From assembly GCA_947247005.1 (NCBI GenBank), contig OX365960.1, positions 19,282,533-19,346,532 of the forward strand: 64,000 nucleotides of DNA, read 5' to 3'. Both the position numbers and the translations under genes were made by a program. Below, one piece after another: positions 1 through 64,000 of this stretch. Below the pieces are notes generated by a model. It was not told where the DNA came from. It did not search any database and was given only the letters and a program-made list of their open reading frames with translations. The number at the start of each line of letters is the position of its first letter. Position 1 is the first letter of the stretch. The DNA is from Spisula solida (taxonomy: Eukaryota; Mollusca; Bivalvia; Venerida; Mactridae).

Positions 1-430
1 AGATATTATGCCCATTAGCATTGTCTGCAAGTTTTAAGATGATCGGACGAAAGCTGTTAGCGTAAGAGTACAGACAAGGCCAATTTCATACTTATTTGGT
101 AATTAAAGGACCATAACCCAATAAGGCCTAAGCCGATTTGGCCTATATTCGAACTTGGCCTAGATATTATGCCCATAAGCATTGTCAGCAAGTTTGAAGA
201 CGATCGGATGAAAACTGTTTGCGCTAGAGTACAGACAAATTACTGGACGCCGCCGCCCGCCCGCCCGCCCACCCACACGCCCACCCGCACGCCCGCCAAG
301 GGTGTTCACATAATACGTCCTGTTTTCAACGGGCGTATAAAAACATACAATGCCCAACACACAACTAAACGAGAAAATGATCGGCACAAGTCCCAGCTGT
401 CAAAAAGCAGAATGAAACTAGACTAGTTTC
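1..430 (+). repeat. Dispersed repeat, two partial copies, with CCCGC-rich tract
   Basis: A segment starting AGATATTATGCCCAT at 1 recurs at 162 with scattered substitutions over about 77 bp, both copies carrying AGTTT..AAGA.GATCGGA.GAAA. The second copy runs into a CCCGC/CCCAC-rich tract (248-298) and then a short inverted repeat around CGTCCTGTTTTCAACGGGCG. This resembles a dispersed repeat that I associate with bivalve genomes (recalled, not searched). The small ORFs across it, on both strands, have no protein-like features and are treated as non-coding. Confidence 0.6.
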
Positions 431-1173
431 AGCAATCAAAAAACTAAATGCCCACGTTGAATGACCTATAAAAACATACAAGGCACAATGCCTTCGTTAA
501 CGTTGTTAACATTATTTAGGATGCGACTGAAGAACTGATGTCCCGTGTAACTTTTATTATACATTTACTTATAAACTACTTATTCAACCTCCAGCATTCA
601 ACTTGTTTTTTTTTGTTAATATCTAGCCTAGAGGGCTTTCTTCTTAATTTAGTTGTATAAAAGCTTTCGGAGTCATATTAGATTTCGTGAATTGCCTTAA
701 CACTCATTACATTATGTCGTACTATATACTACATACACATATGATGTGTCTCCCGTCGTTTTCAAATAATGATACGTAAATTGGTGATTATAATCAAACA
801 TCTTAAAGTGGTATACTTTCATTTAATGTCACCTTGTGCTAATTGCTGACAAATTATGCGTCACGGAACAATAAAAGTATGCTTACAGAGACAGAAAGTC
901 TACATTATATTGCAACATTTCTGGGCTGGTAACCACAAAGCATCAAGAACCTTAGTACGGGAAAAGTAAAATATTTTGGAAACTGTTTGAGTTATGGCAG
1001 GATCAAGATTTGGGCATATTTTAACTCTTTCTGTCGCCATAGCAACCACAATATTTGTCAAAATCAATATATTGTTAAACGTGCATTATCCCCTTATTGC
1101 CCCACATCCACATACCAAGTTTCATAAACCTAGCTTGGAAACTGTTTGAGTTATGTCAGGATCCAGAATTTTT

Positions 1174-1418
1174 GACGGACGGACGGACGGACGGACGGAC
1201 GGACGGACGGACGGACGGACGGACGGACGGACGGACGGACGGACGGACGGACGGACGGACGGACGGACGGACGGACGGACGGACGGACGGACGGACGGAC
1301 GGACGGACGGACGGACGGACGGACGGACGGACGGACGGACGGACTGACTGACTGACTGACTGACTGACTGACTGACTGACTGACTGACTGACTGACTGAC
1401 TGACTGACTGACTGACTG

Positions 1419-1450
<32 letters not shown>

Positions 1451-1555
1451 ACGGACGGACGGACGGACGGACGGACGGACGGACGGACGGACGGACGGAC
1501 GGACGGACGGAGGGCAAACCTAAAGTCCCCTCCGGTCAAAAACCGGTAGGGGACT
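1174..1555 (+). repeat. Tripartite tetranucleotide array (GGAC)n-(TGAC)n-(GGAC)n with terminal hairpin
   Basis: About 42 GGAC units (1177-1344) switch cleanly to 25 TGAC units (1345-1444) and back to about 16 GGAC units (1445-1511). An imperfect hairpin follows at 1524-1555 (arms AGTCCCCT and AGGGGACT around CCGGT/ACCGG). Upstream, GGAAACTGTTTGAGTTATG occurs near 980 and 1138. The whole looks like the tail of a dispersed mobile element. ORFs encoding TDGR or PSVR/SQSV repeats are by-products of the tetranucleotide. Confidence 0.85.
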
Positions 1556-1792
1556 AATAACGGTTTATGAACGGGCACTTAGCTGCATGTGAAGTAGGCT
1601 GTTCTCAATACTAATGGTCAAGTCGATGACCAGCGACTGGTAAAAGAAATCCGTCTATACGTATATCATTGATTCTTTTTTATGTATTGTTGTTGAGATA
1701 TAAACATGTGTCAGTATGCGATGGCAACTAAAGCAGTGAATACAAAAGAATTATACAATTTTCATATTAAATGTGCTTACAACGTTTACACA

Positions 1793-1860
1793 TGGCCGTG
1801 CTGCAGTGGTTGGTGCGCTGGATATAGAACCCGACAATCCTGTTCGATTCCCCGGGTCGC
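1793..1860 (+). repeat. tRNA-derived SINE head (degenerate)
   Basis: An A-box-like TGCTGCAGTGG near 1797 and a B-box-like TGTTCGATTCC near 1840 are spaced as in tRNA-derived SINEs. A tRNA cloverleaf cannot be closed, so this is a SINE relic rather than a tRNA gene. Confidence 0.5.
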
Positions 1861-2059
1861 AGCCTGTCGAACCCTTCCTTGAAAAGTGGACACCAATATC
1901 GATTCCCCCCACACATGTGAAGATGTTGCTATGGAATGGTAAACAAGAAATATCACTGAATGTGATGAATGCCCCCAGAAACTGCTTGACTCAGTCAGCT
2001 ATGTCAGACCGACCAACCAACAGACCAACCAACCTCGAACATGACTCCGAATAGCCCCC

Positions 2060-3914
2060 ATATACTTTGTATCTAGGGGAATGATTAGTACTGATCATGA
2101 TTCAGTCCAGGAAAACTAGTTAGGTGAATGTGCCGCGATGTACATATTATAACTGAATAAATGTTGAGCAACGGCTTTAATACCAAAGTAAACAAAAATA
2201 TCATTGCTTGTATCATAATATTGGTGACATGAATTTGTTTCAATAATATAAAGCTTTATTGAGACAGCAAAATCCCCCTAGCACAATGAGGGTTTGTAAT
2301 TGGTGAAAATGAACACTTCTAAAGACACCAGAAGCAATTATTGGCTCATTACGAATGACGCATTCAATATACAGTAATTAAATTTAACACCTCGTTGCGT
2401 ACAAATCTATGTTGAATGTCATAACTTAGTTATCACCAAATTGATCAGTATTTTCGATTCAAAACTTCATAGTCGTGCAATTTTACTTGATGGTTGAAAC
2501 ATTACATTTATGATCGAAAACTTTTAAGACATATGGGTACAGTGTGACGTCGATCATGTAAATACTGTAGCGCACAGACAATCCTAAGCCACACAGAAAC
2601 GACGACAGTGCCTAGCCATCCACGCAAGAGTCAGAAATAGAACGAACCATCCACATCCCAAAAATGGATATTTCAAGCAAGCCTATATACTTTCTCCGCA
2701 ATGAATGACACACTGTTTACTTCGAATTTTGAGCATAATTAACCATTTAGTTCGATCAGAGACTATAGGTATTATATTTACATGACTACAGTTTAAAAAA
2801 TAATATATTCTTACACACCTCCCAAAATGCATGTTCATTCTAAAATTACTAAGAACCTCAACAGTTTACTATACACAGTATCAATTATTTTATACAACTA
2901 CAAAATGTATTAACAAATCAGGTTACCTTTGCTGATATATTATTAATTAAATACTATAATACACGGACAACACAAAGCCTTACATACATAACCCCTATAA
3001 ACCCTAACATAACGATAACCCACAAGTTCACCAAATATATGTCACGTAATAATGCAACGTAGAGAGATATTCTCAATTGCAGCTTCACCAAAGTGGCTCT
3101 GATTACGGAAGTTTCAGCCAATGTGATAAAAAAGGCAGATTGATGTATACATACAACTATATCTCTGCTTAAAGGTTTGACCTATTTTTGATGAACAAAA
3201 TGTTCAGATGGGCTTAGTACATCTTTCAAATAACACCTGATATTCGGGTGTCGCATGGACATGAACTGACTGTAATGGTAAAACTACAAATTACTTCATC
3301 GCCGCAGGGCTTAGTTACTTGCGAATCATTGTACCATGCAAACTATCATTGGTACATTCTGTACTTTAAAATTAATTGAAGTTGGATATTATAAGTGCGT
3401 AATAAAATATGAACAACACGTTTAGTAATGAGTAATATATAAAAAAATCATTTTCCCAGGTTTACAAAGAGCCTTTCAATTATGGAGTACAAATGTTAAT
3501 GATAAATTTGGTTTTTCGATTCGTAGCCTTAGGATTTCCACATCTAGGTTTCTTAGGAAAGATAACAACAATAATTGGATAGGGAAGGGTGCTTTCAACA
3601 GAAACAGTCGAGCACGAATGGCACAAATAGGAACACAAACACAAAAATAAAAAAGCATAGACTATATAAGCGCACGCCACAATGCCTGATACAAAACTGA
3701 ACACGAACACTATAACTAAACAGCACTAAGTCCTAATTCCAGGTGTCAAAAAAGTTTTGCAAAAGAAATGAGCTAAAGAAATAGACGAGGACAGTAGACA
3801 TCTTGTACATAACCCATATGTAGAAATGTAAAAACAACTTAGATAGTTCCATTATGCGAAGTAAAGTAAATGTATTAGCCCGGGGCTGATTTCCAGAGTG
3901 TGTCACTTTTCTAA
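2060..3914. other. Intergenic region upstream of gene 1, no gene seen
   Basis: AT-rich DNA without a credible coding exon. The part at about 2378-2540 (CTCGTTGCGTACAAATCTA onwards) is related to 17235-17390 upstream of gene 2, including a shared CTTTTAAGACA. It therefore appears to be the flank of the duplication that produced the two secreted-peptide genes. The minus-strand ORFs near 3476-3710 have no recognisable features. Confidence 0.5.
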
Positions 3915-4195
3915 ACCCATCGCTGGGACTGGTTTTCCGCGTGTTTTCCTTTTTGAAAAATCCAATTGACTCTTTGCCTTATCTGGTCCTACAACAGTAT
4001 CATCGGAGCTGGTTTCCTGTGTGTTTACGTTCTTGAAATTAAATGTATTCTTTGCCTTATCTGGTCCTACAACAGTATCATCGGGGCTTGGTTCCCGCGT
4101 GTTTTCCTTTTTGAAAAATCCAATTGACTCTTTGCCTTATCTGGTCCTACAACAGTATCGTCGGAGCTGGTTTACCGCGTGTTTTCCTTTTTGTG
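3915..4195 (+). repeat. About 3.5 copies of a 78-80 bp tandem repeat just upstream of gene 1
   Basis: The landmark TCTTTGCCTTATCTGG recurs at 3971, 4049 and 4129, giving periods of 78 and 80 bp. A fourth partial copy is on each side. The array ends about 180 bp before the inferred transcription start of gene 1, so it lies in the promoter-proximal region. The overlapping ORF at 4021-4233 just translates the repeat. Confidence 0.8.
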
Positions 4196-4292
4196 CTTTC
4201 TCTATGTTTGTTCAGGTGAATGTAACTAAATAATTAATACATAATTATACGAAATTCTGCCTTATTCGCTAACCCGAAACATCAGAGATTAT

Positions 4293-4422
4293 TCGTGTGC
4301 AATGGAACGTCACACGATAGAAAAGAGTAAAGGTCGATCGTTTATATGAATAATATTCGATGTTACTTTAATAATCATTCTGCCGGTGATATCTGAAGTT
4401 AACACAACTAGAAGACATCACC
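4293..4422 (+). promoter_or_regulatory. Core promoter and 5'UTR of gene 1
   Basis: A TATA-like TTATATG lies at 4342. About 34 bp downstream is TCATTCTGCCGG (4375 onwards), matching the start of the block shared with gene 2. From there to the ATG the two genes are nearly alignable, ending in ACTAGAAGACATCACC directly before both start codons. Upstream is an inverted pair, TCGTGTG (4293-4299) and CACACGA (4311-4317), 11 bp apart. The transcription start is inferred from spacing and conservation only. Confidence 0.5.
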
Positions 4423-7400
4423 ATGTTGAAGTGGCTAATTTTCGGACTTGTTGTGGCGCTTGTGTCGCATTGGTCTTCGAAAGAAGGTAAGTGCAAGTAT
4501 CCTTAATGTTTATTTGTTTGTTTGCAATCAAAATAAACTTTTCATTGCATTTTGTGAACGAATGAGATGTTATACATTGTTGTACAAACTATAGAAAATA
4601 TCTGTTTCTAACAAAGTATGTTATGTTGATCTCCGTTTGTGTAATTGGTAATTTTTTTGTTATATGTTAGACGGGATTTGCGTTTTGTTTTTGATTCAAT
4701 TATTGAATTATACATTTATTAACCCAACACAGCATCATCAGGTGGGGGCATTGGCGGTTTATTTATTTATTATTATTTATTTTTTATTTTGCTTTTATTT
4801 ATCCTCGCCACCGGATAATCCATATGGGCGAGGCCCCCAGAAGAGGCTAGTCACTTTAGTGTTTGGGGGATAGTGCGTGATACAGAAGATGCTCCAGTTC
4901 TAGAAGCATCCCTGGTTCTTTTACGTTCTTTTACGTGCCGATGTAAAGCGTCATACACGGGACCTCGCTTTACGTTTCGTCCGAAAGTCTGTTAGTAAGT
5001 TTAGTTATGTTAGGTGGGGAACACTGAAAAGCATTGGCGGTTCATGACCATTGATAGCTCAGAATAATATGAAAATTCTGATGTAAATACTATCACACTA
5101 CTGTTCAGTTAGGATAATATGAGAGTAATGTTGTATTTTATGTGTACGCAAACGATAAGAACCACTGTATGAACAGGTAAAGAATAGTAGTTCAGCATTG
5201 AAAATATAAATAGGTGTCAAGATAAGCCTTTATAATTGAATGTACAGCGTAATAGTAGAACCGACCACTGCGTCACACTCTTTTCATCGTAACTGGACAG
5301 TGTAACTCTCTTAGGTAAAAACTATCGAACTATAAATGAGTGACCATGTAATATTACACATTGTAGTACAAGCAGACACCCCACTGTCTGAGGATGAACA
5401 AAGTCTACTGAGACAACTGAGAACCGAACTGGGCAGGACTTCCGATGTTCGTATGACAATTATATCATTTTTTTGTGTTACATACGCTTCCGTACATTTG
5501 AATCTCTATAAGTAAGTTAAAGATATACGATAGATTTAGATAGATAGATTTATTTCTACATACAATGTATAATTTACATGACAGATTTGATCAAAACATA
5601 CATTCAAACAATAAACAAGCATACATGCAATACTAATGTCATAGCAATCAACATTACACGTAAAGGATAACACAAAGAAGAACTACAACTTATTGAAATT
5701 GTGTCAGGTACTGTGATATTGAGAGATATTTTCATCTGTAATTTTATCACAATAGTTCTAATTACAGATGTTTTATATACAATGCGATCACAAAAAGTTT
5801 TTTTATAAAAATGTTGTAACTTGTTCAGATCTAGGCAAAAGTAGTTTCCTGATAAAATTTGCCTTAATGCCCCAAACAATTCACTTCCGTTCGCACTGTA
5901 TTGCTCTTTTGTAAACCTTTAGCTTGGACAACTCTAATACATTGTGCTGTCGAATAAACAAAAGGTTATTTAAACACCATCCTATGACATTTTATGACTA
6001 AACAAGATAAACCATATTTGCATAGATTTGTACACATTCTACGATGAAATCAGAATTTTACCGTAGGTTGCCGGACATGTATGAGCGTTACGATAATTAC
6101 CGAATATAAACCGTTCTTTGTCGATCTCTTATATTATCGGTGGGATTTATTAGAGTTGTTCTGCTTGAACATCTATTAGAAGTATGTACGCAATGGTCCC
6201 TATAAGGTCTTTATACTACATTATCCAATATATATTGCTACAGCAGCATATAGGTTTGCATGAAATGTCTTTTTGGGAGGATAAGATGATGGTTAGTTAC
6301 GTGTCGGGCATGTGTCTGGCATTGGTAGGCTAGGCACTGTCGCGGCTTCTGTATTGTGCCTTACAGTATTTGGTTATATTCAATTCAATAATTCAACTAA
6401 AAGTTGGCATGATATTCGTTTATTAGTAACCGCAGTAACTTAATACCAATATCTCAATAACACATTACAAGATAAGTTGATGTGTCATTGTTTTCAGTAT
6501 CCAGTGTGGACATACCACGTGTCATGTGACGTAATTTGTTGCTAACACGGCTTATTAAGGCAGAGACGGTTTCGAGTGTGACCTTTTGCACAAAACCCGG
6601 CTAAGGCGTCAAGGATGTCTCCAATCGGAACGGTCCGTACGGCATTTTTACGGGATAAAATACCTCGGATGTATCAAGCATATGAATCCAGCAGCTTTCT
6701 TTCTTAAATCCTACGCAGAAGAAAATGGGCCGAAGAAAATAGACCGTAACTTATCAGCAGCGGAACTATTAAAAGATGTTTTATTGATTAAACAATACAA
6801 TTTCGCTACACTCCTTGAGCATAACAAGCAGCTACGCAGCGCTTGCTTGATGGACGTGTATTCCATTGAAGCACTGTTTAAATCTGTCATGATGACGTCA
6901 TGGCGAAAGACGTTGAAAAATGGCGACGAGAGATGATTCGTAGAGATTGTCCGAGGTGTCCCGATTGGGATGTCTCGTTTAAATCGGTCAAAGAATAAAA
7001 TACGGTTATTTCTGCTAGCTGTGTTAGCCAAACATTACGTCACATACCACGTGGTATGTCAACATTATTATCTATCTTAGGTTGAAACCCGAGATTCCCA
7101 AATAGACTTTTGTATAGCGCAATGTGACGATACTGAAGACGACGACTGTTTGGATGATTGTTTGGCTGATGTAAGACAACATTCATGTTATTGTTCTGAT
7201 CCTCACACAAACTGTATCAAACGCCCATGTCTATTTCAACGATGCATGACGTTCTAGTCTATTTCGGCAACTTTTTTCTACGATGTCAATCGGCCACAAC
7301 TTAAAGGTCATGTCTATCCGATACTGAAGGCAACATTCTATGACTCACGATCCCTGGCACCATCGTTTGCTAGTATTTCAAATTATATACGTGTAGAACT

Positions 7401-8906
7401 CATTTTTGAAAATATATTACGAACAAATATGTGAAAATTTTGCCGATAGACGTAAAATCGGGTTCAAGTTGGCAGTGTCTTTTGTTGCTACAGTAACTGC
7501 TAAATGTTCGTTCTTGAAATGGGTTGACTGATTTATATTATTAAACAGTATTGCCACGTGAAGTTAATTAGCGTTGATATAGTTTCATTTATTAGATGCA
7601 GGAGAAAAGAGAGTGGGATGGTTCATCGTGTGAAGAAGATTGCCAATATGCGGACGACCCTGATGATTGTGAAACGGAATGTGAGAATGTAAGCACTTAA
7701 ACATATTAAATATATGCATTTATTGTTCTTTCAGCTTTTTGACAGCTGGAACTTGGGCAATTGATTTTCTCGTTCAGTTATGTGTTGGGCATTGTGCCGT
7801 GTATTTGTGGTATGTGATGTTTTTATGTTTTCTGTGTTTGACTGGTAAAGTTGAATTCTGCCTTTCTTGTCCGATTTTCTATTATCTTTTTTGGCTGGTC
7901 AAAAAGTGTTTTGCACCAATGAAGCAACGGTTGCGCTAATTCAAATCACAACTAGCAAAGAATCATCTCTAAACACAGTTATTTGATATTATATCGTCCT
8001 ACACGTGTATGTTTCAGACCAAGAGGATGCTTCAAGAAGTCAGAATGAAGGAGGAAATCAAGAGGTAAAAATAAATACAAAATGTAATATGACAGAATTT
8101 TGCCCGATACGTTAGAGATAGAATCTGACATCGGAGTGGTAACCTTTGGTTAGCCACTATATAAAGTATAAAGCTGAAAGTTCAGTGAAGGCTCAATACT
8201 TGTTTTTGATCTATTATGAGCTCCGTTCGTTAATAAAGTTTTTTTAATTAAATTAAACAATCAAATGCGTAATAACAACAGATGATGATAACCAACGAAG
8301 TCCTTGCCGAACTTTATTCAGACTCGGGTTAATTCTGTACATTGGTAAAAGGTTTTAAAAAAAATTGTAGCTGTACGGTCAAATAGTTTAGTTTCTAGAC
8401 GGTTTTCATTTGGTGTTTTATAAGTGTAGATTTAAGTTCGTTCCTGGAGCCTGCCAATTGTGAAACATCTGGTATTCATGTCTTCTCCGGTATATACACT
8501 AGTGATGCATTGAGGCCGAGGTGGTCCGACTGGATATTCTCCACGGTATACTCATTCATGCCTAAAAGCATAATTATTCACTAAATATTTCAGTTGATGT
8601 TAAAAATAAAGGTTTCCACATTCCAATTTTAACCAATTTTACATGACTGTATACTAGTAAATAAACATTAATAAAAATGCAAAAAAAAAAATGATGTTCA
8701 CCCACGAAGATGAATTCCAGTGTAGATTTAGTGCAGTTTGTGTCCTCTATTTCAGGGGGAAGTTTGGCAGCGATAGCAACGTATCGAAGAAAGCGTGGGG
8801 CCGGCGACGGGGCACCCGACGCGGTGCTGTCCGCAACTGGTGGCGCCGCATCGACTGGGAAAAATGGCACGATATTGCAGGCATCTTGATCAGGAGAAAG
8901 AGATAA
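4423..8906 (+). CDS. Gene 1: secreted precursor with acidic Cys-hairpin region and cationic Arg/Trp-rich C-terminus (candidate antimicrobial peptide)
   Basis: Six exons: 4423-4486, 5367-5446, 7081-7170, 7596-7688, 8018-8064 and 8756-8906. Phases agree throughout and give 174 residues. Residues 1-24 are a signal peptide (Lys-Trp then a hydrophobic core), probably cut after Val-Gln-Ala. Residues 25-48 are an acidic propiece. Residues 49-78 and 79-109, one exon each, are very acidic and carry C-x3-C-x7-C-x3-C (59/63/71/75) and C-x3-C-x8-C-x3-C (90/94/103/107), a spacing seen in helical-hairpin peptides. Dibasic KR sites lie at 82-83 and 124-125. The last exon has a Ser-Lys-Lys, then about 37 residues with RRR, RR, WWRR and a basic RRKR end, net charge about +10. 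The acidic part could mask the cationic part until processing. The donor after exon 2 is GTTCGT. Poly(A) may use AATAAA at 9899, rather far away. No family is recognised; antimicrobial function is inferred from composition. A venom-like or peptide-hormone role is possible but less supported. Confidence 0.8.
6506..7063. mobile_element. MITE with 43-bp terminal inverted repeats in intron 2 of gene 1
   Basis: The arms 6506-6548 and 7021-7063 are complementary over 43 bp with a few mismatches and contain the palindromic core CATACCACGTGGTATG. The internal ORF (6586-6936, 116 residues) has no transposase motif that I recognise. I found no clear target-site duplication, so no superfamily is assigned. 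Its right end is 17 bp before the first base of exon 3 at 7081. Confidence 0.8.
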
Positions 8907-10203
8907 GATAGAAAGAGATGTGAAATACGAAGATTACGAGAGTCGTCAAAATAAGTGAGAGTAGCTAAATAATGCTTTTCGTATATATTTTAGACATAAT
9001 CGTGAAACAGGGTGTCTCACTGATGTTCTGGCGAATACCAATCGTGGTTATGACATTTTGATTCTTCTTGCTAGGCAACCAAAGAAGACCATCAAAGGGC
9101 ATACGTTCGCGCAGTTAGTAGAACAAAAGTTTGCGTTGCTATGGAAACATAAAGTTATAACTGACATTTGCGAATCAATATAGACAATATACTTGACGAA
9201 AATATAAACCTAAACTACTTTTTATTTTAAATGCTAAGAAAATATAAAATTTATTACTCCAGTACTTTCAAGAGAAGCTTTTACATGGTATAACAAAGGA
9301 TGAAACACACGCTCACTACCAGTAACCAATAATGAAGCAGAAATATCATATATGTGCTACCAAAAATTCTAAGAAACCCGTTATTGTAAAAAACTCGCAG
9401 CCAGTGATGAAAACGATACATTTGATTTTCTTCACCCACAAAGGTCGTGAAATTCAATAACCAGAACCATTGGGTAAATACGATGGCCCATGAAGGTTCT
9501 ATAAATACTTTGTGCTGAAAAACTTAAGAACTAAATTTTGCAAACCTTCGAAATGTTAATGGAATATACCATATGTATCATTCTCATGAAAATATCCCTT
9601 CGCACAGGGCTTATACTGTAACGTAGTTGTTGAACGACAGCCCACGAGACTGCTTTATTACCAAGTCTATTCTGTAGACCTAGTTTTAAGTTCCTAGAAT
9701 TAAATCACATTGAGTAGACAATAGGTACTTTCCATGAAACTTATGTAGTGAGCTATATTACAGTGAATGAGTGTAGTGCTTATCGTAGACGACAAAACAT
9801 ATCTTTAGTCTTGAATTTAAAAGTTTAAATAGTGTGCAATGTGGAAAGGAGAACCCAGTCAAGGTTTTCTTTGAGTTTCATTGTAAATGATTTTGTCAAT
9901 AAAAAGATATATAGTAAGCTGTATTTCGTTCGAACACACCTCGTACAACGATTCCTTAATTTTTTTTCTTTTCAAACAGTTACTCCATAAGACATAATAT
10001 TATTCATAATCGTATTGAAAAGAAATGGTGAAATCAATGGTAAATTTTAGAACGGCATGGCAACGAAAAGAACACATATCGAGAAAATTAATAAAATTGG
10101 GGTAAAATTATTTCTAGGCAACAAAATAACACAGCATTAGTGACCACTCGACCACCACCATATTCGAGATATGCTTTCTACAAAATGTAAGTTGTAATAA
10201 ATC
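8907..10203. other. 3' flank of gene 1, no further exon seen
   Basis: AT-rich DNA following the stop codon. AATAAA at 9899-9904 is the first clear poly(A) signal I found, about 1 kb after the stop; a closer non-canonical signal may be used. The region contains no coding exon with conserved features. Confidence 0.4.
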
Positions 10204-10624
10204 CAGGGTAGCAATACCACCTGGCTTTCGACTACAGTTACAAGTAGAAATTTGTAAACATTGGAACACAAATATAGCCATAAGTATTCTATTTCTTCAT
10301 CGATTTCTATAAAATAAACGCCACGCTAAGGAGAAAGGTATTTGCTTTCCGAGAAATATAATATCTTTTTCAGCAGTTTTACCAATTTGTCCATTACCCT
10401 GTGAAACCTACACGATTCATGGATTCACAAGGTAATGGACAAAATGGCACAGCCGCTGAAAAAGATTTTATATTTGATGGAAAGCAAATAATTGTCCCCT
10501 TAGCGTGGCGTATATTTCATAGAAATCGATGAAGAAATAAAATACTTATGGCTATTTTATTTTCCAATGTTTACAAATTTCTTCTTGTAACTGTAGTCAA
10601 AAGTCACGTGGTATTGCTACACTG
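10204..10624. mobile_element. Long foldback element, about 420 bp
   Basis: Two arms of about 190 bp are imperfect reverse complements and meet near 10405-10425, so most of the element folds on itself. The ends read CAGGGTAGCAATACC on the left and GGTATTGCTACACTG on the right, implying termini CAGTGTAGCAATACCACGTG. AAATC occurs immediately outside both ends, a possible 5-bp target duplication. A second, more diverged copy is at 25493-25941. There are no coding features. Confidence 0.75.
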
Positions 10625-11128
10625 AAATCACGCTATATAAGGTTGAATTATACCGTTGAATTGACAACAGATTCAATCACCCTGCCGCTTGCACAAACGC
10701 ATACCCCTTAGTGATGTTCTTTGGTTGCTTGTCAACTTTATTTATCAAAATATATTCGATGATGGAATTCCTTAAAATATCCGCAAGGGATTATATCTGA
10801 CGACGATCAATAGAAAGTTCAACCGCAAAATGCATTTGAAGGCTTAAATCAACAACTCTGTTATTTTTGACTGACCCCTGAAATTATATGAAACACGCAG
10901 AATATTCGTATATGAAGAAATATTGGACAGCTAGATGACATAAATATTGCTACCTATACAGCTACTTGTATATTTTTAAATATTTGCTCTAGAATTTTAA
11001 CCTTGCATGATCTAAATTAGTTACACTATAAAAAATGAATAAGTCTGATACTCTGTAATAAAATTAATCTTAAACATTGTGTTGTTTTAAATTGATACTT
11101 TACTACTGGTAAATCATTTGTAACTCAT

Positions 11129-12986
11129 CAGGTACACACATCGTATGATGAGAAATAACAAACTGACCAGGCACACACATCGTCGTTAGATGAGAAATAA
11201 CAAACTGACCTGGTGTACGCATCGTCGTTAGATGAGAAATAACAAACTGACCAGGCACACACATCGTCGTTAGATGAGAAATAACAAACTGACCAGGCAC
11301 ACACATCGTCGTTAGATGAGAAATAACAAACTGACCAGGTGTACACATCGTCGTTAGATGAGAAATAACGAACTGACCAGGTGTACACATCGTTAGATGA
11401 GAAATAACAAACTGACCAGGTGTACACATCGTTAGATGAGAAATAACAAACTGACCAGGTGTACACATCGTTAGATAAGAAATAACAAACTGACCAGGCA
11501 CACACATCGTCGTTAGATGAGAAATAAAAAAACTGACCAGGCAAACACATCGTCGTTAGATAAGAAATAACAAACTGACCAGGTGTACACATCGTTAGAT
11601 GAGAAATAACAAACTGACCAGGTGTACACATCGTTAGATGAGAAATAACAAACTGACCAGGTGTACACATCGTTAGATGAGAAATAACAAACTGACCAGG
11701 TGTACACATCGTTAGATGAGAAATAACAAACTGACCATGTGTACACATCGTTAGATGAGAAATAACAAACTAACCAGGTGTACACATCGTTAGATGAGAA
11801 ATAAAAAAACTGACCAGGCAAACACATCGTCGTTAGATAAGAAATAACAAACTGACCAGGTGTACACATCGTTAGATGAGAAATAACAAACTGACCAGGT
11901 GTACACATCGTTAGATGAGAAATAACAAACTGACCAGGTGTACACATCGTTAGATGAGAAATAACAAACTGACCAGGTGTACACATCGTTAGATGAGAAA
12001 TAACAAACTGACCATGTGTACACATCGTTAGATGAGAAATAACAAACTAACCAGGTGTACACATCGTTAGATGAGAAATAACAAACTGACCAGGTGTACA
12101 CATCGTTAGATCAGAAATAACAAACTGACCAGGTGTACACATCGTTAGATCAGAAATAACAAACTGACCAGGTGTACACATCGTTAGATGAGAAATAACA
12201 AACTGACCATGTGTACGCATCGTTAGATGAGAAATAACAAACTGACCTGGTGTACACATCGTTAGATGAGCAATAACAAACTGACCATGTGTACGCATCG
12301 TTAGATGAAAAATAACAAACTGACCAGGTGTACACATCGTTAGATGAGAAATAACAAACTGACCAGGTGTACACATCGTTAGATGAGAAATAACAAACTG
12401 ACCATGTGTACACATCGTTAGATGAGAAATAATAATCTGACCAGGTGTACACATCGTTAGATGAGAAATAACAAACTGACCATGTGTACGCATCGTTAGA
12501 TGAGAAGTAACAAACTGACCAGGAACACACATCGTTAGATGAGAAATAACAAACTGACCAGGAACACACATCGTTAGATGAGAAATAACAAACTGACCAG
12601 GAACACACATCGTTAGATGAGAAATAACAAACTGACCAGGAACACACATCGTTAGATGAGAAATAACAAACTGACCAGGCACACACATCGTTAGATGAGA
12701 AATAACAAACTGACCAGGAACACACATCGTCGTTAGATGAGAAATAACAAACTGACCAGGAACACACATCGTTAGGTGAGAAATAACAAACTGACCAGGC
12801 ACACACATCGTTAGATTAGAAATATCAAACTGACCAGACACACACATCATTAGATGAGAAATAACAAACTAACCAGGCACACACACCGTTAGATTAGAAA
12901 TATCAAACTGACCAGACACACGCATCATCAGATGAGAAATAACAAACTGGTCGGTGTGTTATTTCTCATCTAACGATGGCTGGAAT
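11129..12986 (-). repeat. Minisatellite of about 45 units (39/42 bp) with higher-order structure
   Basis: The unit contains CATCGTTAGATGAG, AAATAACAAACTGACCAGG and a variable GTGTACA, GCACACA or GAACACA. Most units are 39 bp; some have an extra CGT, making 42 bp. Both lengths are multiples of three, so the minus strand stays open for up to 267 codons as a 13-residue repeat starting MCTPGQF. I treat this as repeat, not gene: several frames are open at once, and there is no signal peptide, splice context or non-repeat sequence. A block of about 277 bp (seven units) is duplicated (landmark GCAAACACATCGTCG at 11541 and 11818). The array ends in an inverted copy of its own unit near 12960. Confidence 0.95.
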
Positions 12987-14663
12987 GTTTCTTGTTGTTT
13001 TATTAAGATATTATAAATTCTGTATTATAAAAACAGGAATCAATTAGTGAAAACATGTGTAAACACTACTCAACAATTATAATCGGTAACCTTAACATTT
13101 CAAGCAGTGTATGCAAACAGAACTATTAGTACGATAATAAATCATTGAATTATTTGATTTCACGTATTAAAAACCAGGTTGTAGAAGTTCAATTGCATCT
13201 TATTAATGATTTAACGAATTAAATATAATATAAATCACTACCAACTTCCTTTGCACTGAAAACTGACCGATTATGAGTGTTGAGTAGTGTATATATGCAT
13301 ACCACACGTACATTTACCAGGGTACTATTTCATCGAAGCACTTGCGGAAAAGTTTTACTCAGGTTCAACTGTTTCAATTCTTGATAATAATTTTACAACT
13401 ACAAAATGTGTTCAATTGGGTATGCAATATAAATTATTGATTCAGTTAATGAGCTCCCACAAACCATATAAGTCCCCATTTTTTTCATTTGTGATAAAAA
13501 TTGAAATTTTGAATATGTTTAAGATTTCCGGATTTTGTTTTTTAAAAAAACAAGGTAAACTGGTGTACATATCATTAAGAGAACCATTTACAAGTACACC
13601 CTACTAAAGTTTGTTAATTATGCCTATCTCTTATGTTAACAATGTACGATTAATATCAAACTATAGTTTCAAGCGCTTTACAAAACTTCAAGACCTTAAA
13701 ATGAGAGAAGTTGCAATAGTTTTACATACATTATGCGTTTATAGAGTGCATGTTGTTGGCATGGCACATATATAATTCCACGGCAGGTGCACACTATCGA
13801 TAAGTCATCCACATATAAAAATACAGTTTATTTGCCGTGTAATCATGTTTATTATGACACGTCAAAAATTTGTCTACTGTACATGTGCAATACATTGGAG
13901 ACAGACAAATGAACACGTTGTACAACAAAAAAACCATCTTTCTACATATTGTAAATAGGCTCTGCCAAATATGTTATCCACTATAGATAAAATCGTTACT
14001 TACTGACTTACTACTTGTTCCAATACACTCTTTGTACACATGCTCAGGACAAGGAACAATATCAACTAGACGCATTTATGAAAACTAAAACGTATGTCCC
14101 CAAGTGGCCATAACTCTCGCAAGAATCACCCCAACCTAACAATTCATGAAATGCACAACTAGGCTTGTAATGGTGTGAAGTTTCATTAAGATCCGACCGT
14201 TGGTTGAGAAAAACAAGGCTGTAAGCTTTGTGACATCCATCCATATACATGTACAAGAATCCAGGCGTCAAGCACAACTTCAAAATGTCTTCCCCACTAT
14301 ACTGCGGTTTCCGACCCATATCAGTAGATTCCACATGCAGCGCAATGAACGCAGACTCTCCAACGTGTACACATGTACATACGATTGGCTGCTGATATAA
14401 AGATTCAAAAATGTAAATAATAATCCCATTAGAGGGTTGTATTTGATGACAAGAATATTTTTAAAATATAATAACAAATCGGACACGAAATTGATAAAAA
14501 AATAACTCTACATAAAATTGTATACCAAATTGGCAAATTCTATCTCTGCATGAAGGTGGCCCCGCTCAAAATGACAAATCATGAGATTTGATGACGTTAA
14601 TTTGATTACTTGAGTTTGAAAATTGCTATTGATGACGTTTTCGGAACTTCAAATCAAATCTAG
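12987..14663. other. Intergenic, no gene seen
   Basis: AT-rich DNA between the minisatellite and a short open frame. A fragment near 14170-14220 (AGTTTCATTAAGATCCGACCG) resembles the AGTTT..AAGA.GATCGGA module of the repeat at 1-430, so part of this stretch is probably an old dispersed repeat. Confidence 0.4.
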
Positions 14664-14915
14664 CACCATTCTTCGGTAAAAATTAAATTTGAAGCAAAAA
14701 CATCAGATCACAAGCACAAACTACGAAAGAGACAACTACAAAAAGATCAAGAAGACATGAAAGTGAAGGACAATTTGTACGAAAATCCTGCCGCCTCAGT
14801 CAGTCAAACAGCCAGAGCAAGCAGACAAGAACAAACCGAAAGGACGATCACACATCACAAAAACAAACCACTACCCAACAATACTTATTGTACATACATA
14901 TACACGCCCTTTTGA
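14664..14915 (+). pseudogene. Possible terminal-exon or pseudogene fragment with an NLYENP cytoplasmic-tail motif
   Basis: An open frame of 83 codons lies between TAG at 14661 and TGA at 14913; the only in-frame ATG is at 14757. The peptide is rich in Lys, Arg, Gln and Ser, has runs such as KLRKRQLQKDQED and then NLYENPAAS. This looks like the cytoplasmic tail of a type I membrane protein with a Tyr-based motif, as in scavenger/MEGF-like receptors. No transmembrane exon was found upstream. It may be a decayed or retroposed piece, or chance. Confidence 0.25.
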
Positions 14916-17900
14916 AAGTAACGAAACAGCCTTTTGCCGGACTCCAAACATGCAAAAAGGCACATTAAAATTACTAATCCATTTTTGTTTGAATTATTTT
15001 AACAATAAAATGGACAAAACATACACAAGTGAAGGTTGACTCTATGGCCTCCGTGTTAAAACGTACATTGGCGAATGTCCCTGTGGGCTTAATAGCTTAA
15101 TGGTGCACCTAACCTGAGTAACCTCACACTTACCCCACATATAACATTATGGAACAGTGCAGTACAAGAGGTGTTCAACTTATAATTATTTGAACAAAAC
15201 TGAACATCGGAGTTTGCCATACTAACACAATAAAATCGATTTATTTCTATTGAGCCGTGTAAAAAATGTGTTAAGTAGTAAATACACTCATTTTGTTTCA
15301 TATTTGCATGTTTTTCCAACCAAAATCAACCATCTTATAGAGGGCAATGTGTTTTGGTTTTTTAAGACAAATTGCACCTATATAAGCACCAATAAGTGTT
15401 GTTATATTATGAATTACCCATGTCAGTGAAGACAATCAGTAATACGTATTTGTCATATGAAGGGTGATATACGTTCATCTGCTTGTTTTGATGAAATGGC
15501 ACCAAAAGTTAAAAATCACCAAAAATGGTCGAAACCTGCAATGGTTCTGTGATATCTAGGACACACTCAATATCCAAAAGTTTGATGGCAGCGAAGTGTC
15601 ACGATCAACTTTCGTTCGCATTATTCAGAAAGATGTTCATTAGCTCAATGTCAAGCAAAACAAAGAGCGCAGACAAAGGTTTTGAAGGTTGTATATGCGA
15701 CTACGGAACAGTGATTGGAAAAATGTATCGTTCCTGGGGAGTTAATGTTTTATCTAAAAGGAAATAATTACATAAACAGAGTCTGCTATTTTAGAAAGGG
15801 TATATAGACATAAGTTGGAGTTAGTTAAGCTTGGTGTATTTGCGGCCGCCTTCATGACATGGTCTTGTGTTTGATATTTTGGAAAAGTGTAACTCAAAGT
15901 GATTGAACAGGGGATAAAGGTGAACGCATATTTTATTTATGCAAAAGTTATTTTTTCGACAAAATGTGAAACGTCCTTTCCTGATAGCATGCCAAAGACA
16001 GGGTGTTTCCCCAATACTGAATTTCGTGTCACCCTACTAAATATGTAAATAAGTAGGCCTACCTTATGAATTACACTGGGAAGTATATTATACCCAAACA
16101 GTGGATATCCAAGTCTCCTAATGAAGTATCAATATAATTGAAACCTGGAGAATATTGAAACATCAATTAGAAAAGCGAATTGTAAGCATCACCACTTAAA
16201 GGTTGTTGGCCTTAAAAATTACAAAATCAACACACTCGATACAATAGTTGATTCTATTCTAAGGATATAACATATATTGTACATTCTACAATGGTTGTTT
16301 ATATCTCTTGATACATTACTATACACTATTGAAAAGACACAATTCGATTTCGATGTGACATTTATGAAAATACTGGATGTACAATTCCTTCCAAATTGAG
16401 TTGAACACCTCTCGTATAAATGAAAGCATCCAACCATGCAAATTCCTATAACCGAAAGGCTACAGTAACAGGTTATAAAGAATATAAAACATGAAATATT
16501 ATGTTAACATAACCCATTGAATAGCCCAGAAAGTACCCAATGACATATCCGAGGTCAGAGCAACAAGAGAGAAAAATATTTAAGGGCATGACAAGGCAAC
16601 TTAGGAGGCAAACACCAACGCCTGTCATACTCAAAGGCTTTCGGTTAGGCATAGTCATGGTGTCTACTTATTGCCCCGGCAGTGCACATTGAAATAGGAA
16701 ACATAAATGGACCAACCACTTAGTATGCGGTTCATTACAAATTAAATTAAATTTCTCTAATCAGAAACTTTTAACAGTCTTAAGAATACATGTATCATGA
16801 AATTAATATGACACAACTTTTTTAGAAATTTGTAAAGCACTTCGCTATAAAATACAGGTTGAGACAGACTCTGAAGCTACGTAAATTTGAGCGGTGGAAA
16901 CACTTTCAATATGGAAGTATTGTTATCATATACCCCAAAAAAGACTCTTAATTCCTGGGTTGCATTGTTAGTAATACGATCATGTAAGATATTGCATAAA
17001 ATTTTAAAATGTTTTACGTTGGTAGAATCTATATGGAAATGTCATATGAGATCAAGCATTTTCTCAAACACTTGTATCAAATTATGCGCTATGTGATGTA
17101 TGGTTATTGTTATAGGACAATTTTCGAGCATAATGTGCGTATTCGTCAAATTAAATAATCAAAGCAACGTTTCGTAAAAACAGGATAAACATTTGGGGAA
17201 ATATATTATTATATTATGATAACTTTAATTTATTTAATAACTCGTTACGTACAAATATAGTTTTAAACGTCAACACTTATATTCACCATGGTAATCAACA
17301 AGATTGATACACAATACCACAGTCATGTAGCCCTGGGCTGCACTATTTCATTTTGGATACAAAAACCTTTTAAGACAAACGTATCTAAAAACATAAACAC
17401 GTTTATTATTTTTCATACGAAACAAATACTACTTATTACTATATCGAGATTCCTTTTGGATAACCCAATTATCCGGCTACAAGGATGTCACCTGAACACG
17501 ATTCGATTAATAATAATATTGTTTTCGACAAAATCTACCAACCGCTTCATTACGACAGCGCTCGTTATCTCGTTAACTGATGTACCATTCTAATTCATGT
17601 ACTGAGTTATTTTTAGTTAAGTTGGTTGTAATAGAAGAATCTAGGCAAGTAATACTACATAAAACAAAACATTCAAATGTATGACAAATCATTCATACAT
17701 ATTCACAAACAATGAATAATGAATTGAGAACGAAATGTCAATGCATGTGTATATTTATCTTGTGATTGCGCTGTAGATTCTCGTTTTCAATGTGACCCTT
17801 TACTATGCTTGTGATCTGTGCTATTTCTTGTTTGTATGTTGCCTTTTGTTCCTTTCGTGTTCGCCTGACCGAATAATATGTATCTTTCTAACGGGTTTGT

Positions 17901-18334
17901 CAGCTGCTAATTTGCAAAACATAGTACCGAATTCCACTTTTGGTCAGAATAATATTGGACTCCGAGCACAGTTGTCCAACATACTCGATATGTTAAGCAG
18001 TTTGTACATTTAATAGATTTGACTGAGCAAGCTGGTTTACAAAATAATAGCTTGGGTTGTAAGTCCCTCAGCCGTAGCCACATGTAAGCAAATTAAATGT
18101 TATCTACAGTCGTTATGTCAACTGGTCAAAAGTAAAAAAGACTGTCCAAAATCTGACAGGGAAATTAGCACTCATTGACTCCAGAAACAACAGAGTACGA
18201 AAGGCAAAATAGACATTCATAAAAGAACAATCACAGACCGTAGATACATGTTACAATGACAAAATTCTAGCGTGAATAACAAACTATGAAAAGAAACAGC
18301 AGCAAAGACCTTTCTTCGTGTGCATGGATGAAAA
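14916..18334. other. Intergenic, no supported gene; contains duplication flank
   Basis: Several short ORFs (for example 15525-15767, 80 codons, and 17288-17593, 101 codons) lack recognisable domains, coding-type composition or splice partners. The part at 17235-17390 is related to 2390-2540 upstream of gene 1 and marks the left side of the duplicated block. Confidence 0.4.
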
Positions 18335-18680
18335 ACACAGTAAATGAAGTTGGTTTCAAATAATTTGTGACATAATATTATTTTAATTGAATGAATTTTT
18401 TTGGATTCTTGAAAATTGGGAATAAACCACAACTATTCTTTATCTGATTCGCGTTTGATTTGTACCTATGTTTTGTCCAAAACTTCCTGAACCACCAACG
18501 AGTCGTTTACAACACAGTAAATGATGCTTGTTGCATATAAATTATGATATAATATTATTTTAATTGTATGACTTTTTTTTTTGGCTTCTTGAAAATGGGA
18601 ATAAACCAAAACTATTCTATATCTGACTCGCGTGTGATTTGTACCCACGTTTTGTTCAAAACTTCCTGAACCATTCATGT
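18335..18680 (+). repeat. Tandem duplication of a ~177-bp unit upstream of gene 2
   Basis: ACACAGTAAATGA occurs at 18335 and 18512. Both units continue with ATAATATTATTTTAATTG, a T-run, CTTGAAAA..GGGAATAAACCA and CAAAACTTCCTGAACCA. Two diverged copies are present. The pair ends about 240 bp upstream of the inferred start of gene 2, an architecture parallel to but unrelated in sequence to the array upstream of gene 1. Confidence 0.8.
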
Positions 18681-18850
18681 GCAACAGATCGTTACTAACA
18701 AAAAACAAAACAGATGTGATGATTTAGCCGGGTATGAATTACAAAGATGTTGCCTATACTCACGACAAACTATTTTTACCAATTTCCCTACACTTAGTTC
18801 AACCAATGAAATCCCGTGCTTATATGTGTACTGCAAAGCTACGAGACAAG

Positions 18851-18964
18851 ATTGACGTAATTGTCGTGTGAATAGGACTAGATTGATTATAAATGAGACA
18901 CTAAGTTACCCTAAGTCATTCTGCCGGGGATCTCTGAAGTTGTTTACAACTAGAAGACATCACC
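18851..18964 (+). promoter_or_regulatory. Core promoter and 5'UTR of gene 2
   Basis: TATAAA at 18888-18893 is followed 29 bp later by TCATTCTGCCGG (18916 onwards), the same start block as in gene 1. The 5'UTR ends with ACTAGAAGACATCACC before the ATG, as in gene 1. Upstream lie TGACGTAA (18853-18860), resembling an ATF/CREB or C/EBP-type site, and TCGTGTG (18864-18870), also found upstream of gene 1. The TATA-to-start spacing supports a functional promoter. Confidence 0.55.
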
Positions 18965-21900
18965 ATGTTCAAGTGGCTAATTTTGGGACTTGCTGTAGTG
19001 CTTGTATCGCATTGGTCTTCCAAAGAAGGTAAGGGCAACTATTTATTTTATTTATTTTATTGTAATTAGTCATTAATTGGCTGATTTTTGGGGAGCAGTA
19101 AAATATTTTCTAGTATAATATTTGTGAAAGTATGTAAAAAAGTCGTATTTTAATGAATATAGATTAAATGTTATTCGTGTTTGGTGGTTTCATTCTATTT
19201 TTGAAAGTATGTAAATATTTTCAATTGATATACAAACTAACGTTTTATCCGGAATTAATCACGGACGTAAAGTAATGTAATGAAATCAGGACGAATTGAG
19301 GTTTAATCATATTGCACAGTTAGTGTATGCTTTTAAAAGATAGACGCTTAGTTTATGCTAACACTAAAAACTGAACAACAGATATTTGAGGACATATTTT
19401 GTAAAATCAGTATGAGCTAAAACGTACACTAAATATTATTCAGCTTATTTATCTAATCCGTTACGAACAATGTTAATGAATAATTTTCTAAATCACCTCT
19501 TTCAATACTGGATATGTTCAATAAAATATTTGGTCCATTTGGTACAGTTACCCTTCATTTTTTTATCAATTTAACTATATAAACTGAAAACACTAATGCT
19601 AAAACAAATTCACTTGCATGCTTTAGATATCTCGTGAGCTAAGGTTGGTAATTACAAGCAATTCATTGTTCGTATTTGTACCTTATCATTCACATGCAAA
19701 ATGTCGTCATCAAGATGAAATAAGGACATTTGATTGTAGAAAAAATCGAAAATGGTGATGTGGTTACATTTAACCTATGATTTATTCACATTCAAAATTT
19801 TTAATGCAACTCTGGAAATTTTTTGTTTTGTTTTCTTCTAATTTTGCTATCGACCATATTTTGTAATGTGTTGATGAGATGTAAATAAACTATTTATCTT
19901 TATCTGTATCGTAAGAGCAAATTGGCTTACTTTAGATTCAGTATCAAGTCATGGTTTTATTGATTTCACGCTTTCATTAATTATTTTTGAGTTAAGGTAT
20001 CTTTGCTTTGTTATTAGTCACATACAATTTCAATCAAACAATGAAATAGGATAAGTTTTTTTTCAACATAATATTTATTCTTTATTTCAGTCTCATTAAC
20101 ATATACGATTACAATAACATTATACACCACACAAACATTATTGTGTTACCATTCTAATACAGAATTATACTAAGAAGAGACGAATAAATATTCACAACGA
20201 TAGTACAAATTAAAAATGCACATGTATACATGAAATTGACCTACATGCTAATCATAATCATGATAATAAAACTTACGCAATATTGCGAACGAACAAAATA
20301 ATTTGTTTTTAAATCATTACAGATTCGTACACTTTTCGAAATTGGTAATAAATAAACTAATACTAGTACTTCGCAATTTAAGGCGAACTATTAGTTTAGA
20401 TGCTGTATACCCTCTTGGATATGTTTAACTGTGTATTCACAAAGCAACTCAGCATATTTTTGTTCATTTGAGGACCCTTCAGGTTACCGCGTGTAATACA
20501 TACAGAACATGTTTTCTTAAAGCCTAAACTGTTCTTGTTATATATCAGCGGTTCAAAAAGTATATATAGTCATTAACAGTTTACTTAGTCTTGAAACGTT
20601 ATGTAAAGAGCTGCAATGGGCACTATGAATGGAGTAGTCTTCACTTTTCGGGAAATATGTGAAACACACTTTTTGAGTAGAAGAAATATGTAAGCTTTAA
20701 ACTTATATGCTTCGTGAATACCAGCTATGGATGGTAACATGGAATAAATGGTATCGCCAACGAAGTGACTTTGTAATATTAACTATTATAGTGCATGCGG
20801 ACAACCCATTGTCTGATGAAGAGTTGAGAGAACTACAAAGCGAGCTTGAACAACTAGAACAAATCGAGGAACTCGACGAAACTGAGAATTCTGAAGTTTG
20901 TAAAAATAGTTTTTATATTTCTCTTTGTGTTGTAAATGTATATGTCGCATACAATAAATCTCCGATATCTCTATAATAAGTTCAGCATTACGACCCTTAA
21001 ACATATGGGCTGTCTGATCAGGAACTTTACTTGGCAATATCTTTTTCTAATGCATTGTATTGAATATCTCAGCCAGGACAATCTCAAGAACGAACAGACT
21101 ATCAACTACGATATCACTAGTCGCAAATGATAAAAACAACTTTCTATCTGTTTTACGTTATTTATTTTAAGTTTTTAACTGCATGATTAAGGCATATCAT
21201 ATATTTTTCTTAGATAAGTATAAAATGGTGCCACGGTGGCCGAGTGGATAACGCTCTTGACTACTGATCAATGGGTAAGAATCAAGACAGGGACACATAG
21301 TCATTTCTTTAACGCTTTTCCAAGTGTTTCTCACCCAACTAGAGATGAACTGGTTGGAAACCCGAAAGAGTCTTGCGCGTATCGGTGCTACGGGGAACGT
21401 TAATGAAAGGAGTCTATTCAGAACGAACTAGGGTATAACACCCCCGGATTCCTTGTATCACACCTCTTTCTCTTCGTTGGTTTTAAGTCTGCCCTTGACA
21501 GACATACCTGCCAAAGGAGGCGGTAGGTTGTACATAGTGGACCATATTGAAAATTAATATTGCTGCCAAATATGTAATCCACGATAACTAAAGTCGTTAT
21601 TATTAGTATTATACAAACACGTAGATAGATAGAATCTACAAACATGTGTTGAACAGTGTTATGATTTCAATTTTAGCTGGACAAGAGAGATGAAGACGAC
21701 TGTGGCTATTGCCAGTTAATGGATGATCCGGATGCCTGTGAAGCAGAATGTGAAGATGTAAGCAATTTTATCACTTGGCTGACGTCTTTATACCAGACCG
21801 TAAAGTTCAATTCTTTTAATAACGTTTCGGCACGAAAATCATGAAAATTATTGAAATGTTATTTGATATTGTTTTTACGTTGCATCATGTTGACGTTGAA

Positions 21901-23560
21901 TATGTAGTTTGTCAATAATTTTCATGATTTGAAAAAAGCGTATATATGCCGAAACGTTATTAAAAGAATTGAACTTTACTATGTTTTAATAATAGATATC
22001 CCTTATGAATGTTATCAGTGACGGTCTTTTATAAAAGCAGTAATTTTGATGTTTTGGTAGGAAAAATCTTTCTTTAGATAAATAGAATATCACATTTTTA
22101 TCAAACTCCCAGATATAATTGACATAATGCTTGGCAAAGCCTCGTACTTTTATTATTTTATTCAACTTGTTTATATTCAAAATGAAAGGACCGTCATACA
22201 CTATCCTCTATATAATGTAATTTATTCAATGTTCGTATCGTTATAAGTTTCTTGATGTCTATGTGGAGTGTATGTCAAATATACGTGGGATTTACTAGAA
22301 TTACTCTTTAAATGGTCCATTCCGAAAATAGATAAATAATTGAAATTCATGCAGAAGTTACCATAGCAACCGAAATCAATGTCCAATTTAAATATGGATC
22401 TACTAGATCAATGTTCACATGTTAGCGATACAATGTCTTCTTGGCCCGCTTAATGTTCTTCTTTGTGCTTTGCTTTTTCGTTCGAGTGTTTTTTCCCTGT
22501 CCGATTTGTTATTATCGTTTGGTAATAATTAAAACTTGAGTATGTCTTTTTAATATTAGGCATGAAAGTACAGGGTGTTTCATAATATATGTCCCCATTA
22601 TAACCGAATGGCATGAAAAAATGCTTGATCTCATCTGACATTTTCATATACCAATGGAAAGCTAACATTTCAAAATTTTGTTCAATACACTTGCAAAACC
22701 TTTAAAGGAGAGTCACAGTTGAAGAACTAAAGCAGAGATACCTGGGGACAAGTAGACACAAGTAATGACTTTAATCGTAATACAGAAAGAAAATGGCAGG
22801 CTGACCAATATGATAAGTTTAATATGTAACAATATGGGGAAAACGAAAGACCTAAAATTAGGTCTTTGGGAAAACGTAACATGTGCGTTTCTTTATGTAC
22901 TCCGTGTAGTCGACGTATACGGTATAACATCTGTCTGTTTCAGAATCTGTACAGAAGAATGATTGAACAATTCGCTCAACTACAGGAAGCAAACCAGGGG
23001 TAAATATGAGTTATACTTAGAATATATTAAGTAAATGTTTAAAATGATTAAAAAGGGCGAAGTCATTAAAAATTTATTTAACATGTTCTAACTGTCTGAG
23101 AATACAACATCCTGCATTTTGATTGGCCGATAAATCTCATAGATTATATCCTAAAGAAATCTAGAACTGCTTTTTGTCGTATTGGTTTATTGTTTTTATA
23201 GTGAATAAGATAAGTATAAATACTGTCCAGTTGAGATACTGTGAGAGTCACGTTTCATTTTATGTGTACTCAAAATATTACAACCATTGTCTGAACAGGT
23301 AAAGTATTTTAGATTAGCATTGAAATTATAATTTGCAATACTCCCATTGTTTAGAGATACAAAAATGTACAATTTAGACACTTAGACACGGCAATATGCG
23401 TTTTGTATATTTCAGGGCAATGCTGAACAGCGAGAACGACCAGTCGAAGAAAGGGTTGTGGCGGCGGCGGCGCCGCAGCGGTCGTAGATGGTGGCGATGG
23501 GATAGGATAAAGAGAACAGCAGGGGACCTTTTACCTATCATATTGAACAGAAGAAAATAG
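18965..23560 (+). CDS. Gene 2: paralog of gene 1, secreted precursor with Cys motif and Arg/Trp-rich cationic C-terminus (candidate antimicrobial peptide)
   Basis: Five exons: 18965-19028, 20792-20895, 21677-21757, 22944-22999 and 23416-23560. All junctions are in phase, giving 149 residues. Residues 1-24 are a signal peptide almost identical to that of gene 1, ending Val-His-Ala. Residues 25-56 are a Glu/Leu-rich acidic propiece of helical character. Residues 57-83 start with a KR dibasic site (59-60) and contain C-x2-C-x8-C-x3-C (65/68/77/81) in an acidic setting. Residues 84-102 are a short helical linker. The last exon has Ser-Lys-Lys, then about 35 residues with a five-Arg run, GRRWWRW, a hydrophobic LLPIIL and a basic end, net charge about +12. 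It has one Cys exon where gene 1 has two. The exon 2 donor is GTTTGT, non-consensus as in gene 1. AATAAA lies 159 bp after the stop. Antimicrobial or membrane-active function is inferred from composition and precursor layout; no known family is recognised. Confidence 0.82.
21229..21300 (+). repeat. tRNA-derived SINE head in intron 2 of gene 2
   Basis: GCCACGGTGGCCGAGTGGAT carries a good A-box (TGGCCGAGTGG), as in Leu/Ser-type tRNAs. The B-box region near 21280 is degenerate, so a working tRNA gene is unlikely. The following 150 bp may be the SINE body. Confidence 0.5.
21800..21979. mobile_element. Foldback MITE in intron 3 of gene 2
   Basis: The left end GTAAAGTTCAATTCTTTTAA and right end TTAAAAGAATTGAACTTTAC are reverse complements. 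Complementarity continues through AACGTTTCGGCA/TGCCGAAACGTT and ATCATGAAAATTATTGA. It is non-coding. Confidence 0.8.
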
Positions 23561-23718
23561 AAGAAATGTTTATTCTCTTTAAAATTATATAGAACGACCA
23601 TTAAGATTAAATAGAGTGACATACATATTGATACTACATGAGAAATATTTTTTCTCAAAACCTAACCTGTGAATATGATCTACAATGTACTAGTAAATAT
23701 GCTTCAAGATAATGATCA

Positions 23719-23724
23719 ATAAAA
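23719..23724 (+). terminator. Poly(A) signal AATAAA of gene 2
   Basis: Canonical AATAAA 159 bp after the gene 2 stop codon, followed by T- and GT-rich sequence (about 23740-23770) of the kind used for cleavage and polyadenylation. Confidence 0.6.
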
Positions 23725-23794
23725 CTAATCTGCAAAAGTATTATTCTTTGAGTGTTCGTCTTTTGATGTTTATTTGGCATAGCCCGAAATGTTT

Positions 23795-23961
23795 TACTGT
23801 AAAAAATTAACTTTCGCGACTACAAATTTTCGCGTTTTTTCAGTTTCCTGCAGTGTCCATATTAAGTTTTAGCACTTTCGCGGCGATTAATTTCGCAAAA
23901 TACTACCATTCGCGAACTCCGCTAAACTAAATCGCGCGAAATAATTTCCAGGTTTACAGTA
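23795..23961. mobile_element. MITE with TACTGTAAA termini and internal TTTCGCGA motifs
   Basis: Ends TACTGTAAA and TTTACAGTA are perfect inverted repeats. Inside, TTTCGCG/CGCGAAA motifs recur in both orientations. Related elements sit near 50088-50324 and 55100-55320, and fragments near 52430. The terminal TA may belong to a TA target duplication, as in Tc1/mariner-type MITEs; this is suggestive only. Confidence 0.7.
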
Positions 23962-24100
23962 ACCTTGTTTGGTTTCATCTATGATTTCTGTAAAATCATT
24001 AATACTCGTGGGGATTGGTTTTCTTATACCAACCTATTCCCGTGAAAATTAATCATTTTGCAGTATTAGAGGGTTCACTAAAATTACGATCATCACTACA

Positions 24101-24420
24101 CGTGACCCGTGGTATGTCACATGACCAATGGAATGTCACATGATCAATGAAATGTCACATGATCAATGGAATGTCACATGATCAATGGAATGTCACATGA
24201 TCAATGAAATGGAACATGCTCAATGGAATACCACATGATCCATGGAATTTCACGTGGCCAATGGAATGTCACATTATCAATGGAATGTCACATGATCCAT
24301 GGAATACCACATGCTCAATGGAATGTCACATGATCCGTTGAATGTCACATGATCAATGAAATGTCACATTATCAATGAAATTTCACATGATCAATGGAAT
24401 GTCACATGGTCAATGAAATA
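24101..24420 (+). repeat. 19-bp tandem array, about 17 units
   Basis: The unit is close to GTCACATGATCAATGGAAT, with substitutions among copies. Each unit contains CATG and usually the palindrome TGATCA. It lies about 700 bp downstream of gene 2 and has no coding content. Confidence 0.9.
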
Positions 24421-25492
24421 TAACCTGCCAGAACATGTCTAACGTATTTTCACAACTTATAACAGTTGAATTCCTCAAATGAGTTTGGATAGACCTAGTT
24501 GACTCAGTGATTTTTCTTGAACAAAATCAAACAGCCTGTGCCTTTAAAATTGGGAAATTTAAGTGCAACAATTCGCGAAATTGGGAATTATTAAAAAGGT
24601 TGTTTTGGTTAAAAGTGTTCATATTTTGCTATTTTCTACTGATAATACTCTTGTCATTGATCTATGTGGAAACGACTTTGCTAGTTTGAAAATCTAGCTT
24701 TGGTTTTGACTTTAAAACAGCTACTGTAATTGCTTTGAAACCTGCGAGCACAAAGGGGGAAAATATGCATACCATTTGGGAAAAAAATATGATTTTTTGG
24801 GGAAAATGGAGGTTAATTTGCTAGGGGAAGGTGCCTGTATTCGGCCCTAAAAAGAGCCCAAAAAATCACTGGTTGACTATTTAGAGAATCTATTTATTAC
24901 AGTTTTGTTACTCAAGAAGAATTAGAACTGAATACACTGATATGACTGTTAGACATCGTATTTTCAATATATCTTCTACATTTCGGCGATATAATACAAA
25001 TTCATCAGTGTAATAAAACAAATGCATTTTATTACAAAAAACTGGTCAATGTAAAACATTAAAAAGCGTGGTTGGGAGGCTATAAATTTTGTATTGAGAG
25101 ATAGAATTTGAGGTAAGAGACACAATCACAAAAAAATGTTGTATACCATACAAATATATCAGTGTAATAAAACAAATGGATTTTATTACAACACTGGTCA
25201 ATGTAAATATTAGTGGTTCAGGCTATAGATTTTGTATTGAGACTAAGAGTTAGATTTTGAGGGAATAAATAGAAACGTTCACACAAAACATGCTGTATAA
25301 AAATCGTTTTCAGCGAAAGAAGGGAGATAACTGTTACATGTACGTATATGGATCAAAGCAATTTCTTTGCCATTTTAGTAGCCTAGTAGCACGGGAGGTC
25401 ACTGTGTTTGAGTTCAGGACCAAAGGACTAATATTCTGTAAGAGTTGTCTACCGTACAATAAGAGTACAGTGGGGTTTCTAACTTGCGAAAA

Positions 25493-25941
25493 CCGTGTAG
25501 CAATACCACTTGAAAGGCTACAAATCACAAACGAAAATTGCTTCGCTTCGAAAACAAAAATAGCCGTAATTATTTTATTTATTCATTGATTTCTATGAAA
25601 CAAACTCCGATCTAAGAGAACATGTATATGCTTTAAACGAAATATAGGACCTTTTCAGCAGCCGGACCTTTTTTCCAGCACCCTGCGAAATCTTCAGATT
25701 TTTAAGTCGTCTTCTTTTCAAAGGTTTCACAGGGTGCTGGAGAAAACGGCCCAGCTACTATTCTGATAGGGATGCTACCTTTCGTGGAAAGCTTACATTT
25801 TTTCCACTAGACTGACAGGTTTTGTAATAATCGGTAAAGTGATGAAATACTTACGGCTATTTTCCAATGTTGACTAATTTCGTCTTGGAATTGATGCATT
25901 TTGTGACGTCAAATTCACGTGGTTTTGCTTTTTCTACACTG
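25493..25941. mobile_element. Second copy of the foldback family at 10204
   Basis: It begins GTGTAGCAATACCAC and ends CACGTGGTTTTGC..CTACAC. Shared internal landmarks with the first copy are the ATTGATTTCTATGAAA region, CCTTTTCAGCAG, CACCCTGCGAAA/TTTCACAGGGTG at the centre and CTTACGGCTATTTTCCAATG. It is more diverged than 10204-10624. TTTCTAACTTGCGA flanks it on both sides (near 25476 and 25957), possibly part of a larger nested structure. Confidence 0.65.
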
Positions 25942-26232
25942 TAACAAACGACTAGTTTTCTAACTTGCGAGATACCTCAAGCGGAAAAAATGGATAACAT
26001 CAGGAATGAGGGGTCGAGAGTGATTTATATTAGTTGAAAAAAACTTGCTTCACAATCGACCTTAAATAAATAAGTATAACCAAAACAAATTCAGGATCGA
26101 TTAATTATATGTAGCACTTCCATAGTCAAGTTTTGTTTCTGTTACTTGTTTGAATCCTGTACCTTTCCCAGGATTAGCTCATATAGAATTATGGTCATCC
26201 TGATCAATCGCTGGACAGGATACTACCACAAT

Positions 26233-26458
26233 TCGCTGGCTTAGAATTAGAAGGTGATAAGTACACAATCAATATATATTTTTAGAAAACAAGAAAAAAT
26301 TGTTTGAAAGCTACTCTTTACTTATGGAAAAACACGCCTTTTAAACTTCAGTTAGGTCAATATGACCACTTCCTCATGAAAAAAGACTCCCAAAGAGAGC
26401 ATTGAGATGTAGATTTCAAATATGTATGAATCTTATAAGGTCGTAAGTAGAACTTCCG
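26233..26458 (+). repeat. Dispersed repeat (CTGGCTTAGAA family), copy 1
   Basis: Contains CTGGCTTAGAATTAGAAGGT, AAGTACA, a TTGAGAAAACAA-like region, CTTATGGAAAAACA, AAACTTCAGTT..GT and AGATTTCAAATATGTAT. The same order is seen at about 31489-31980, where it is interrupted by the foldback at 31588-31846, and in part at 43162-43250. Confidence 0.6.
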
Positions 26459-26532
26459 GTTATTACAATAAGTCATACACATTGAATTGCTTAGTCTCCC
26501 TATAAGTCATACAATTATTTGGTTTGTACGCT

Positions 26533-28304
26533 GTGAAAATGTGTGCATTCTTAAATGTACCCAGTGTAGAAATCCCTAAAATGAGATAATGATATTCCTA
26601 TAAACATTTTTGCGCTGCATCTGCACTATACAATCAGTAATCTATCAAGGACTGGAACATTGCACGTTTTTACATTCAATGAAAACAGTATATTTTCCCA
26701 CAAGGCGAGTTACCCTAGCTTTACGCTTATATAAAAAGGAAACGTAAGTGATTGTGTATTGAACAATACAATTAGATAAATAATTAAATACAGTTTCAAA
26801 CACGTAGCCTTTTACCAATTGTCGCTGGAAAATAGAGTGTATGGAAATCAAAAATAAAATGGGACTCAGAGTCACCCGGAAACGATCTCGGTTTGGATTT
26901 GCAGCCATTACTCGAACTCAGGACTCAACACTCAAATATTGCAATTCACTCTTTTTAGGATCGAATTTTTTGGAGAGCACGAAGTTGTAATAATGTTAAA
27001 TCGGTACTAACCATTATTTTTGGCTTACTTCATAGTGTAATATAGTGTATTTGTAAGCTATAATTGTAATGTATCCGTCTGGGTGATGAGTGTGGCACTC
27101 AGATGCAATAATTACATATATACCTCATAAATAGTACACAATGGCAAAGAAAATGTGTCAAATGTTATTTACAACACTCATAAAACAATTTATATAGTTC
27201 CCTCATCTAAATATGCAATATATGACAAATAATGGCTTATTATATTGCATTTTCAATATTTGAGTGTTGAATGCTGAGTGTAAGTATTTGTTGTAGTTCC
27301 GGACCCTGGTTTGGAAATCGAACGACTCGCGGCATACACTTTGTTAGAAGCATCCGCTTGACATGCCTCAGGATCACACACTCGGACAGTTAAGTTTTTA
27401 CTTAAAATCCATTCGATGTACGTTATAAACAACCAAAACAATCCCAATTTTACATAAATCACTCTCGACTCCTCATTCCCGATGGTTTGTAATAATAATA
27501 ATATCTTTATTTAAAAAAGATGACACAATAAGATCAAACAAATTATTCAAAGGATTATCTTTTTTACAATGTGGTCTTCTAACTGAAATAACATATACAT
27601 GCAATAGTACTTATTATGTCATATAATAGACAGACACACCCATCTCAACAGTAATTAAAAATAGAATGATTATAATAGTAAAATGAACATGTCGACTAAT
27701 ATTTTGACATCAGATATTTCTTATATTTATGTTTAAAAGCTGATAATGAATTTAAATTTCCATCGACTGAACGATATGAGTGATGCCATTGTCCCATTTT
27801 AACACAGATCACTAACCAAGGAAATACACATGTGCGGTATTGGTCTAGGTAGACGTTGAATCTACAGCGGCAAGTGACCACAATAGAGGAATATGATTTG
27901 AGTAAAAACCTTATTTAGGATCATTGTTAAAACAAGTTCTACAATTGTCACTCACTCGGAACATCTCTCCTGTTCGTATCCATCGCCAAGATGGTAGGGG
28001 AGACAAGCAGGTTTATTCTTTTTATGATGAGCACAACATCAGGGAACTACCGGTGATTTTGGTCAGGGAATTACCGGTGATTTTGGTTAGGGAAAACCGG
28101 TGAAGTGAACAACTCTACCTACCGAACTCTTTATGCTCAACCATCCTAGGGTATACCGAGGTTTCGTTACTCTTAAATACACAAAAGGGAGATTTTAGCT
28201 GAAAGGATCGGAATAGAGTGAAAAAAACGGTCAGGATGATCTAGGTCAAATCTGAGTCAAGCTCCACAATAACCTATCTGGGATAAACAACTGGAAGTAA
28301 ATGG
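26533..28304. other. No gene seen; one possible retroelement 3' fragment
   Basis: Short ORFs on the minus strand (26645, 27253, 27696) have no recognisable features. A stretch near 27490-27670 starting ATAATATCTTTATTT resembles retroelement 3' sequence on the reverse strand, similar in style to 5540-5640 and 30765-30870. Confidence 0.3.
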
Positions 28305-28305
28305 G

Positions 28306-28400
28306 AGCGAAATAAGGTGAAAGCGAGCGAAAAAAGGCGAAAGCGAGCGAAATAAGGTGAAAGCGAGCGAAAGAAGGTGAAAGCGAGCGAAAGAAGGTGG
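28306..28400 (+). repeat. 20-bp tandem repeat, about 5 units
   Basis: The unit AAGCGAGCGAAATAAGGTGA repeats with period 20 and small changes (AAAAAAGGC, AAGAAGGTG). It is purine-rich on the + strand. Confidence 0.9.
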
Positions 28401-28973
28401 ACCATTGCATGAAATCTCAAATGTATGCAGTAAGTGATGGTTCCTTTTCGTCTTTCATGTCATGCTATAGAACATTAAAGTCTTAAAGCTTACAGAAAAT
28501 AGAGTATTTCCATAAAGTGTTTGATGAGGACATATTGTATCGTATGTCTTTAAATTTTGTCACATTTCGATAATGATAAAATAATGGTTTACATGTATTA
28601 CAACCAACATGTATTGATTAATGTATTGATTAATTAAGGCATGAGTTCAATTAAACAAATTACCAGCATCATGTCGGTGACAGTCGGTATAAAAACGAGC
28701 TGACTGTGTTAATTACTCTCTCATCATAGGAATATCAGGAAAACAGTGCTGAGTTTTCTAATTGTTCCCAGGGGACCTAGCTTAGTTAAGCCAGACATAC
28801 GGAATTCATACGGAATACGTTATTGCCACTTGCTTGTAGTTTCCAGTTTGTAGTTTTCAATTTCAGAACTAGTATGTGCACTACTCATTGTGATAACACA
28901 TATTTTAAAAAATAGGCTGCTCCTCTGAATTTTGTTTTTATTTTTATGAAATCCATTTTTGTGATCACATTGG

Positions 28974-29316
28974 TTAAAGGGGCATGCCCTGTGACTGAAG
29001 TGTCTCGAATAGTAATCAAATTGGTATCATTTTAATACTGAAGTCAAATAATGAAAACCCTGTAAAAAGTTACGAAATATCCCGCTAGTTTTTTTAAAAC
29101 AAATATTTCAAGAATAACTAAACATCGTTGTCGTCAATAGAAGGTTGACAGCTTTTTATTCAAATCGATGTACAAAATATCAAAGCGCGCATTACAGATT
29201 AAATTTTAATTCAAATTCATCTTTGACTTTTCGGTAATGGTTGGTTTAACAAGTGATAATCGCAAATTTGTTGTATGTAAACCAAGACACTCCAGTTTCT
29301 GGGCATGCCCCTTTAA
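28974..29316. mobile_element. TTAA-flanked MITE
   Basis: The ends TTAAAGGGGCATGCCC and GGGCATGCCCCTTTAA are perfect 16-bp inverted repeats. The outermost TTAA on both sides fits the target duplication of piggyBac-type elements. The interior (about 310 bp) is AT-rich and non-coding. Confidence 0.8.
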
Positions 29317-29445
29317 TATTACCTTAATTAGAAAATTTGTAATCAAAACGCTACTGAACATATCACTCTAGCCTAAGGACTGTAACTAATTCCGGGCCGG
29401 GTTTGTTACCAAAATGGTCAGGTATATACACTACCCCTTCTGCAG

Positions 29446-29911
29446 CATATGCCTGGCTACGCAGCTGCTCTACAATGTAGCGTTCAGCATCTATACAATG
29501 ATCATCTTTCAGAACGTGCCCGGCTACGATCTTGTTGTGTGTTTTAACCTAATAGACATTGCTCAGTATCTGTTGATATGTATACACAGCCCCTCTAACT
29601 CACAACTTTGCGAACTACACTCCTGCAGTAAGTTAACATAGCTGATAAACATCGAATCTACGTTCCTATATTCAGTATAAATACACTGTTATGTTCAGAA
29701 CATGCCAGACTACACACCAGCAGTGCGTTAACCTAACTAATACACTCTGCACTGTTAGAATTCAATCTATTTACAATGATCCTCTTTCAGAACGTTCTAT
29801 GCTACGCTCCAGCAGTGAGTTTTTTACCTAGCTAATGGACACTCTGCACAGTTAGTATTCAGCATTTAAACAATGATACTTCTTCAGAACGTGCTAGGCT
29901 ACGCTCCAGCA
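29446..29911 (+). repeat. Tandem repeat of about 91-97 bp whose units carry 24-nt microexon-like segments
   Basis: Five 24-nt segments at 29513-29536, 29604-29627, 29699-29722, 29791-29814 and 29888-29911 align; a sixth, more divergent one starts at 29446. Four of these five are preceded by TTCAG; the 29604 copy has CTCAC instead. All five are followed by GTGTGT, GTAAGT, GTGCGT or GTGAGT. Each reads as eight codons, such as NVLGYAPA, NVLCYAPA, NMPDYTPA, NFANYTPA and NVPGYDLV. Spacers of 67-73 bp would be very short introns. It may be a microexon gene or merely a minisatellite whose unit contains splice-like motifs. Confidence 0.5.
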
Positions 29912-30671
29912 GTGAGTTTTTTACCTAGCTTATGGACAGGTAACGTTCAACATCTATATACACGTGTCTCTGGGAATACTGCATATCATAACAATCATAG
30001 ATCTAGGTAGCATCACAAACCCATACAGAAAGGATCGCACGCATGATGAACGTACTACTGTTTAAGTTAGAGGCGAGGAAATATTGGCATTTATAAAATT
30101 CGCGAATATACCTCACGCGAAAATTTTGCCCTAAACAGAATATTATCTACAACTTGTTTCTAATCATTAAATGCATTATCAAGATATGTTTTTATTTTGT
30201 TCATCAAGTAATGCTTTGTTAGATAGTTTGCACCATTCGATTATGAGCGAGTCGAGCACGCATAGTAAGGACTGTAGAAGTGTGCTTTACGATTTAGTAT
30301 AATTAATTTTGATTCGGTACAACTGCCGAGTCCGCCCTTTAGAATATTATATCATCTCCTTCCACTCTCCTCCCCTCTACCACTTTATCGCCTACCGTGT
30401 CACCCTCTCTCCACGTTCTCCCTCTCTCCCTTTCCCCTCTCCATCTGTCTAAGTCTGCCCCTCTCCCTATTTCTCCATACAACTGCTTGAATGGCTTATC
30501 TATAATTATCTATAATTACCTATAATTATACCACATGTACTATGATTAACCTAACAGTTCATACGGGTACGCTACACGTAATCTCCTATATTGCATGTTG
30601 TCTTAGTCATACAGCCGGTCATTTAACGCATTAACCAACGAAATATAAGTTTCTGGAATGTACAAACCGAT

Positions 30672-31133
30672 CCAGTATGCTAGTTCCAAGCAAAGCTATT
30701 AAACAGACTAAACAAATAAGATTTTGTATATACCCACCTATGCACCATTTTTTACAGTTTTAGTTTCAGTTTCAGTTTATTCAATAATTTCAAAGTCCTG
30801 TAGAATACAGGATATATATGCATAACGAATTTACACTAGCAATTTAGCTGTCACAGTGACGCTGGTATGCGACATTAAACAGCGTTTTGGAATATTGATC
30901 AAAAAATGAAATAAGTCTAACAATCAATGAGAAAATTAATGTTAATGTTTCAAATATTTAAGTTTTCTATTACACAAGAGCATTTTGAAATGATAGAAAT
31001 TAAAATGTTATCGTTTTATTACACTAACCATGTGTGGCTAATCTGTTCAAAATTCTGTATGCTAGTGCCAAGCAAAGCTATTAAACAGGCTTAACAAATA
31101 AAATGTTGTATATAACCACCCATGCACCTTTTA
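30672..31133 (+). repeat. 90-bp segment in direct duplicate, flanking inserted sequence
   Basis: CCAAGCAAAGCTATTAAACA occurs near 30687 and 31069 in matching contexts (about 30672-30760 and 31046-31133). The intervening block begins with TTTCAG-rich sequence and TTTATTCAATAATTTC and may be an inserted retroelement fragment. Confidence 0.6.
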
Positions 31134-31587
31134 CACACTATACACATAAACCTGCAAAAATGTCGTCATATGGATAAAACAACCACCTGTTATAAGCGAT
31201 CAATACTGTAAAATCTGAATCATCATTTGATATATCAAAATGTTTCTGCCTCGAGGTCGCCCTTTACAGCCGTTTCTCAATTGACGTACGATTTTCTTCG
31301 TCGTACGATGCTTTCGAGTCTTCAGCGGAATATTTCTGGCATAGATTGAAAAGGTCGTAAGTGTTACTTACTCTTCTTACGTGCCTATTTTCAGAAGAAT
31401 CGGAACAGCTCTTGTTGACCGAATTAAAGTTAAAAACAAACTTGTTTTTCTCATTCTAAGCCGACGATATACGTATTGATTAGTTCATATCGCTGGCTTA
31501 GAAGAAGGTCCTAAGTACAAAAACGCTATTTTGAGAAAACAAAGAAAAAAACTGTCTGAAAACATCTCTTTATCCTATGGAAAAACA

Positions 31588-31846
31588 AGCTGTGTGAAGT
31601 TGGCTCAACATACGACATACGACATACATCGTCCAATGTCGTCCAATGTCAAGCTGGACGACATTCGATTTTTGATGCTTTTTTGAATGTCGTCCAATGT
31701 CAAGCTGGACGACATTCGATGATTTGTTGAATGTCGTCCAATGTCGAGCTGGACGGCATTCGATGATTTTTTGAATGTCGTCCAATGTCGAGCTGGACGA
31801 CATTCGATATTTTGAATGTCGTATGTTGAGCCAACTTCACACAGCT
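31588..31846. mobile_element. Mutator-like foldback element with exact 9-bp target duplication
   Basis: The 29-bp ends (31588-31616 and 31818-31846) are perfect inverted repeats. GGAAAAACA flanks both sides exactly (31579-31587 and 31847-31855), the 9-bp duplication length typical of Mutator-like elements. The interior is a tandem array of four units of about 50 bp, each with a palindrome TGTCGTCCA..TGGACGACA around an AGCT centre. The host sequence is a copy of the dispersed repeat at 26233. The ORFs here encode only the repeat. Confidence 0.85.
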
Positions 31847-32765
31847 GGAAAAACAAGCTTTTTGTACTTCAGTTTGGTTAACATGACCTGTCCCGATTTT
31901 CATGAAAGTAGGCTAATAAGCGCCTTAATTTTGACGCAGATTTCAAATATGTATATCTCATAATGTCGTAGGTAGCACTTAAGATCTTCTCATTCTAAGT
32001 CAGCGATATATTGATAGGTCTATATTACCATACGTTTCTACTACAGTTGTGAACTATTCGTACAATGGTTGTACGACGATCGAAGATTAAAATCGTCGTA
32101 CGATAATCTAACGATACAGAGCATCGTTCGAGGAAAGTTCGCAAAGGACCTAGCGTTGGAACTTATAGTCTTACATGACATTACCCGTCGAACGATGGTC
32201 GCAAGAAGCTGAAAAATTGTTTTGCAGATGTGCAATTGTCGTATTCCCAAATTGAGCATCGGAGATCCATCTAATATTCGAAAGTTGGTCGAAAGTCCCG
32301 ATTTTCGATATCTATACAAATTATTACTCGTATCGCCTCCACAGGTTTAGTTAAGTCGAAATCGTTTGGACGAATTATTATTCCACGGTCCCGAAAGTTC
32401 GAAATAAGCCATACTCGACTGCCTGTCAATTAAAAAAATGCAACATAAATTCTATAATTTATTATGTAAAAGAACATAAATATCGATATAAAGCCAGAGC
32501 CCCGGATTCAAACGATTTGACTCATTCGTGTACACATGTCCCGCGTTGTATGAGACATTATAGAAGAATAAATGAGTATACCGCGGCAAAAACATACAAT
32601 TATACGCAAATAAACACATGCATCTTAGTCTAAGAATGTGTTGTGGTGAATAGTTGGCATGTCAGCGTGACGTTTATCTATCTTGTGTAGCATAATGCAA
32701 CGTACTGATCAGATCTTATAGGTCTGCTAGGCCTCAAATATAAAAATATGTGTTTTTCTTCACGA

Positions 32766-33497
32766 TAAGGCCTAAAATAAAATATTGTTTGTTTCCCCAT
32801 CCTCTACCTACCCGAAAAAACGGCCCAACCCAAAATATTGTATTGGCAAAATTGAAATAATATTTTTTTTATGAAATATTTGGCACGAAAATATTATTTT
32901 TTGTATAAAAGCTTGTTTCTTACTGGTAAATTTGGTACCTATTAATTATAAATGTGAGACTTGGGTTTCCCTTAGTTATTTCTAAATTTCCTTAATTGTA
33001 TGTCTTCACCAATAACTATCATTCTGAAACATTTCCACAAAAAAATATTTAACCAACCTACCTACTTGTTCTAAATCTGCTTGGGTCGGGAAGGGGAAAC
33101 AAAAAATAGTTTAAGTTCGGCCTAATGTAGCCCCAAATTCGCCTGTAACCAAAGACATTTGATTGAGAAATCAGAAGAAGGGGGGAGGCAAATAACTTCA
33201 GTAAAACATACCGAACACATGTTTTTTCTGCGGGCTTCAAATTCTGAATTATTTGTTAATCCAATGTGTGATTTAATTTCTGCGTTACTTATTTCTGCGG
33301 CAACATATTTTGATACCGGTATCGCATAAATCAACTTTTTTATTTTTAATTAATTTTATTATTATTTATTATATTTATTATTTATATTAATTTTATTACT
33401 TAAATCTCTCTTATATAATTATCTTCCGACCAATCCGACTCTTACCATAACATGGGTTGCGGGAAGGGAAACAAACGAAAATTTATTATAGGCCTTA
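32766..33497. mobile_element. TIR element, about 730 bp (TAAGGCCT family)
   Basis: The left end TAAGGCCTAAAATAAAATAT continues into TTGTTTGTTTCCC; the right end carries GGGAAACAAACG and closes with TATAGGCCTTA. A shorter relative is at about 54312-54512. An inner GGGGAAACAAAAAATAG near 33095 suggests a nested or partial copy. There is no transposase. Confidence 0.6.
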
Positions 33498-33814
33498 CTA
33501 ACTAAAGTACTGTAACTGACATTGACAACACAATATTTAATCCCGATTCCCTAACATGCGTACGGAATGCGCTTCCTTAGTCTGATAGTCCTGTAACAGT
33601 AACTGGTAACAGTAAGAGCTTTCGTTGATCAATATGTCTAGGAGTCTGCCCACAGGTAACTGTATCATTGATAAAGAGTAAAAAATCTTTTTAAAAAATT
33701 ATGTTATCCAAGATACTGTAAATGTTATATAAAAACATTTGTTTTTGAATTTTTTTTTAGATACAGTTACCTGTGATTTTGCCCGGCTAGATCAGTCGAC
33801 AGTGATGCAACCGC

Positions 33815-34078
33815 CTCTTCGATAGCCTAGTGGTAGAGTGTCCGCTTTGGATTCGGGAATTCATGGGTTCGATCACAGGCCGCGTAATACCAAAGACGAA
33901 ATAAAAATGGTACTAGTACTCCCCTTGCTTGACGGTCAGTATGAAAGGGAATGTGGCTTATCTTCTCTTGGTGGGTGTGATTGTAAAAAAGACAAACCCA
34001 GTGCAGTATCGCAGATAGATCACACGCTTTCCAGTGCAGTATCGCAGATAGATCACACGCTTTCCAGTGCAGTAATGT
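33815..34078 (+). repeat. tRNA-derived SINE with 34-bp duplication downstream
   Basis: A-box TAGCCTAGTGG and B-box-like GGTTCGATCAC are correctly spaced, followed by ACCAAAGACGAAAT. The same post-B-box block occurs at 44009 and in shorter form at 55940 and 59942. Downstream, CCAGTGCAGTATCGCAGATA is part of a 34-bp unit present twice (about 33998-34066). The ORF at 33838 runs through the SINE and is not a gene. Confidence 0.65.
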
Positions 34079-34229
34079 AGTTATTACACTCTATTCCGCC
34101 GTAACTATAATACAAATTGTAGAACAAACACGATGCTATCGCATACAATATATAATAATAATATATCTCTGACAGCAGCGTGCTACATAATTGCTATAAT
34201 TATGAATCTTTCCATTTCATATTCACAGC

Positions 34230-34400
34230 GTATAAACCTAACCACTGTATGACTAATTGGGATACTATATAACTCCGTTTGTATGACTTATTGCGAGCAA
34301 AAGCACCTGTGACTTCCGGTCACTGTATGACTTATTGGGATACCATACGATTCAACGTGTATGCCTTTTTGCGATAACCGGAAGTTGACTCGTTTATACA
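34230..34400 (+). repeat. Dispersed repeat with CTGTATGACTTATTGGGATA motifs
   Basis: Two related motifs, ACTGTATGACTAATTGGGAT and CTGTATGACTTATTGGGATA, are separated by ACTTCCGGT. Similar sequence on either strand is found near 26450-26525 (ACTTCCGGTTATTACAATAA) and 51135-51230. Probably an old mobile element. Confidence 0.5.
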
Positions 34401-35399
34401 CTGTGATATTTGAATAATTATGTATTATAATTGTTTCAAACAGAATCTAGTACAGAATTTGATGGACAATCTATTCTAAGAAGACTGCCTATTTTTATGT
34501 TTTCAAAATGACGAAACTAAGACCAGTTCCGCTAGTAATCCTGTGACTTCTATGCATCTTCGCGAGATTTAAAAAAAATTATACAGAAATAGAGCAGTTT
34601 GAAGCAGGAGCTCAGAATAAAACCACGTGCCAGGCACACATGCGCAATGTTCATTGTTCAATAATAATGTTACACTTGTACGGAAAACTTATCTTTGTTT
34701 ATCGGCTTCATGAAGTATACAAGAGAGAAAAAGATCATATAAATATTTATTACCATAAGGGTACTTATCTATCTTATTCGCACATAAATTTGAAAGCAGT
34801 CGAACCAGAAAAAAACATGCTGATATTTTAGTTGCTGTTTTTCGCGTGTAATTATACTATCAGATGCCATGAGACTGATAAGCCGCCAGCAGGAAGGTGT
34901 ACTTGCAATAGTAACATTTTCTACTGACATCTGGTATTTTCCCAATACACAAAACTATCGTTGATATATATACTACTATAATGGTCCTGGCTGCTTCTCG
35001 ACTGACTCTCAGCATAGACGACTGTATGTTTTACACTACATACATACTTTGTGTATTACACATATGTTAGTTCAAGAATATTTGGCACGGATTAATCACC
35101 GTTCTCGTACGTTGGCAGGTAAATCGGGAAGGTGTAGCTTTACAGAGTCTGTGCAAAACGTAGACGGTTTGACCTTAATAAGGTACAAGAAATGAACAAA
35201 AGTGATGACGTATTACGCAGAAATAACCAGAAATGTGTTCCAAAACTTAACGTAAGTTGTGAATAACATGGAGTTTTAATGAAATTACTGGACTAAGTTT
35301 GACTTCCGCGGTTTATTTTAGTGACTAGGATTAATTTATTTGTATAGTGAGTTGTATATTTCTTTCACGTTTTGTAGAATATACTTTTATCATATAAAC

Positions 35400-38300
35400 A
35401 TGAGTGAAGAGGACTCACCACAGCCATCCGTGTGTGAAAATTTTGAGCCTCAAGCATGGCGGAAAACAGTGTGTAGGAATTGTTTTCAGCCGCCTGAAGT
35501 TCATGTTGCCGGAAGTGGTGAAAATGGCGACGGCGGTACTTCCGGTATGGCTAAAAACACACCGGCTTTTGGTCAGGGAGATAAATCGGCTGCTTCGTCT
35601 CTTAAAAATAAATTTGAACAATTAGAAAAAGACAAATACAAGCCGAAAGAAACATCCAATACATTACCGAGAGCGAAGAAGACCGGTGGGTTATCATTAT
35701 TTACTGACAAATATGACCAGTTAGACAGAGAAGCTACAAAGTCGGAAAGTCCGACAAAAGGCATTCCACCCCCTACCCCACCCAAAACGTATAAAAAGGA
35801 TGGCTCAATGAAAGGAAAATTTGGATCAATGGAAAATGTGTCGGTTGATTTAAATGATGGTAGTGAGAATAAACTTAGTTTTAAGCTTAAATTTGGATCA
35901 ATGGAAAACATATCACTTGGTCAAGAGAAAAAGAAAGATACTGTTTTAAAGCATAAAGAAAACATATCATCAAGCAATAAAATAGACCCTAGACAAGCAA
36001 TGTTAAGTAAACTTGACAGTTTTCAAAATGAACTTAAAAGTGGTGCTATGTCAAAGGCTGGTCAAACGGTCATACATAAGCAAAAGGATGGTAATGTAGA
36101 CATTATTACATTGCCCAAACGGGGCTCAGATAGTAACACTGCAGACAGCAAAACACAATCGAAAGATACAGCAGTGAAATTAAATGAAAAGACTGATTTA
36201 AAATCTAAATTTGAAAAACCGGAACTTAAATCCACTAGTAGCAAAGACACCGGATTGTCTGGCAGTAAGGATGCAGGATTATCCAAATTCGGACAAAAAT
36301 CGAAATTTGATCTCAAATCCCCTGAATCTGAAAAACCAAATGAACTAAAAAGTGGTAAGGATTTACTTTTGTCCAACAGATTTAAATCTACAAAGACAGA
36401 TGACAGCAAAGACAAGCAAACAGACAAGCCGGCAGACAAAGATACAAAATCAGGCTGGAAAAAGCCCGAACTAAAGCCACCCAGTAAAGAAAGGGAGGAA
36501 ATTAAACCTGCGTCGCTGAAGGATAGACTCAGTAAACCAACTGACCGACAGAAAACTGATGAAACCAAAAAACCCGGTTTCAATTTAAAAGATCAACTAA
36601 AATCATCATCTGTTGACAAAGATCCATTGTCAAAATTAAAAGATAAGTTAAAGTCACCCACTGCAGAGACTGACAACAAGCAGGCCCCTTCATGGAAAGA
36701 CAGGTTGAAATCATCATCTACAGATGCTGAAAAGAAATCGGACACTCAATCAAAATTCCAAAAAAGCGAAACCAAAACAGACACGAAATCAGTTGATGAA
36801 ATCTCAAAATTAAAATCGCCCATAAACAATGAGAAAAAACTGGTACATGAAGAAGGAAGGAAATCACCTATTAAAACCGACAAAAAGCAAGCACCGGACG
36901 AAGAAAGGAAATCGCCAATTAAAATTGACAAAAAACAAGTACCCGACGAAGAAAGAAAATCGCCAATTAAAACTGACAAAAAGCAAGTGCCGGACGAAGA
37001 AAGAAAATCGCCAATTAAAAGTGATAAAAATCGACCTTCCGACGAAGAAAGGAAATCGCCAATTAAAAATGAAAAAAAGCAAGTACCGGACGAAGAAAGA
37101 AAGTCGCCGATTAAAACTGGCAAAAAGCAAGAACCGGACGAAGGAAGGAAGTCGCCAATTAAAAATGACAAAAAGCAAGTATTAGACGAAGAAAGGAAAT
37201 CACCAATCAAAACCGGAAAAAATTCAGCACTGGACGAAGAAAGGAAATCGCCAATTAAAATTGACAAAAAACAAGAACCGGATGAAGAAAGAAAATCGCC
37301 AATTAAAACTGGCAAAAAGCAAGAACCGAACGAAGAAAGGAAATCGCCAATTAAAACTGACAAAAAGCAAGTTCCGGACGAAGAAAGGAAATCGCCAATC
37401 AAAACCGACAAAAATTCAGCACCGGACGAAGAAAGGAAATCGCCAATTAAAATTGGCAAAAAGCAAGAACCGGACGAAGAAAGGAAATCGCCAATTAAAA
37501 ATGACAAAAAGCAAGTACCGGACGAAGAAAGAAAATCGCCAATCAAAACCGACAAAAAGTCAACACCGGACGAAGAAAGGAAATCGCCAATTAAAACTGG
37601 CAAAAAGCAAGAACCGGACGAAGAAAGGAAATCGCCAATTAAAAATGACAAAAAGCAAGTAGCGGGCGAGGAAAGGAAATCGCCAATTAAAACTGGCAAA
37701 AAGCAAGAACCGGACGAAGAAAGGAAATCGCCAATTAAAAATGACAAAAAGCAAGTAGCGGGCGAAGAAAGGAAATCGCCAATTAAAACTGGCAAAAAGC
37801 AAGAACCGGACGAAGAAAGGAAATCGCCAATTAAAAATGACAAAAAGCATGCATCAGATGAAGAAACGAAATCGCCAGTCAGCAATGAGAAAAAGGAGAC
37901 ACCAAGCGACGAAAAGAAATCGTTAACAAACAATGACAAAAAAACTGGAAGTTCAGAAATGAAATCCGAAGTGTCATTAAAGAAAGACAAAGAATCAACG
38001 GACAAAAATTCTATCGGCTCAAAGTTTGATGATAAAAACAAACTAAGGTTTGGGGAAAAGTCGAAGTTCGAAAATGACTCAAAATCACAAGACAAGAACA
38101 TATCGAATGATCTCAAATCAAAATTCAGCAAGCCTGGTTTAAAAAGTGTCAAAGATGAGGACACAAGTAGTAAACCTAAGCCGTTCGATTTAAGAAATAG
38201 CCTTAAGAAGGCAAGTGATGCACCGAGTGTAGACAAAGATCCAGCTAAAGTTGACACTAAGAAAAAGTTTGAACTACCATCATTAAAATCAAATAAAAAC

Positions 38301-39854
38301 ACTCCATTGAGCGACAAAAGCAAGAATACCGATAATAAAGCGAATATTAAAGATGAAAAAGCGTCAAATAAAATTGGAAATAAGTTCGAACCAAAGTTTA
38401 AACTCAATAAAACAAATGAACCTAAATCAAACGTTATTGAAGAAAAACCCGGTGCAAAAGCTAAGTTTGAACTTCCAAAACTTAAATCTAAACATGATCA
38501 ACAGGATGATTCTAAATCAAGTTTAAAATCTAAGTTCGAGCCAAAGTCTAAACTAACTGAAACAAAGACAGACTCAAAGAATAAATTTGAAATTCCTAGT
38601 CTTAAGAAAACTAAAGCACCAGAAATTGAACAAAAAGTTGAAAAGGATACGCCTGTGGAAATAAAAGATTCCAAAGGCAAAGAGAACACCACGGATACAA
38701 AAATATCGTCAAAAGACGCAGAAAAATCTACGGATGAAGTGAAAACCTCAAAAAATATTGACTCTGTTCACGATTTTCAATTAAACAGTGAAACGAATAA
38801 GAACGAAAATCGTAATACGGAGACAAACGAGGAGACTAGCTTGGATAAGAATACTCCAGTAACCTCTGTTATCAGTGATACAACGTCTTTCGAAATCATT
38901 TCGTCTGATAGTGAGGTTGTTTCGGGTGACGCATGCGCAGAGCCAAGCACGCGCGATACTAAGTCACCATTACATGTGGATACACAGGTATTCACCAGCA
39001 GTCGGAGTAAAACCGCGGGAGTCAGTTCACTAGACGACAGTAACTTTGATGATAATTCGCCAGGATTTTCGAGTTTGGGTTTAACTAAAAGTAATAAAAA
39101 CAAAAGTCCGCCGAAGGAACCACTTGTAAATGGCGACATTGTTTTGGAACATTTTAATGGCAGCACTAAAACGGAAACGAAAGACAATGATACGGCAATC
39201 GGTTCGAAGTCTTCCGACGATGAATTGGAAAGGCTGAGAGCCGAATTGTTGAACATGACAGAACGCAGTCAGAATTTAGAGACTGAAAATGAAATGTTAC
39301 GTAGTGACCTAAATAAAAAGTCACTGGCGGAGTTAGCCGTCAAAAAACAAAAGGATGAAGTGGAGTCGGCAATTAACGGACTTAGAGGTCAATTGAAGTC
39401 AATGGAAGATAAGTGCTCTCAACTTGAGTCTGAAAATATTAACATGATGAATGATCTAAAATCAAAACACGACGTAAACCAAAGTAAACCTCATACGAAA
39501 GAATCTGAAGAACTGGACGACAAATTAACAGCAAAAGAACGACTAATGGAAGACTTAATGGAGGAAAACGATCAATTGAAACAAGAAATTAATGAATTAA
39601 AAGTCGAAATGGAGGAAATGTATGACAGTTTTAGGGATCAAGAAGCTGAAGAATTTCGTGAGATTCAAAAGGAACTTGAATACACTGCTAAAAATTGTCG
39701 AATTTTACAATTTAAATTACGCAAAATGGAGCGAAGGAACGATCAAACGGAACAGGACAAGAACCAGTTTGAAGAGCGACTCAGGAAATTGCAAAATTCA
39801 TTCCAAGACAGGGACGCTGTGTCTCACATACATTCGTTGGAAGATGAACTCCGA
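35400..39854 (+). CDS. MTCL1: SOGA/MTCL-family protein, large first coding exon (residues 1-1485)
   Basis: ATG at 35400 has A at -3 and begins MSEEDSPQP; the frame is open upstream only to a non-ATG codon. A possible 5'UTR acceptor (TTTTGTAG) ends at 35377. Residues about 11-40 contain C..F.P..WRK..CRNCF.P...H, a small Cys/His motif like that at the N-terminus of M-RIP/outspread proteins. Residues about 50-1270 are low-complexity, Lys/Ser/Asp-rich and probably disordered, with recurring SKFE/KNKFE motifs and the KSPIK array. Residues about 1275-1485 form a coiled coil with EEMYDSF, NCRILQFKLRK and heptads, characteristic of the SOGA/MTCL microtubule-linking family. The exon ends at CGA before GTAAGT, phase 0. 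Without splicing the frame stops at 39960. In the family these proteins crosslink or stabilise microtubules; the role here is inferred. Confidence 0.88.
36849..37905 (+). repeat. 48-bp coding repeat: about 21 copies of a 16-residue KSPIK unit
   Basis: Residues about 484-835 repeat DEERKSPIKTDKKQVP with changes mainly at the T/N/I, D/G and QVP/QEP/SAP positions, then decay into DEETKSPV and DEKKSLT. KSPIK fits the proline-directed consensus S-P-x-K used by CDKs and resembles the KSP repeats of neurofilament tails. Units alternate between TGKKQEP and NDKKQV types towards the 3' end, indicating two-unit expansions. Small ORFs in other frames and on the minus strand here are shadows. Confidence 0.95.
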
Positions 39855-41699
39855 GTAAGTATACAGTCTAATCTGTTTTTATTTGTACGAGTAATAAATG
39901 AACTCATCAATAAGCAATTCAATTACATTAGTGTAGTGATCTGGCGATTAACAAAAAACTAAATAACGGTGTGTACGATTGTCAATCAGCTCTCATATAC
40001 AGTATAACCTGTATTAAGCCGCCTGTCAATGGGGGAGCATTATACTTGTATGCTTAAAACAGATGGTCACTTAATATAATTGTTTTGTGTGTTAACTAAG
40101 TACTAGTAATTGGAATTTGAAACTATTGGTTATGTAAAGTCGGAGGCGGCTTAGTACCGATGTCCTCTGAGACAGTATGTTTTGTATATTGAACGTCTAA
40201 GTTCTACGCGACCAGTCTTCATTGCATAGTTTTATGAGCACATTCAAACAAGTGTCTGTAAACACTGCCTAAGTGAACCAAAACATTGGTCATTGTTGTT
40301 AACAGGTGGTCATTGAAAATGGTATAATAGGAGATACAATCAATGGTCTTTGCATACATCTTTTGTAATAATGGTCTTTATTCACAGGTGGCTTTTAACA
40401 CCGAGTATTTGTTTGCATGTTTTGTAATCATCTGCCTCAACTGTAAAAATCACTAAATAATATGATCAACAACGAAATCAGCTAAAATTTACCCAACCCT
40501 ACTACAAATAATAATGTTATAGAAAAGCAAGCATTACGAACGTGATATAAGTGCTTACGTACATGCTACTGTTTTGTTTAGATATTACTGTTTACATTTG
40601 TTTAGATATTAAGGTGGATCGTGTCCTTCCTATCAAAACTGCTACGATAATCACACTCGTGTCGCTTTTAACACCGCTTAACTTACTACGAGTATTTCAG
40701 AATAAAAATCGCAGAAATGATAAAAAGCTCATATCTCATCCTTCAATCATACCAAATATCATTTAAACTCCTATGTAAATCCACTCATTCAACAAAAAGG
40801 GTACTTTCCACCTTAATACTTCAAACGCAATAAACTACGTCAGTGACTTTGATACAGTAGCTATCACTCCAGCGATAATACCATAAGTTACAAAAAACAC
40901 CTATTCCAGTTGCATATGTGCATCGTTAGGTTTAATTAGCAATTTGATGGTTAATTCTAATCGTGAAGTTTTTTACTCTATCCCCTGGGGAGTCATCTAC
41001 ATTCATTATTGTTGCCATCAAGCAGTTCTAAAGTTCATTAACTTACTGTATGTTTACCTACATCTGTGACACGCTCTCCCAGGCGACTGTTTATAGTTTT
41101 TTACTCCGATCTTACGAATAATCATTAGTGACATTTCGACGTCATGAAATCGTGAATTAGTGAATTCGTGTCGATTCATATTGTTGACAATCGTGAAGTC
41201 ATGGTGTTGATATCGTGATTTCTTGAAATCGTTAATTCATGTTTAAATCATGAAATCGTGCATTTGTGACCATGAACTCGACATGGCGAAATTGAAAGCA
41301 TGAATTAGGACGTTGAAATGTCTTCTTTTCCTTTTTTCGTTCACTGTCTACTCTACCACTCCGGTGAGCAGTCCTCTTGAGGCCATCCTTCTTGCCAGGA
41401 AGGATCTTATCTAGTGTGGTTGAAACTGGCATGACATTTTCTTATTAGTTCATACAGTTGGCACTGCTGGAGTTGGTGCTCTGTTGTCTGCTCTGTCACC
41501 ACACGCCGTTGAAATGTCACTAGCAGTCGTTCGTACGATCTGCTAGTCAATACACATTATTGCACTAAGTAATTCGAGTTAAAAATACATTGCTTGATCT
41601 TCCCGTGGGTATTCTATTTAGTGTATTTAATAGTTCGAATTTGCAAGTCTATGAACTAGAAGTAAATGAATTGACTACAATATAGTAAACTCCTTAAAT

Positions 41700-41930
41700 G
41701 TAAGCCTTTTCAACAATAAGACTACCTCAAAAACAGGACCACTTCAAAAATGAGATTTTCTCAAAAATTAGATTTCCTCAAAAGAAGACCATGTCAAAAT
41801 TATGACCCACTCAAACTTACGATCGCCTCAAAATTAAGACCACCTCAAAATTAAGACCACCTCAAAATTACGATCACCTCAAAATTAAAACCACCTCCAA
41901 ATTAAGACCACCTTTTGATCTCCATTTTCC
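41700..41930 (+). repeat. 17-bp tandem repeat (CAAAATTAAGACCACCT), about 12 degenerate units
   Basis: CTCAAAATTAAGACCAC recurs with increasing divergence to the left. The following sequence with GACCATTTCTG and GGGGCGGTCTCATTATCC suggests that the array lies in a larger dispersed repeat. Confidence 0.75.
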
Positions 41931-42053
41931 ATTGTTGTGTTCACTATTCGACCTCAATATTTAGACCATCTTAATGAAGAGACCATTTCTGAAATATCTT
42001 ACGGGGCGGTCTCATTATCCAGGTTTCACTGTTTTGCATATCGGTTAGTATAT

Positions 42054-42108
42054 AAATAACACATAGCTTCGAGGGTTTTACTGTCACCCTCGAAGCTATG
42101 TGTTATTT
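42054..42108. repeat. Perfect 22-bp stem hairpin in intron 1
   Basis: The arms 42054-42075 and 42087-42108 are exact reverse complements around an 11-nt loop. The inner stem TCGAGGG..CCCTCGA resembles the centres of the hairpins at 51786 and 57601. Confidence 0.85.
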
Positions 42109-42561
42109 ATTTTATTACCCCAAAATAATGTAAAATACTGAATATTAACATTCTGTATACAGTCTAAACCGCATTAAACGGCCAGTATGTGCTTATATCA
42201 TATACATTTGCATTGTCATTTAAAGCAGGTGTTTATATTCTTAATTTAGTGGATTGAGATTTAATAACATATGAAACTGCTTAATTCAAGTCAGACCCGT
42301 AGACAAGCAATGGTGCTTGCCTCAGTGAACAATTTGAGAAATTACATAAATAATCATGGGGTTTTTTCAAGAAAAAAACCCACAAATATTCTATAGAAAA
42401 TATTGGCCTCAATGTTTTTTCGGCTCTGGATACGGTCATGCAGGCGATGGTTGACACAGGTTAACCTGTAATTTTAAAACTACCTACGGGCAAAAACTGT
42501 AAACCCTTTCTGCAATGGCCACCAATTTGATCTCTCTAAAATACCACCTGTTAACATGTTA

Positions 42562-43157
42562 AGCCGGGTTTCCATGGAGTGTATTTTTTCGGCGCGTAAT
42601 TGATTATTTACGCGCCGATAACGCGCTGAGTGTAAGCTGAAAACAGACGCGTTTTTTTGGATAAAAACGCGTAGTCTATATTTCATCAATATTTTAAAGA
42701 AAATGGGACTTTCAGGCCATAACAAAAGATGCAATTGCAGGTTTTCTGGCCCATTCGAAAGAATATGAGGCGGAGAAGATGGTGGTTGCGTTTTTGGTCA
42801 AACAAAATGTTTGATGTTTTTCAAAAAGACAGGGATACTTCTACGAGCTTGTTGTCAACCTGTAAAACAAAATCCATGCAATTTAAGATGAATGGCGTCA
42901 ATGAAACATTACTAGAATCGAGGAAACTACATCAATTGATACCCCAAAAATCATTTTACGCGAGTCCATGCGTAAAAAATTCGCTACCCGAAGCGAATTT
43001 TTTCGGCGCGTACCATTTTACGCGCCGAAAAACGCGTCAATGGAAACGTCATCATGCAACATAGACTGAAGCGAATTATATTTATTCGGCGCGTAATACG
43101 CACCGAATAAATACGCGCTGAAAACGCGTAGGTTTTACGCTTCATGGAAACGGGGCT
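42562..43157. mobile_element. PIF/Harbinger-like element with TTA target duplication
   Basis: The ends AGCCGGGTTTCCATGGAG and CTTCATGGAAACGGGGCT are inverted repeats flanked by TTA on each side (42559-42561 and 43158-43160), the 3-bp target typical of PIF/Harbinger. GCGCGTAA/TTACGCGC motifs fill the subterminal regions. A 111-codon ORF (42729-43064) starts MQLQVFWPIRK and has MRRRRWWLRFW, reminiscent of the N-terminus of Harbinger transposases, but the catalytic part is absent. Confidence 0.75.
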
Positions 43158-43755
43158 TTAGAATTAGAAGGTCATAAGTACAAAATCAATATATTGAGAA
43201 AACAAAAAAAACTGTCTGAAAACTGTATTCTTTACTTATGGAAAAACATTCGATGATCGTACGAATTCCGCCAGTCGTCGGGCGGACATTGGACAGTCAT
43301 CAAATCAAATGGTCACCGACAAGTATCATTGTCGCTACTCCACAATTTGATTTCATTCCTCGATACAGCGATAACCTGACCCCGAGCTCCCGAAGCACCT
43401 CAACTGAAATTTAGATTTTGCTCAAATCGGAGATCAATCTGAAATTCAAGCTCTTGAAAATGTACTGTAGTTAACTAAGAACAGTGTTTCTGTTTTGTAA
43501 TGCCAAGTTTGAGTCCAGCCTCAGATGGACATTTACTTAAAGAGACATTTGATATGAGATTTAGCTCAAATTGAGATGCTTTATGATATCGGTGTCTGGC
43601 GATGTCCGTCCTGCCTCTGGCCGGTCGATCTTCTGACTGCGCTCGTATCGGATCTGTTACTCAAGTATTATAGTGATAGATGTGTACATATAAAACAACT
43701 ATTTGAATCTCTATAATTTAGAACAAAATATATATATTTTTATCCATATTTTCAG

Positions 43756-43917
43756 TTGGCCAAAGAAGTGTCCGTCCGTCTGCACGATGAGTTAGATCTA
43801 ATGGAAGACAGACGTGGAAAGGTTGAGGAAGAGAACCGACATCTAACCGAACTGTTAGAACAATCTGACCGTAAACAATTCAGACTCGAACTCGAAGTAG
43901 ACAAACTCCGAGATAAG
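43756..43917 (+). CDS. MTCL1: SOGA/MTCL-family gene, second exon (residues 1486-1539)
   Basis: The acceptor TATTTTCAG ends at 43755 and the exon is 162 nt, phase 0 at both ends, followed by GTGAGT. It encodes LAKEVSVRLHDELDLMEDRR, then KVEEENRHLTELLEQS and LELEVDKLRDK. The AKEVSVRLHDEL block is a hallmark of SOGA/MTCL proteins and continues the coiled coil from the first exon. The minus-strand ORF over the same bases is a shadow. Confidence 0.88.
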
Positions 43918-44423
43918 GTGAGTAATTTATACCTACAATAATACAACTAAGCATGCTTCGAGTGCGGAAGGTTCCGGTTCGATCCCATGTCGCGTCATAC
44001 CAAAGACGAAATGAAACGGGTACCAGTAATTCTCTTGCTAGATACTCAACTCAATTAAAGTTTTTTTATCCCACTTTCTCATACCCTCATGCCGACGGAT
44101 TCCATCTAGAATTGGGTGTCGAAACTGGTTAAAATAAGGCGTAATACAGTGTTACACAATCGACCTAAAATAACTAAGTATAAAGTAAAACAAAATTCCT
44201 AAGTAACAACAACGATTTGTAGCGGGTATAGGTAAATACAAACATCAATGGTGTTACTTCAAACATTCATACTTTAGCATGGGCAACAGCAATAACATTA
44301 ATTACAGTAGCAGTAGTAACCACACTCAAAACTAATAGAAACAGTAACAACTGTACACTCATGCACATACGATATAAAAACACATATTTTCGCGATGTCT
44401 TAATTTCGCAAATGTTATTAGAG

Positions 44424-44530
44424 AAATAATGAATACGTAGCTATGTTTTGTTGCGTAATAAAATATAGGCACGTGTTTGGATGCGTAGTAATTAAATCAC
44501 GAGTGCCTATATTTTATAACACAACAAAGC
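44424..44530. repeat. Inverted-repeat element (TTTGTTGCGTAATAAAATA)
   Basis: TTTTGTTGCGTAATAAAATA near 44447 faces TATTTTATAACACAACAAAG near 44510. A copy of its left part occurs at 60191-60266 (AATAATGAATACGTAGCT, GTAGTAATTAAATCACGA). Non-coding. Confidence 0.6.
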
Positions 44531-45029
44531 ACACCTCCTATTTATCATTTCGATTCTAACATCGCCAATGCTCTGCCATTTATAGCACAACAAGACAGGT
44601 TAACGTCAAACTACTTTCTTTCCTAGGAACGTTACCGTCACAGTTACGTCATTTGTCATAGTATATGACGTCAAACGTGAGGTCACCAATCAGCTATATT
44701 TTATCGCGGTAATAAAATATGGTAAGCTCAATATACGCAAAGAAGGCAAATCTCACGTGCTATGTTAGAATCTAAAATTATATATATAGTTCACCATTTT
44801 AAATGTTCTCGGTTTTAAAACTTAAAACATATAACTACTTTCTGTGGCATTTCACCGATGCTGTTGTTTTTTACCCCGAGCACATATTTTCATGAGATTC
44901 GAATATTTATATCGAAATTTGATACCTCACGAATATTTCTGATTTTACAATAACGACCGTATGTTATTCTCTGGAATTTGGTCGTGCGTTGTACTCCAAA
45001 GTACCACCCAGATGCCAATTGAACGAAAG

Positions 45030-45252
45030 TTAAAGGTGCTTCCTCACAGATTGGGCTAAACATTTTGTATGACGTACTTTTCAAAAGGAAAAATACAAAG
45101 TGCCGAGTATCAAGAGTGATTTAAATTGCTTATATGCCATAAATCTTTCATAAAGCAACCACCAGCTGCTTTCTATTACATAAATACTTGGTTAGGTAGG
45201 AAAATTACGTCATACAAAATGTTTAGCCCAATCTGTGAGGCAGCACCTTTAA
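45030..45252. mobile_element. MITE of about 223 bp with ~45-bp inverted repeats
   Basis: The left arm starts TTAAAGGTGCTTCCTCACAG, the right arm ends CTGTGAGGCAGCACCTTTAA, and both share GATTGGGCTAAACATTTTGT. The terminal TTAA could be a target duplication. Located in intron 2 of the SOGA/MTCL gene; the ORFs crossing it are incidental. Confidence 0.75.
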
Positions 45253-45486
45253 GACAAATAACAATTCATTCTACAACTATCTCACGATTTCTCGTGTTTT
45301 CTCGTTTGAACTATGTATTAGATATTAATTGTTCACATATTTTGTTTAACTTAATTGCTTTTACGATGCTAACTGCCTACCTAGTCATAATCTTTGTTAT
45401 TTCGCCAGCATTTCAAGATTTTAATAACCAAGGTAGTTGTACGTGGAAGGCCTTCTTGATTATATGTTATTACGATTGACGTCAGA

Positions 45487-45592
45487 TTTATTGAATTTAT
45501 CGAACTAATAGAACGTATTGAATTGATCGAATTTATTGCATTTATTGAACTTATTGCACTTATTGAATTTATTGAATTTATTGAATTCATGA
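45487..45592 (+). repeat. 9-bp simple repeat (TATTGAATT-like)
   Basis: ATTGAATTTATTGAA-type units repeat with variations such as TTGCATTTA and TTGATCGAA. The minus-strand ORF with Ser-Ile-Asn repeats is produced by this array. Confidence 0.85.
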
Positions 45593-45843
45593 TACAGTGA
45601 AATCTCAATACTTATACCCTGACCACTACCGGGTCACACGTCACCCGGACGTCGGACGATGACCGCGCATCCGATGTAAACCCGATGTCTAGGCGTCGTG
45701 TTGAAGGTGGGTTATCAGTAGCAATGCATATTTCAAAATGGACATAAAATACTGCAACCGCCGCTCGATGGCCGGCCGATGTCCGTCCGTCCCCCCGGTA
45801 AGATTAGACAAAAGAACGCTGTCTCATCATCGGACGGTGCTTG

Positions 45844-48800
45844 TTTTATGCGGTAATATTTGGCCACATCATTTGTTTTAAATTGTCAATGTTATCTAAC
45901 CATTTTAGTAACGCGTTCTGAATGTGAGTCTTTAAACTCTTTTACTAGCCATGGGCTATTAGATATTATTCGTATATAATTCGCATTAAAATGTCTACGT
46001 TAAAGCAGGATGCGTGAGATAGCATCTCAACTGATTGTTATCCGATACATTAAAGTCAACCTCATGTTGTCATAATTTCAATATTGGTAAACCCTTTGTT
46101 TTTGAAGTAATTATGCAATAATGTTGTAGCCACGTTTTAATTGGCTTACAAATTATATAACATGACATTTGATTGGCTAAGAACGTTTTAAGTATTTTGT
46201 AACGTGTAATTTGATTGGTCAAAAGCTTTTAACATTTATTTTCTATGATTTGAAAATAATGTATATTAAGTAAGATTTGATTTAGACTGAATATACAAAA
46301 GAGTGATGATGTAGGACTAAGACAGTTATGATGTAGGTTTTAAAAAGTTAGCGAAAGTGGAGTTCCACTATGCTACGCTAATTTACGAACTTAGTGTGTT
46401 TAAAACCATATTTGTTAGTTGTTATTTACTTTGAGAAAGGACGAAAATAAAAATAGTAAAAACTGACTGTGGATTTGTCATAACTTATTTAGTTGAGACT
46501 TTGTTATCAGATTTGAAATTATACTGGAAAAACGCATTGGACTTACGACGTTAGCAGAGCTAAACTGACAGCTCACACACAACGCTGTTACATACGAGCT
46601 AATTCCCAAAACAACAGACATAACACTGTTGGTCTAACAACAAACTGGATATCAACGCCCAAAACACGGCATTACACTGGCGGAGAAGAGAGGGTAAAAT
46701 TTGCGGTACCTCACAGCATCACAGCCAAGCGAGTGAATTTCAACAAGCGAGTTACTACTACCATGTTAATTCTACCAAACGAATAATTACAGCCAAGCGA
46801 GTGAATTTCAACAAGCGAGTTACTACTACCAAGTGAATTTCAACCAGCGAATAATCTCAGCTAAGCGAATATCTACAAGTGAGTGAATTTCTAATACGCG
46901 AAATTCAACCAATGATAAATCCAGCTAAGTGAAATAGTGCAAAATAGTGGTTTTAAATAAGTATATCTAGTTAGATCAGTGATAGAATGCATCAACTCAG
47001 AAATTGGATGTTTTCAAATTCTACCAGAATGAACAACCGGCGGTATTCGTTGGATTTCCAACATCAAACCATATTGATTACAGGTTACGTATATCCATGG
47101 ACCCATTCTACGTTCGCCACACGGAAGGTGGAAATATGCGCTCTACAAAAACAGTAGACATTAAACTTTGGATGTGTAATTATCAGTGCACCTTCTGTGT
47201 CGATGAATTTGTACTTATTTTATGTAAATTTTGGTACTTTTATGATATTCACGTCACAGTTGAAAACTGTATTTATTATCATTGACAATGTTTTTAGTCT
47301 AACTTTATTATGCATTTGTATTAAAATGCGCGTAATTGTTTCCATACGTAAATCTTTCTAAACATGTGGTCGACGTAATAATGATGTCTAATTTTATTTT
47401 TACAAGATCAAATGAGCTTTCGGATTTCTAAGTATATGGTCATCTTAGACATGTTGCAGTTTAGCTAATATTTATGCGGAAATAGAGAAATATGTCAACT
47501 TTAATTTAAAAGTTTAGGCATAATCGGCAACACATGGCATTAAAATGTATGAGAGACATTTAATTAAGTATACATGTACAATATACAATGAGTTACATTA
47601 TTTCTAAGGGGTTATGAGTCAGCAATATTAAAAATAATTTATTAACTGTTTTAGGCGGTAATAATTATTTTGTTACTGGTAAAAATGGGTTAAAGCAGCA
47701 ATGTTCTTGGTTGTTAAGAGCTCACAAATACTTCTAAGTTTGTATGCATGTTACGTCCTTTCAAATATCGAGGACTTCTTGTATAAATAACACTTTGGAC
47801 CGCGGAATTAATATCATATGATAAATTAAGGAAATGCAGGCTCACTTAGCTCTATTTCAGTCAATCTATTTATTGTGCTACAGTAGCACTTAATATTGGT
47901 CATTGGTTATCCCAATACCATTACAGGTGTATATTTTTTGTGAGAAAGGTGTGAGTGTGTTATATAGTCTAACTATTAATGTGAGTAAGGTATTTTTTTA
48001 CAACTAGTACTGGTATATGTAGACTGCAATAGTTCGACATGTTGCTTCTATGGTAGATAAAAGTCAAATTCTTATATTTTAGTTGACTGGAGTAGACTGG
48101 TGATGTTTCTGCTTTCCATCGTTCTGTGTCTCCATACGGTATTTTGGAATCAACCTTAAGTGGGCTGCAGTTTAAGAACTTTATAGCTGTCTTTAATTCA
48201 CGGGATATATCCACGGGATATAATGCACTCAGCTATTGTGAGCGGGTAGCATAGGCATAAATTAATTAATTGTGCATTTACCAGAACATTGGGAAATGTA
48301 ATTATCTAGAATTACATAATATTGCTGAACTCAAAACCCTAGGGATGTGAACTGCATGTATAAAGAATGGAGTGTTGTCCGATATTAATCAGTTTATAAA
48401 AACAACAGGAGACAAGTAAACTAAATAATTGTCTGTCTTATTTACATGATTCTTGAAAAGATTTTACATTGCCACTTTGAATATGTTGGTAGCATTACTA
48501 ACTGAAAAGGTCCGAATGTTAGGACATGGTTCCAATGAACTGTTGAAATTTGGAAAACTTCAACACTTTCCGGTTTCAGCCTTGCTGAACACTATGTTTA
48601 TTAACTCTAACATTTGTGGAATAGGCACAATATATTCAATGGCTAATAGATAATGTGACCGTGTACATGACTTTATTTGTAAATGCATATTTTTTGTATA
48701 TTTAAGTACTGTTGATAAAATTGGATGACCACTTCATAGGAATGAAGTTAAATACGGGAGGGGAAACTTTTATGCGGTAATATTTGGCCACATCATTTGT

Positions 48801-49460
48801 TTTAAATTGTCAATGTTATCTAACCATTTTAGTAACGCGTTCTGAATGTGAGTCTTTAAACTCTTTTACTAGCCATGGGCTATTAGATATTATTCGTATA
48901 TAATTCGCATTAAAATGTCTACGTTAAAGCAGGATGCGTGAGATAGCATCTCAACTGATTGTTATCCGATACATTAAAGTCAACCTCATGTTGTCATAAT
49001 TTCAATATTGGTAAACCCTTTGTTTTTGAAGTAATTATGCAATAATGTTGTAGCCACGTTTTAATTGGCTTACAAATTATATAACATGACATTTGATTGG
49101 CTAAGAACGTTTTAAGTATTTTGTAACGTGTAATTTGATTGGTCAAAAGCTTTTAACATTTATTTTCTATGATTTGAAAATAATGTATATTAAGTAAGAT
49201 TTGATTTAGACTGAATATACAAAAGAGTGATGATGTAGGACTAAGACAGTTATGATGTAGGTTTTAAAAAGTTAGCGAAAGTGGAGTTCCACTATGCTAC
49301 GCTAATTTACGAACTTAGTGTGTTTAAAACCATATTTGTTAGTTGTTATTTACTTTGAGAAAGGACGAAAATAAAAATAGTAAAAACTGACTGTGGATTT
49401 GTCATAACTTATTTAGTTGAGACTTTGTTATCAGATTTGAAATTATACTGGAAAAACGCA
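45844..49460 (+). mobile_element. Non-autonomous LTR retrotransposon with two apparently identical 693-bp repeats
   Basis: Direct repeats 45844-46536 and 48768-49460 match over 693 bp by eye; TG..CA-bounded LTRs would be 45849-46536 and 48773-49460. A purine tract (CGGGAGGGGAAAC) lies just before the second repeat, and TTGGACTTACG follows the first, as a primer site would. Each repeat has three CCAAT-type boxes (ATTGGC/ATTGGT) near 46138-46220. The 2.2-kb interior has no gag, protease or reverse transcriptase; its longest ORF (47004-47285) is unrecognised. Sequence after the second repeat (AACACGGCATTACACT near 49520) resembles the interior start near 46660, so a second truncated unit may follow in tandem. 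No target duplication was found. It lies in intron 2 of the SOGA/MTCL gene. Confidence 0.82.
46718..46935 (+). repeat. Degenerate tandem repeat in the LTR element interior (AGCCAAGCGAGTGAATTTCA)
   Basis: AGCCAAGCGAGTGAATTTCA and CAAGCGAGTTACTACTACCA occur twice (46726 and 46792), followed by diverged AGCGAATA and AGTGAATT units. It lies just after the putative primer site, the leader position of the element. Confidence 0.75.
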
Positions 49461-50087
49461 CGGACCAACGGACGCCTAACATGAGCCAATTCCCACAAAC
49501 TGTATATCAACGCTAAAAACACGGCATTACACTTGGGTTGGATTTGTGACTCATGTATGACTGTGTATCATACCCCACCCATTAGAATAACAGACCAAAG
49601 CCCATAAACAGTAAAAATGGACCTGGAATGGTATTTATTTTATAGTGGTCTTTTTGGTGGTGGTCCTTAAGAAGTTATACGGTACCTTAAAGTTTAACGC
49701 CAGTTATAACATATTTATGATGTAAATAATGCTAACACAATGCCTAGCGCACATTGTGGTTTGGAAGGGTATTTTAATATTATAAATACGTATTTAGCAG
49801 TGCTCTAGGAGTCTTTGTTCGAAAATGACACCAAATTATACGAGTAACACGACTTTATATAATAATTATTATAACGACTGTAATATATAAATGCAAACGG
49901 TTGTTATATTCTACACGTGGTAGAAAATCTAGACATAGGGAAGTTCTGAATGCCTATCGTTAAACACAGTACACAGTACACATAAACACGTATCTTTATA
50001 CACAAGGCAAACTTCCAACATTTTATGAATTCCTTCATATCTGCGTAGATCATTGAAACTTTATCTTGATATTCTATGTTGTACGTT

Positions 50088-50324
50088 TACTGTAAAGTCA
50101 TACATTTTCGCGAGTTTTAATTTTTGCTATATTCGCTATTTCGACAAATTCGCAAATAAATTCATGATTCTCGTGGATTTCAACAATCGCAATAAAACGT
50201 TTAAATGTTTGTTCTGTACTGTAGTTTAAAAGTTGCGAGCATTTAACCTCGCTAACTACAAAATGTACTTCAGAAAACAAATTATCTATTCGTTTTACGC
50301 GCGAAAATACAAAATGTATATGAT
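50088..50324. mobile_element. Degenerate MITE of the TTTCGCGA family, copy 2
   Basis: It begins TACTGTAAAGTCATACATTT, followed by TTCGCGAG, and contains ATTCGCAAAT and ACGCGCGAAAAT. Compared with 23795-23961 it is longer and less symmetrical; the right boundary is approximate. Confidence 0.5.
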
Positions 50325-50516
50325 TTAACTGTGTTTTTCAGTGCTTTGATTATGTTACGTTTTATTTTTACCTGGTAATATTAATTGATAATTACTTATA
50401 ATGATGTTACTGTTTGTATAAGTCTGAGTGCCTTGAGCGAGAGAGCATCTATGTTCAAGTATATGGTATGACAAGCGTACGAATCAAACCAACGGTCTCT
50501 TGCAGATTCAAACCGG

Positions 50517-50610
50517 CCACGATAACCTAGTGGTAGAGCGTCCGCTTCGAGTTCCGGTTTTCCGCGGTTCGATTCGCGGCCGTGTCACACTAAAACGGTA
50601 TCAATAATTA
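50517..50610 (+). repeat. tRNA-derived SINE head
   Basis: CCACGATAACCTAGTGGTAG has a good A-box (TAACCTAGTGG), and GGTTCGATTCG is a good B-box, followed by GTGTCACACTAAAACGG. It is the best-preserved SINE promoter in the window. The flanking sequence is not tRNA-like enough for a tRNA gene. Confidence 0.65.
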
Positions 50611-50629
50611 TATTGCTACATACCTACAT

Positions 50630-50755
50630 ATCTAACGAATCGGACCGAACGAACGATCGAAAGAACACATGCGAACGGAACATAACGAATTGTAACGAGC
50701 GAACCTGAATAAACGAACCGGAACGAACGAACGTTCAAAACCGAAACGAACGAAC
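50630..50755 (+). repeat. ACGA/GAAC-rich simple repeat
   Basis: AACGAACGA, CGGAACGAACGAACG and related runs show an interrupted tetranucleotide array directly after the SINE. The minus-strand ORF through it (50616-50834) is an artefact. Confidence 0.7.
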
Positions 50756-51785
50756 TGCCTATAGTTGCCAGTGCCGATGTGTTTTTCACAGACAACGTTC
50801 TGATATCTCTAAGGAATGAGAATTCAAACTCCATCGTTCACATGTAACTGTTGTATATGTAGTCAGGTATTTGGCACACCTATCCAGTACCTTTCATCTT
50901 CCTGATAGTGATAGGTTTGAACTGAGACTTCCAAGTCATGTTAAACAGATGTTTACATACCACGTGTACACTAGACTATACATTCCGTTAATAAACGGTA
51001 GCCATTACATACATTGTCTAATTACTTTTCCTCATGTACTCTGTGTAGGTTGTTCACAGTGTATAAATGAGTCAACTTCCAGTTATCGCAATAATGAGTA
51101 CACGTTGAATTATAGAGTCTTGCAATAATGAGTACAGTGATAGGAAATCACCGGACGTTTCAATCACAATAAATCATACAAGTTGAATTGTATGGTATCA
51201 CAATAAGTCGTACAATGATTTGGTTTATACGTGGTGTTGTTGGAACCGGTTGTTGCCTGAACTCGCTACTCTACATGTACTGTCAGATCTCGATACAACA
51301 ACGCTGTTTGTTTCCAAGAAAAATGTCGTTATAACGAATATGTCGGTATACTGAATTGATACAAAGAGCATTTTAATACTTTTGTCCCCAAATTTGATGT
51401 CAGTTAAATGAATTTGTCAGTATATCGGGTGTCGTTATATCGAGATCTGACTGGACTATATTCGCACAGTCATTACGTATATAAACCACATTTGACGGAA
51501 TGGCACTGAAAGACTTCCGTACATTTTAGCCTAATTTTCGTGAAAACCTGACCGTTCTAATGATTTGAAAATAAAGGATATATAGTCCATACATAATACA
51601 TTATTGGAATACCTGGGGTAAATCGAACTAAATTCTGCTTCTCGGCTATTTCGAATAATCGATGGTTCGACTGTACATACCGACACCATTTGGTTTCGAT
51701 CATGATTACGCGTCTCTACGAGTCGATCTTACATATGTGATATAATTAACTATGCTCTAGATGCGTACAACCTAGTACTTAGAGG

Positions 51786-51922
51786 TTAATACACGACACA
51801 GCCGGGCAGGGAGGTGATAATCCGCCCGGAAAATTAATAATCACCCCGAGGGCTTCAGCCCGAGGGTGATTATTCATTCCGGGCGGATTATCACCTCACG
51901 GCCAGGCTCTGAAGTGTATTAA
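51786..51922. mobile_element. Hairpin MITE of about 137 bp
   Basis: The outer ends TTAATACAC and GTGTATTAA face each other. Inside, a perfect 20-bp stem (51811-51830 and 51878-51897) encloses another stem, AATAATCACC..GGTGATTATT, around CGAGGGCTTCAGCCCGAG. Almost the whole element is self-complementary. Confidence 0.85.
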
Positions 51923-52469
51923 AGTCTTTAATACAATTGTTCATCTACGGAGAACAAATAAAGTAAATATTACTGATGTAGATAAACAAGTCATGTACAC
52001 TAAGGATGTGACCAATAAAATGCGCTAAGAGTAAATAAAATTGGCAAAGAAATCTTGCATATAAGCAACGTAACGTCATTTTGGCTCCAACGTGACGTCA
52101 TGTTTACATAGATAACGTAACGTGCGTCCGTTCACCGGTCCGATTATGATTATGAGATTGCGGACCGGGCGGATAGGCGATAATCAACCACGTGATGGCC
52201 AAAATCAGCCGCAAATAGGCTCATTTTTGTTACTATATATAGTAACAAGTGTATTAACGAATATTACCTCCCCCCTCCCGAATATAATAATATCTGTAAT
52301 TACCAGCGCATGCGATTCGTTAATATACTGTTAGTTTTATGTAATTAACCGCTCCATAGATAATTAGTTAATAGAAACGTCGAGTTAATAAGGAGTAACT
52401 GCAAGAACTGTTAGTGATACAGTAAACCATTTAATATTCGCGTGATCTTTATTTTCGCGAATTTATTAA

Positions 52470-52618
52470 TACGCGGTCGAAGGTTAATGTGTTATGAAAA
52501 TATATTTACGCGCGGATTTATGAATTCGCAGTCGAAGGTTATTTTGTTATGAAAATATATTTACGCGGATTTATGAATTCGCAGTCGAAGGTTATTGTGT
52601 TATGAAAATATATTTACG
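52470..52618 (+). repeat. Three copies of a ~55-bp repeat
   Basis: The landmarks GTCGAAGGTTA and GTTATGAAAATATATTTACG recur three times, with ATGAATTCGCA before two of them. It may derive from the TTTCGCGA MITE family, since TTTTCGCGAATT lies just upstream near 52450. Confidence 0.8.
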
Positions 52619-53172
52619 CCAATCTGATTAAAATCATATCCCTAACGCTGCTACCGGTAAGGAAGATAACGTCCTTTAGTCAGATTGTATTTACGCTGAT
52701 TTATGAGTTCGCGAGAAACTCTATTTGAGAATAATAATGAAAATAAAAAACACCGCGAATATTATCCGACGTACAGAATGGTATATGATTTACTGGTGTC
52801 CATTAGCGTTTATGATTGCGCTGATAGAGATATAGATAATTATATGAAAATACGTTGCACTTTATATCAAGATTCACACGAATATACAAATTGTGAACAT
52901 CTTTAGTGCGAATGATATTTAATATTGTAAAACCTCGAGTGACTATAATCCAGTTAGGATCTGGTGACAGTGACGTAGCCGTTTATGTATACACAGAAGA
53001 TTACAACCATTGTTTGAATAGGTAGTGCGAATAAATTATGTTATAGATGTACAACGACCTTCGAAATATGACCTTTGGACTAGTCCATTTGCTAAGGTTG
53101 AAACGATATTTACCGTTATTTTTCTGATATATTATCGACAAATATAAGAAAACTCACGTTAACTGTCAAGTT

Positions 53173-53270
53173 GACACCGTGGCCTAGTGGTTAACATGGT
53201 CTATACATAAAAAAACTTTACATATTTTATTATTATATGGGTCGTGGGTTCGAATCCGCTGCTATACATT
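53173..53270 (+). repeat. tRNA-like SINE head with intact A and B boxes
   Basis: A-box TGGCCTAGTGG (about 53180) and perfect B-box GGTTCGAATCC (about 53248) are separated by about 58 bp with an AT-rich insert. A cloverleaf with matching acceptor arms is not apparent, so a tRNA gene is unlikely; a polymerase III-type SINE or tRNA pseudogene fits better. Confidence 0.5.
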
Positions 53271-54311
53271 TTTTAAAAATATAATACAGTAATAAATGTT
53301 TATTTCATATTACATTGTACTTTGTTAATGATAAAAATATTTTTTATGTTTAGTAAACACTCGGTTTGTTTCAATTATATTAATTTTCGTCCGCCCTGGA
53401 TACATTTTAACATTGCTCGGATGACAATCGGGTTGAATTACAAAGTATTTTAATCATTAATTTATATTATTATAGGTATCATTAGAAGTCATTTACACAT
53501 AAGTTAAACATTTGTTATAATCAGTAGAGTATACGTCTGAATCAAAGCTTGTTGTTTTATGTCATCGCCAGCGTTCCTGTATACACCTAAAACAATAATA
53601 TGATTCCTTATTCAAACTTATATTCAACGAATGAATAACCTATGTGTAAACAATATACACATGCGTGTGACCGTCTGTGCCCTGAACTTATGCACACCGG
53701 CATAGCAATAGTCTAACGTTGCCCAATAGTATACAAAACTTGTAAGAGTAAGTATTGCAACGATTGTCTACACTTTTCTAAGCCGGTATCTTCGTACGAC
53801 AGCAAAAAAATACCGCTAACGTATAAAGTTTTCAAACGCTCGACACTATATTTTGTTGTCCGATGATACGTTGTAGTTTGACGTGACCCTTAAATTCACT
53901 AAATCTAAAACAAAATGTCTATCCAGTTATCTAAAAAATGCCATAGTATGCGTGCACGCACCAAAATGATTGTATAAATACTAAAGTGACTTTAAATGGC
54001 TTATTTCAAAGCTTTAAATATTATGATAATGCCTTTCCATTAGAAAACACACTTTTCAAAAGTGCGAATTATTCACCATCATAATAATCATTGATTAACA
54101 TCAAATTAAATCGTTCCGCTCTTTCTTTAAATACCAATTTCGAATTTTCAGAGGGTCTATTTATATATTCCTCTCAGCAAATAAACTATTCGTATCACCC
54201 CCAAAATAAAACCATAGATCACTTTAGCAACAAGCAACAAGCAACCAGTTACACGTGTATAAGATGCTTCCTTGTCTTGTATGTTGCTAATGGTTTGCGT
54301 ATCAGATAAAC

Positions 54312-54512
54312 TAGGCCTAAAACAAAATAGTGTTTGTTTTCCATTTAGCGGTACATGACAGTTAGGTAGGCAGGTAGGAAAATACGAAGGAATATTGTTC
54401 AAACAGTTTTCGCCCACCACACCGCCGCAATAACATCTTTCTGACTACTCTTTTCGAGAATGGACTTGAAGGTAGCGGGATGGGGAACAAACACTATTTC
54501 AATTATGTCTTA
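54312..54512. mobile_element. Short TIR element of the TAAGGCCT family
   Basis: TAGGCCTAAAACAAAATAGT and GTTTGTTTTCC at the left face GGGGAACAAACACTATTT at the right. It is a deleted relative of 32766-33497. Confidence 0.6.
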
Positions 54513-55099
54513 TATACCATCAGAGGAATGATACTCATTGAAGATTTATTTCACGATAATTATGACTTTACTGCTAATAGAAAATATACATCAGACACGA
54601 GTGTTCGTAGTACAGTCATATTGCGTATTTATTTCGTATAACTTTTTATGTTACCTTGTAGCCTACCTGGGTAACTGTCAATGTGGTCAGTGCTATTTTG
54701 CGTCATATTTTCTGTCGTATTTTGCGAAATTGGTGAAAAGATATGAACATTGAGTGCATATGACGTCATTATTGTCATATAATACTGCCAAGTATATATA
54801 TATGTAGAGTTAGGTTAGCTTTATGCGAATATCAAAACCAAATATACGATAAATAAATATCGTTTATCTAATAAATATCGAGAATTGGACCATTTTGCAG
54901 TATACTAAAAAGTTTCACCGGTAACCTATAACAGGGACATGTTTTTAATGGATCACCCTGTACCTGGTTACAACCATATGTCTTATATCACGGTTGGTAC
55001 AATGCTTCACAGAGCACCACAAGATATGATAGTACGAACATATGCTGTCTGAAATAACTCTCCTATACTTCTCCGTGATAAACATTTCGATTTGTTATA

Positions 55100-55320
55100 C
55101 AATGCTATAACATCAGACATTTTCGCGAGAGATAAATTTTCGCTATATTCGCGAATTCGAAAAGTTCGCGAAAATTGGTGCTAGTGAATTTAAATATAAG
55201 CCGTTAAACACAGAATGTATAGATGTTTCATAAGTTCAAAAAGCATTTAACGCCGCGTATTACTTCACAATCAAAATATCGCGAAATTTTGACGTCGCGA
55301 AAATATATGTTTATACAGTA
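55100..55320. mobile_element. MITE of the TTTCGCGA family, copy 3
   Basis: TTTTCGCGAGAG near the left and ATCGCGAAATTTTGACGTCG near the right, ending TTTATACAGTA. Internal TTCGCG motifs in both orientations match the copy at 23795. The left boundary is approximate. Confidence 0.55.
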
Positions 55321-55888
55321 GGTATTCAAGCGTTTACGTAAGTCACGTGTATATGACGTAACCGCTATTATCACATCAGACTCTACCCTATAGTCTGGTT
55401 AATACCATGTTGCTATTTGTGAAAAACAAACCATTGACTATATCTCATTAAGCCTGTTTTATACCATAATTGCAATAATTATTCGTAGGAATACTTTTTA
55501 TTAGACATTATCTGGTATTGAACTATGTTTGGTTAATATATGTACTTTATCTTGGCATTCAGATTCATATTCCTATAAAACATTGTGAGAAATAGTCCAG
55601 TTTCTTTTGGTTTACGAAACCAAAATACCGGAAGTGCTCAACTAACAAGTCACTGAAAATACAGCCAACGACATAAAAAACAATTCAGGGTTGCGGCAAA
55701 TTTGACAGTAGCTCGTGATTCCTAGATACAATTTTTAGGCAAAATCGAAATATTATGACCAATTCGATAATAACTACATTTTTAAAGGAGGACCAAATAC
55801 CTCAATAGTTAACTGTGATAAAACCTGGACTAAAATTAGGTATTGATGTCAATCAAGGTATTCAACATGGTGATAAATTGTGCCATCC

Positions 55889-55955
55889 TCGATAGCCTAG
55901 TGGTTGAGCATCCGCTTTGAGTATCTCAGATACCAACGACGAAAAGAAATGGCTG
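55889..55955 (+). repeat. Truncated tRNA-derived SINE
   Basis: CCTCGATAGCCTAGTGGTTG carries the A-box and first arm as at 33819. The B-box portion is missing, and the sequence jumps to ACCAACGACGAAAAGAAATG, equivalent to the SINE body at 33893. Confidence 0.6.
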
Positions 55956-56637
55956 TTTTCTTGGAGATTAGGTAGCATATACAAAAATGTCCAAAACTAC
56001 AGAAATAAAGTGAATTTTAAATAATCCCATTTTTAAAGTATAAAAAGTTATTCCTTGTAAATTTATGTAACTGAAAACGATATAAAAACACGTTTTTATC
56101 GTAGTACAAGCATAGCGAATTTCAAGTAGATTGAATAATAAATAAAAAATTATATTAGCTTTTTTCTTGCATATACATAAATGTCCCTTAACCGCACATT
56201 ATGACGTCGGTGGTTATTCGGGCCATAGTTTTCTTGTACATTTACTCGTATTATTTCTCGAGTAAGAAAAAAATCACGATAAAAACCGCATAACATATTG
56301 TGTGCCCTGTATATATTTATAACAAATCAGCACTTAATATTTTACTTTAATGTGGATCCTTATCCTTCGCATTTAGTACTGACGCTGACGTTTGTTAACA
56401 AAACGTTGTTTGACGTCGAAAGCGTTACACTTGTGTGCCTCACCTTTTGACGTTACGTCTACTAATTCCCTTGTTAGACGCACATCATAAAAGGGAATCC
56501 GGCTTCTTTTCTACCATACCCTGGATAACATTAGACATGAGGTGTTGATACTGAACAATACTTGTTTCACAATTAACCTAGATTAAATGAATTAATTAGT
56601 ATGAATTAATTAGAATGAATTAATTGTGTCATTTCAG

Positions 56638-56694
56638 GTTGTGGAATTAAGGCAAGAGTTGCGGATTCGTGAGGAACCTGGCGAACCGAGAAAG
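56638..56694 (+). CDS. MTCL1: SOGA/MTCL-family gene, third exon (residues 1540-1558); gene continues
   Basis: The acceptor CATTTCAG ends at 56637. The 57-nt exon is phase 0 at both ends and is followed by GTAATT. It encodes VVELRQELRIREEPGEPRK, which continues the heptads of the preceding exon (LRDK then VVELRQEL). Intron 2 before it spans 12.7 kb and is full of mobile elements. No later exon was recognised before the end of the window, so the remaining coiled coil and C-terminus should lie beyond it, or in exons too short to see. Confidence 0.72.
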
Positions 56695-57600
56695 GTAATT
56701 ATATCAATACAAGAGCGATAACTCTAACCCCTGTTGTGACTTAAACAATTCTAGAACACAAACACTATTTCCCTGTTCGTATGATTAGAGCTTTTAAATT
56801 ACTAAAATCAAATAGTTGATAATAGCAAATAGTCACTCTTTCCCTGTTCGTATTCATGAATACCGGTAGAGCTTTTAAAATTACTAAGATCATGTCTCAA
56901 TAATACTGGATAATATTATATTCACAATAGCAAATTTATCATTTTTGTTTCCCAAATCGACCTAAAATAAATCAGAAGCTTCCTATGCTACGACAACAAC
57001 GGCTTTATTCACTCAAATTCGAAGACTGACTGGAACTCAGACTTCTACTAAAAATACCGGGCTTAAATTTGTAATATGACGTCATAATTATGACGTTCTA
57101 GTTTGAGTTTGTGATTTTCAAATTTTCAATTTTTCAATTTTTCAAAGCATATAATCTACCACTTTAAGAAATAATGAAATACTACATGAACAATAAATCA
57201 GTGGATTGCTTATTCATTCACTCGACAGCACAACAGAAAGTTATATTTCGCACTTGCTTCGTAACAAATCCCCTGTGTGCTGTATTGGGTGACATATATG
57301 ATTTGGAAAAGAATGTTGTGACGCAGTCTCTTGAAGTATCTTAATCAAATAATAACACGAACATATATTGTACACGTATTGTATATCATTATATATTGGT
57401 GTTAATAAAATGAATAACTTTTGGTATTGAACGATCTCTGTGAGCAACCTACGCGAAAAGCCTCTTGACGTTCGGAGCTGAATTTGAAACAAAAGGCCCC
57501 AACTAAGATAATGCATCACCTCCATGTATGTTTGCTTCTTACTTTCTTAGTATGAGGATTATTTCATAAATTAGCTCGTAATATAGAGGATCTTGCATGA

Positions 57601-57718
57601 GTGCTCATTACATACGAGTTTTATTAAACGAGTGGACAAAATGATATGACACGAGGCTTTGCCGAGTGTCATATTGTTTTTGTCGACGAGTTTAATAAAA
57701 CTCGTATGTAATGAGCAC
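57601..57718. repeat. Long hairpin with perfect 29-bp arms
   Basis: The arms 57601-57629 and 57690-57718 are exact reverse complements (start GTGCTCATTACATACGAG). An inner stem ATGATATGACAC/GTGTCATATTGT closes on GAGGCTTTGCCGA. A wider inverted pair, TTTATCACATAACC (57735) and GGTCATGTGATAAAT (57981), lies outside, so the hairpin may sit beside another MITE. Confidence 0.85.
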
Positions 57719-57719
57719 G

Positions 57720-60700
57720 AATGTTAGATTCTATTTATCACATAACCTTAGAAAACGCTTATTATTGTTCAAAATGATAATGTACGCTGTATATGTTTCA
57801 GTCAAAATTCAGCGGTACAACGAGCGCGACGTCATGGCGACGTTGATATTATCCTGACGTCATTGACGGATCAATGCATGATTTGGCTAACGTCACGTCA
57901 AGCTAATTTAAATATTTATTGCACAGTCTGGGAGTGCCGAACGATATTTACGTCACGGCTTTACTACACTCCTGGACCGCAGGTCATGTGATAAATAAGC
58001 AAGTTTACCCCAATAGACCCCTTTTGTCGACAAATTCAGCTCCGACTTTAGATACCGGCCTCGTAGGTTTGTCACCGTGATGAAATAAATTTGATCTAAC
58101 AATACGCGCATGCTACATATACGGAAGATAGGTGGTGTATAAGGTTTTCACTATCCCACGATGGGAGAGTTACCTCCCTTCGAGATACTCTCTAAAACAC
58201 ATTGGTCCTTTCATTTGGAATACTCTGATTTTATCGGCGCTTTGTTATAATGATAATCTCTTAAAGCGCATTGGTCTTTTATTAGGACAACTTGGATTTT
58301 ATCGTTGTGCTTTGATCACTGAGTGTTTTGTGTGTGGTGAAAATGGAGATATTTGAAAGAGTACTGCCGTGCGAAAATTCACAAAACTACGATAAAACCC
58401 GAGGAACCTAAATATTCGAAATTCACTTGAACTAATGAGGCACTGTTTGTCTTCCGTTTATGTGTATATGAACTGAATACACATTAATTTGGATGTTTTT
58501 TGCTTTTTAAACAAAATAACTACCCCTTTGAATAATACTATGTATCAATGCTTATTAAAACAGTATATATGAAACTTTCGTCTTGAAAACCATTGAACAA
58601 AAAGTCTCTATCGAGATACTAGTATGCTTCAATTTCCCTGGGTGGAATTATTTTAGCATTATATTTATGTGTTAGGTTATAACTCAGAGCCCAAATATGC
58701 CTTTCTCTGTGTATATTTACTTAACTGTAACTATCTTTGACATCAAACTTTTGTTTTTGATATTCAAGGAAAACACATACATGTACTAGGTAAACACTGT
58801 GCCTTAGTTTTGCATTTATCCAAATTTTGCATTCGCTGTATGTCGCTCCGTCCTTCATTAAGCACGACGATCAGTCATTTATAGTCAGAAACCTCTGAGG
58901 CAAATGACAGAATTGATGGAAACTGTTTCCATAAATTGTAATTCATATTTATATATCTCTCTTAAATAGATTATCGTACTCTACGATGATTGGTTGCTTG
59001 GACAATCTTTTTTGTAAACATGTTTTCATTGGCCCAAACCACAACATAATGTTTAACGCTATTCTTAAGCCTATATTAACCGTTGGCTCTGCATCAAACT
59101 AACACGGCAGACCCGGATTTTATTACATGGGTTGGCAGGTTCTGGCTTAACCTTAGTAACAGTCATGTCTTCCACATGTCAAAAAGTTGTCAGTTGCTTG
59201 CAGAAGAACAAGTTAGTACTGGTAGACATTCCAGGTAAACTGGTTAGGTCACCTAGCCACCGTATCTGAATGAAACGGTGAACAGTATTCAAAGGCACTT
59301 AGCCAGATTGAAATATTCAACAAACTACAAGTTAAATGTCAAAATGTGGCTGAACGGCTGAATTGCTGAAAGCGGCCCTCGAAGCCTGGTAACTTAACGT
59401 TTAACATAGCATGAAGAGTTCAATGATGACCTCCTAATCCAATTGAGACCTCTTTCTGGTGAACAAAATCGTATAAATTTGTTTTCAAATTTAACATACA
59501 TAGTATTATTACACAATTATGCAATATGCATACATCTTCATACATTTTTGTATTTTAGCGGAAAGGAAATCGAAATAAGGTTTTTTCCTACCTCAGCACA
59601 TAGTATCAGATTTACTCTACAATTTTACACCGTGGAGTATTGCTTTTTGTATAGTAAATTTATTATTTATTTTTCTCTCAGTGGTGTTGTTTCCTATTCT
59701 ATTTTTATTTGATCGTCAAGTACATAATTATAGTAAAGTAAAGAAATTATAAATTCATGCAGTCTACTTAGCTCGGCTATGAAGCACTTTATTTAGATTC
59801 ATAATTATGCATGTATCCTTGAAAAAGTATTACATATACAAATATATGTATGCTAAAGATGCTGTAAATATGTACGTGCATATAGTGATTAGAGCGTCCG
59901 TCGCATGAACTTGGAAGTTACTATTCACCAGGCCATGACATACCAAAGACGTTGACATGACTAGAATAACTTATTCCTTTGTCGAACCGATAGGTAGTTC
60001 TATTACCGGATGGTCCACTGTCAGGATCATGTGAATAGGGTACTAGTATATCATTTAAGTCATTAAAATACTGACGGTAAATACCGGTATTCAATTAATT
60101 ACGCTGCTAATTCTAATAAAAATATCCTACCCAAATTATAGGCAATAAACAAACAAAAAAAAAAGATAAAATCGAAAATTATTTAAGAAATAATGAATAC
60201 GTAGCTGTGCTTTGTTGCGAAATAAAATGTAGGCACGTGTTTGTATGCGTAGTAATTAAATCACGACTGTGTAAATGAACTCGACAAACCATGTGTCGTA
60301 CGAGTATAGTTTTAAAATATTTCATAAATTATTGTTGTGGTCTTAAGATAACTCCTTTAAATCATGGGTACCTTTGGTATATAGCGCTATCATACGACGT
60401 CTTATGATGACGTCATCGTTACCTATTTCATTACTATTCATACGCTGTGTGCTTAATAACCGCTTTACCTGTCCCCTAAGATAGAAAGTAGTTCCTGTCA
60501 TACCAGAAACCGCGCTTTATGAAATGCATACTGCATGCTATAATTATGCATTGTATTTATAAGATATGAACTGCATGAAATGCGCGCTATGAATGTGATT
60601 TTTACAAAAAAAGACGTGGCTTAGTTGCCTGTCCTTGATACGTCTTTAGCTTTGTGTTTGGCTTTTTCTTTCATATGATGATGCTTTCTGTATTAATCAT

Positions 60701-60847
60701 TTTGCATGGTTGCGTAAGATCAGAGAAAAAGAAATAACCATGTGATTTGGAAAAGTCTCCAAATGATTAGCATACGGAGACGTTGATCCCTACTGAATAA
60801 ATGAAGTTCCGTGACTTATAAGCATTGTTAAAAAATAATCAAATGTA
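57720..60847. other. No gene seen; SINE fragment and one dispersed repeat
   Basis: Probably intron 3 of the SOGA/MTCL gene. A degenerate SINE (TAGTGATTAGAGCGTCCG near 59885, then ACATACCAAAGACG) and the left half of the repeat seen at 44424 (60187-60270) are present. The ORFs at 58132 and 59443 have no recognisable features. Confidence 0.4.
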
Positions 60848-61290
60848 GATGGCATCTCTTGTCTTCCGTACTTATGTGTCTACATCATCGTGACATTCCT
60901 TGAAGTGATAGCAATCTTTGATTGATGGCATCTCTTGTCTTCCGTACTTATGTGTCTTCATCATCGTGACATTCCTTGAAGAGATAGCAATCTGTGATTG
61001 ATGTTATGACTTGTCTTCATTTATGTTTTTCGACCCATTCTTAAAACAGAATTAATCGAATTTTTGTTGGCATCTATTGTCTTCCGTACTTATGTATCGT
61101 GTGACTTTCTTCGAACAGAAATAATCGAATACACAAGACATCTCTTGTTTTCCGTACTTATGACTCAATTAAACAGAATTAAAATATTTAAATGGCATCA
61201 CTTGTCTTCCGTATGTGTGCATTATAATTACCTTGTGCAACAGAAATAATCGAACGTTGATGGCACTTAGTGTCATCCGTACTTATATAA
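60848..61290 (+). repeat. Tandem repeat of about 70-76 bp, about 6 units, decaying rightwards
   Basis: ATGGCATCTCTTGTCTTCCG recurs at 60850 and 60926 with TACTTATGTGTCT and CATCGTGACATTCCTTGAAG. Later units near 61061, 61139, 61193 and 61260 keep TCTTCCGTA and AACAGAAATAATCGAA but diverge. Non-coding. Confidence 0.85.
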
Positions 61291-61909
61291 TCTACCTGTA
61301 CTAGCGTACATCAAATTTATCTTTTGCTACATTCACTAGATAGGTAAATTATACATCTACACAGACACGAGGCTTATCAGTTGTTATCTGTACCACGTGT
61401 GCTGATCACGGAAGATGATAAACATATCTAATTCTTAAGATACGGGCACTGGCACGAGCATTGTACACACATAGTATCCGTTGGTGTGGCATTTCGTAGA
61501 TTCGAAAGGTTCAAAAATATTTTAGGCCTAAAATGCTTATTTCCGGTAACATCCCAAAATACGAAAAGTATAAAAAAAATAGCGATTTAATACACTGATG
61601 CTATAATATTTATACTGCGAATGTTTGTTTATGGTAGGTCAACATCCAACTAAATTTGCTTTGGCAAGATGGACTCGACCAGGATTCAAATTCTCGACGA
61701 TTACTATTTTTTTTAGTAAACAATGGCTATGACCTAATTGCCCACTTTTATGACAAAACATACGCTTTTAAGTTTCTGAATATGAACGATTTTGTATATC
61801 TTTGTTTTCAAAGTAGGATATACACACATTCTGCTATACTGCATGGTTGCATGGGTATTTGTTTTATCCATATGCATGGTACATTTATTTTTTATCAATT
61901 TTCTCTTTA

Positions 61910-62660
61910 TAAGTCGGTTTACCTAGTAATGTCACCTAGCAGCGAGGACCAAATGGCTATTTATAGATCTGTCGTCTAGCAGCGAGGACCAAATTGCTAT
62001 TTATAGATCTGTCGCCTAGCAGCGAGGACCAAATTGCTATTTATAGATAGGTTTACCTAGTAACGTCATCTAGCGGTGTGGACTAAATTGCTTTTAATTA
62101 CCAAGTAATGTCACCAGGCAGCGAGTACCAAAGTGCTATTTATAGATCGGTTTACCCAGTAATGTCACCTAGCAGCGAGTACCAAAGTGCTATTTATAAT
62201 TCGGTTGACCTGATAATGTAATCTTTCGTCGTCGAAGACCAAATTGCTATTTATAGATCGGTTTACTTAGTAATGTCACCTAGCAGCAAGGATCAAATTG
62301 CTATTTATAGTACAGTTTACTAGTGCATTGTAATGTCATCTAGCGTCGAAGACCAAATTGCTATTTATTGTTCGGTTTACATAGTAATGCCATCTAGCGA
62401 TGTGGACCAGATTGCTATTTATAGTTCGGTTGACCTAGTAATGTCATCTATCGTCGCCGCGAAGACCAAAGTGCTATTTATAGATCGGTTTACCTAGCAA
62501 TGACATCTAGTGGAGAGGAAATTGCCATTTTTAGCGCGGTTTACATATGCATGACAATGCCACTTAGCGACAAGGACAAACTTTCTATTTATAGTTCGGT
62601 TCATATAGAAATGCTATCTAGCGGCGAGGACTAAATTGTTATTTAATTATAGATAGGTCA
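61910..62660 (+). repeat. Array of about 13 units (38-60 bp) with CTAGCAGCGAGGACCAAATT
   Basis: Units contain GTAATGTCACCTAGC, GCGAGGACCAAATTG, CTATTTATAGATCGG and GTTTACC. The first units are shorter (38 bp, lacking the GTTTACC part). Copies vary by substitution and small indels. The ORF at 61656-61979 ends inside the array and is not supported. Confidence 0.88.
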
Positions 62661-64000
62661 ATCCAGAATTAACAATTCACATCCGTAGTGGAACCGAATA
62701 CGGTACGATGTTTTAAAATAACAAAATAAGTCGACTTTGTCATTTGAATAATAAAAACTGTTTAACACAACCGCCTGTTTTAAACAACTATGGCATTGGC
62801 TGGTTTAGACATGTTAGGATGTTCACACTACGAGGATTGTCCGGAAAGTTTTGAGACTGTGTTTATATGTCACAAAGTATCATACACAATTCAATAACTA
62901 GCATACATATGTGAATATAAACTTTTCATGAGTCTTCTATTAGAAACTTTAATTTTGTTAGATTATATACTCCATATTTGATTGATTTGTACGCTAGTAA
63001 AATGTCAAATGTATACCGTCGGTGGTTTGATTTATATGAATGCACTCTCAAAACTTTCCGGACATCCCTTGTGACACATGTTATCTAAGTAATTAGTGAT
63101 TTTGTTACAACGACACAATTTTTGTTTATTTTATGTAATATTGATGTTGTGCTGATCTCTACCCTACTGTTTGATAATTATGTATTTCTTACAATTCTTG
63201 CATGTTTGCCGCTGCCGTGTTTTCCGTATGCTGCTGTTTGGAAATATTTGCTTTTTCAAAAAACGAGGGTAGAGCAGTACCAAAAGAACTCAAATTACGA
63301 AAAATATTGTGCTTGGTGTTATTAATTTATTTGGCTTCATTCTATTTTTCGCTGTGCATGGTTTACGTACGATTTTGGTTTGAATTAACATTTGTGGTGA
63401 CATATTTGAAATTCGAGTGTTTTTGTGACCAATCTGAGTTTTGAGTTCTTCTCCAAAACAAATTGTGTTTCTTTACAACGAATGTAATGATTTTAAAGAG
63501 TTTAACTAACAGTGTTTTAAAAAACTGTTTTTGGTAACAACGAATGCTTCAAGACTAAACAAAAACATACCAATTTGATTGGTTAATATTTTTAGGTCGG
63601 TATTTTTTACATTTTCTTAGACACTTTTAAACTGTTAGATGTTTACTTTCTTCATTTTTGTAATTTTAATTAGAAGTACTGCTCTTTGTCTCGTTGCAGC
63701 TAAACTGTGCCGAATTCCTTGCCTTGCATCGTGAAACCATTTGATCATGTGACCATGTCTTGGAAATCATCATCCGGAAGTACGTCATTATGCGCGCGCA
63801 CATGTAGAGAAAAGATGGAGACGAGAGTGAAATACAGTCATCATTTGAGCGTTCGATACCCTTTTGAGAGAAAGAGAGAGACGTCCATGACATTTTCACC
63901 TGGATTATGTTTGATTGCGTGTTGTGTGCAATTTGTTTTCATTTTTGTTCAAAGTGTATTCTTTATGTCAAAAAAAGCTCAATTATTATTTTAAATAGAA
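62661..64000. other. No supported gene at the right end
   Basis: AT-rich DNA. Two matching segments, GTCCGGAAAGTTTTGAGA (62839) and TCTCAAAACTTTCCGGAC (63045), are reverse complements and bound a possible element of about 220 bp. An acceptor-like TCGTTGCAG before 63700 opens a frame that stops after 14 codons, so I do not call an exon. The ORFs at 63122, 63202 and 63707 show no domains. Confidence 0.45.

Follow-up and report, generated by a model that had tools for sequence, protein, structure and literature searches.

The analysed window, a stretch of 64,000 nucleotides from the genome of the clam Spisula solida, holds two genes for small secreted precursors that end in an Arg/Trp-rich cationic tail, here called A and B (Table 1). 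Re-splicing gene A from the window gave an open secreted precursor with no internal stop and GT-AG boundaries at all introns; the first-pass model of 142 aa (intron phases 1,0,0,2) became one of 172 aa with five introns once an additional acidic Cys exon was included (exon 3a; phase 0-0, boundaries ttag/GTT...GAT/gtaaga), and the gene thus carries two such exons. Gene B re-spliced to 149 aa, again with no internal stop and with four GT-AG introns in phases 1,0,0,2. The nine junctions given in the preliminary description agree with the five introns of A plus the four of B when the extra Cys exon is counted, as its author may have done, and the common order it reported for both genes (signal peptide, acidic piece, Cys motif, SKK site, Arg/Trp tail) was recovered on re-splicing. 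These features exceed chance expectation: an acidic Cys module followed by a GTAAG donor occurs three times in the window against none in 200 first-order shuffles, and SKK followed by a cationic, Trp-containing tail occurs twice against nine in total over 200 shuffles.

Table 1. Features of genes A and B, in positions of the window
Feature	Position	Strand	Basis and remarks
Gene A, TATA-like box TATATG	4343..4348	+	aligned with TATAAA/TATATA of other copies
Gene A, conserved upstream TCATTCTGCCGG element	4375..4386	+	alignment of 10 copies
Gene A, exon 1, signal peptide	4423..4486	+	re-splicing; relatives
Gene A, exon 2, signal peptide end and acidic propiece (VQADTPLSEDE...)	5367..5446	+	re-splicing
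Gene A, exon 3a, first acidic four-Cys module (CIAQCDDTEDDDCLDDC)	7081..7170	+	re-splicing; two Cys exons likewise in c1 and g252
Gene A, exon 3b, second acidic four-Cys module (CEEDCQYADDPDDCETEC) after KR site	7602..7688	+	re-splicing
Gene A, exon 4, TKRMLQEVRMKEEIK linker	8018..8064	+	re-splicing; K/R-R-M motif in 7/7 genes
Gene A, exon 5	8756..8906	+	SKK end of pro-part 8784-8792, cationic tail 8793-8903, stop 8904-8906
Gene B, TATAAA box	18888..18893	+	promoter alignment
Gene B, conserved upstream TCATTCTGCCGG element	18916..18927	+	promoter alignment
Gene B, exon 1, signal peptide	18965..19028	+	re-splicing
Gene B, exon 2, signal peptide end and acidic propiece	20792..20895	+	re-splicing; donor gtttgt weak
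Gene B, exon 3, acidic four-Cys module (CGYCQLMDDPDACEAEC) after DKR	21677..21757	+	re-splicing
Gene B, exon 4, NLYRRMIEQFAQLQEANQ linker	22944..22999	+	re-splicing
Gene B, exon 5	23416..23560	+	SKK end of pro-part 23444-23452, cationic tail 23453-23557, stop 23558-23560

The preliminary observation holds, but to call the two genes a pair, as had been done, was too narrow: the S. solida genome contains at least seven complete relatives, A and B included (the others are labelled g232, g239, g252, g268 and c1). Six of them form an array on one strand of C18 that spans some 74 kb (C18:19232111-19306092), and the seventh, c1, lies on C1 (C1:5355700-5361986). The Ensembl annotation of this genome draws chiefly on transcriptomic data. 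Common to the seven genes are a signal peptide that is nearly the same in each, an acidic propiece, one or two acidic modules with four Cys, the linker motif, an SKK site and a highly variable, Cys-free cationic tail; every model is open, introns are GT-AG in 31 of 31 cases with phases 1,0,(0),0,2, and five or six coding exons leave the mature peptide to the last one. The weak exon 2 donor of gene A, gttcgt, is identical in g268 and c1, while g232 and g252 have gtaagt. Two other candidates on C1 were set aside, L022 (C1:8201400, E 3.35) as a chance match and an open reading frame at 5357855-5357766 (RRRRRWRRRR) for its simple-repeat look and lack of an SKK site.

The RRWW tail already noted in A and B proved to be only one of several tail chemistries in the family. 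Arg/Trp-rich tails occur in A, B and c1, and Pro/Arg-repeat tails in three genes (Pro 22% in g232, 30% in g239 and 26% in g252, against 0-3% in A, B, g268 and c1); the g268 tail is amphipathic helical, its moment being reached by only 8 of 2000 shuffles. As ideal helices, the other six tails, A and B among them, showed no amphipathicity beyond their composition (1871, 339 and 1266 of 2000 shuffles reached the moment of A, B and c1, respectively). A fold of the last exon of gene A computed without an alignment, one long helix at pLDDT 70, was not relied on. Mature peptides have a pI of 12, are 32-50 aa long, with an Arg content of 24-34% and at most 30% Pro, and are free of Cys in every gene; an amidation signal, Gly or Gly-Lys-Lys at the C-terminus, is present in five of the seven and missing from A and B. 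Tail charges of +10 and +12 had been given for A and B, which holds for the untrimmed tails and falls to +6 and +9 once terminal basic residues are trimmed. The trimmed peptides, taken as free acids, have predicted average masses of 4144.7 Da (A), 4116.8 Da (B), 4117.8 Da (g268) and 4948.8 Da (g239), and amidation would lower those of g268 and g239 by about 1 Da. The proposed opposition of an acidic part and a cationic peptide extends, as judged from the predicted proteins, to all seven genes, the five further intact relatives included, with net charges of -14 to -25 for the pro-part and +6 to +14 for the trimmed mature tail. We consider it highly probable that A and B are members of a multigene family whose secreted prepropeptides would release linear, Cys-free, cationic antimicrobial peptides. 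Points that tell against this reading are the lack of amphipathicity in six tails, the missing amidation signal and weak exon 2 donors of A and B, the low strength of KK as a convertase site, the imperfect TATA box of A, the failure to find AATAAA or ATTAAA near A and c1, and pooled pN/pS values that stay at or below 1.

The acidic Cys modules are the most likely source of a different reading. Ten modules have four invariant Cys (10/10), with a first spacing of CX3C in seven and CX2C in three and a second of CX3C in all ten; KR precedes seven of them, and the exons that encode them are symmetric 0-0 units, duplicated in A, c1 and g252. AlphaFold2 returned two helices with a connecting loop (pLDDT 81), so the module is predicted to be a helical hairpin, for which Foldseek found no significant match (sole PDB match at E 5.2). 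Plant alpha-hairpinins and scorpion kappa-KTx hairpins share the CX3C-Xn-CX3C spacing of seven of the ten modules and the helix-loop-helix fold predicted for them, but the clam module differs in its strong acidity, its place within the pro-part and the CX2C spacing of the remaining three; profile matches at this site were weak and non-significant (kappa-KTx 2.9, E 0.54; OmTx3, E 9.8). The invariant Cys, the preceding KR sites, the predicted fold and the duplicated symmetric exons would all suit hairpins that are themselves the active products, for instance metal-binding or hairpinin-like, with the tail a mere counter-ion or localisation tail. We regard this as improbable, given that such strongly acidic modules do not resemble membrane-active peptides, and that the tails have an SKK site at their junction in 7/7 genes, compositions like those of antimicrobial peptides and amidation signals in 5/7.

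Signal peptides, dibasic sites and amidation signals, which the clam family has, are hallmarks of neuropeptides too, and the tails could then be signalling peptides or hormones, released by convertases and amidated. Bivalve neuropeptides are, however, usually short and conserved, whereas the peptides here have the length, charge and Arg and Pro content given above and lack conservation between paralogues (about 39% gaps in the alignment), which makes such a role very unlikely. Other secreted polycations, such as shell-matrix, mucus-binding or sperm and egg proteins, are a slightly poorer candidate still: biomineralisation and reproductive proteins do contain acidic and basic segments, but small precursors with a common processing site, amidation signals and a tandem array with divergent tails speak against them. 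Least likely of all are decaying or non-expressed duplicates, to which three orphan copies of exon 1 (C18:19066934, C13 and C20) might point, but which are at odds with seven open models with intact splice sites, prepro pN/pS of 0.21-0.79 and a core promoter conserved across 10 aligned copies.

Conservation is concentrated in the exons, of which a mean of 32% was alignable over 21 gene pairs vs 2.9% of introns, and is strongest in the signal peptide (mean identity 84%, pooled pN/pS 0.21). Positive selection on the tails is unsupported, no region having a pooled pN/pS above 1; among six gene pairs taken singly, only the mature part of A vs c1 reaches 1.0, on a doubtful alignment. TATAAA or TATATA lies at -67 to -80 in 9 of the 10 promoter copies, the exception being gene A, which has no perfect TATA box; the TCATTCTGCCGG element upstream of it is a putative transcription start region. 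AATAAA or ATTAAA was found downstream of the five family genes other than A and c1, but not within 600 bp past the stop of A or within 100 bp past that of c1, the only stretch examined there. A simple scan for NF-kB-type sites (GGGRNNYYCC, GGGRNNNYCC) on both strands found none up to 600 bp upstream of the 10 copies.

The preliminary description could not place the precursors in a named mollusc antimicrobial peptide family (myticins, mytimacins, big defensins, myticalins), and comparison with protein sets, Pfam, NCBIfam and PDB sequences gave no significant match to a known family either. Queried with B, with A and with an alignment of six sequences, a set of 5.8 billion proteins yielded 53, 8 and 1873 candidates, respectively, none with E <= 1, which is weak evidence that homologues are absent outside the S. 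solida genome. Profile searches of Pfam, NCBIfam and PDB sequences had no significant match (best E 0.099, 0.013 and 0.084, respectively), and gene B, the one gene for which curated cut-offs were shown, did not reach them. Among the matches listed in PMC full text, a scope that leaves out most subscription papers, there was no account of the clam family, and the seven genes appear to be previously undescribed.

We propose that a TATA-type promoter drives each gene and that the signal peptide routes the precursor to the secretory path, where the acidic propiece and one or two helical-hairpin modules would neutralise the tail and keep it harmless until release. A prohormone convertase would cleave after SKK, KK being a weaker convertase site than KR; a carboxypeptidase would then remove C-terminal Lys/Arg, and a C-terminal Gly would be converted to an amide in five of seven members. 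By analogy with myticalins, the Arg/Trp and helical peptides may attack microbes by membrane disruption, and the Pro/Arg-repeat peptides by membrane permeabilisation, intracellular targets or both. With its prepro exons conserved and its tail free to diversify, one scaffold would serve several peptide chemistries.

In frog preprodermaseptins and mammalian cathelicidins, too, the prepro exons are conserved and the antimicrobial part at the C-terminus varies greatly, but their pro-domain is different, with no significant Pfam similarity. Cg-Prp of Crassostrea gigas (precursor 61 aa, mature peptide 37 aa), reported to have very low activity alone, has a similarly small, secreted precursor whose C-terminal region is Pro-rich, as in three of the clam genes; compared by description, it is not known to have a Cys hairpin module or an SKK site, or to switch between chemistries. 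Proline-rich antimicrobial peptides are described as cationic, with 14-49% Pro together with Arg, a composition found in g232, g239 and g252 (3/7) and not in A, B, g268 or c1. Sea urchin centrocins resemble the clam precursors in placing a prosequence ahead of a cationic chain, but have disulphide-linked heavy and light chains, whereas clam tails have no Cys (PMC4805251).

The closest likeness is to the myticalins and modiocalins of Mytilus and Modiolus, described in PMC5577615 and PMC12294457 as multigene families with a conserved signal peptide and anionic pro-part, a dibasic site and a linear, Cys-free, cationic, highly variable and often amidated mature peptide of Pro/Arg-repeat or Arg-rich subtype. 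Clam tails are chemically similar (to the A5 sequence and to the C subfamily, which has N-terminal Arg stretches and C-terminal acidic residues), and the mature peptides are likewise linear, Cys-free, cationic and variable between paralogues, with an amidation signal in five of seven. Of seven myticalins assayed in vitro, four were reported as strongly active, two as moderate and one as inactive, and A5 hardly inhibits translation. Myticalins run signal, mature peptide, KR, anionic tail, and of their three exons a single one encodes both signal and mature peptide (PMC5577615, PMC12294457), whereas all seven clam genes show the reverse order (signal, acidic part, four-Cys hairpin(s), SKK, mature peptide) and keep signal and mature peptide apart in a gene of five or six coding exons, so that the clam precursor resembles an inverted myticalin precursor. 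Because segment order and exon layout differ, the clam family lies outside the myticalins, which are reported absent from non-mytiloid bivalves; the best reading is that its precursors would work like myticalins, yet are not members.

We lean towards the view that a heterodont clam has evolved, independently of mussels, an antimicrobial system of one scaffold and many chemistries, in which a conserved prepro region with acidic helical-hairpin modules, duplicated in three genes and possibly co-released as antidotes or chaperones, precedes a swapping tail that is now Arg/Trp, amphipathic-helical or Pro/Arg-repeat (with PRI repeats like those of myticalins). Few linear antimicrobial peptides are known from bivalves, those named in a 2025 paper being CgPrps, molluscidins, myticalins and modiocalins, and an amphipathic helical one had not been described according to the same paper (PMC12294457). 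Strong conservation between the clam paralogues is confined to the 24 residues of the signal part, which points to an under-read repertoire in bivalves other than mussels. If true, the family would have converged on the myticalins with the segment order inverted, as their twin, and would include an amphipathic-helical peptide of the type that the 2025 paper found undescribed. A scaffold of acidic hairpins that serves three tail chemistries in seven genes would offer peptides ready for synthesis, a test case for how a distinct, folded acidic module neutralises a self-toxic peptide, and an example of convergence with myticalins via a reversed precursor.

Re-splicing bore out the preliminary description of genes A and B as two genes whose exons join in an open frame, with the nine junctions it reported corresponding to five introns in A, counting an additional acidic Cys exon, and four in B. 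An acidic Cys module followed by a GTAAG donor occurs three times in the window and not once in 200 shuffles, and an SKK processing site followed by a cationic Trp-containing tail twice, against nine in total across 200 shuffles. The two genes stand, but not as the whole set: flanking sequence allowed another five intact genes to be modelled, four upstream of A on C18 (g232, g239, g252 and g268) and one on C1 (c1), giving a clam family of seven as a lower bound. Six-frame searches of the genome (932 Mb, 36 contigs) gave, at E <= 10, 15 matches for B and 18 for A. Among them are further copies of exon 1 (the signal-peptide exon), individual exons of A and B themselves and one or more hits probably due to chance. 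A DNA search with the promoter and exon 1 of B found nine places, g232 not among them. Six genes form a head-to-tail array on the + strand of C18 over ~74 kb; the window itself spans C18:19282533-19346532. Intron phases are 1,0,(0),0,2 in 7/7 genes, with two Cys exons in A, c1 and g252 and one in each other gene.

The precursors (147-190 aa) open with the signal peptide MLKWLI...VSHWSSKEVHA or a near variant (84% mean identity), followed by an acidic propiece of the pattern D-S/T/N-PL..., the acidic Cys module or modules, a short K/R-R-M exon and a last exon that encodes a 13-residue pro-part (its first codon split with exon 4), ending in SKK in all seven genes, and then the tail. Mature tails, predicted by cutting after SKK and trimming the C terminus, are Arg/Trp-rich in A, B and c1, Pro/Arg repeats with 22-30% Pro in g232, g239 and g252, and Arg-rich and amphipathic in g268. 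Five of the seven end in Gly or Gly-Lys-Lys, A and B being without, and these ends would yield amides. Net charge is -14 to -25 for the pro-parts and +6 to +14 for the trimmed tails. Whole precursors minus the signal peptide range from -1 to -11, almost neutral in some genes and acidic in others.

Four Cys are invariant across the Cys modules (10/10), which are predicted to form a helical hairpin: AlphaFold2 on the module alignment placed helices at 4-15 and 21-29 around a loop (mean pLDDT 81, pTM 0.39). This predicted hairpin resembles the CX3C-Xn-CX3C motif of plant alpha-hairpinins (PMC11591084), although the first spacing is CX2C in 3 of the 10 clam modules. A PDB profile search matched scorpion helical-hairpin toxins, none significantly, and Foldseek gave no significant match for the hairpin. 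In a shuffle test the tail of g268 proved more amphipathic than its composition accounts for, with its moment reached by 8 of 2000 shuffles; the other six tails did not.

Pooled over 21 pairs, pN/pS was 0.21 for the signal, 0.49 for the acidic exon, 0.44 for the Cys exon, 0.62 for exon 4, 0.79 for the last pro-part and 0.59 for the alignable codons of the mature part (39% gaps). Together with exons that align far better than introns (mean alignable share 32% versus 2.9%), these values support purifying selection acting on the prepro part; pooled pN/pS did not support positive selection on the tail. By exon coverage c1 is the nearest relative of A (77%), and their tails are identical at only 11/35 aligned residues. 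Agreement is higher among the Pro-rich tails of g232, g239 and g252 (24/33, 29/36 and 26/43).

Upstream of exon 1, TATAAA or TATATA lies at -67 to -80 in 9/10 copies, with TATATG at that place in A, and all 10 align near -50 at TCATTCTG(C/T)CGG or a close variant; a simple NF-kB site scan upstream of the copies found none. A poly(A) signal follows five of the seven genes; none was found in the 600 bp past the stop of A, nor in the 100 bp covered for c1. Exon 1 and its promoter also occur as three closely similar orphan copies, each on a different chromosome; the one on C18 matches that on C13 at 96% identity over 3.1 kb and that on C20 at 94% over 2.5 kb. Within ~5.6 kb downstream of the C18 copy and ~1.5 kb downstream of each of the other two, no further exon of the family, exon 2 included, was found. 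The copies were likely spread by recent mobile-element copying or segmental duplication.

Several repeats also occur in the window. One inverted pair is arranged like the termini of a small DNA transposon, and one direct pair may possibly be the terminal repeats of a young element. A short Arg/Trp-rich open frame in an intron of c1, RRRRRWRRRRRQR, seems to belong to a repeat and not to be an exon.

Coordinates of genes, orphan exons and other features (window positions unless a contig is named)
Feature	Position	Strand	Details
Gene A	4423-8906	+	
Gene B	18965-23560	+	
Additional acidic Cys exon of A	7081-7170		
Inverted repeats	6505-6552 / 7017-7064		48 bp, 85%; ~0.5 kb apart; adjoin exon 3a (first acidic Cys exon of A) upstream
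Dispersed repeat	5099-5209; 23221-23331; 52949-53024		A intron 1; B intron 4; downstream; 111 bp at 80%, 76 bp piece at 78%
GACG tetranucleotide array	1174-1511		~84 copies
39-bp tandem repeat	11122-12949		~46 copies, between A and B
Long open frame	35400-39857		1486 aa; ~22 copies of 48-bp repeat; weak TSC22-type match, E 0.0018, below curated cut-off
Direct repeats	45844-46143 / 48768-49067		100% identity across 300 bp or more; spacing 2.9 kb
Orphan exon 1 with promoter	C18:19066934	+	
Orphan exon 1 with promoter	C13:40125165	-	
Orphan exon 1 with promoter	C20:11415000	-	
Short open frame	C1:5357855-5357766	-	within intron of c1

The earlier failure to place the proteins in a named family held, with no significant Pfam, NCBIfam or PDB sequence match; a search of 5.8 billion proteins, of uncertain mollusc coverage, gave none at E <= 1, and no description of the family was among the literature matches listed. 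Reading frames, splice logic, charge balance, the common SKK and amidation signals are plain in the genes themselves. The precursor would be secreted and cleaved by a convertase, the acidic hairpins would neutralise the cationic tail, and the released peptides, by analogy with myticalins, would kill microbes. Of seven myticalin peptides assayed in vitro in PMC5577615, four showed strong activity, two were moderately active and one had none; PMC12294457 states that myticalins act by membrane permeabilisation. Myticalins and the clam family have in common their chemistry and conserved ends with a variable mature part, whereas myticalins have a reversed precursor order and a different exon layout and are reported absent outside Mytiloida. 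The clam family is thus not a myticalin member by defining features, yet would by analogy work like one, and its sequences point to a real multigene family of antimicrobial-type peptide precursors, apparently undescribed.
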